From the NCBI GenBank assembly GCA_964036295.1, contig OZ038462.1, forward strand, positions 39,971,680-40,035,679: a stretch of DNA of 64,000 nt, read 5' to 3'. A program made the translations under genes and the position numbers. This document shows positions 1 through 64,000 of this stretch, piece by piece (within the stretch, counting starts at the first letter, position 1; every line of letters begins with the position of its first letter). This stretch comes from Plumapathes pennacea (taxonomy: Eukaryota; Cnidaria; Anthozoa; Antipatharia; Myriopathidae). The notes beneath the pieces are model-generated. The model had not been told where the DNA came from, did no database searches, and saw only the letters and a program-made list of their open reading frames with translations.

Positions 1-59
1 ATGGACCATTGCAGAACACCACACGTTAAGGTTTTGGGCGATGACAGTTAACCATTATG

Positions 60-800
60 GCATCAAGAGAGATAGAGATATAAAAAGAGACAGACACAGA
101 TGCAGAGAACACAAGCAAATAGAGACGTTCATTTTATAGACTGAGACTGACAAAAAGCAACAGAGCGACAAAATAAAATTTCCTAAACTCGAAAGGCTGA
201 ACTTTCCTTCAAAACAATGTGCAGCTTTTTATAGTGAAAACATGGGCACCACCATTTTTGGTATATCATACTTTACCTTTAAATGGCTGGATTAATTGCA
301 GACGCCACTGAACCTTCCTTTTAGAGGGAATTAGTACGGTAGCTTATGTGTCAGTTGTGCTGTGATTTATGGGCAATCGAGAGTTTAGTGGGCGTGGATT
401 TTTCTCGCTTGTCTAAGCGTTTCTAAAGAGCACCAGTACTCCACCGGTTAAAATGAGCTAACCACTTGGACTGATTGCTTGTATTGCCTGAAGGCTTTAT
501 AGATCCTGTGCATCGAAGGAGAAAGAGAAAACGCTAAAGTTTAGTGGTGATATGCAACGCGCGCAAATCGTTAACTGTACACCCTTTCTTCATGCTAGCT
601 CAATTGACGTCGTGAGCGACCCATAAAGACAGCTCGCCAAACGAAAAAATAGCGTTTTTTATTATAAGAAAAGACAAGACTTTACGGAACTCGAGAGGAG
701 TTGATCTAAGACGACATAATTTATTCATGTGATTATCACATATAGATCAAATATTAGGTAAATTCATTTTGAAACATAAGTTTACTAGAGATATGATATG
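60..800. repeat. Tail of a third, older copy of the segmental duplication
   Basis: This stretch matches the ends of copy A (about 11450-12226) and copy B (about 24200-24977) at roughly 80-90 percent, clearly less than A and B match each other. The shared part in A and B is the 5' flank of the ADP-ribosyl cyclase gene, so a further gene copy may lie just left of the window on the minus strand. Similarity fades at about 800. The best conserved block is 364-500. Confidence 0.75.
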
Positions 801-819
801 TAGATAAAATTAATACCCA

Positions 820-1250
820 CTCACCGAGGGTTCCCAGTAATTTTGGTCGTTTGGATGCAGGGTATAATGACTAAGGTCAAATACATTTTGGTAAACTAAA
901 TTGGCTTCCTTTGGGAATTTTTTTTTACGTGGTTTAGTATTCAAAATTGGCATGCATTGTCTCATGTGATTGCAAGATTCGATTTAGTTACATTTCGGCT
1001 GTCTCAGCAACATGACGCGTGAAAGCAGCCTTGAAACTGATAACCACAACGCGCCACAGAATGTGTGATAAAGAGATTGTACAACAGGAATTCAGATAAA
1101 ACAAAATTTCACCATGCATCCTTTGTTCAGCTGTTATTCGTTGAAAATAAACAATGACAACGAATGGCCGTATTGCTATTAATGCATAATTGTTCAAATT
1201 TGGCCATCAATGCACAGAGGTCAAAAATGTAAACACAACCATAAAAGCCA
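820..1250. other. Intergenic, nothing recognised
   Basis: AT-rich sequence between the older duplication tail and the Helitron-derived fragment. No coding similarity, RNA gene or clear repeat seen. Confidence 0.4.
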
Positions 1251-1261
1251 TACAGAATAGT

Positions 1262-1800
1262 TTTCAATTCTTACCTGCCCCTTGCTTCCTGATGATAAGA
1301 ACGGGCAGATCACTCACATTGGCTGGAAGAGTGCTGAGAAATCCCTGAACATCCTGTGGCAAGTTGAGGGCATGACCTTTGTACCCACGCTGGCCACCGT
1401 GTTTCCGGTAAGCACACATGATGAGGAAAGCTCTTCTCTTTATGACGCTTTTGATCGGCACTCATACGCTGTTATCCTTGCGGTGTCTTTTCTTCGGCCC
1501 GTTTTTTCTCCTGAAGTTCCCGATTTGCTTTGAAGCACTCTTCTCTTTGCGGAGTTGTCTGCGTTACCCGCTTCTGTTCATGTCGCTTTCGATTGGCGTT
1601 CATGCGCTGTTTTCTCTGCAGAGTCGTTTCTTCGGCACGCTTCTGTTAATGATGCTGTCGATCATAACAGGATTGTCACCTTTTCTCGAGACGAATTAGG
1701 CGCTGTTCGCTCGTTTCACGATTTCGCCTTGCTCGTGCCTGTTCCTTCTTATTTGAAGACGAGCTTCGCGAGACTGTTCTGTTTCAAGTTTTCCAGTTTT
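1262..1800 (-). pseudogene. Helitron replicase/helicase-type protein fragment
   Basis: Read on the minus strand, 1264-1461 encodes 65 residues containing KHGGQRGYKGHALNLPQDVQ followed by an LPVLIIR segment. This resembles the block found in animal Helitron Rep/helicase polyproteins before the helicase-like domain (the DUF6570-containing proteins). Upstream on the same strand (1470-1800) are repeated basic units of the form QRM-N/S-A-N/D-RKRH, also typical of the N-terminal part of these proteins, but broken by stops. Only a small part of a protein that is normally over 1000 residues is present, so this is a dead fragment. It is from the same kind of element as the insertion at 14365-16328 but represents a different part of the protein. 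Confidence 0.6.
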
Positions 1801-3216
1801 TAAGTTTTCCATTTTCGTGAACGCAGCTACGATATATTGTTGCTTCGTTCAAATCTAATTATTTCTCTTATTCCGAGTAAAACTACAGGGCACACGTGAT
1901 CGATCCGGCCTTTGTTATTGGTTATGCAGGGTAACCGCGCCTAAAGTCGTACGCCAGACTGACTGACTGACAGAATACTGCACAATGTGCTGGTAAGCTG
2001 AAGCCACAGATTAGGGCACAAAGGCCACAGTGGTAGCGGGCATTACCCCTTGATCTACCAAAACAAAAAACAAAAAAAATTGTGAGCCCAAGTAATAGCA
2101 GCCATGGGCAGCTGTTTCGGCCTTTTTGGGCCTCGTCAGCATGGCATAGCTATACTTGGGCTCGGGTTCCCACATTCAGGTTGGAGTCCCAAGTATGGCG
2201 ATATAATGCGATATTAATGCATTAGCGTCGTGATTATTTCCCTCACTTCGTTCAGGGATAATTAATAAAACAAGCAAAAGAGACAGGTTTGCAAACCTTT
2301 TGTGTTTATATGAACGAAAACTAGTTGATTTTTACTAAAACAATTAGATTATTTGCTTGAATCGAGCTCATAATCTAATTTTTAATTATCAAGCAATTTT
2401 TTCGTGATACAATTTCAATTTGCGTGAGTGAGATAATATGGTGAGAGAACGACTTAAGGGTTCGTTCGCACTATTAGACTATTGGCATTTATTCCAGAAT
2501 AGGCCGATTCCCGTTTCCCAAACGAACGGTTATTCTAGCAATCTTGCGGCTTTTGCCATTAAAAAGGTGTTCTTAAACTTCACAATTTGAAGCAGAGTGC
2601 AGCATCTGCCCCAAGACAATCTCTTCTTTTTCTCTGGTATGGCTGGAATAAATTTTTGTTTGCGCCTGAAACTCTGCCATATTTGTGACATTAGGCAATG
2701 AGGATATAATTAGGATATAATTATACTCCAGTATAATCTAGTCATTCTGCCTACGTGAGCAGAATAGACGCAACAGTAATTTAATTGTTGTAGAATATGA
2801 ATACTTCCACAACGGACTTACAAAAGATTTCGTTCACACTAAAACCTTTTAGTATAACTGTTGACAATAACTATTTTCATTATACTTGTTACAGAGATTT
2901 TTCCATTTTCTATAGGTCATGTTCTATTATTACACTTTAACAACATTAACAAAAACCGGTTTAGGCTGAAATGGTTGGTCCTAACAGAGCACGATCTTCA
3001 TGTTTTATTTTTCATGTTTTTATCAATCGTTGAAGATTAGAACACAATTATATGTGGTTACGATAGAAGTTGATGAGTTTGTCAAAATTCATCCAAAGTT
3101 AAACGGCCGCCTCGGTATCACGTAAAAGCCGCGTTCGTTCTCGCCTTGGTAAATTGTTGGAGACACATGAACCGCATCAAGTTACGACAAGACATTCAAC
3201 TGCTTTCAAGCAATAC

Positions 3217-3222
3217 TTTATT
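3217..3222 (-). promoter_or_regulatory. Poly(A) signal of ADP-ribosyl cyclase copy A
   Basis: AATAAA on the minus strand, about 105 bases after the predicted stop codon (3328-3330). The same hexamer occurs at 16593-16598 for copy B. Confidence 0.6.
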
Positions 3223-3327
3223 GTAACGCTTTAAAGGACAGGGGCTGATACTTGGCTTTTTCCTATGGAAATCCGACTTTATTGCTGACCAGATAATTCA
3301 CCATGTTTTTGCACGCTGTGAGTCCAC

Positions 3328-3380
3328 TCAGAAAGGATAATATGGTTGTAGCTCTCTGGATAGAAAAAAGTAAATAAATG

Positions 3381-3411
<31 letters not shown>

Positions 3412-6400
3412 AGAAGAAGAAGAAGAAGCTCAACCTTTTATCTTGATTACCCACATGTCAACTGCATCCGAATTCCCAATTACGTGGGACACTAAAGGCT
3501 GGTTCACACGGTAAAGCAAGCGCTAACGCAAGCGCAAAAGAATGAAAACTTTTCCATTCTCGTACGCTTGCGTTTGCATTTGCTTTACAAATTTTATCGT
3601 GTAAACCGGTCGCTTGCGCTTGCGCTTGCGTTAGCGTTTGCGCTTGCTTTACTCGTGTGAACCAGGCTTAAACAAGAACACTAATACTTACGGCGGGTCA
3701 TCTTTACAGCGGTATTTTATTTGTCCGCTGTGTTTATCCTGAATGTCTTTTTGTAATTGTTGCATGGAAGCTCCTTGGCAGTTTTCTCTGCAGAGGAAAA
3801 AATGTTTGTAAAGTAGAACTAAACAATACACAGAGTAAAACAGCATTTGTCGGCATTGATCATGTCGCCTTATTAACACAAACACACAAGACTGAGGCTA
3901 CGTACAGTACACTCTATGCGTTTTTTAAAAATCCATCTTTACCCATCTACACTAATCCTTTGTTTTCGAAGTCGCTCGTCAACTTGTCTTCATTTAAACT
4001 GCATCTGTTCTCAAAGTCTTCACTTTGGTAACCACCGTGTTTGAAAACCTCTATTTTTAAGTCATCGTTTTACTTGTGGACGCATACTAGAATGGTTGCG
4101 TTTCCAAATCAAAACGCATCAGTGTGGACGAGGCCTCACTACAACCACTTCTTTATAGGTAAAGAAAAAGCTATTAGTTTCTGCACATGAGCATGATAGG
4201 GCATTCAAATCTAACCAAAGAGGTGAATTGATGTAATATTTTTCTTACACTACTTTCATCCCCTTTGGATGTACGATCATGGCGTAAACTTCAGGGACTA
4301 CTTTTGGAGATAAATTTGGCATCTCTATTTCGGCAAAGAAACTGGAAAAATAAAGACAAGAAAAACATCAACGTAACACGACAAAGCTGCTTGTTTTACA
4401 TAACAATGCTATATAATTTTAAAGTTTAGCTGTATTAATTAAGGCTGTATAAAAGTGCAGCTATATACTTCATAGGCGTACATAGTACATAGATATACAT
4501 AGGTAGTTACATACATGAAGCATGCATGGTGTGAATTATACGTCATGATCTTACTTTACAGTATTCAAACTGTGTTTTGTGCAATTATATCAGTGTTTGC
4601 CAAAAGACGACTTTGACTCATAGTCGGTCTGAAATGTGAACGAAATCTGAGGGTGTGACGACTGAAATATAAGCTCTCAATGAGTAATAAAACCTAATAC
4701 TGAATAATGTTCATGTTGCAACTGTTGCTAGAAAAATTCATGTCACTTTGAAGCTTGATCATGTAGAGAAACATGGCATGCAGTAAAAGGGTTACAGGAA
4801 TAATGGCTTCTGCGCATGCGCGTCCTATGAGTTCAAGATATAACAGAACTGAATCCGGTCAAATCTTCGGCATTTTTGCCACGTTTTTCAGCATTGCTTA
4901 TCCAATTTGAATAGTTTAGTTGTGGACGAATGATCGAACAAAAATATTTGGCGATTGGTAACTGGATTGAGGCTATTTTTTTCGAAAGGCATTCGAAGTT
5001 CACGGACCAACACATCTAAGGCCGCTCCTGAACCAACGTCATGTAATTCGAGTTTATTTATGCAACAAAATACGTGGGAACTATAAACAAAATCATCCTG
5101 TAGCTAATTTGCCTAAAATAATATTGATCTCCATTGTGCCGAAACTTCTGAATAACAACAAAATAGGCCCGAGAAACATTTCTTGTTGATACACCGTTTT
5201 CAGATTTTTGTACTGCCCGTTACCGTCTATGAGTATGTTTTGTCTGAGAAATAGATTTCCCAAAGTTAGTGCTATTGTTTTTACGACGGGTGAGAAACGT
5301 ACAATATCCAAATTATTGTGCGAAATGTCGCTTTTTCAGTGGTTTAGAAATTTCGTTAGTTTCCGCGACTCAGATTTGCATAAACAGTTGTTTACGAAAC
5401 TTTGAATTCCGATCCACAAGCGCAGAATCGGGACACCGTTCCTTTAATCAGTTTATTTCCAAGAATGATCAACTCCCTAACACTGTTCCTTTAATAAATT
5501 TATTTCCAAGAATGATCAACTCCCTAACTCGGTGCCTAACCCTAACCCTAACCCCAACATTTTTTTTTTTGTTCTCGAGTTCTCGTTTGAGTTGTACAAT
5601 ATTGTTTGATTCTCGCGGGAGCACTATAGAGTTTTATTATAAAGCGCATGGGCTCACAATCCTTGTATAAAACATGTTGGAAGATGTTGGGCTCGTTTAG
5701 CGACTTCCACCGCGTTACCTGTCAGATTGGTAAGGCGCAAATCCCTTTGGATTAGATCCATGGAAGAGGACGTTCGCAGTACCCACAGTGCGTTGGGCAA
5801 GCTGAAAAAATAATTTCCAAATGCAGAGAAAAAACGTATGGCGTATGACGGGAAGGTAATCAATAGTTTTGCAAGTTATCATATAAAGTAACTATATAAC
5901 ATGTATAAAACTGCAAACAATAGGCATACTTAGGCATACTTTATAACTGATATATGGACAGAATACATACACATGGATACTATACATATCAAATACGTAG
6001 TCGCGTACAACACTAAGATATATCATCTTCCATTTTCTCCTTCAGTTTCTCACAAGAAATATATCATAACGTAAATACACCTTATTTTATGGTTTAGCGC
6101 GTAAAGGTGGTGTTAAGGTGGTGTTACACTGGTCGATTTGCAACGATACGATGTTGCGCTAAAAATTGTTCAGGTGTAACACCCCATTGCGAACAATTTT
6201 TCGCGATGTTTGCAGTGCTGCAACGCGTTGCAAGTTTTTGAAAGCGATTCATAAACTTGCAACACCGTTGCGCGAATTTGGAGCAAATCGGCGTTGCAAA
6301 TCGTCGTTGCAAATCGACCAGTATAACACCAGCTTTACACTGGTCGATTTGCAACGACGATTTGCAGCTATACGATGTTGAACTAAAAATCGTTTTTGCG

Positions 6401-9400
6401 AACGATCTTTCGCGATGTTTGCAACGCGTTGCAAGTTTTTGAAAGCGATTCAAAAACTTGCAACTCGCTGCGTAAAATTTGAAGCAAATCGGCGTTGCAA
6501 ATCGACCAGTGTAACACCAGCTTGATACGGGCCGGTATTTTAAGACCTGGCAAAACGAGGACACATTGTGGCGGCAACATTGCTAGCGCGCGCATGTTTC
6601 CCAAATGTTGCCCCGTTTTGCCACGCGCGAAACATTTGTTGCGGACACAAAAATGTTTCTGAAAAACTTCAGAAACATTTGTTGTGTCCACGCGGAACGC
6701 AACAATGTTGCCGCACGTTTTGCCATCCTGGAAACATTGAAGGACACAATGTTGCCGCCACAATGTGTCCTCGTTTTGCCAGGCCATCGAGTGCTCGTAT
6801 TTTTCCGAGCCCCGCCGCGGGGCGAGTAAAATGCTGGCCCGTATTACGCACTAAACCATCGAACGAGGGATATATTATATGCATGACTGGTTTCTTTAGC
6901 CTGTTTTCCATTCTTCTTGTGATATTTTTGCATTCATTTGCCGTGATGAACATTTGAAAGCAGTCAGTGATGACGATTCACGCGGAAGCCAATGTACTGC
7001 CTTTAATGTGATTGGACAAAATCGCCGAAGTTTGACATCCGAGAGCGAACTTGAAAAGCTGGTTTTCGCAAGCAGAAAGAGTGCACGAAATTTGTACTGA
7101 CAGTGTCTAAAAATGTTCTGCATAGTCCGATCGCCACCAAACGGTAGTGCCTAAAGTTTTTCGTCACTGAGTATCGAAAGAGAGGACTCGTCTGAACACC
7201 GTTTCTTCAGGTTCTCTTCAAGTTTCCTTTCACTGCTAAAAGTGAAAGAACCAGTTGCTGAACGTTGCTCCCGAAAGCATGCTTGCTGCTTCGTTGTGGC
7301 TAGAGACAGTTGGCAAGGGTTATAGAACTTTTCTGCAGGCAGAATCAGGAGCTTGTTCTCCCGTCACGTGCTTGCTCAATGTCAAGGACATCAACGTCTG
7401 CTGTTGCTCTGAATGATTTTTGATCTTGTCCTTTACCAGATCGGCGAAGTTGTTTTCGTTTACTTGCCAAAGCCTCACTGGCCTTCGAGAACTGTATGTT
7501 GTTCAGCCAGTTTTATTCTGTTTCCCCTGTTCCCGTAGAAAGCAATCAAAACTCCGAAAAAATGAGGTAAGTGTATCGGGTTCAAATTCTTCGCCGCTTT
7601 GTTTACAAATTTTACCAACAAAATGCGCGAGTCATTGTTCAGTTCACTCGGTGGTATTTTGTCAGTAGGTCTTGTCTCGTTCACTGTTTTAGCCCATTTC
7701 TAAAAATTATTTACGTCCGTTCTCGTCTTTTTTACAGTGTTTTTGTTTTCTGTTCTCTTGTATAAAATGTCGAAATGTCTCGGTCGTCACGAGCAGCGTT
7801 AAATTGGTTTTCTGGTTGGTTTCTGTTGTCATAGTTTTCAGGTTAGTTTCGCACATTGAGTCTGCAGCGTCTGTAAGTAATTCGTCAAAAGTATTACCAC
7901 CGAAAAGTTCGTCAAGTCCTAGCTCGTCGTCGTCGTCGTCAAGAAGTGGAAAGCAGCTCTCGTTGTTCTCGTCGGCCATTTTGGCTTTACGTGACAAGCA
8001 TCTAGAAACTCAAGTCAAACTGGTTTTCTACAGTGTAATACGGATCTATAGTGTGTAATACGCTCCCGTACCGGCACTCTGTTGCGACCTTATATGGTAA
8101 TACTACGACACAGTCATATAATAAGGAGAACTTATTAGCTTTTGTTGCTTAGATCAGTGACAATGGAACAACTATGAATTCTTACACCATCATTCATATA
8201 TTATTTCTTAAAAGCTTGAGAGATTCTATAAGTTGAGCTTGGGGGTGAATAAGTAGGAGAAAGCGAAGTCAAGAATAGGGGTAAAAAAAGACTGCACACG
8301 ACACACGTCATACGACACGAGATACCAACTAACAGCATAGTTTCTTCGGTTCTATCTTCTATCTTGTCTCACCCTCTCAAGTTTTGAAAGTTCAGAACAA
8401 ACACGAGTACACTTTGACAAAACAATAAATAGGTACTATATGTAAATATTAGAGATAGCGGTTTGGCGTAACGGTTAAGCTGCGTTTCGTACAATTAGAG
8501 TAAGGGTTCATGGCGCGCTACCACGTCACTTCCGTTGGTCAGCGTTCGTCACCTTGGCTGTCTAACTTTTCGTAATTCAAGGTGAATCTTTACATTTTGT
8601 GCAAGCCTCGTTTTTCTTGCCCACAACTTTTATCTAGTATCGAGTCCAAGTATTGAGTTTCTTGAGTCTTAAGGTTTTACGAGCGTTACACTGAACTAGA
8701 AAATCTCCACTTGAATTCGCGGTTTTTTGCAATAACCGCTGACTCTAAAGCAAGGTGACCGCGCGGCTGAAAAACGTATTTCCGCTGTGTCTTGTGGTGC
8801 AATCCCCCCTGCATCAGTAGGCCAAAAAGTCTTAAATGTTGGCTCTCTACTCTCTAAACTGGCGGTACCGTCCCCGTGGTAAAAGAACGGCTGAAGACGT
8901 AAAATGAAATCTGGCAATAACCACCCTTGCCAAAGTGACGTAAAAAGTCGTTTTCGGTGGACTGTTAGAGGACGAGACCTGCATCATGGACATTTTTCAA
9001 TGATTATAAACTGACACAGCTAGCACAGCAAGATGACTCTACCAAATGCTTACAGTAACGCCATGTACTCCTATTAAACTGCACTCTATCTTACCATTTT
9101 AGATGCCTGTTCCCAGAATTCGCCATGACTGCCTTTCGGATTGATGTCATCCCCACACTCATTTTCCACTTTATTTGTCACGGGACAGTTTCCGTATTCA
9201 ATGCCATCCTTTGATGAAGTACTACCGCACCACGCTAAGTTGTCTTTGACCAGATACCTAATTTGCAGTAAACAGAACTAAGAATGTTACTTTACTGCCC
9301 ATTTAAAAAAGAACGTCTTCTCTTTGCAACTGGGGAGTTCGCGTAAAATTGACAGAAAAAAGAATTTCTTTTTAAGAACTGAGCTAAAAAGACACTTACC

Positions 9401-10813
9401 CTGTAAGGAGATTTGCAAGGACAACCATTCTCTGCCCCCCGTTAGCGTATCCTGCTGCGATTTCTGGAGTTCCAGACCAAAACAGTGCCTGATGTATGAA
9501 ATTTAACAGTCACTCAAAACAAGGTTTGTTACGGCTTCTTTCGAACTTGGGACTCTTTGAAACAGAGGCATCTGACACCTCTAAAGTAGCAAATATTTTA
9601 CATACATGCTCGTCAACACTCAAAAAAGTTTACCTTATTTTTGGGAATAGGGGGCCCACTCGTTTTCTGAACAAAAGCTTCGTAGGAATCCGGTTTGCAC
9701 GGATCTTTTTTGGCAAAAACCTTATAAAAGGTTTTCCATATATCCTCGCAGTCGGATTGTTTCGCGAAGGCCAGTCCAGCATGCGAGGGAATCGTAAAGT
9801 ATTCGTTACATCGTGTCATGAAGATATTTTGTAGGTTGGGAGTACTCCCAGGTCCTGTGTACCTGACATTAAGAAACCAACGTATAACTGAACTTCCTTG
9901 AGCGACCACCTCTCGTATTTAGCAATCAGTGACCGCATAGTGTCGACTGGTTTCTCAGTTAAATTAGTATATTAGTGAAACCTGTCGTAAGCGACCTCGA
10001 CCTCCTTTGAGGCTCACCTTTTGAGTTTTTTGTATTGTCTGACCTCTGGTAAACGACCATCATATGCTCGCAACAAGCATCAGCAAGGACTAACTTCCTA
10101 GCAGAAACCGGGCCACCGGATAAAACACTAACATAATTATGTAATGTAACGTGCAACAGAAAGGGTTGATTTCTAAAAACTCAAGGTGTTATTCACTCAC
10201 AAAAACTGCGCTATTTAATTGGCACTGGTTGTGGCTTAAAGCTGCCTCCCATGGTGAGAAATTCCCATAAGCGCGACCACCTCCCGTAAGCGACCACCCA
10301 AACGAAGGGTGGTCGCTTACGGAAGGTTCTGTACTGCAACTGAACAACGTTGACAAGCAGCGGTTGAACAAAACTAAACAGAATAGATTCATTGATTCAC
10401 GTGTAGGATTATCAAATCACGTGTAGGGCATTTTCTTTCTTTAATTGCTTCTATATGACCTGCATTATACTATTCAAGGAATTTATAAAATCACAGTGTT
10501 CCTCTTGTGGATTGGAAAACTAAGGCCTGGGTCGAACGCCGTACTTCACATGAGCCGAACTCAATGCAAATGAACAAAAATCCATTGTTTCAGCTAGTTT
10601 GCATTGAATTCGTGGAAGTTTGACTTTTACGTCGAAACATCAGCATGATACATGGTTATTTTTATGCCACAATTATCTGCAAAAATATGTAAATACCAAC
10701 AGTAGAGCTATTTACTTTGTTGCTGCTGCTCTCTTGTGGGCGGATCTAGTGTTCCCTAAATCTCCGATCGCCAGAAGAGCCAAACACATCATCAATATCA
10801 TTTTGGACAGCAT
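3328..10813 (-). CDS. ADP-ribosyl cyclase / CD38-like NAD glycohydrolase, copy A
   Basis: Eight-exon gene. Exons in coding order: 10716-10813, 9634-9862, 9400-9488, 9095-9257, 5719-5801, 4249-4341, 3692-3787, 3328-3355. All introns are GT-AG and phases join without a break, giving 292 aa. Exon 1 encodes a hydrophobic signal peptide (start MLSKMILMMCLALLAIG), so a secreted or luminal protein is expected. Family marks: YTGPGSTPNL, RC..YF, KDPCKP, FWSG (Trp113), GYL..NLAWCG, GEFWEQ (Trp187), FHGSNPK, and FF-x-x-IEMPNL, where Glu227 matches the catalytic Glu (CD38 Glu226, Aplysia Glu179). The usual TLEDTLxGY signature reads VLANLLTGY, so the first acidic residue is Ala134. The mature part has eight Cys and a short C-terminus, suggesting one disulphide of the usual five is lost. 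The family makes cyclic ADP-ribose and/or ADP-ribose from NAD for calcium signalling. The 3.3-kb intron 4 holds MITEs and a recombinase-like relic. The family call is firm; the balance of cyclase to hydrolase activity is unknown. Confidence 0.88.
3378..3430. repeat. Poly(A) and (GAA)n tract
   Basis: A run of A followed by GAA/AGA repeats in the last intron of cyclase copy A. Copy B has the equivalent, with different length, at about 16752-16806. Confidence 0.85.
3497..3667. mobile_element. MITE with GCCTGGTTCACAC ends (copy A)
   Basis: Ends are inverted copies (GGCTGGTTCACACGG at the left, CGTGTGAACCAGGC at the right). The inner arms are rich in AAGCGCTAACGCAAGCGC and its complement. It lies in the last-but-one cyclase intron, just after exon 7. 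The same element is at 16889-17053 in copy B, and a shorter relative with the same terminus is at 52491-52661 in CYFIP. Confidence 0.75.
5434..5555. repeat. 47-bp tandem repeat (2 units) plus short telomere-like tract, copy A
   Basis: Two 47-bp units beginning CACYGTTCCTTTAATMA lie at 5434-5480 and 5481-5527, followed by about three CCCTAA units at 5537-5555. Copy B has three 47-bp units at 18805-18945 followed by the same CCCTAA tract. This is inside cyclase intron 5. Confidence 0.85.
6117..6522. mobile_element. Two tandem MITEs with ACACTGGTCGATTTGCAACG ends (copy A only)
   Basis: Two related elements (about 6117-6330 and 6331-6522), each with inverted termini: TTACACTGGTCGATTTGCAA at the left and its complement at the right. 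Both interiors contain CGCGTTGCAAGTTTTTGAAA. The corresponding place in copy B (about 19535-19545) has neither, so they inserted after duplication or were lost from B. Confidence 0.75.
6546..6783. mobile_element. MITE with 37-bp perfect terminal inverted repeats (copy A only)
   Basis: Begins CCTGGCAAAACGAGGACACA and ends with the exact complement. The arms match perfectly for 37 bases, and further inner palindromes surround AAATGTTTCTGAAAAACTTC. It sits inside another inverted-repeat element whose ACGGGCC / GGCCCGT ends are at about 6525 and 6846. Copy B holds that outer element without this insertion (19523-19625). Confidence 0.8.
7475..7997 (-). pseudogene. Crypton/ZMYM-type recombinase-like relic, copy A
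   Basis: Minus-strand coding remnant in cyclase intron 4. It starts with MADENNESCFPLL and an acidic DDDDDELGLDELFGG stretch, then FIQENRKQK, TRTDVNNF, KWAKTVNETRP and IPPSELNN. This order resembles the N-terminal region of animal ZMYM/KIAA1958-type proteins that derive from Crypton tyrosine-recombinase elements. Copy A contains a stop codon (TAG) between NNF and KWA. Against copy B it also has a 4-base deletion and a 1-base insertion that together restore frame. No recombinase catalytic domain was seen, so this is a truncated remnant. The family call rests on motif memory only. Confidence 0.4.
8340..8517. other. Copy A-specific segment
   Basis: Copy B runs directly across this point (about 21098-21112), so about 170 bases are extra in A or deleted in B. 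It contains GGTTTGGCGTAACGGTTAAG and AGGGTTCATGG, which loosely recall tRNA A and B boxes, but no cloverleaf is convincing. It lies in cyclase intron 4. Confidence 0.4.
9889..10330. mobile_element. Inverted-repeat element with AAGCGACCACC motif, copy A
   Basis: About 440 bp in cyclase intron 1. The left end carries ACTTCCTTGAGCGACCACCT and the right end the near-complement (GGTGGTCGCTTACGGAAGGT). An inner hairpin, CCGTAAGCGACCACCC facing GGGTGGTCGCTTACGG, lies at about 10284-10325. Present in both copies, so it predates the duplication. Confidence 0.6.
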
Positions 10814-12226
10814 CTGCGAAGACAAGAAAGAGTGATGAAGCAGAAAATATAATAAAATACGTTTATGAAGGAGCATCTACTGTTACCTGCTGGTGACTAG
10901 TAATCCTTGAGCAGAAATCGCCAAACTAAGTGAGTCGGCAGACATTCGCCGTTTCAAAGGGATACATTTATCAATTTTTTTTTTTTTGCAATCTGTTAAA
11001 CTAATACGAGAGAGTGGCTTAATTTTGTATACCATCTTTTTGAAGTTAAGCTCGGTTTCAATGGGAACTTTTGTGGGCTTCCGACTAATCTCTTTCGTTA
11101 AGATATTTTTTCGCCCACTTTTTCACTTTAACAATCCACTGATTTTCTGAAACTTTCACATCATGATAGTTTTTGCTGGAGTAAGAAGTTAATTGAGATG
11201 CTAGCGACGCCTGCATAGCAAAGTGAAAGATAAATGGAGAGGGAAGAGGAAAAGCAGAAAGACGCGAGAATCTCAACAATTTATATATGAGATAAAAATG
11301 TGAAGTAGACCGAAGACGAAGAAAGATGAATAGATACAGGTAAATGATAAACAGAGAGGTATCAAGCAAGCAGAGTCAAACTGAATTAACTGACGGACAG
11401 AGACTGAAAGATAGCTGAGAGAAAAGGATGAAATAATTGAGAGAAAGAGACGCATGGTCACAATGAAAATTTACAAAGACAAAGGCAGAAAGCAAAACGA
11501 AACAAAAAGGCAGAGAGAAGTAGAAGGAAACGATGCAATGATTACAGGTTTGAGATATTCTACGTAATACAGAGGCAAAAAGCGACAGAGCGGTTTTAAA
11601 TGCGAAAATCCAAACTCTTTTATCTGGCAAAACTTCAATCTCTGCGTAAGCTGATCAAAACATGTTCTCTTTCATAGCGGAAAAATATGGGCACGTTTTT
11701 GTGATACATTATACTTTACCTTAGTTTGTTTAATTCACAGTCCAAGTGGTTGGATTATTACAGACACCACTGAAGCTCTTTTTGGAGAGGATTAGTTCGG
11801 TAACTAAAGCGCTTTAGTTTCTTTATGGGCAATCGAGGGCCGTTAGTGGGCGTGGATTTTTCTCGCTTGTCTAAGCGCGGTCTAAGAGCACCAGTACTCC
11901 ACCGGTTAAAATGAGCTAAGTGCTTGGACCGATTGCTTGTATTGCCTGAGGGATTTACGCATCCTGACGACGTAGGAGAACAAATACCCGCTAAAGTTTA
12001 GTGCTGATAAACAAGTGAACGCAAAATGTTACATACATGTTGCTCAATCTGCATCATAAGCAACCTTAGAGCAGATCAAAAAATAGGAAATAGTTTTCGA
12101 TTATATGCACAAAAACAGACCCTGCGGAACTTGCAAGAAGTTGAACACAGACGACCTAATTTATTCATATGATTATCACATATACTGTAGGTGAAATACA
12201 TACAAATAAGTTTACACTTTAGAGAT
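10814..12226. promoter_or_regulatory. 5' flank of cyclase copy A, purine-rich, with a block conserved in three copies
   Basis: No gene seen. 11210-11630 is strongly A+G biased on the plus strand. 11820-11955 contains TTAGTGGGCGTGGATTTTTC, CACCAGTACTCCACCGGTTA and AATGAGCTAA. This block is also at 364-500 and 24590-24714 and is better kept than its surroundings in the oldest copy. A promoter or enhancer role is inference. Copy B's equivalent flank is 23518-24977. Confidence 0.45.
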
Positions 12227-12232
12227 TCCATC

Positions 12233-12945
12233 CTATCCACAATCTTGGTCATCGCTAACAACAACTTCTTTCCCGTGGATTGTTTTCAAATGCTTCCTCA
12301 GTGAGCTCGGGTCCGTGTATCTTTTACAACAGCCCTCCACCTTGCAGTGGTACGGTTTGGTCTCGTAGTGAGTTCTTGTGTGCTTAAATCTGTCGCTGGA
12401 ATTGGAATATCTCTTGTTGCAGCCATCAACTGGACATGCGTAAGGTTTTTCTCCAGTGTGTGACCTTTTGTGAATCTTGAGATTCTCCAGCCTGGAGAAA
12501 CTCTTCCCGCAAGATTCATGACAACACTTGTGCGGGCGTTCGCCCGTGTGTGTCCTCATATGAATGAGCATCTTGTAACGTGCATTAAACCCTTTGCCAT
12601 TTCGGGGACAACCATGCCATCGACAGATAAACTCGTCGTGATTTCCGATTTTTATGTGGTATTCACTGACATGACCAACGAGGTCGTCTAAGGACAAGAA
12701 ATGTTGACAGCAGCTCTCCCATTTGCAGGGATGAAGTTGAGAAAGGCTGGAGGGAGATAGTGACGACGTCACAACGCGAGATATTGACGTCACCTGTGCC
12801 TGCGATGTGATCTGCTCATGGTCAAAAATTTGTCCCAGATAGTTTATGCTTGTCTGTTGAGAGGTAACTACAACTCAACCGGTGTCGGAGAGCTCCCAAG
12901 TTTGTTCGCCGTGTGGTTCTCTTGGTTGGCGTCACCTGTGGTAAA
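12233..12945 (-). pseudogene. Truncated GLIS2-like copy: zinc-finger exon only
   Basis: Nearly identical to the last exon of the GLIS2-like gene at 27882-28595, including about 85 bases of its preceding intron. The fragment lies between the end of duplication copy A and the start of copy B, so it was carried along when the duplication broke in that gene's intron. Exon 1 is missing. A single G is deleted near 12874, which gives a TGA in frame just upstream of the fingers, so the open part is 12233-12874. All five C2H2 fingers remain unbroken and identical to the parent. Probably a pseudogene, though a finger-only protein could be made if an upstream start were supplied. Confidence 0.85.
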
Positions 12946-13130
12946 CTGAAGACAACAATCATGAAATTCGTAAGTTCAAAGTTTAAGTAGACTGGTCTGG
13001 AAGGCAAAAATTCTTGACGTCAATCAAAGCAGTTGTTATTGGTTATGCAGGGTAACCGCGCCTAAAGTCGTACGCCAGACTGACTGACTGACAGAATACT
13101 GCACAATGTGCTGGTAAGCTGAAGCCACAG

Positions 13131-13394
13131 TTTTGTACTGACTTGGTGGCCGAGCGGTTTGGGGGTGGTGGACCTGAATCCGTAATGAAGCTCCAAGCCA
13201 GGAGGTCGTGGGTTCAATTCCCACGGCCGGCGTAGTAAGAAGGTTTTTCATCCGAGGAGGCAACTCCAACGGTTTTTCCCTTCTGAACCTGTCTTCTTTC
13301 TACAGGTATTCCACCGGTCGGACATTTGAAACATGAGCCTCTGGCTCGGGGGAATGGGCAACCACTCCCTAATGCTTCGACTTTAAATAAACGA

Positions 13395-13421
<27 letters not shown>
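13131..13421 (+). mobile_element. tRNA-derived SINE
   Basis: About 290 bp beginning TTTTGTACTGACTTGGTGGC. It contains an A-box-like TGGCCGAGCGGTTTGG (13148-13163) and a B-box GGTTCAATTCC (13211-13221), and ends in a (TTTA)n tail. It resembles a Leu/Ser-type tRNA promoter. Copy A at 2002-2012 has the unoccupied site, so the boundaries are exact. ACAG is repeated on both sides (13127-13130, 13422-13425) as a short target duplication. Confidence 0.88.
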
Positions 13422-13425
<4 letters not shown>

Positions 13426-14719
13426 ATTAGGGCACAAAGGCCACAGTGGTAGCGGGCATTACCCCTTGATCTACCAAAACAAAAAACAAAAAAATTGTGA
13501 GCCCAAGTAATAGCAGCCATGGGCAGCTGTTTTGGCCTTTTTGGGCCTCGTCAGCATGGCATAGCTATACTTGGGCTCGGGTTCCCACATTCAGGTTGGA
13601 GTCCCAAGTAAGGCGATATAATGCGATATTAATGCATTAGCGTCGTGATTATTTCCCTCACTTCGTTCAGGGATAATTAATAAAACAAGCAAAAGAGACA
13701 GGTTTGCAATTTTTTTGTGTTTATATGAACGAAAACTAGTTGATTTTTACTAAAACAATTAGATTATTTGCTCGAATCGAGCTCATAATCTAGTTTTTAA
13801 TTATCAAGCAATTTTTTCGTGATACAATTTCAATTTGCGTGAGTGAGATAATATGGTGAGAGAACGACTTAAGGGTTCGTTCGCACTATTAGACTATCGG
13901 CATTTATTCCAGAATAGGCCGATTCCCGTTTCCCAAACGAACGGTTCTTCCAGCAATCCTGCGGCTTTTGCCATTAAAAGGTGTTCTTAAACTTCACAAT
14001 TTGAAGCAGAGTGCAGCATCTGCCCCAAGACAATCTCTTCTTTTTCTCTGGTAGGCTGGAATAAATTTTTGTTCGCGTCTGAAACTCTGCCATATTTGTG
14101 ACATTAGGCAATGAGGATATAATTAGGATATAATTATACTCCATTATAATCTAGTCATTCTGCCTACGTGAGCAGAATAGACGCAACAGTAATTTAATTG
14201 TTGTAGAATATGAATACTTCCACAACGAACTTACAAAAGATTTCGTTCACACTAAAGCCTTTTAGTATAACTGTTGACAATAACTATTTTCATTATACTT
14301 GTTACAAGATTTTTCCATTTTCTATAGGTCATGTTCTATTATTACACTTTAACAACATTAACAATCAAAGCAGCGTTGCCGCTGAAAGCTCGCCCATTCT
14401 TGTTGGTCGATAGGGTTCACGTGGTTTTTGTTTAAAATTTTGTTTTGCTTTTATAGTTAGTGAGACAATATTCATTTAACATCACAGAATCATAGAATCT
14501 GCTCAAACTTTTGCAGAAAGCACTCTAGTTGAGCCCAGAAACTTCCAAAGAAGAATCTTTTAGGTTCACTATGTTTCTACTGTTCCATTGGTGACAAATA
14601 ATTGTACGAAGCCAGGATTGCAGTCATGATGCTGTAAATAGTGCAGTACAAAATAATATAAATCAAAATGAAATTGTTGTGTTATGTTATGTTTATGCAG
14701 TTAGTTGCTCAAACAACAA

Positions 14720-15580
14720 AGATTGTGATTCTTCAGCTCTTGAGGAACGAAAAGCTTATTTGAGAGATTATGAAAGAAAGCAAAGAATGGATCAACAATA
14801 CCTTGCTAAAGAGAAACTAATGAGAATGCATCTGAAACAGAAAAAGTAATCCCAAAGTAAAACAAAAAGAAAATGAAGCTAAGAAAATATACAGAGAAGG
14901 AAACCCAGATCATGTGAAAGAAAAAGACAGACAGGCCAGAAAAAGAAAATGGGAAAAGGACCCAGATCTTGTTAAAGGAAAAGAGACAAGCCAAAAAAAT
15001 AAAGGCAAAAAAAAAACATCCACAACTAGTGAGACTAAAAGAAAAACAGATGAAGCAAAAACAAAGAGTAAACAAATTTAAAACCATTGAGGGCCTTATT
15101 AAACAATTTCATGAAAATATTAAATGTGGACCTGATCAACTTTGGTACAAAGCTGGTGTAATTAGATGTCATGAAAACTCATTCAACTCAGATCTTAATG
15201 TGAACAATTCTGAATGGATTTGTAAACTTGCCATCAAAACATCAAAGCTGGTAAGATGCCACGTTGTGCAAAGGCCAATAAAATGACACTCCCACATAAG
15301 CCACCAGAGTTAGAATTAACTGAGCTTGAGGAGAGACTTCTGGAAACATGGACACACTTTTACAAGAATCAGATGTGTCTGAAGGACATCGAATCTTTAG
15401 CTTTGCACCTGGTGAAGGCCAAAAGCCACTTGGATATACGGCTTATATTTATTGCAGTAAAAATTATTGTTTGCATCACTGGTAAACCTGTGGCTTCTGA
15501 CAACCCTATCCTTTTTATGTTTCGTATTTGGTCGCTGCTTACAAGCTATTTGCAAGCTTTACGTGCCTCGTTAGACAGTG
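14720..15580 (+). pseudogene. Helitron protein N-terminal remnant
   Basis: Plus-strand frames encode basic repeat units such as KEKDRQARKRKWEKDPDLVK. These are followed by DQLWYKAGVIRCHE, then WICK, and (frame-shifted) RCAKANKMTLPHKPPELEL and TELEERLLE. This is the order seen in DUF6570-bearing Helitron proteins (Cys-rich knuckle, then PPEL-x-x-L-x-x-LE-x-x-L). Frameshifts at about 14850 and 15260 break it, and the Rep HUH motif and helicase are absent. Confidence 0.65.
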
Positions 15581-15699
15581 ATTGACACGGGTTTCCTGCT
15601 TTTTACAGCAATCGGCAAGAGCAGATGACTTGGGAACAAATATTTACTTATGTAGCGACGTACCTTTAGCCGCACGTGTTTGTTCTTTCGCAAAAGCCT

Positions 15700-16284
15700 T
15701 CAAACTTTGCGTAAAGGAATACGCGACGATTCTCTCGCTCGCTTCCGATTAATCTTACCCTTCCACGTAAAATAGTGACGCGACCGTCCGTCAAGCATTT
15801 CACGTTCAGATGTTTCTTCCGCAACAAAATCCTTGCCATTCGATCTGGCGACGTGATAGCTTGCGTCAATCACAGCTGTAGAAGCACCCTCGTTTAACGG
15901 CTGCTCTTTGTTTACAAAACAGCACAATGTCTGCATTTCATGATCACAGCATAACAGCCATGTCGTTTCATTAATTTTAGTGTCGCTCAATCGCGGTATA
16001 ATTTCGTAATCACAGCACAATGGCCATGTAATTTCAGTGTCACTGTAGCAGTGCCCTACATTCGTAGAAACACCCAGGCTCAATGGCCAAACAAACTTCG
16101 AATGCTTGACGACCATGACAAACAAGAATGAATTGCAGAAACAACTTCCACAAGAAGCTTCGACGTCTTCTGTTTGAACGTACTGCGTAACTCGACCATG
16201 CCCAAATTTGGAAATTGACAAACTCCTTCTTTGGAAATTCCTTATTTGGAAGTCCATTGTTGACACAGAAGCCTGGAAGGACAC
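15700..16284 (-). CDS. Unrecognised 194-aa open frame inside the Helitron-like insert
   Basis: Open frame on the strand opposite to the Helitron relic. It has an internal imperfect repeat (ITWPLCCDYEI and TTWLLCCDHEM) and a basic C-terminus (GKINRKRARESSRI). No family recognised. Helitrons often pick up pieces of host genes, so a captured host fragment is possible, as is a chance open frame; I could not tell which. Confidence 0.25.
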   Translation of the reverse strand: MSFQASVSTMDFQIRNFQRRSLSISKFGHGRVTQYVQTEDVEASCGSCFCNSFLFVMVVKHSKFVWPLSLGVSTNVGHCYSDTEITWPLCCDYEIIPRLSDTKINETTWLLCCDHEMQTLCCFVNKEQPLNEGASTAVIDASYHVARSNGKDFVAEETSEREMLDGRSRHYFTWKGKINRKRARESSRIPLRKV

Positions 16285-16703
16285 CGTGACAACTTTAAGC
16301 TCGCCCCCACTTCGTGGGGCGAGCTTAAAAACCGGTTTAGGCTGAAATGGTTGGTCCTAACAGAGCACGATCTTCATGCTTTATTTTTCATGTTTTTATC
16401 AATTGTTGAAGATTAGGACACAAATATATGTGGTTACGATAGAAGTTGATGAGTTTGTCAAAATTCATCCAAAGTCAAACGGCCGCCTCGGTGTCACGTA
16501 AAAGCCGCGTTCGTTCTCGCCTTGGTAAATTGTTGGAGACACACGAACCGCTTCAAGTTACGACAAGACATTCAACTGCTTTCAAGCAATACTTTATTGT
16601 AACGCTTTAAAGGGCAGGGGCTGATACGTGGCTTTTTCCTACGGGAATCCGACTTTATTGCTGACCAGATAATTCACCATGTTTCTGCACGCTGTGAGTC
16701 CAC

Positions 16704-19700
16704 TCAGAAAGGATAATATGGTTGTAGCTCTCTGGATAGAAAAAAGTAAATAAATAAATAAAAAAAAAAAAAAAAAAAAAAAAGAGGAAGAAGAAGAAGA
16801 AGAAGAAATATAGCATATTGCTCAACCTTTTATCTTGATTATCCACATGTCGACTGCACCCGAATTCCCAATTACGTGGGACACTAAAGGCTGGTTCACA
16901 CGGTAAAGCAAGCGCTAACGCAAGCGCAGTAGAATGAAAACATTTCCATTCTCGTGCGCTTGCGTTTGCATTTGCTTTACAAATTTTATCGTGTAAACCG
17001 GTCGCTTGCGCTTGCGTTAGCGTTCGCGCTTGCTTTACTCGTGTGAACCAGGCTTAAACAAGAACACTAATACTTACGGCGGGTCATCTTCACAGCGGTA
17101 TTTTATTTGTCCGCCGTGTTTAGCCTGAATGTCTTTTTGTAACTGTTGCATGGAAGCTCCTTGGCAGTTTTCTCTGCAGAGGAAAAAATGTTTGTAAAAT
17201 AGAACCAAACAATACACAGAGTAAAACAGCATTTGTCGGCATTGATCATGTCGCCTTATTAACACAAACACACAAGACTGAGGCTACGTACAGTACACTC
17301 TATGCGTTTTTTTAAAAATCCGTCTTCACCCATCCACACTAATCCTTTGTTTTCGAAGTCGCTCGTCAACTTGTCTTCATTTAAACTGCATCTGTTCTCA
17401 AAGTCTTCACTTTGGTAACCACCGTGTTTGAAAACCTCTATTTTTAAGTCATCGTTTTACTTGTGGAGGCATACTAGAATGGTTCCGTTTCAAAATGAAA
17501 ACGCATCAGTGTGGACGAGGCCTCACTACAACCACTTCTTTATAGGTAAAGAAAAAGCTATTAGTTTCTGCACATGAGCATGATAGGGCATTCAAATCTA
17601 ACCAAAGAGGTGAATTGATGTAATATTTTTCTTACACTACTTTCATCCCCTTTGGATGTACGATCATGGCGTAAACTTCAGGGACTACTTTTGGAGATAA
17701 ATTTGGCATCTCTATGTCGCCAAAGAAACTGGAAAAATAAAGGCAAGAAAAATATCAACATAACACGACAAAGCAGCTTGTTTTACACAACAATGCTATA
17801 ATTTTAAAGTTTAGCTGTATTAATTAAGACTGTAAAGTGCAGCTATATATTTCATAGGCGTACATAGTACATAGATATACATAGGTAGTTACATACATGA
17901 AGCATGCATGGTGTGAATTATACGTCATGATCTTACTCTACAGTATTCAAACTGTGTTTTGTGCAATTATATCAGTGTTTGCCAAGAGACGACTTTGACT
18001 CATAGTCGGTCTGAAATGTGAACGAAATCTGAGGGTGTGACGACTGAAATACAAGCTCTCGATGAGTAATAAAACCTAATACTGAATAATGTTCATGTTG
18101 CTGCTGTTGCTAGAAAAAATTCATGTCACTTTGAAGTTTGATCATGCAGAGAAACAGGGCATGCAGTAAAAGGGTTACAGGAATAATGGCTTCTGCGCAT
18201 GCGCGTCCTATGAGTTCAAAATATAACAGAACTGAATCCGGTCAAATCTTCGGCATTTTTGCCAAGTTTTTCAGCATTGCTTATCCAATTTGAATAGTTT
18301 AGTTGTGGACGAGTGATCGGACAAAAATATTTGGCGATTGGTAACTGGATTGAGGCTATTTTTTTCGAAAGGCATTCGAAGTTCACGGACCAACACATCT
18401 AAGGCCGCTCCTGAACCAACGTCATGTAATTCGAGTTTATTTATGCAACAAAATACGTGGGAACTATAAACAAAATCATCCTGTAGCTAATTTGCCTAAA
18501 ATAATATTGATGTCCATTGTGCCGAAACTTCTGAATAACAACAAAATAGGCCCGAAAACATTTCTTGTTGATACACCGTTTTCAGATTTTTGTACTGCCC
18601 CGTTACCGTCTATGAGTATGTTTTGTCTGAGAAATAGATTTCTCAAAGTTAGTGCTATTGTTTTTACGACGGTGAGAAACGTACAATATCCATCGTGCGA
18701 AATGTCGCTTTTTCAGTGGTTTAGAAATTTCGTTAGTTTCCGCGACTCAGATTTGCATAAACAGTTGTTTACGAAACTTTGAATTCCACAAGCGCAGAAT
18801 CGGGACACTGTTCCTTTAATCAATTTATTTCCAAGAATGATCAACTCCCTAACACTGTTCCTTTAATCAATTTATTTCCAAGAATGATCAACTCCCTAAC
18901 ACCGTTCCTTTAATCAATTTATTTCCAAGAATGATCAACTCCCTAACTCGGTGCCTAACCCTAACCCTAACCCCAACAATTTTTTTTTTGCGTTCTCGAG
19001 TTCTCGTTTGACAGTTGTACAATATTGTTTGATTCTCGCGGGAGCATTATAGAGTTTTATTATAAAGCGCATGGGCTCACAATCCTTGTATAAAACATGT
19101 TGGAAGATGTTGGGCTCGTTTTGTAATACCTACTTCCACCGCGTTACCTGTCAGATCGGTAAGGCGCAAATCCCTTTGGATTAGATCCATGGAAGAGGAC
19201 GTTCGCAGTACCCACAGTGCGTTGGGCAAGCTGAAAAAATAATTTCCAAATGCAGAGAAAAACGTATGGCGTATGACGGGAAGGTAATCAATAGTTTTAC
19301 AATTTATCATATAAAGTAACTATATAACATGTATAAAACTGCAAACATGCCATAGGCATACTTAGGCATACTTTATAACTGATATATGGGCAGAATACAT
19401 ACACATGGATACTATACATATCAAATACGTAGTCGCGTACAACACTCCTAAGATATATCATCTTCCATTTTCTCCTTAAGTTTCTGACAAGAAATATATC
19501 ATAACGTAAATACATCTTATTCCGCGATGGTTTAGCGCGTAATTACGGGCCAGTATTTTACGAGTTGCTCGTAAAATGCGAGTAACGAGTAAAATGCCGG
19601 CCCGTATTACGCGCTTAACCATCGAATGAGGGATTTATTATATGACTGGTTTCTTTAGCCTGTTTTCCATTCTTCTTGTGATATTTTTGCATTCATTTGC

Positions 19701-22700
19701 CTTGATGAACATTTTGAAAGCAGTCAGTGATGACGCCGGATTCACGCGGAAGCCAATGTACTGCCTTTAATGTGATTGGACAACATCGACAAAGTTTGAC
19801 ATCCGAGAGCAAACTTGAAAAACTGGTTTTCGCAAGCAGAAAGAGTGCACGAAATTTGTACTGACAGTGTCTAAAAATGTTCTGCATAGTCCGATCGCCA
19901 CCAAACGGTATTGCCTAAAGTTCTTCGTCACTGTTATCGAAAGAGAGAACTCGTCTGAACCGTTTCTTCAGGTTTCCTTTTACTGCCAAAAGCTAAAGAA
20001 TCAGTTGCTGAACGTTGCTCCCGAAAGCATGCTTGCTGCTTCGTTGTGGCTAGAGACAGTTGGCAAGGGTTATAGAACTTTTCTGCCGGCAGAATCAGGA
20101 GCTTGTTCTCCCGTCACGTGCTTGCTCAATGTCAAGGACATCACTGACGTCTGCTGTTGCTCTGAATGCTTGGTCTTGTCCTTTACCAGATCGGCGAAGT
20201 TGTTTTCGTTTACTTGCCAAAGCCTCACTGACCTTCGAGAACTGTATGTTGTTCAGCCAGTTTTATTCTGTTTCCCCTGTTCCCGTAGAAAGCAATCAAA
20301 ACTCCAAAAAAATGAGGTAAGTGTATCGGGTTCAAATTCTTCGCCGCTTTGTTTACAAATTTTACCAACAAAATGCGCGTGTCATTGTTCAGTTTACTCA
20401 GTGGTATTTTCTCAATAGGTCTTGTCTCGTTCACTGTTTTAGCCCATTTCTGAAAATTATTTACGTCCGTTCTCGTCTTTTTTTACAGTGTTTTTGTTTT
20501 CTGTTCTCTTGTATAAATGTTGAAATGTCTCGGTCGTCACGAGTAGTGTTAAATTGGTTTTCTGGTTGGCTTGTGTTGTCATAGTTTTCAGGTTTAATAG
20601 TTTCGCACATCGAGTCTGCAGCGTCTGTAAGTAATTCGTCAAAAGTATTACCACCAAAAAGTTCGTCAAGTCCTAGCTCGTCGTCGTCGTCGTCAAGAAG
20701 TGGAAAGCAGCTCTCGTTGTTCTCATCGGCCATCAGTTTGGCTTTACGTGACAAGCATCTAAAAACTCAAGTCAAACCGGTTTTCTACAGTGTAATACGG
20801 ATCTATAGTGTGTAATACGCTCCCGTACCGGCACTCTTTTGCGACCTTATATGGTAATACTACGACACAGTCATATAATAAGGAGAACTTATTAGCTTTT
20901 GTTGCTTAGATCAGTGACAATGGAACAACTATGAATTCTTACACCATCACTCATATATTATTTCTTAAAAGCTTGAGAGATTCTATAAGTTGAGCTTGGG
21001 GGTGGATAAGTAGGAGAAAGCAAAGTCGAGAATAGGGGTAAAAAAAGGCTGCACACGACACACGTCATACGACACGAGATACCAACTAGCAGCATAGTTT
21101 GTTCAGTTCACGGCGCGACGTCACTTCCGTTGATCAGCGTTCGTCGCCGTGGCTGTCTAACTTCTCATAATCCAAGGTTGGAATTTCCTCGAATTTTACA
21201 TCTTGTGCAAGCCTCGTTTTTCTTGTGCACAGCTTATACACTGAACTGACTTTTTGTAGAGTATCGAGTCCAAGTATTGAGTTTCTTGCCTAAGTCTTGA
21301 GGTTTTACGAGCGTTACAAACTACAAAAATCTGCACTTGAATTCACGGTTTTGTGCACTAACCGCTGACTCAAAAGAAAGGTGACCGCACGGTTGAAAAC
21401 GTATTTCCGTGGTGTCTTTTCTGGCGCAATCTCCCCTGCATCAGTAGACGTAAAAGGCTTAAATGCTGGCTCTTTACTCTCTGAACTGGCGGTACAGTCC
21501 CCGTGGTAAAAGAACGGCTGAAGAGGTAAAATGAAATCTGGCAGTGACCACCCTTGCCAAAGTGACGTAACTAAAAACGTTTTCCGTGAACTGTTAGAGA
21601 ATAAGACCTGCATCATGGACACTTTTCAATAATTATAAACTGACACAGCTAGCACAGCAAGATGACTCTACTAAATGCTGACAGTAACGCCATCTACTCC
21701 TATTAAACTGTACTCTATCTTACCATTTTAGATGCCTGTTCCCAGAATTCTCCATGACTGCCTTTCGGATTCACAGGCTTACACTCATTTACCTCTTTAT
21801 TTACCAGGGGACAGTTTCCGTATTCAATGCCATCCTTTGATGAAGTACTACCGCACCATACCAAGTTGTCTTTGACCAGATATCTAATTTGCAGTAAACA
21901 GAACTAAGAATGTTACTTTTCTGCCTATTTAAAAAAAAACGTCTTCTCTTAGCAAGATCTTTCTTGCAACTGGGTAGTTTGCGTAAAATTGACAGAAAAA
22001 AGAATTTCTTTTTAAGAACTGAGAAAAACCAAGCAATCTAGCATAGTTACAGACAAAGACAAGCATACGATGATGAATTGATTTTTATTCACACTTACCC
22101 TGTAAGGAGATTTGCAAGGACAACCATTCTCTGCCCCTCGTTAGCGTAATTTGCTGCGATTTCTGGAGTTCCAGACCAAAACAGTGCCTGACGTATGAAA
22201 TTTAACAGTCACTCAATACAAGGTTTGTTACTACTTTTTTCGAACTTGGAGCTCTTTGAAACAGAGGCAGCAGACACCTCTAAAGTAACAAACATTTTAC
22301 ATGCATGCTCGTCAACACTCAAAAAAGTTTACCTTGTTGTTGGGAATAGGGGGCCCGCTCGTTTTGTCAACAAAAGCTTTGTAGGAATTCGGTTTGCAAG
22401 GATCTTTTTTGGCAAAAGTGTCATAAAAGGCTTCCCATATCTTCTGGCAGTCGATTTGTTTCGCGAAGGCCAATCCGGCATGCGAGGGAATCGTAAAGTA
22501 TTCCTGACATCGTTTCATGAAGACATCTGGTAGGTTGGGAGTACTCCCAGGTCCTGTGTACCTGACATCAAAAAACCAACGTATAATTGACCTTCCCTTA
22601 GCGACCACCTCTCGCATTTAGGCAATCAGTAACCGCAAAGTGTCGACTGGTTTCTCAGTCAAATTACTATATTAGTGAAACCTGTCGTAAGCGACCTCCT

Positions 22701-23517
22701 TCGAGGCTCACCTTTTGAGTTTTTTTTATTGTCTGACCTCTGGTAAACAACCATCATATGCTCGCAGCAAGCCCCTTTCTGAGCAAGGACTAACTTCCTA
22801 GCAGAAACCGGGCCGCCGGATAAAACACTAACATAAGTAATGTAACGTGCAACAGAAAGGTTTGATTTCTTAATTAAAACTCAAGGTGTTATTCACTCAC
22901 AAAAACTGCACTATTTAATTGGCACTGGTTGTGGCTTAAAGCTGCCTCCCATGGTGAGAAATTCCCATAAGCGCAACCACCTTCCGTAAGCGACCACTTA
23001 AAGCCGAACGAAGGGTTGTCGCTTACGGGAGGTTCTACTGCAACTGAACAATGTTGGCAAGCAGCGGTTGAAAAAAAATAAACAACCGATTCATTGATTC
23101 ACGTGTAGGATTATCAAATCACGTGTAGAGCATTTTCTTTTTTCATTGCTTCTGTATGACCCTTTTTTCTTCCAATCAAGGAATTCATAAAATCACAGTG
23201 TTTCACTTGTGGATTGGAAAACTAAGGCCTGGGTCGAACGCCGTACTTCACATGAGCCGAACTCAATGCAAATGAGCAAAAATCCATTGTTTCAGCTAGT
23301 TTGCATTGAATTCGTGGAAGTTTGACTTTCGCAGCGTCGAAACATCAGCATGATACTATTGGTTATTTGTAAGACACAATTATCTGCAAAAATATGTAAA
23401 TACCAACGCTAGAACTATTTACTTTGCTGCTGCTCTCTTGTGGGAGGATCGAGTGTTCACCAAATCTCCGATCGCCAGAAGAGCCAAACACATCATCAAT
23501 ATCATTTTGGACAGCAT
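16704..23517 (-). CDS. ADP-ribosyl cyclase / CD38-like NAD glycohydrolase, copy B
   Basis: Exons in coding order: 23423-23517, 22333-22561, 22099-22187, 21724-21883, 19148-19230, 17636-17728, 17078-17173, 16704-16731. Phases and splice sites match copy A; the product is 290 aa with a signal peptide and no visible break. Active-site positions are kept: FWSG Trp, GEFWEQ Trp, and FFGDIEMPNL with its Glu. The TLEDT signature is again replaced by VLANLLTGY, so the change predates the duplication. Exon 2 differs from copy A at about 16 of 76 residues, while exons 3 and 5 differ at one or two each. A one-codon loss in exon 1 (an Ala run) and one in exon 4 explain the shorter length. The gene lies head-to-tail with copy A on the minus strand. 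Its poly(A) signal is at 16593-16598. Confident as a gene; substrate preference unknown. Confidence 0.88.
16889..17053. mobile_element. MITE with GCCTGGTTCACAC ends (copy B)
   Basis: Paralogue of the element at 3497-3667, inherited through the segmental duplication and slightly shorter. Confidence 0.75.
18805..18975. repeat. 47-bp tandem repeat (3 units) plus short telomere-like tract, copy B
   Basis: Three near-identical 47-bp units at 18805-18945, then CCCTAA units. One unit more than copy A, so the array changed length after the duplication. Confidence 0.85.
19523..19625. mobile_element. Short palindromic element (copy B, uninterrupted form)
   Basis: Roughly 45-base arms starting CGATGGTTTAGCGCGTAATT and ending with the near-complement at 19625. 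The copy A counterpart (about 6088-6860) is interrupted by the MITE cluster. Confidence 0.7.
20225..20754 (-). pseudogene. Crypton/ZMYM-type recombinase-like relic, copy B
   Basis: Same remnant in copy B. The position of the copy A stop reads CAG (Gln), and the internal frame reads ETIKPENYDNTS. A one-base A-run difference still separates the first part from the TRTDVNNFQKWAKTVNETRP part. Non-functional as it stands, but less decayed than copy A. Confidence 0.4.
22590..23036. mobile_element. Inverted-repeat element with AAGCGACCACC motif, copy B
   Basis: Paralogue of 9889-10330, with the same ends and inner hairpin. Confidence 0.6.
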
Positions 23518-24977
23518 CTGCAAAGACAAGAAAGAGTGATGAAGCAGAAAATATAATAAAATACGTTTACGAAGGAGCACCTACTGTTACCTGACTAGTA
23601 ATCCTTGAGCAAAAATCGCCAAAACTTAGTGAGTCGGCAGGCATTCGCCGTTTCAAAGGGATACATTTATCAAAATATTTATCTCTAGTTGGGCCCCCGT
23701 AAGATACGGATACGATTTTTTTTTTTTTTTTTTTTTTTGCGATTTGTTAAACTAATACGAGGGAGTGGCTTAATTTTGGATACCATCTTTTTGAAGTTAA
23801 GCTCGGTTTCAATGGGAACTTTTGTGGGCTTCCGACTAATCTCTTTCGTTAAGATATTTTTTCGCCCACCTTTTCACTTTAACAATCCACTGATTTTCTG
23901 AAACTTTCACATCATGATAGTTTTTGCTGGAGTAAGAAGTTAATTGAGATGCTAGCGACGCCTGCATAGCAAAGTGAAAGATAAAAAGGAGAGGGAAGAG
24001 ACAAAGCAGAAAGACGCGAGAATCTCAACAATTTATATATGAGATAAAAATGTGAGTAGACCAAAGACGAAGAAAGATGAATAGATACAGGTAAATGATA
24101 AACAGAGAGGTATCAAGCAAGCATAGTCAAACTGAATTAACTGACGGACAGAGGCTGAAAGATAGCTGAGAGAAAAGGATGAAATTATTGAGAGAAAGAG
24201 ACGCGTGGTCACAATGAAAATTTACAAAGACAAAGACAGAAAGCAAAACGAAACAAAAAGGCAGAGAGAAGTAGAAGGAAACGATGCAATGATTACAGGT
24301 TTGAGATATTCTACGTAATACAGAGGCAAAAAGCGACAGAGCGGTTTTAAATGCGAAAATCCAAACTCTTTTATCTGGCAAAACTTAAATCTCTGCGTAA
24401 GCTGATCAAAACATGTTCTCTGTTATAGCGGAAAAATATGGGCACGTTTTGGTGGTACATTATACTTTACCTTAGTTTGTTTAATTCACAATCCAAGTGG
24501 TTGGGTTATTACAGACACCACCGAAGCTCTTTTTGGAGAGGATTAGTTCGGTAACTGAAGCGCTTTAGTTTCTTTATGGGCAATCGAGGGCCGTTAGTGG
24601 GCGTGGATTTTTCTCGCTTGTCTAAGCGCGGTCTAAGAGCACCAGTACTCCACCGGTTAAAATGAGCTAAGTGCTTGGACCGATTGCTTGTATTGCCTGA
24701 GAGATTTACGCATCCTGACGACGTAGGAGAACAAATACCCGCTAAAGTTCAGTGCTGATAAACAAGTGAACGCAAAATGTTACATACATGTTGCTCAATA
24801 TGCATCATAAGCAACCTTAGAGCAGATCAAAAAATAGGAAATAGTTTTCGATTATATACACAAAAACAGACCCTACGGAACTTGCAAGAAGTTGAATACA
24901 GACGACCTAATTAATTCATGATTATCACATATACTGTAGGTGAAATAGATACAAATAAGTTTACACTTTAGAGATGC

Positions 24978-27877
24978 GCCATATTCTCTTGGTTTGCATC
25001 ACATAAACTAAACAAGAATGGACCTTGCGGGGCAAAACTACATGTATACTTATTCACACTGATTCAGGAAGTTTACATGCATTTATTTATTGGGGTGGGA
25101 GTTTAGTTATAACTTACTTTCAGTGAATATAAATTGGGGTCAAATACCATAGCTCTGTGGTCGCGTCAGTGAAAAAGAAAAAAGAAAAGAAAATGGCGGA
25201 CAAAAGTGGTAAACTTTTCCTTCCGTTAAAACAGACATTTGCAATAGATATTCATAAGCCATGATTACATTTTTGTATCATTGGTTTTGTACGAAAATAG
25301 TGTGTAAAGGTCAACTCCAGAAAAAATTAGAACACTTCTAAATAATTTATATATTTGTTGGGGAAGCTCAGCGTATCGGGGTCTCCATTTTCCAGAAACT
25401 GATTATAATAAGTAAAGTGTCCCCAGAAAATTGCTAGACATTGACGTGTCATTATTTTCTCCTCTTAAACCAGAGTTGACTAAAGAGAGGCATGCTAAAG
25501 GGATGTCAGTATCTTGTTGTTACAAATCAGGAAATATAAGGAACTGAAATGTTTGGCGCATTATCTCATATTTTTAAATAGGGAGCAAAATACATTTTAG
25601 TGTTTCAGTGTAATATTGAGTCATGTCTTCTTTGTTGATTTTCAAGGATCTTAGCCTTAGTAGTTCAGTTTTTATGACTGAAACCTCACTACGAAACTAT
25701 TTTGGCCACAGATCCAATGAACCTGTTCTTTGGAAGAAATCGCGAGTTGAAAGTGGGCGTTACTTATTCGCGATTGACCACTAACGTAAAGCTGAACTGC
25801 TGGTGTTGCATTCATTGGATAAGTTAGAAACCACAGCGTGTTATGCATTGAGTTGTGATCAGCGTCGAAAAATTGGGGGAACGATGACCAAAGCTCGCCT
25901 TATGGCCACTCCGTTATTATTACGGCCACCCTTTTTGGTCCCGGGGAACAAACGCCCAGTTATTTTCATATCTGAAAACCCCGTTAATACGGTCACCCCG
26001 TTAATACGGCCAGATTTTTATGTCTCAATGGTGACCGTATTAAAGGGGTTCCATGTATGTGATTCATTATATATATCATATCTATATAAATGACTAAATT
26101 GTCGGCGAAGAAATATTCCTCGAGGTTTCTGAACTGCCTGCTACCTTAGTCTGCTTCAAAGCGAGGCTTAGTGTGAAACGTTTCTTTTGAAAACCAGTTC
26201 ATTCCATTGAAATTAAACTCATTTTTGAAAGAATGGTTTCGCACTAGACCTCAGACTGAAAGAGAAGCCACAGGTCAAATAATCAATTTTTGAAGAAACA
26301 AGTTTTCTTGGACGTGTAATTTTAGGGACGCAACTGGTAGAAGGTGAACTACTTATCACAAAATGAAAATATATACCTGTGGATGCTGTTTTATTACACC
26401 ATCGTCGACTGATGCCTATCACGAAAAATAATTCTGCGAAAAAGGTAGCAAAACTATCAGTGGTATGTCATCGTAAGGCAGTTGTCAATTGCGTTTTTTT
26501 TTTTAATGTACTTGAGGTTTCCCAATTTCTCAGTGACTCTTGAACTATTGAGCACTTTTTTTTTTTCGTTTAAGTCTCGGAGTGGTTAAAGTCTCGTTCT
26601 CAGATTTTTAAACAAGGGTCTCGGATTTTACCATTCGCCACCCCTAATACGCGTGGCAGCCGAAAACTATAATACCTGTCAAAATCTCGCAAAGCTAAAA
26701 AACCACAGTGCGACCTGGCCGTTCCGTCTGTATTCTGCTCGATTACTGAGCGACACTTTTAAAGTTTTCTAAAAAATACAAATGTCCCATGCTTAAAACC
26801 TAGTAATAGTATCACATTTTTACGACGTCATCTATACTATTACAAACAAAATATAGACGTCTCGCGCACCTAGTCTTTTACACTGTGTAGATGCTGTTTT
26901 GTGTTACATGATAGAGCCGTTTTCGGATGACTGTCGAAAGTAATCGTGTGATTGATTCGAGTTTACGTTTGCTGCGCTTTCCGACTGGTCCAAAAAAAGG
27001 AATAACAGCGTTCTTGGCTAATCAAGAGCTAAACCGGATGGCGAGATTCTCAAGGAAGAAAACAAGTGGCAATGGCGTTTCCTCTCGCACTTAGTCTTGT
27101 TGCTTTAAGTAAAACCAAACGCGGATTACTTTGGCTTCTGACTGGTTGTTTCTTACAGCCTCTGTGATTGGCGGTGTACTCTTTTTGGTTTTCAACAGTC
27201 ATCCAAAACGACTCTATCAAGAACGTACGAGGTGAGATCTATGAAAGGTTATTTTTTCTTACTAAACCCTATTTTTGACGCCACCTGCAATGCGTCTGTA
27301 ATAACTTAGGCACCCGTCCTGGAATCACGCAGAACCCGGCGACACAACATTCGACTTAATTAAAACTTCTCTCTGTCGTTTTCTTTGACTGCATGAGAGG
27401 AGAGGATATATCTTATGCCTTGTTTTTAAAAGCCACAGTCACATAGAACTTGAATCCGAAATCATACCAGGTGGTTGCATAAAACGTTAACGCCCGGGGC
27501 TACGACACTTAGTACGTAGCTTATGTGTTTCAGCGATTTTGTCGCTTTCGGACATTTCTCCTTTGATAAATAAAACGAAATGGGGGACCATTTTGCACCA
27601 GTTTGTAGGCGTCAGTAGCAATTTAGAACTTAATTTCCGAGCGCTGGCTTTTTGAGCAACCGAGGCCGTGATGTTATGTCAGTAAGAATGTATTCTTTTG
27701 AGAGAGATTACGCAAAACTCTCCACACAACTAAAACCGTTAAACTGTTTTCGCGGGTTATGCGTGCTCTCAATTGATGATATTTCGAGTGTCCCAAAAGA
27801 ATACACCTATATAGGGTAACAGACGCACAGACATAACATACAGCGCAAGAAAGCGAGCAATACAAATAAGGAAGTTC
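24978..27877. other. Unique 2.9-kb segment, present in copy B only
   Basis: It lies between the end of duplicated cyclase flank and the GLIS2-like last exon. Copy A joins these two directly at 12226 with only one shared base and without a target-site duplication. A deletion in A is therefore more likely than an insertion in B. No gene recognised. It holds a cluster of CCGTTAATACGG repeats (25895-26065) and otherwise unassigned AT-rich DNA. Confidence 0.6.
25895..26065. repeat. Cluster of direct and inverted CCGTTAATACGG repeats
   Basis: CCGTTATTATTACGGCCACC, CCCCGTTAATACGGTCACC, CCCCGTTAATACGGCCAG, and the inverted GGTGACCGTATTAAAGGGG occur within 170 bases. This looks like the end of a DNA transposon or a short satellite. 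The 96-aa open frame over it is most likely only a product of the repeat. Confidence 0.5.
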
Positions 27878-27881
27878 CATC

Positions 27882-29931
27882 CTATCCACAATCTTGGTCA
27901 TCGCTAACAACAACTTCTTTCCCGTGGATTGTTTTCAAATGCTTCCTCAGTGAGCTCGGGTCCGTGTATCTTTTACAACAGCCCTCCACCTTGCAGTGGT
28001 ACGGTTTGGTCTCGTAGTGAGTTCTTGTGTGCTTAAATCTGTCGCTGGAATTGGAATATCTCTTGTTGCAGCCATCAACTGGACATGCGTAAGGTTTTTC
28101 TCCAGTGTGTGACCTTTTGTGAATCTTGAGATTCTCCAGCCTGGAGAAACTCTTCCCGCAAGATTCATGACAACACTTGTGCGGGCGTTCGCCCGTGTGT
28201 GTCCTCATATGAATGAGCATCTTGTAACGTGCATTAAACCCTTTGCCATTTCGGGGACAACCATGCCATCGACAGATAAACTCGTCGTGATTTCCGATTT
28301 TTATGTGGTATTCACTGACATGACCAACGAGGTCGTCTAAGGACAAGAAATGTTGACAGCAGCTCTCCCATTTGCAGGGATGAAGTTGAGAAAGGCTGGA
28401 GGGAGATAGTGACGACGTCACAACGCGAGATATTGACGTCACCTGTGCCTGCGATGTGATCTGCTCATGGTCAAAAATTTGTCCCAGATAGTTTATGCTT
28501 GTCTGTTGAGAGGTAACTACAACGTCAACCGGTGTCGGAGAGCTCCCAAGTTTGTTCGCCGTGTGGTTCTCTTGGTTGGCGTCACCTGTGGTAAACTGAA
28601 GACAACAATCATGAAATTCGTAAGTTCAAAGTTTAAGTAGACTTGTCTGGAAGGCAAAAATTCTTGACGTCAATCAAAGCAGTTTTCATCGTCATAATGC
28701 ACACCTTAATATATTATGTAACTCAAGGATACCAATTTTGCCTTGTTGAAGCAAGAGCCTGTAGTCTTGCTCATGTTTTAATGAGAAACTGTCCAAAGCC
28801 TTTAACCCTGAGGCATCCAGAGGGAAGCCTTTCTTATCTGACTTTAGTAAAAATACATACAGTGGACTATGAATTGAAAGGAGATATTTGCCTTTCCTTC
28901 ACAAAATCATGTGATGAAATGTACTAAATATTCATGAAGAGGTTTCATTTAAGTGGTCATTAGAATGACTTCTTCATTTTTTTAAGGACTTAAAATTATC
29001 TGTTGGGTTGAGTAAAATGTTTAGCACTCTTTGAAGATTTTCAGTTTTTCTCTTTAAAAAGCTCTGCCTCCTGCTCTGACTGCACATAAACAGTTTTATC
29101 TCTTTTCTTGGAATGGCATTTGACTATTCATGACTCCTTTTAGGCTGATTCAAGTTACTCTGGTCGATTTAAAATTCAGAAAATTTACAAGGATTGTTGT
29201 CTAAATTCAAGGACTTTTCAAAACAAGCACTGAAATTCAAAAGCTGTTTTTCTAATTTAAACATATTTGAGCATTCACCCCAAGAACTCATCGCTCATTG
29301 AGGGGGCTTACGTAAAAAGCTGTTCAACATTGTACAGTATGAACCCTGTTTTATTTCATTGCAAATTTTCCAGGTTGAATCTAAATTGCCTTCGGCAGTG
29401 AAAAAGTTTAGCAACCTAATTTGCTACACTACATGTGACACCTACCACAATGCATGAACCACCCAAAGATTCAGTCTTGGAATTGAGCAGCTCTTCTGAT
29501 GCATTCTTTGTGGTGATCAACAGACCAGTATGTCGATCCCCTATCATCTCTGCACTGCCAAGAACAGGGCCAAGTAAGCTCGGCAATGTTGTTGCTGTCA
29601 GAATGACAGGCTGATGATGATGCAGCAAGCTTACCGAAGAACTGATCTGGTTTGGTTCAGAGAGGATCACTGTGGGAACATGGTCATCTTCCAAATCAGG
29701 AGAGTTGTGAAGCACAGTAGAGGAAGCTGATTCACTGGCCTCGCTAATCACAGGTGAGTTTGGAAAAACAGCTGAGTGAGTCTGAAGTTCTGGCATGTCC
29801 ACTGTCTCCTCTGCTTGGTTCAGCAATTCTTCTGGGGAGGAAGGCATATTGTCAATGCCTGTTGCCTTGTTCCTGCAGTCTTCAACTACATGTATAGGAG
29901 TGTTACTTTCTGCTCCTTGATTGTTATCCAT
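27882..29931 (-). CDS. GLIS2-like: GLIS2-like Kruppel-type transcription factor (five C2H2 fingers)
   Basis: Two coding exons: 29446-29931 (162 codons, ending at GTG before GTAGGT) and 27882-28595 (after the acceptor TTGTTGTCTTCAG). Both ends are phase 0, giving 399 aa. Exon 1 is low-complexity, acidic and Ser-rich, as in a transactivation region. Exon 2 carries five fingers at about residues 236-386: [72 protein letters not shown] and [10 protein letters not shown] are the GLI/GLIS/ZIC finger signature and are closest to GLIS2. Such proteins bind GC-rich GLI-type sites in the nucleus. An acceptor just 5' of the ATG (29958) suggests a separate 5' UTR exon upstream. Joining exon 1 to exon 2 is inferred from phase, strand and spacing; the finger exon itself is certain. 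Confidence 0.82.
29256..29320. repeat. Dispersed repeat sharing 60 bp with 36572-36640
   Basis: ATTTAAACATATTTGAGCAT, then CCCCAAGAACTCAT and GAGGGGGCTTACGTAA. The same words occur at 36572-36640 in CYFIP intron 1. Lies in the GLIS2-like intron. Confidence 0.6.
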
Positions 29932-30439
29932 TTACTGAATTACAGCCTTGCAGATGACCTGTATAAATGAAAGACAAGTGGCAGGTCATTAGAAATAGAA
30001 AAAAAATCACGTGTGTAAGCATGTTATCTTGCCTGTAGTTGTGAAACATGAAATCTGATTGAACTATCAATTTTTACAACTTCACTCATAAATTTTCTTC
30101 TTAAAAGGTTGGGAGAATTTGTATTTGAGCTTGGGAGTGAAAGGTTTAAGAAGCAGTAAGTGGGGGATGTTGAGAAGTGCCTCATTTACCCCTCTACTCT
30201 TGGCGGAATACAAGACCATAATATACCAAGCAGACTATTCATATATCTGGGCCGTGTCAGTTTGTTATAAATGCAAGACCATATTTAATTAATAATCTCA
30301 AACAAACATTCTGTGGCAATTTTTCCAACTTTTCTAGTGTGAAAGCTTTCCATGCATACAGTAACTGCAACCAGTGCAGGCCACTTACAGTTATGTAGTT
30401 TATTATATTCTTGTAATAAACATATTTTGCCCTGTGAAG

Positions 30440-30662
30440 GCAGACATTGACATTCCACTCCCAAGCTCAAAATGCAGATTCTCCCAACCTTTTTTGAAGA
30501 AAATATTATTTTGATTGATGTAGTGAGATACTAGGTACACTCAACTTTCATGTGACCAAGCTATATTTATCAAATGCCAAGTTCTCCATACTGCATGATA
30601 TCAGGGAAAAAAACTGAAGGAGAACATTGAAGTTGATCACTCTTGAGAGTGAAAGGGTTAAC
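30440..30662. mobile_element. MITE-like repeat ending GAGAGTGAAAGGGTTAA
   Basis: About 220 bp upstream of the GLIS2-like gene, with internal words CCAAGTTCTCCATACTGC and TGAAGTTGATCACTC. Relatives are at 58059-58172 (compact, with inverted AACCCTTTCACTC ends), and more decayed ones at about 30085-30150, 50060-50165, 51065-51240 and 51835-52000. Confidence 0.6.
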
Positions 30663-31535
30663 GCCTCAGTGATGGTACTATATGCTAAAAACTTATACTA
30701 CAGATGAGATACACACTCCGCATGAGAAGAGGTCTTTGGTATGTGTAATGTAGGTGGACTGACCAGTGCCAAAGCAATCATCACCCAGCAGAATAGAAAA
30801 AGGACATCATATGCTCAAGAAAGGACGTTTACAAATCATAGTTACAGTACAGTCACCAAGGTTTCAGGCATCCAAGGCATCGTACTGGATAAACTATTTC
30901 GATTACAATTGCAAAAAGAAAAAAAAGAAAAAGAAAAAAAAAACACAACAACAACAACAACAACAAGCAAGCACATTAAACAATAAAAATGACTAAAGCA
31001 TCTTGTAAATCAATTATTATATTAGCAGATCGAAAAAGAAGTAGACGATTTAATATCTGAAAGCGTCCATTCGCCCACACATGCATGATGTGACATCGTA
31101 TCTACTGGAATCCTCAGGGTGGCTTGACATATTCAGTTCGCCCGACACCTGTTTCTACGCACATGACAAATAGTGTTAGTGGACATGCAAAGGCAGGACT
31201 TACCCATCAAGATCATATATTGAAACTCAATATGTAGGAAGCAATACTCCTCAACTAAAGGCTGGTGCTGGTACGATCTTGACAACACTGCCAACTTCTG
31301 AATATCACACACTTAATGGGGTGCTATCCTTTGTCAATCACACAATTGGATCACCCTAAATCGCAACCATTTGCCAACATTCTTTCGGCAATTAATCAGT
31401 GGTGACAACAATCTCTTCGCTCGGTCGAAGCAACTTCCTTAGTGACCGAGCCTTGCCTCGACATTATGCTACATTGTCTGCGTGAGTGGGGTGGGCCGGG
31501 AGGTTGCAAGCATACGTCACACCTGCATACTGGCT

Positions 31536-31771
31536 AGGGCCGGTTTTTCGAAAGCCGATAAAACAGGATTAACGAAATTCTTTCTGACTACCTCTCTGCC
31601 GATAAAATGCAGGATTTTGTTCAAATATGGATTAAAAAGCTTGTTTTAGCTGAAAACGTACCAAGGAAATTGTTGCAGGACAAAACCTTCGCATTTTCAT
31701 GCTTATAAATGACAAGAAAGTTTACACCTAATCCAGGATTAGCCTAATCGTGCTTTGAAAAACCGGGCCCA
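31536..31771. mobile_element. MITE with GGGCCGGTTTTTCGAAAGC ends
   Basis: The left end GGGCCGGTTTTTCGAAAGC faces the right end GTGCTTTGAAAAACCGGGCCC. Inner GGATTAACG and CTAATCCAGGATTAG also pair. Typical of an abundant cnidarian MITE class. Confidence 0.7.
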
Positions 31772-32666
31772 GGGCGTTTTCTTCGCGTGAAGGTTGACGC
31801 TTGAGTAATATGCAGACTCTAATACACACACAACTGAAAAAACAAACAAACAAACAAACAACAACAACAACAAACAACGAAAACCACCTGAAGCACTACA
31901 AAAAAAAAGCAAAAACAAAAACAAAAACAAAAAAACAAAAAAGTAAGTAAATAAACAGATGAATGAATAAATAATAATACGCAAAAATTCTGTCGCACCT
32001 CGCAAACCGTAAAGTAAACTAAAATTTTTCATTTTGCACATTTTTAATCACTGTGAAATCTCGACGACCTTGAAACTTTTTCTTCCAGTAGAACAACCCT
32101 TGCTTCCAAATGTTCCCATATTACGCACCGCTCGCGTCACGCTTGGCTGGACAAACATTCCATGCATGAGCTATGTCATTTCCTGATTGGTTACTCGTGT
32201 CAATCAGCTAATTAAAAATAGAAGTGCGAAGAATTTTAAGTTTGATCACTACCAGTTAGAGCCTTTTCTAATACTTTGAATAACATTCCTTCAGAATTTT
32301 TTTCCACCACAACAGAGAAAGGATTTAAGTTAAGTCTTTAATTTATAAAAAGAAGCGCGAATTTGTTTTTAAAAACACGTATCTCTGCAATAAAAATCAG
32401 ATCATGGATATCTTCTCTTTACTTTGTAACTTAGCATTCCTCTGCTGTGCCGCATTCAAATTTACACTTCAAATCTTGGTCACCTGATCAAAAGACAGCT
32501 GTTTCCCGCCGCAGTGAAGCGAGCGTTCGAGAAAGCGGATCGTGTGGTCGTGTGGCTGCTCTTGAATTCTGTACATCGGAGACCTTTCGGCCTATCGCCA
32601 AAGGTTCCTTCTCGCAGGTTTGCTTGCTCTTCATAGCAAAGAATTTCGCTGGAGCGAAAGAACGCT

Positions 32667-33594
32667 ATGGCATTCAACATGCGTACAACGGAGAAGCACA
32701 AGTTATCTGATGTCGATTGTTTGGAGGAAAACAGTGGTTTTGAAGATTTCAGGTATGCTACTTCATTGTACTCGAGAGGTTGATTGGTTAGTACCTCATG
32801 ATTTTGCTTTGCTCTGCTTTATACAGTGAGGTCGCCCATGGCCGACGCGAGCAAGAGAGGCGAGCGCGACGGGAAATTGCAAATTCAAACGAACGTCGAC
32901 GAATGCAAAGTATCAACTCTGGTTTCCAAGCACTGAGGATGCTCGTTCCAAACAACGATGGCGATAAACTGAGCAAAGTAATAGTTCAGAACATTTTTGA
33001 TTGTATATTTTCCACATAGCAAATTCTTTGGAACTGTCACTGATTCGGTTTCTTTTTTCACAGGCAGCGATTCTGCAGCAAACAGCTGAGTATATTTTTT
33101 CCTTGGAGCAAGACAAAACGAGGCTTCTTCAGCAAAACACAACGTTAAAACGAATTTTAAGTCAGTGCGATCGCGGCGGTAAGACCGAGGATTGCCGGCC
33201 TGTCCACAAAAAAGCGAAAACCGTTCCCGAAGCACGTGCTCAGGGATTGGAAACGCACGGGAAAGATTTGTGCGACGACGGTTATATCGAGGAGATACAA
33301 AAGGAACTTATCGAACTGAGATGCCAGCTTGAGCGAGAGAGAAGGTTACGCATCCTGCTCGACGACCAGAAGTTAAAGCTAGAGTCCGAACTGAGTGAAG
33401 CAAAAACTCGCGCAAGCAGCGTTCAAGTTCACTCGGTGACAACTCGACAAAATCTCGATACGATTGTTCAAGCGATCAAGCATCTGGAAGGTGATGGAAT
33501 AGAACTAATAGAAACGCCGACGAAGTGCAAAAGCAAATCACTAGCAAACGTTTCTTCTGCAAATGATAGTGCATCGCGCCGGCTGGTTGTGTGA
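32667..33594 (+). CDS. TFAP4: Transcription factor AP-4 (bHLH-leucine zipper)
   Basis: Three exons: 32667-32752, 32827-32977, 33064-33594, GT-AG introns, in-frame joins, 255 aa. Exon 2 encodes the basic region and helix 1 (RREIANSNERRRMQSINSGF, then GDKLSK). Exon 3 opens with AAILQQTAEYIFSLEQDKTR, the very highly conserved AP-4 helix 2 and first zipper, followed by LLQQNTTLKRIL and a second heptad region (about residues 150-205: ELIELRCQLERERRLRILLD). AP-4 proteins homodimerise and bind E-boxes (CAGCTG) in the nucleus. The protein is shorter than the vertebrate one (338 aa) because the Gln/Pro-rich C-terminal part is reduced. The start is the first ATG of the exon; an in-frame second Met follows four codons later. 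The intron between helix 1 and helix 2 lies at the point expected for the family. Poly(A) signal AATAAA is at 33850-33855. Confidence 0.95.
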
Positions 33595-34937
33595 CCTCCG
33601 GAACAGCTGATCGATCCACAATGTATATGTAAATTTCGTGCACACTTTCTCCACATTTATTTTGCGACAAGCACGGTGAAACGGGTCGTTTTTAAGACTT
33701 TAATTTTATCATGGTTGTAATGTTGTCTGTGTTGGTCTGATTCAGAAAGAAATAAGAATAAGCTAGATTAATTTTTATCTTTTGAATGTGATTCAATTTT
33801 CCGCAGCCGACCTTGAACCTGCGCACATGTTTTCAAGCCGTACAGCGGAAATAAATGCACGGCACTAGAAGGCTTGTACATACCAAAGTCTTCATTCCTT
33901 AGTTTTTATTTTTCAATTCTACAGGTCATTTTATTTGTACATAATATAATATTCCTTGTGAATAGATGGTATACATAACAGTTTTATATTATACTGTGAC
34001 AACATTTTGTTGATTTACTGTAGGCCTACAACTTGAGTGGTAATATAAAACTAGTGAGTGCCATTATCTGGTATTTTATCAACAGTAATATACTGAATCG
34101 AAAGTTCTTGCAAAGCAAGAATTTCTGTGGATTTGCACACCTGCACTGGATGCTGGTCAACATGGGTTTTGATGTTTTAGGAGAACTGAGACTTTTTGAA
34201 GCAAATTTGGTTGTCTTCAGGTGGCACAATTGGATGCTGAAACCTTTAACAACATGTCAAAAATTTTCCAAAGTGATCCTCATTCAATTCTGAAACACAT
34301 CAAAATGTTTTATCCAAATATTTATTATATTTTCCATATTTGATTTTGTAGAATTAAAATACTTGAAATAGTTTGCAGTTCAGTTGATGTATGTGCAGGT
34401 CTTCTGTTATCTTTTTTGTGATAGAAATGCTATACTGCTGTTATTTTTAGAATTTCTTTGATTCCCTCTTCCATTCTTATTCACCCCTTCATGGATTTGA
34501 ATGCATGATGGGTGATCAGGTCAAATACATTGCATAAACAAATTTTGTTTTTCTGATCGGTAGATTCAGAGCACAGCACTCCAAATTAATATTGTCATTT
34601 GAAAGCTTTCAGTGGTTCTAGATTGAGAGATTTCACTATTAAACTGAGACTTCTTGCACGTGTCACTGTCATGTGTCTTTTTTCTTGCCCTGATTATCCA
34701 TCATACATTGAAATTCATAAAGGAGTCTATTGTGAGTGAATGAAATGCTCAGGGAGAACACGAGAGTAGCATAAGGAAACCACGAGGCCTCCGAGTGGTT
34801 TCCGGCGCTACTTGAGTGTTCTAACTTCCCAAGTCTTTAGATGAAGCTACATTACACGGGAACGTGTTATATATCTCTTTTATAAAATAATTAGTCAAGT
34901 AAAATACATCACGTATCGCGTCAGCGTGTAATATGCT

Positions 34938-35104
34938 CTTTTTATTATATAGACACGAGTGTTTTACTGGAAAATATACCGTGCGTAAAATCCATACCAA
35001 ACTACATCTGGGACCCGAGTGGCATATTTTCCATATCCTCACTAGCGTCATTTCCTGCACTGTGCAATTTCTCGTAAAACACTCGTGTCTAATATAATAA
35101 AAAG
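34938..35104. mobile_element. MITE with AGACACGAGTGTTTTAC ends
   Basis: The left arm TTATTATATAGACACGAGTG with GTTTTAC faces the right arm CGTAAAACACTCGTGTCTAA; about 30-base arms, span about 165 bp. Confidence 0.7.
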
Positions 35105-35107
35105 AAA

Positions 35108-35246
35108 ATTACACGGCGGCTTGAAGATATGGATTTTATTTTCTCGTGGTAAAAACAATATTTTACTCACTCGTGAAGTGCTCATTCGTAAAATATTATT
35201 TTTGCCACTTGAAAATAAAATTCATATCTTCGCGCCGTCGTGTAAT
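35108..35246. mobile_element. MITE with ATTACACGGCGGCTTGAAGA ends
   Basis: About 36-base imperfect arms (ATTACACGGCGGC...GATATGGATTTTATTTTC against its complement). Immediately follows the preceding element. Confidence 0.7.
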
Positions 35247-35746
35247 ATCCTCTATATCTTACACGGTTATTTAGCCAATCAGAATGCACGTAGTATCATA
35301 GTTATTTTATAATATCCAATATACTCTAGTTTAAAATTCTTGCCCCCCCTCTCCCCTCTCACACCAATGCCTCTCTATATCCTTCTCCCACAACCCCTGC
35401 TCCCTCCCCCAAACTTGCAAATCAAGATCCTGAAGGAGGCTTGGTAGAAATTGGGTGGGAGAGGGGCAAGTGGTGCCATGATTCCAATATAACTTGAGTT
35501 GACATAAGGTGAGCAAACTTTGAAAAATTAGAACACAAAGGATAAAAGAAATCAAATGAATTTATAAAGGGAAACGAAAAGGAAAATACTCTTTTTACCA
35601 CAACACACAAGTTTCTCGCTCTCTGATTGGTCGATTTACCGTGGTAAATAAGAGTCCAGACAACGATGCTGACGCCAGCATGTCACGTTTTGCAGCGAAA
35701 TACAACGAAAGTTTCCTGTATATTTCTAAATGTTGTGGTAAAAAAC

Positions 35747-35927
35747 AAATTTCCACTGGTTTGCCGTGGTGTGGACTCTTATTTACCACGATTTACGTCA
35801 TCACATGGTCAAAATTAGTTGCGGACTCACTCGGCGAAGCGCCTCGTGAGTCCACAACATTTTGACCATGTGATGACGTAAATCGTGGTAAATAAGAGTC
35901 CACACCACGGCAAACCAGTGGAAATTT
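35747..35927. repeat. 181-bp near-perfect hairpin upstream of CYFIP
   Basis: The left arm 35747-35814 is the exact complement of 35860-35927 (68 bp, no mismatch by eye). A second inner arm, GTTGCGGACTCAC facing GTGAGTCCACAAC, extends the fold around GGCGAAGCGCC. A partial third copy of the outer arm (CGTGGTAAATAAGAGTCC) is at 35639-35656. It ends 80 bp before the CYFIP start codon. Confidence 0.9.
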
Positions 35928-36007
35928 ATTAAATTGACATTGACTGGGTTGGGTCTCAGCGCGTAAATAACTTCCTCCATGCCTGCTTTGCATTGTGGGT
36001 GATAAAC

Positions 36008-54228
<18,221 letters not shown>

Positions 54229-54245
54229 ACGCAATACTGGAAGAC

Positions 54246-54349
54246 TATAGCCTCCTGACAAGCAGACCCACGAGCAGCTCAGTTTTGCTGTGCTGCACGT
54301 AGGTAAAGTAAAACAGGAGCTGCTTGTGGGTCTGCTGTCAGGAGGCTAG
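54246..54349. repeat. Hairpin in the CYFIP 3' UTR
   Basis: TAGCCTCCTGACAAGCAGAC with CCACGAGCAGCTC (54248-54280) faces GAGCTGCTTGTGGG with TCTGCTGTCAGGAGGCTA (54317-54349), leaving a loop of about 36 bases. It starts about 18 bases after the stop codon. Confidence 0.85.
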
Positions 54350-54800
54350 AAGACTAGGGCTAGTCTGAGAGATAAGCAAGAGCAGTGAATAATGAGAGTC
54401 TGACCCAGGCCCAAAATCCGTCAGTTTTCTGCGGAGTATCGTTTGCTATTATATATATTTTTTGACGGCTATTTTCGCTTAATGATTATATGCATAACGA
54501 CTTATTACCGACCACATATCCCTAGTGCAACTTGTTCACAATTACTGACGAAAGCAAAAACAAAACGTGAATCAGTCCGGAAGAACTTAGGAACTTAGGG
54601 ATTTAAAATTTAGATTAGAGTCAAGTGAAGTTATGGTGTAGCTGTTTTTCCATTGCATGGACTCAGGCACATGACTTTCTTTCGTTTTGGTAGATTTATT
54701 GTATATATCGCTTTCTACAGATATTACAAATAAGGTTAGGGCAGGGACACGAATATTTACTGCATTTGCAGTAATACGTTTTTTTACGTTTTGCAGGAAA

Positions 54801-54806
54801 AATAAA
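54801..54806 (+). promoter_or_regulatory. Candidate CYFIP poly(A) signal
   Basis: AATAAA 573 bases after the stop codon. Confidence 0.5.
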
Positions 54807-54819
54807 GCATGCCAGACAT

Positions 54820-55306
54820 TTTAGTGGATTATATTCTTCATTCTGGGTAATAGAAAGCCTCTTTCAAAAGAAGTGACGCCACGATAAACGCGGCAACTTT
54901 TGACTAATAAATACCAATGGGGTATGGGCTAGAATATTGGGATGGGCGGTCCTAATTGACGGGAGCCCATCACCCGCTCGACGATAATCTTGAGTTCATG
55001 GCCGGCGCGGAGAATTCGTGCCTTGATATATAATCTTTTATCTGAGTATTAAAAGCGCAACGTGTCCCCGTACTGTACCGGTGCCCTAGTCCCAGAAGCT
55101 TTCTACCAGAGGACGAAGAGCCAGTCTCGTCGCCCCCCGCCGTTGGTGGTAGGATCGCGGGCGCCGAATGCACCGACCGCCGGCTGGGGACTGCGTCTAG
55201 TTTCCGCGCTGGAGCTGTCAGCCTCGACATGGCCCGGTGTACACTATACGTATCTTAAATGAGGAATGTATTGCTGCACGGTGTTATGCGGCTCTGAGCA
55301 GAAACC
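54820..55306. other. CYFIP-COMMD6 intergenic, GC-rich
   Basis: No gene. 55060-55250 is CpG-rich, unlike its AT-rich surroundings, and immediately precedes the COMMD6 start, so it may be the promoter. Short open frames on both strands here look fortuitous. Confidence 0.45.
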
Positions 55307-57347
55307 ATGAAGACTGGGTCGTTGTTCCAAGACGTTCCTCAAGGTATGAAATCACTTATATTGAGCAATTTTGTTTAGTAGCGTATGAGGAACACTATGA
55401 TTAAGATTTCTTGGTTCGATTTTAGGCTACAATTCGGCGGTCGAGACTCTCAACACCGTTCCCCAAGGAGTTTTGGCGGAAATGGTAAGATTAATTATCG
55501 TATGCACGCGCATTGCTTTCTTTAAAACTTTCCTCTTGTCGTATTTTAGTCAGTAAAATGGAGCTACTGTTGCCGTGTGTTAGTGATAAACCATCGACTT
55601 TGACGTTCGTGTGGAAAAATATGTGGTTGAGAAAATAATACATCACAGTCATGTCCTGTAATGGGCTATTTTATGCCCCTCCTATCGAGGACCTTGGAAT
55701 TCTTCAGGGGTAAGCTGATGTTTTGCCCTGGAATTCCTCAGGGGTAAGAAAATTTTGCAATGGAAATCCTCAGGGGTAGGGAATTTTGACTGAGATTTCT
55801 TCAGGGGTCAAGTGTAAAAAATGAAAATCTTCAGGGGTAAACATGAATTTCTGCAGGGGGTCTGGTTTAGGACAGGAATTCCTCAGGGGTATAGTAAAAC
55901 CCTGGTCCTCGATAGGGGGGGGTACGGATATTAAATGGAATAGCCCAATAAGAATAAATATGTGCGAGCGCCGTACTGGGAGAATATTGGCCCGAGGTCT
56001 TGACCGTACAGACCGAGCTGCTGCGGCGAGGTCTGTTCGGTCAAGACTGAGGGCTGATATTCTCCCAGTACCGTTCCCAAGCAAACTCGGTTAATAAGAG
56101 ATTTATTACACGACTTTGTGATCATTAAAACCTGCACCGACCAGCAAAATCTTATGCCGTGCGTAAATCATAAACAAGAACATTCAGAGTACAAATCTTG
56201 CAAGCTTGGGGCATACAGACCCGATCTACATGTCTATTTCTTTGATTTATGAAAAACAAAATGTCAGAAAAGTAGAAGTAAAGGAGAAGTCACCAACTTC
56301 AGCGGAGCCAAATGAAACAAGTAAAACGAGTGGGATGAAAGACAAAAACTATATTTTGCGGATGCATCATATTAAGTCTACGAAGATTGACCAGTCTTAC
56401 TTTTGAAGAAAACAAACAGTGAAACACCAAAGCCATACCTGCTACTCAGCTCAATACGCATCTCGCTGACACTGTAAAATCTCGGTATTTAACAAATAGA
56501 ACAGCTTCAAGCATGCTCTGTTCAGAAATAAAGCATGCAGCAAGTGACGAGAGCACGAAAGAAGTGTAGGGAGAAATGTGAGCTGTTAGCTTGGATTGAA
56601 TTGTGTACCCTTTTAAAAGGAGCTTCAAGTCGCCTTCGAACACACATTCTGCAGTTCGTAGTTCTTGACGAAAATGAAAAACAACAGTAAAATGCTTTGC
56701 TATTGGCACACCTTAGCTTGGCCTTGCCACTTTAAAGTTATGAAGTTAGTGAGTACGAAGTTTTTTCTGCAAAAACATTTTTTTGGCTTCAGTTAAACAG
56801 TTTATTTTTCAGATTTTGAGTTTGTTGAACTTGTAATGTTACGATGATTAATACGCTTCATTATAGAGCCGCTCAACCTCATGGGTTGTTCTGCAGTCAT
56901 TTAGACATACCTGGTTCCTGTTATTGGAATTATTTGTTTGATTTTGGCCATATGCAATTTTAGGAATGGCATGCGTACGCACTACGCATTTTTCCAAACA
57001 TTAGCGCGATCGCTGTATGTAGGTAAAATTATTTTGTAATTTATTCTTTTTTCTTGCAGTGTCATGATGTTGCATTATTTATTGGCCATAAAATCAATGT
57101 CGTTCCCTTTGACCATTACCAGAAGGTATTCAGTATTGTAACTCCATACATTAGGATCCAAAGCTCAAATCAACTGCAGAAATGGAATTCATTTGGAAAC
57201 ATTTCACAGTGGAAAAAGTGTCATATTCATAAATTGAAGAATGTGGGAATTTATTTTGTGACAAATATGCAAGACAGACCTGGCAACCTTCCTTACATAA
57301 TTTATGCACACTATATTTCCAGGTCTCCCTCACAGTCAAGTCAATCT

Positions 57348-57443
<96 letters not shown>

Positions 57444-60400
57444 TTATCTTCTGCGAAATCATGCCAATTGAGCTATTAGAACATTGCTCCAGTCTACAAA
57501 TAGGGCCCAGACTTCTTCTCCATCATGAAAAATTGTCAAGGATGGCATTTCCGTCATTTGTAAATTTATGAATCACACCAATTCTCCTACTTTAAAGCTC
57601 TAGCTACAGTCAGTGGAACCTCTCTAAGCAACCATTTCTGGTTAGTGACTGCCACCCTAGAGTATCGCTCCCCCACCCCCTACTTTACAGAAAAACTTAC
57701 TGGAGGTTCTACAAACTGTATTTAGAACTTGTCTGATTTATTTGACATGAAAAAAGGTTTCATTATGACTCAGTAAAAGCTCAAAAAGCTCAAGGTTTAG
57801 CTTAACAATCTACCCCAACCCTGACCCCCAGACCCAAGGCCTGAATCTCTTGCCTGAACATTTGTTGACTTGGTATCCCTGACAAGAGTTTTATCATTTT
57901 GTGAACAGACACTGAGTGGTGAATTGTTTTTTTTCTCTGTTTAATGTCATAGTGTCTTGAAGATGCTGGCCTGAGATGTGATCCAAAAGTTCTATTCAAT
58001 GCTGTGAGCTACATTTTTAGGTCAGTCAACTATTGAAAGTGAGAGAGTGTTACCAATAAAACCCTTTCACTCCCAAGAGTGATCAACTTCAATTTTTCTT
58101 CTTCAGTTTCTCGCACAGTTTCTTCTTAAGAAGGAGAATCTGTATTTTGAGCATGAGAGTGAAAGGGTTAACAGACTTGTGTTATTAAAGAAATAAAGCA
58201 TGCGTCAGCGTGCGTTATTGAGTTATAGGATGCACGTGGAAATTTGAACGAACACTCGAGAAGTTTGAAGAAGCACGAGGCGGCGCCAAGTGCTTCTCCA
58301 AACTTCTCGAGTGTTCGTTCAAATTCCCACGTACATCTATAACTCAATATACGTACACTGACAAGTGCTTTATTTCTTTTATAAGATAAGGCAAATGAAT
58401 TTTGTAAAAACCAACAAAGGAAAAATTGAATTTGATGCAAGCTGACGTCAAATTGACGCGCGCGTGCGTATGCTGAGTTATAATGCATGCGCGTTTACCA
58501 ATCAGATTGTGCGTACTGTCCATTTGTATATTATTTTTTTGTGTAATTTACTGTAGAGTTAAAAATAGATGCTTAAAAAAAGAAAATAAGGTCTGTGGAG
58601 GTTGGTGTAGGCTCATATTGGATCACTTGACTACCATGTTCTAGAAATCGCATTTCATGCAAAATTCTGGGCAATTTTTAATTTTTTATAACTGCTTGCT
58701 GCTTAGTTGTGTCACTGAAACTCCTTTTCGTGTTGTGTGGTTTACCAGAACAGCTGCACAAGCTAAAGTTCCAGCTGACAAACTTGTGAGTGAATTAAGT
58801 TCATCCATGGAATGGAAGGAATATACACTGGAAGCTATTAAACAAGTCTGGAGTAGTCAGGTAATTAAAATTATCACTTTATTACTTTTATTATTTACCT
58901 ACTTTATTGAATAATAGATGTCAATGAATTACCAGAATTTCACTGGTTCTAAAAACTGATATTTTTATTGCGTGTGATACCTTTACTTTTGAAAGATAAA
59001 AATGATATTGCAACTGGAACTAAAGGCCATGAAATTTTATAGATATCTTTTATAATTAACAAAACATTACATGGCCGCATAGAGATACTGTATGGATTTT
59101 AGCTTCTCATGTTGATATTTATTATCTCTCTTTATTATCTGGGCGGTCATGTAATGTTCAACTATGCTGTATATCAGGTAGCCAATCCTGAGAGTACTGT
59201 ATATTAAAACCCAAAGCTTATTTAGTTCACTCACATTACAAAAATTTAAACAGAAATGTAATCAAGCATGTAAATTAATAACACTTTTAGGTCCAAAAGA
59301 GTTCTTATTTTCCCTAACAGATGGCAATATTATTATCTTTCCTCAGAGAGAAAACTTGCTTTTTCTCTCCAATACTCTATAAAGTACTATAAATAAGACG
59401 TATATAAAATGAGAAACTTTGCCAATCCTGTCATAGTCGTTTAATTAGCTAGAACAAGACTTTCGCTTCGCCATTTTCATATGGCAGAGTGTCTGCAACA
59501 GCAGTGAGCCAATTACCATGGGCCCTGTTTAACACTGAAGGCAGTCACTGCCAGACATTTAGTGCATCCTAAGTTCTGTCACGTCCCAGTGGTATTTTTA
59601 TTTAGAGACGGGACAGCCATTTACATTGTGATTCCAGCCAGTCTGAGACAGGATTTTACACCTCAATTAACTTTTGTTTTGTAGGGGAAGCTCTTGTGCA
59701 GCCCAAGTGTTGTTCCAACACTTCAGGTCGGACAGGTCAGTGTATATTACACACAGCGCATTGAGTGCAGCTTATTTTTAGTAAATATGAGATTGTTTGA
59801 GGGTTTATAGTTATCATTAATAGGATTAGGATATATGGCTCATACTTTGATTGGATAGAATCTTATACTTTAAGAATTCAAGGGCGTCTTTCTTTAGAAG
59901 TGTTTCAAATTGGATCAAATAAATGGAATATATGGTGGCTGTTTGTCTGCGATTTATGTCGCCGAGTGCTCAGCTGTCTCGATGAAAGGAAGTTTAGTGA
60001 AAATCCGATTTCCGTCCAACATCTGGCGGGGATTCCGTGAATAGTGTTCCTATAGCCACAGTACACACCTGATAGCTTGCTCTCAGAGGAAAGGAATAAA
60101 TGCGTGTTCTTGTTAAGTACTGTAGCTCCAAGGGAATTGGGCCAGTGAGAGGAAAGGCTGCAGCCGTTTGGCTGTTTTCGTTATTTTCCGTGTTCCCTTG
60201 AGTACGCATGAAAATACTGCAAGCTACACGGTCCCATAGCTGTTCAAGGACCAGGTTACCTATGAATAATAAATTGATGATTCGTTTGATAGTTTTTCGT
60301 ACTGCATGATGTATTCCCGGCCAATTTAAAGGAGAATAATGGAGCCAAAGGGTTATCCCTTTTAATACGGCGGTCCAATTTTTCAAAGCACAGTTAGGCT

Positions 60401-62135
60401 TATCCTGGTTAAGTTATAATCTTTCCTGGCTCAAAACCCTGCAGTTTGCGAGAGAATGAAATTGGGTAATCCTAGATTTTTTATAGGCTTCGAACTGGGA
60501 CCTCAGATTCATTTTTGTCGAGAATTTTTGCTTGATGTGAAATTTAGCAATTTCGAATTATAAAACGTGCCATTAAAATACACTCCTCGTTTGAACGGTA
60601 TGCAGGTCTTGTATTTTTGCCCATGCTATGAGAACATAACGAAAACAGACATTCCGAGCAGGCCTCAAAGCGCATTCGCAAGGCGACGGTTCCGGAAGTT
60701 GTACTAAAAACACGCAGTCAGTTCCAGCTTCATGTAAGCCTGTACTGAATGAGCCCACACATGAAGGCGTGCCCACACACAGCGGACACATCGCAAATCA
60801 GTGGAAAGTATGAATCCGCAGAGGATAGCTTGACGCCGTATTTCTAAAGATTCCTTCCTAATAAAAGTGAATCAGTATAATTATATATATATATATAATC
60901 CTCGGGCAGATTATCTTCGTTGTTGACGCGTGCGAAAGTACGCGAAAGTTCCAGGGGGTTTCCTCTTTTGTTGTGTTTTGTACGATTTGGTGACCATTTC
61001 TTGTTTTTGTTTTGCCATTTCAGCTCATCGACATGAAATGGAAGTTGTCTGTCGGCGTGAGTTCTAGTTCTTGTCGAAGCCTCAGTTCGCCGTATGTCAC
61101 TGTTCGGATGACCGTGGCAGATCCCTCTGGAAACCCGGCGACAAAGTCCTTTGAAATGACGATTGCTGAGTTTAAGGTGAGTGTCTGTTGGCGTTTCTTT
61201 CTGGGACGGATAAAGTTTGAATAAATTTCGGGGGGTGGAGACGGTTGTTGTTGCTTTTTTTTTTTTTTTTTTTTTCCCTGGTGTTTCTTTTAATCCTTAT
61301 TGTTTGAAATACTTTTACCCAAACAGCAGCTCCAAATATTTCTCGATACATCAGTGTTGTATCAGCCCTAAACTAAAAGACTTTACCAATCAACCGTGCT
61401 ACCCTTGTTCTGAAAGAGACACAAAGACGTACGTCTTTCAAATTTAAATCGTCTTCTTTGATTTGGACGAGAAGAGAGTAAATACGCAAAAGCGTGGAGA
61501 TTTATGCAGCTCTTCATTTTCGAAGACTCCTGAAGGAGAGAAGTGGTCGGCGTTCCCTCACTTCATCTGGGTAAACCACACAGTATCAAATTGACAGATC
61601 TCTTTGCTACTGTATATATATGCATATGTTTCTGGAGATCTCTAAAGAAAAAAAGAAAATTGAAGTTGTGAACATTATCACAACTGATGATTTATGGGAC
61701 ATTGCGGAGGGTATCCTGGGTGAACGATACTAAGCTTTTAGTGACCTGTACTTAGATCAAATCAGGATGAGGGTGACGCAAACGAGAGCGCGAGAAAGAT
61801 CTTCTATACGTACGTCTCTTTTTATTTTATGATTGTCTTCCTCTTACTTTGTGCAAAGCTCCATTCGAGATTTATTCGGTATTTCCTTGTCATATTCCGA
61901 AACGTTTTCGTCCTGTTTTTCTTTGCTTTCTTTTTCTGTTTATGCGATGAATAACACATAAATAAACGTCAATTTCAGACCCTCGCGGTGAAGGTTCGAG
62001 TATCTCGAACCCGTTTATAGCCACTGACGACTTTTTTGATCGAATGGGCGAAATTTAGATTTTTTTCTTTCTTCTTCCTCCTAGAAATTTGCCGGACAAA
62101 TGAGAGAAATATCTTCAGTGCTGGAGACAGTCTGA
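55307..62135 (+). CDS. COMMD6: COMM domain-containing protein 6
   Basis: Eight exons: 55307-55343, 55426-55484, 57060-57125, 57953-58020, 58749-58860, 59685-59735, 61024-61176, 62085-62135. GT-AG introns, in-frame joins, 198 aa. Residues 132-198 form the COMM domain: QLIDMKWKLSVGVSSSSCRS, LSSPYVTVRMTVADPSG, KSFEMTIAEF, and the end REISSVLETV, all close to human COMMD6 (WKLGMAVSSDTCRSL, FEMTIPQF, AAVIETV). Residues 1-131 supply an N-terminal helical (HN) domain, as in other animals; the human protein has lost most of it. COMMD proteins assemble with CCDC22/CCDC93 (CCC complex) in endosomal recycling and modulate NF-kB. The start is the first ATG after a GC-rich leader. Intron 2 (1.6 kb) and intron 4 hold MITEs and an (AT)n array lies in intron 3. 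Poly(A) signal AATAAA is at 62268-62273. Confidence 0.93.
55662..55947. mobile_element. MITE with internal CCTCAGGGGTA repeats
   Basis: COMMD6 intron 2. The ends TGGGCTATTTTATGCCCCTC and CTATCGAGGACC face GGTCCTCGATAGGGG and GGAATAGCCCA. The interior has seven units about 33 bp apart containing GGAATTCCTCAGGGGTA or variants. Confidence 0.8.
55972..56072. mobile_element. Short palindromic element
   Basis: The left arm GTACTGGGAGAATATTGGCC with GAGGTCTTGACCG faces CGGTCAAGACTGAGGG with CTGATATTCTCCCAGTAC. About 100 bp in COMMD6 intron 2. Confidence 0.75.
57349..57440. repeat. (AT)n microsatellite, about 46 units
   Basis: Uninterrupted TA/AT array in COMMD6 intron 3. It produces an IYIYIY open frame that is not a gene. 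Confidence 0.97.
58059..58172. mobile_element. Compact MITE with AACCCTTTCACTC ends
   Basis: COMMD6 intron 4. AAACCCTTTCACTCCCAAGA at the left and GAGAGTGAAAGGGTTAAC at the right. Inner words TGATCAACTTCAATTTT and CTTAAGAAGGAGAATCTGTA match the longer relative at 30440-30662. Confidence 0.75.
58184..58380. mobile_element. Long-arm hairpin element in COMMD6 intron 4
   Basis: Arms of about 80 bases with some mismatches. AAAGAAATAAAGCATGCGTC with GAACGAACACTCGAGAAGTT faces AACTTCTCGAGTGTTCGTTC with GACAAGTGCTTTATTTCTTT, and the centre is GAGGCGGCGCCAAGTG. Confidence 0.85.
61252..61276. repeat. Poly(T) tract
   Basis: T run of about 25 in COMMD6 intron 7. Confidence 0.9.
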
Positions 62136-62267
62136 CTAACATAGGAACCAAATGGTCACCGAAAGGAATTGTCTACTTGTTAATATCACATGAAAATTAT
62201 AGTTCTGGAATGTTCCTAAGACTTGAAAAGCGATCCAGTTTTATTTTGTGCACGAACGCCCTTTGAT

Positions 62268-62273
62268 AATAAA
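62268..62273 (+). promoter_or_regulatory. Candidate COMMD6 poly(A) signal
   Basis: AATAAA 133 bases after the stop codon. Confidence 0.65.
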
Positions 62274-62279
62274 GAACAT

Positions 62280-64000
62280 CAAATTATTTCTTATCCTCAG
62301 ATTATTCCTTCTTGTTGGTTCTTCAGTTCAGGTGAATAAGCTGCAACTGCACTATTTTCGTTTTTGAAAGAAAGGAGAAAAAGTTAGTTAAAAGCCGGGT
62401 TCCACTGGCAAGAAATCTGTTAACATAATTGTCTCCGCCTTAGACTGAAGATGCTTCTATTGCGTGCGAGTCTGTTAAGGGGCGTATGTTTGTGTTAGTG
62501 TTGGGGTCACTCCTGAAATAGAAGGGACGGAGACAAGTCACTGTCTCCTGAACAGTCATTACAGTCATTAATGTTCAATGAAAAACAGCATGCAGACTGC
62601 ACGACTTTTTCAAGGCAACCACCCACCCCTCCCCGAAATCTATATGCTTTAAAGTGCCTCATATACTGTAAGATCGTGGTTTACTGCACGTTGTGATATC
62701 GTGTAACTGTGGTTTTTTTCTCTTATCGGGCCGTTCGTGTTAGCGTGATTAAATCCTCTTGTGTATTTTCCGGTAATACAAGTGCTTTGTATGGTAAACG
62801 CAGGGCAAAGATACTTTAAAGTGATTTAGATATTGAGTGAGTTAATCCCGCAGCCATCTGAGGACGAATAGTTTAAAGAAAGGAACGTGTCAAGTGTATT
62901 CTGGAGTCTTGAGTCCATACTCGACAAAAATCGCGTGAATGGACTCGTGTCAAACGTACACAGACACCCCAGGCCATCACACCGCGATAAGAGTTGCACG
63001 CGATTGCACGCGATTGAAACCGGAACATGTGGTTCTCCTGGTTCTCAAAGAATTATTTTAATCAACGTTTCAGGTAAAATTCTGTCCTGAAAATTGGTTG
63101 TCGTCACATAAGACACCGCGTGGCTTTTCCGCCAACGGCTGTCATGGCAGCAATAAATTAAATGATAATTGAGTTATGAAAGAGCAAGAGTCTTCGATTT
63201 GTATTCATAGACAAGTATCCGAGACACTGCGACGCATGTTGGCGTAATCATCAATAGTTGCATTGTATATTAGTACACAGTGCTAAGAAAGCAAACTGCG
63301 GTCCAACAAGGCTGAGCCTGAGATCTAATATATAGTCGGTTCTGGCAAAAAAATATCCAATTATATTTCCTAATTCATGTCACTGTACAGAGCGCTTTTC
63401 GGATGTGTCGATATTTCCTAAGGCTGGACAGATTGTACGCTGCATGTTGTTCTGCTGATGGATCTTGTGTCTCAGTGCCTCGACCGGCAGGACATTTTTC
63501 GAGGTGAAGTTGTGAGCTAAAAATATTTAAAAAGCTATTAACATTTTTCATGTTCGTGTGTGCGTGCCAGGTGGAAAAAGTTTGTTTAACTTTGGGGCAC
63601 TGGGGTCAAATGTTTAAACTATTGTTTGGCCGTGTGAAAATTGGGATATTGGAATAGGATACCTTCCATCACCTATTAGCTTTTCCAGAATGCCTTGATA
63701 AACGTCTTTCCTTTAACGGGAAAGGCAGGTGTGTAACAGGACATAAAATTGTGCTGTTTTTCTTGTGAGCGCACAGGTATTTGTGTATCATATGTATTTT
63801 GCCAAAATTATGTTCGGAATCAACGGTCTCTGACAGTTGACATTCAATATAAGTAAAATACAAACAAGGTTTGACCGCTCCTAAAACATTGTTTAAATGC
63901 TCCACTGATCATCGAAGCTTCCGATAATCAAATCCTCAGGTGGTACAAGTGAAGGAAAAAATATCTTTACTCTGGTAACTGAATTATCACCTCAGCGCGC
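62280..64000. other. Downstream intergenic, nothing recognised
   Basis: 1.7 kb without a recognisable exon, RNA gene or element. The open frames at 62887-63090 and 63669-63905 show no family resemblance and no convincing splice structure. Confidence 0.5.

Follow-up and report, generated by a model that had tools for sequence, protein, structure and literature searches.

Results

The window, the whole 64,000-nucleotide stretch of Plumapathes pennacea DNA analysed here, carries two complete ADP-ribosyl cyclase genes of eight exons each, which lie head to tail on the minus strand in gene models built from the sequence. Copy A (10813-3263, 313 aa) and copy B (23517-16639, 311 aa) have open reading frames, all seven introns of each begin with GT and end with AG, and in both an AATAAA signal starts 41 nt past the stop codon. 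A sequence-only reading had proposed two intact eight-exon CD38/ADP-ribosyl cyclase genes in tandem, and the splice sites and open frames bear this out; its 5 kb introns have to be shortened, the longest measuring 3293 bp in copy A and 2493 bp in copy B, and its start at 3328 falls inside the last exon of copy A, which extends to 3263. In the Pfam search that the same reading had suggested as a check, and in which it would have taken a missing hit as refutation, both spliced proteins match PF02267 (Rib_hydrolayse), a family whose enzymes convert NAD to messengers of calcium signalling, with E-values of 5.8e-55 and 4.8e-54 and scores of 186.7 and 183.7 bits for copies A and B, respectively, above the curated cut-off of 25 bits.

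In the gene model of copy A, hydropathy places an N-terminal hydrophobic stretch, likely a signal peptide, in exon 1 (10716-10813), which is followed by exon 2 (9634-9862). Alignment then locates Trp113 and the VLANL motif, with Ala134 at the Glu146 site of CD38, in exon 3 (9400-9488), WCG and Trp187 in exon 4 (9095-9257) and, beyond exon 5 (5719-5801), Phe222 and the catalytic Glu227 in exon 6 (4249-4341); exon 7 (3692-3787) and exon 8 (3263-3353, stop codon included) complete the model. The exons of copy B lie at 23423-23517, 22333-22561, 22099-22187 (exon 3, with the aligned VLANL motif), 21724-21883, 19148-19230, 17636-17728 (exon 6, with the catalytic Glu), 17078-17173 and 16639-16729 (exon 8, stop codon included). 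An extra exon at about 9000-8940, within intron 4 of copy A, was considered and dropped, the strand in question being supplied by 5801-5719, in frame with Aplysia.

Both genes sit within a tandem duplication of about 11 kb. The first unit (1912-13039) holds copy A and, at its right end, a stray zinc-finger exon, and the second (13033-24975) holds copy B; a zinc-finger exon matching that of the first unit lies at 27875-28689, to the right of the second unit past a stretch of 2.9 kb. The 5' flank of a third copy, which the sequence-only reading had placed at 60-800, is partly recovered, in that a diverged minus-strand segment at 209-792 aligns with the upstream flanks of copies A and B, also in a three-way alignment, and could belong to a third unit cut off by the left edge of the window. 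This segment of 584 bp is 70% identical to 11655-12226, and 209-744 is likewise 70% identical to 24406-24933; its counterpart lies at a distance of 0.8-1.4 kb upstream from exon 1. Third-copy coding exons were not recovered, as tblastn of both proteins against the window gave no further match with E < 0.45. The conserved upstream flank is itself rejected as a coding exon: its 79-aa frame in copies A and B is lost in the left flank, where the longest frame is 48 aa. An array of more than two copies is thus possible, on the strength of one 584-bp flank match at 70%. In two corals, tandem duplicates are reported to make up almost a third of the genes (PMC10236652).

The catalytic Glu227, Trp113 and Trp187 are present in copy A and occupy the same alignment columns in copy B, and both copies keep the cyclase-type Phe found in Aplysia (Phe222 in copy A). 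The TLEDT sequence, described as a 'signature motif' (PMC3329556), reads VLANL in both, with one of its five residues kept. Within it, the CD38 residues Glu146 and Asp147 are replaced by Ala and Asn, and Ala likewise stands in both copies at the site of the His (human His133) to which this Glu is bonded in bovine CD38. Together, the CD38 sites Cys119, Cys201, Lys129 and Glu146 hold Lys/Asn, Val, Pro and Ala, and the Asp155 site is still Asp, with a one-residue gap adjoining it in the alignment. Among the 46 columns in which Aplysia and human CD38 agree, copy A retains 31, and four of the 15 lost are the residues of TLEDT other than L. A pattern search found no TLED-like peptide in the six frames of the window, so no alternative exon there supplies the motif. 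After the N-terminal stretch, each protein has nine cysteines, compared with a family count of ten (PMC9033130); all eight within the aligned Aplysia stretch are kept, and the C-terminal pair lies outside that alignment. By hydropathy, the only membrane-like segment of either protein is its hydrophobic N-terminus, which is likely a signal peptide, possibly a short signal anchor. Since the TLEDT motif is no condition of PF02267 membership, we place both genes in the family on their domain score, catalytic residues and gene plan, though not as canonical members. The replaced motif and the mosaic divergence of the copies, described below, go beyond the sequence-only reading.

Divergence between the copies is raised in a tract at 8250-10974, where 8.0% of non-coding sites differ compared with 2.7% outside it. 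Over the whole coding sequence, dN is 0.066 and dS 0.083; in exon 2, the values are 0.133 and 0.114. The resulting dN/dS is about 0.79 for the complete coding sequence, 0.82 for exons 1-4 and 0.64 for exons 5-8, and amino-acid change between the copies is thus near the neutral rate. Together with the loss of TLEDT and of its His partner and with the missing family cysteine, these values are what would be expected if the copies were weakened or decaying pseudoenzymes that have lost their signature motif and drift under relaxed constraint. We take relaxed constraint as a serious rival reading, but consider such decay rather unlikely. Neither copy shows damage to its reading frame, intron ends, poly(A) signal, catalytic Glu or either Trp, and none of the 31 invariant residues differs between them, compared with 4.5 expected (P 0.01 in a rough simulation with changes distributed evenly along the coding sequence). 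The alignment of the units contains 69 indels, 50 of which are not multiples of three, whereas the only two in coding sequence are 3 bp each and in frame. The identical motif change in both copies, moreover, is most likely older than the duplication, unless one copy passed it to the other. Other measures say less: differences are not significantly depleted at the columns on which Aplysia and CD38 agree (2/46 versus 7/82, P 0.49), and the lack of stop codons in either copy carries little weight (P 0.09 if changes fell at random). Nonsynonymous change in exon 2 exceeds change in introns 1-2 (22/181 versus 68/983 sites, P 0.02); with eight exons to pick from and local variation in rate, we make no claim of positive selection.

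Discussion

We propose, with moderate confidence, that the two copies, which arose by the tandem duplication of about 11 kb, encode secreted, hydrolysis-poor cyclases that release cADPR. The enzyme would be secreted or stored in vesicles and would attack NAD through Glu227; lacking the second glutamate, the Cys119/Cys201 pair and Lys129, it would hydrolyse cADPR poorly, and cADPR would be one of its main products. Following the charge argument of Graeff, its base exchange with nicotinic acid might also be less dependent on acid pH, although Asp155 is retained. Gene dose may be higher as a result of the duplication, and the N-terminal half may owe its diversity to exchange with additional paralogues.

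The expected effect of the replaced residues follows from work on related enzymes. Exchange of Glu146 for Ala in CD38 is reported to favour cADPR release, as is E516A in bacterial Tac1, and native Nac1, which has Ala in place of the second glutamate, forms roughly as much cADPR as ADP-ribose (PMC12356396). Substitutions of Glu146 in CD38, Ala among them, reportedly raise cyclase activity up to ninefold (PMC6368836), cADPR hydrolysis is said to require Cys119/Cys201 and Lys129 (PMC9033130), and cyclisation is described as directed by Phe174 (PMC3686795). The bovine equivalent of Glu146, Glu138, forms a bond with the substrate's nicotinamide (PMC3329556), so the activity of the copies could simply fall. 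We found published measurements of single Glu146 substitutions and none of the loss of the whole motif.

It is more doubtful, on the evidence of the predicted proteins, that the copies are secreted NADases of the snake-venom or CD38 type, which destroy extracellular NAD rather than signal, and we regard this as rather improbable. The NADases of snake venom are soluble, with genes that likewise have eight exons (PMC6368836), and the hydrophobic N-terminus without another membrane-like segment would fit a soluble secreted enzyme; however, where the copies have the cyclase-type Phe222, venom enzymes are described with Ile, together with TLEDTL and an extra disulfide (PMC6368836). The residues linked to hydrolysis, Cys119, Cys201, Lys129 and Glu146, are moreover absent from the copies. 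That the assembly has set two haplotypes of one true locus in tandem, as a non-coding divergence of just 2.7% outside the raised tract, within the allelic diversity range of outbred marine animals, might suggest, is very unlikely given a window without any N, a continuous unit junction whose 7-bp overlap at 13033-13039 adjoins a truncated zinc-finger segment and resembles a duplication breakpoint, the mosaic divergence, and the insertions that each unit has of its own.

If the copies are indeed hydrolysis-poor cyclases, a broader reading may be ventured, which we hold only tentatively and consider somewhat less likely to be true than false: in an animal lineage, a secreted cyclase would have arisen that has by nature the 'E146A' state of laboratory CD38 mutants, and it would later have been multiplied in tandem. 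This enzyme would be a nearly committed extracellular or vesicular maker of cADPR, reached independently of Nac1. The second glutamate sways the release of cADPR versus its destruction, and a natural animal enzyme without Glu146 would, if real, be a clean test of this role. Such an enzyme would bear on cADPR synthesis in invertebrates, and a hydrolysis-poor cyclase could find use in the laboratory. The tandem copies, much more divergent in their N-terminal halves than elsewhere, likewise offer a natural experiment on the diversification of paralogues.

Several cyclase genes within one animal are not unusual, as at least three are reported in the sea urchin (PMC1949048) and human CD38 and CD157 adjoin each other (PMC9033130). 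Pattern searches for relatives gave no match in viral contigs in one search and 35 in another, none confirmed, and 24 and 53 matches in genome contigs, none confirmed either time; these collections hold viruses, bacteria and archaea and have no bearing on animals. Among the literature matches listed, no title concerned cnidarian, coral or sponge cyclase genes; several papers name both ADP-ribosyl cyclase and hydroids (e.g., PMC5468461), and activity of the enzyme in hydroids may thus be in print. The main text of PMC10236652 does not contain 'adp-ribosyl', 'ribosyl cyclase' or 'cd38', and PMC7563492 and PMC7312350 appear to concern sponge activity and channels rather than cnidarian cyclase sequences.

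The closest known system is the Aplysia ADP-ribosyl cyclase (PDB 3zwm, 1lbe), the best PDB match among 41 distinct sequences matched (E 1.4e-38). The copies share with it the catalytic Glu, the two Trp, Phe174 and the lack of Cys at the Cys119 and Cys201 sites, as well as a probable signal sequence and a closely similar arrangement of eight exons (PMC9033130, PMC6368836). Unlike the Aplysia enzyme, they have VLANL for TLEDT, Ala for the His, one more residue before WCG and apparently one family cysteine fewer. With human CD38, they share the family, the eight-exon plan, the catalytic Glu226, Trp125, Trp189 and the Asp155 position, and the plan agrees in detail, exon 2 carrying the Cys119 site, exon 3 the Lys129 site, exon 4 an active-site Trp and exon 6 the catalytic Glu (PMC9033130). 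However, the positions of Glu146, Asp147, His133, Lys129, Cys119, Cys201 and Thr221 are all changed in the copies, and they show no evident cytoplasmic tail with a CD38-like type II anchor. The 31-codon exon 6 is shared with snake NADase, whereas the Ile at the Phe174 position, the Cys121-Cys202 disulfide and the TLEDTL of the venom enzymes are lacking (PMC6368836). Bacterial Nac1 from Actinophytocola oryzae is similar by description, with a natural Ala at the second-glutamate position and a signal peptide (PMC12356396). In contrast to the copies, Nac1 is bacterial and has a smaller ARC fold, and the shared Ala would be convergent. In sea urchin, SpARC4 is reportedly non-canonical in its active site, and the copies may thus not be the first animal enzymes to depart from the motif. 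The sea urchin ARC family as a whole is also alike by description, comprising several paralogues with the conserved Glu and two Trp (PMC1949048).

Two cyclase genes with an altered signature motif

Both ADP-ribosyl cyclase genes lie on the minus strand and are spliced from eight coding exons: copy A from 10813-10716, 9862-9634, 9488-9400, 9257-9095, 5801-5719, 4341-4249, 3787-3692, and 3353-3263 (313 aa), and copy B from 23517-23423, 22561-22333, 22187-22099, 21883-21724, 19230-19148, 17728-17636, 17173-17078, and 16729-16639 (311 aa). All seven introns of each gene begin with GT and end with AG, copies A and B have matching exon phases, and AATAAA starts 41 nt past the stop codon in both. The family membership proposed in the sequence-only reading is borne out by Pfam PF02267, matched at 186.7 bits by copy A and 183.7 bits by copy B (cut-off, 25 bits). 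The cyclase family, its eight-exon plan, and its paralogues are already known (PMC9033130, PMC6368836, and PMC1949048). A Protein Data Bank search with copy A matched 41 distinct sequences, led by Aplysia cyclase (E 1.4e-38) and followed by CD157 and CD38; copy A shares 37% identity with the aligned Aplysia stretch and 89% with copy B. A pyrimidine-rich stretch and an AG directly precede the start codon of both genes (10813 and 23517), suggesting an unseen upstream 5' untranslated exon in each.

In an alignment to the Aplysia enzyme and human CD38, with the usual residue numbering for both, copy A retains Trp113 (CD38 Trp125), Trp187 (CD38 Trp189), Glu227 (CD38 Glu226), and, across a one-residue alignment gap, Asp144 (CD38 Asp155). 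Its Phe222 corresponds to Aplysia Phe174, a position occupied by Thr221 in CD38. This residue-level comparison covers Aplysia and human sequences only (4 and 5 alignments, with 41 matched sequences in each search). The signature T-L-E-D-T, present in all CD38 molecules according to PMC6368836, reads V-L-A-N-L in both copies, with Ala134 of copy A at the Glu146 position and Asn135 at the Asp147 position. A frame error is unlikely, since in both copies the whole stretch between FWSG and GYL, motif included, reads in one gapless frame; a six-frame pattern search found no TLED-like peptide elsewhere in the window. In bovine CD38, His126 is described as hydrogen-bonding the glutamate, Glu138 (PMC3329556), and copy A has Ala121 at the His126 position, so that alanine occupies both members of the His-Glu pair. 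Copy A has Pro117 in the Lys129 column and Lys107 in the Cys119 column, where copy B has Asn; Val fills the Cys201 column. The Aplysia and CD38 stretches are identical in 46 columns, of which 31 are conserved in copy A and 32 in copy B. A non-canonical active site is known from a sea urchin enzyme; in the open-licence literature, among the matches listed, we found no animal family member described with alanine at the second-glutamate position, and scans of viral, bacterial, and archaeal contigs confirmed no relative.

Tandem duplication and mosaic divergence

Self-comparison of the window revealed a unit of ~11 kb, at about 1912-13039 (unit 1, carrying copy A), that recurs at 13033-24975 (unit 2, carrying copy B), each with its own private insertions. 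The matches share 7 bp (13033-13039), and a zinc-finger segment (12226-13039) that ends unit 1 has a 99.5% match at 27875-28689. A tandem duplication that took in the last exon of an adjoining zinc-finger gene probably had its breakpoint at this overlap. The right-hand C2H2 zinc-finger exon, 27882-28625 (-), matches Pfam zf-C2H2_15 (E 1.3e-17), and the left one (12226-13039) looks like a stray last exon; at 99.5%, the pair is more alike than the adjoining duplicated DNA (10975-12226, 97.2%). At the left end of the window, 209-792 matches the region upstream of both cyclase genes at 70%, and a third, older unit may thus run past the edge; tblastn with both proteins against the window gave no further match with E < 0.45. 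Tandem duplicates are reported as common in corals (PMC10236652).

Divergence between the copies is uneven. Non-coding differences amount to 156/1960 aligned sites in 8250-10974 versus 176/6405 elsewhere (P 8e-22 by Fisher's test, with the block picked after the profile was seen), and a likelihood scan places the block at 8334-10514. The raised tract spans exons 2-4 entirely together with their introns, with exon 1 at or past its edge. Because the introns are also raised, protein-level selection alone cannot explain the tract; the pattern would be most simply explained if the tract had been exchanged with another paralogue, or the remainder homogenised.

Other features of the window

Unit 1 alone contains ~700 bp at 6104-6823, with internal repeats (6124-6303 versus 6335-6504, 80%), which looks like a mobile element, and unit 2 alone contains ~2 kb at 14364-16327, probably a piece of one, with plus-strand open frames (DUF6570 sub-threshold in one, E 0.0035). 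Intron 4 of both copies holds an acidic open frame starting MADENNESC, at 7475-8009 (-) with a counterpart near 20225-20766. By eye, the frame downstream may resemble a Crypton-type recombinase N-terminus; the two intron 4 frames tested in copy A had no Pfam match at E 0.01. Segments 37277-37630 (+) and 46766-47194 (+) match Pfam CYRIA-B_Rac1-bd (E 2.2e-6) and FragX_IP (E 3.6e-14) and look like CYFIP gene exons. Tandem repeats at 42800-43400 carry minus-strand open frames that repeat a unit of about eleven residues, and near-palindromic inverted repeats lie at 35744-35930 (~185 bp, 92%) and 58176-58390 (~210 bp, 86%).

Constraint versus decay of the pair

Over 311 codons, dN between the copies is 0.066 and dS 0.083, and in exon 2 the values are 0.133 and 0.114, placing nonsynonymous change near the local neutral rate. 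Together with the family cysteines, of which 9 are left instead of 10, and the reported bonding of substrate nicotinamide by bovine Glu138, the Glu146 equivalent (PMC3329556), whose loss could reduce activity outright, these rates make relaxed constraint on the pair a serious rival to retained cyclase function. Nor are differences significantly depleted in columns where Aplysia and CD38 agree (2/46 versus 7/82, P 0.49). However, the two indels within coding sequence each measure 3 bp, against 50/69 non-multiples of 3 among all indels in the unit alignment, and none of the 31 residues common to copy A, Aplysia, and CD38 is changed in copy B, where a rough simulation spreading changes evenly expected 4.5 (P 0.01). 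The absence of stop codons (P 0.09) is weak on its own.

Predicted product and comparison with known enzymes

The residue determinants, the second-glutamate position included, all point towards copies A and B being cyclases that would hydrolyse poorly: hydrolysis of cADPR is reported to need Cys119/Cys201 and Lys129 (PMC9033130), and Phe174 to direct cyclisation (PMC3686795). The hydropathy of copy A, averaging 1.94 over residues 1-19 with a maximum of 1.17 among windows starting past residue 25, is suggestive of a signal peptide and of a soluble protein, secreted or vesicle-stored; a short anchor is possible. An argument from charge by Graeff and colleagues, cited in PMC5555186, where Asp155 is the other acidic residue named, predicts that nicotinic acid base exchange would depend less on acid pH, but Asp155 is retained in copy A. 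For both copies we infer product spectrum, localisation, and biological role alike. According to PMC12356396, alanine for the second glutamate favours cADPR release in CD38 and bacterial Tac1, and native bacterial Nac1, which has alanine there and a signal peptide, yields cADPR and ADP-ribose about equally. Copies A and B resemble Nac1 in having alanine at this position.
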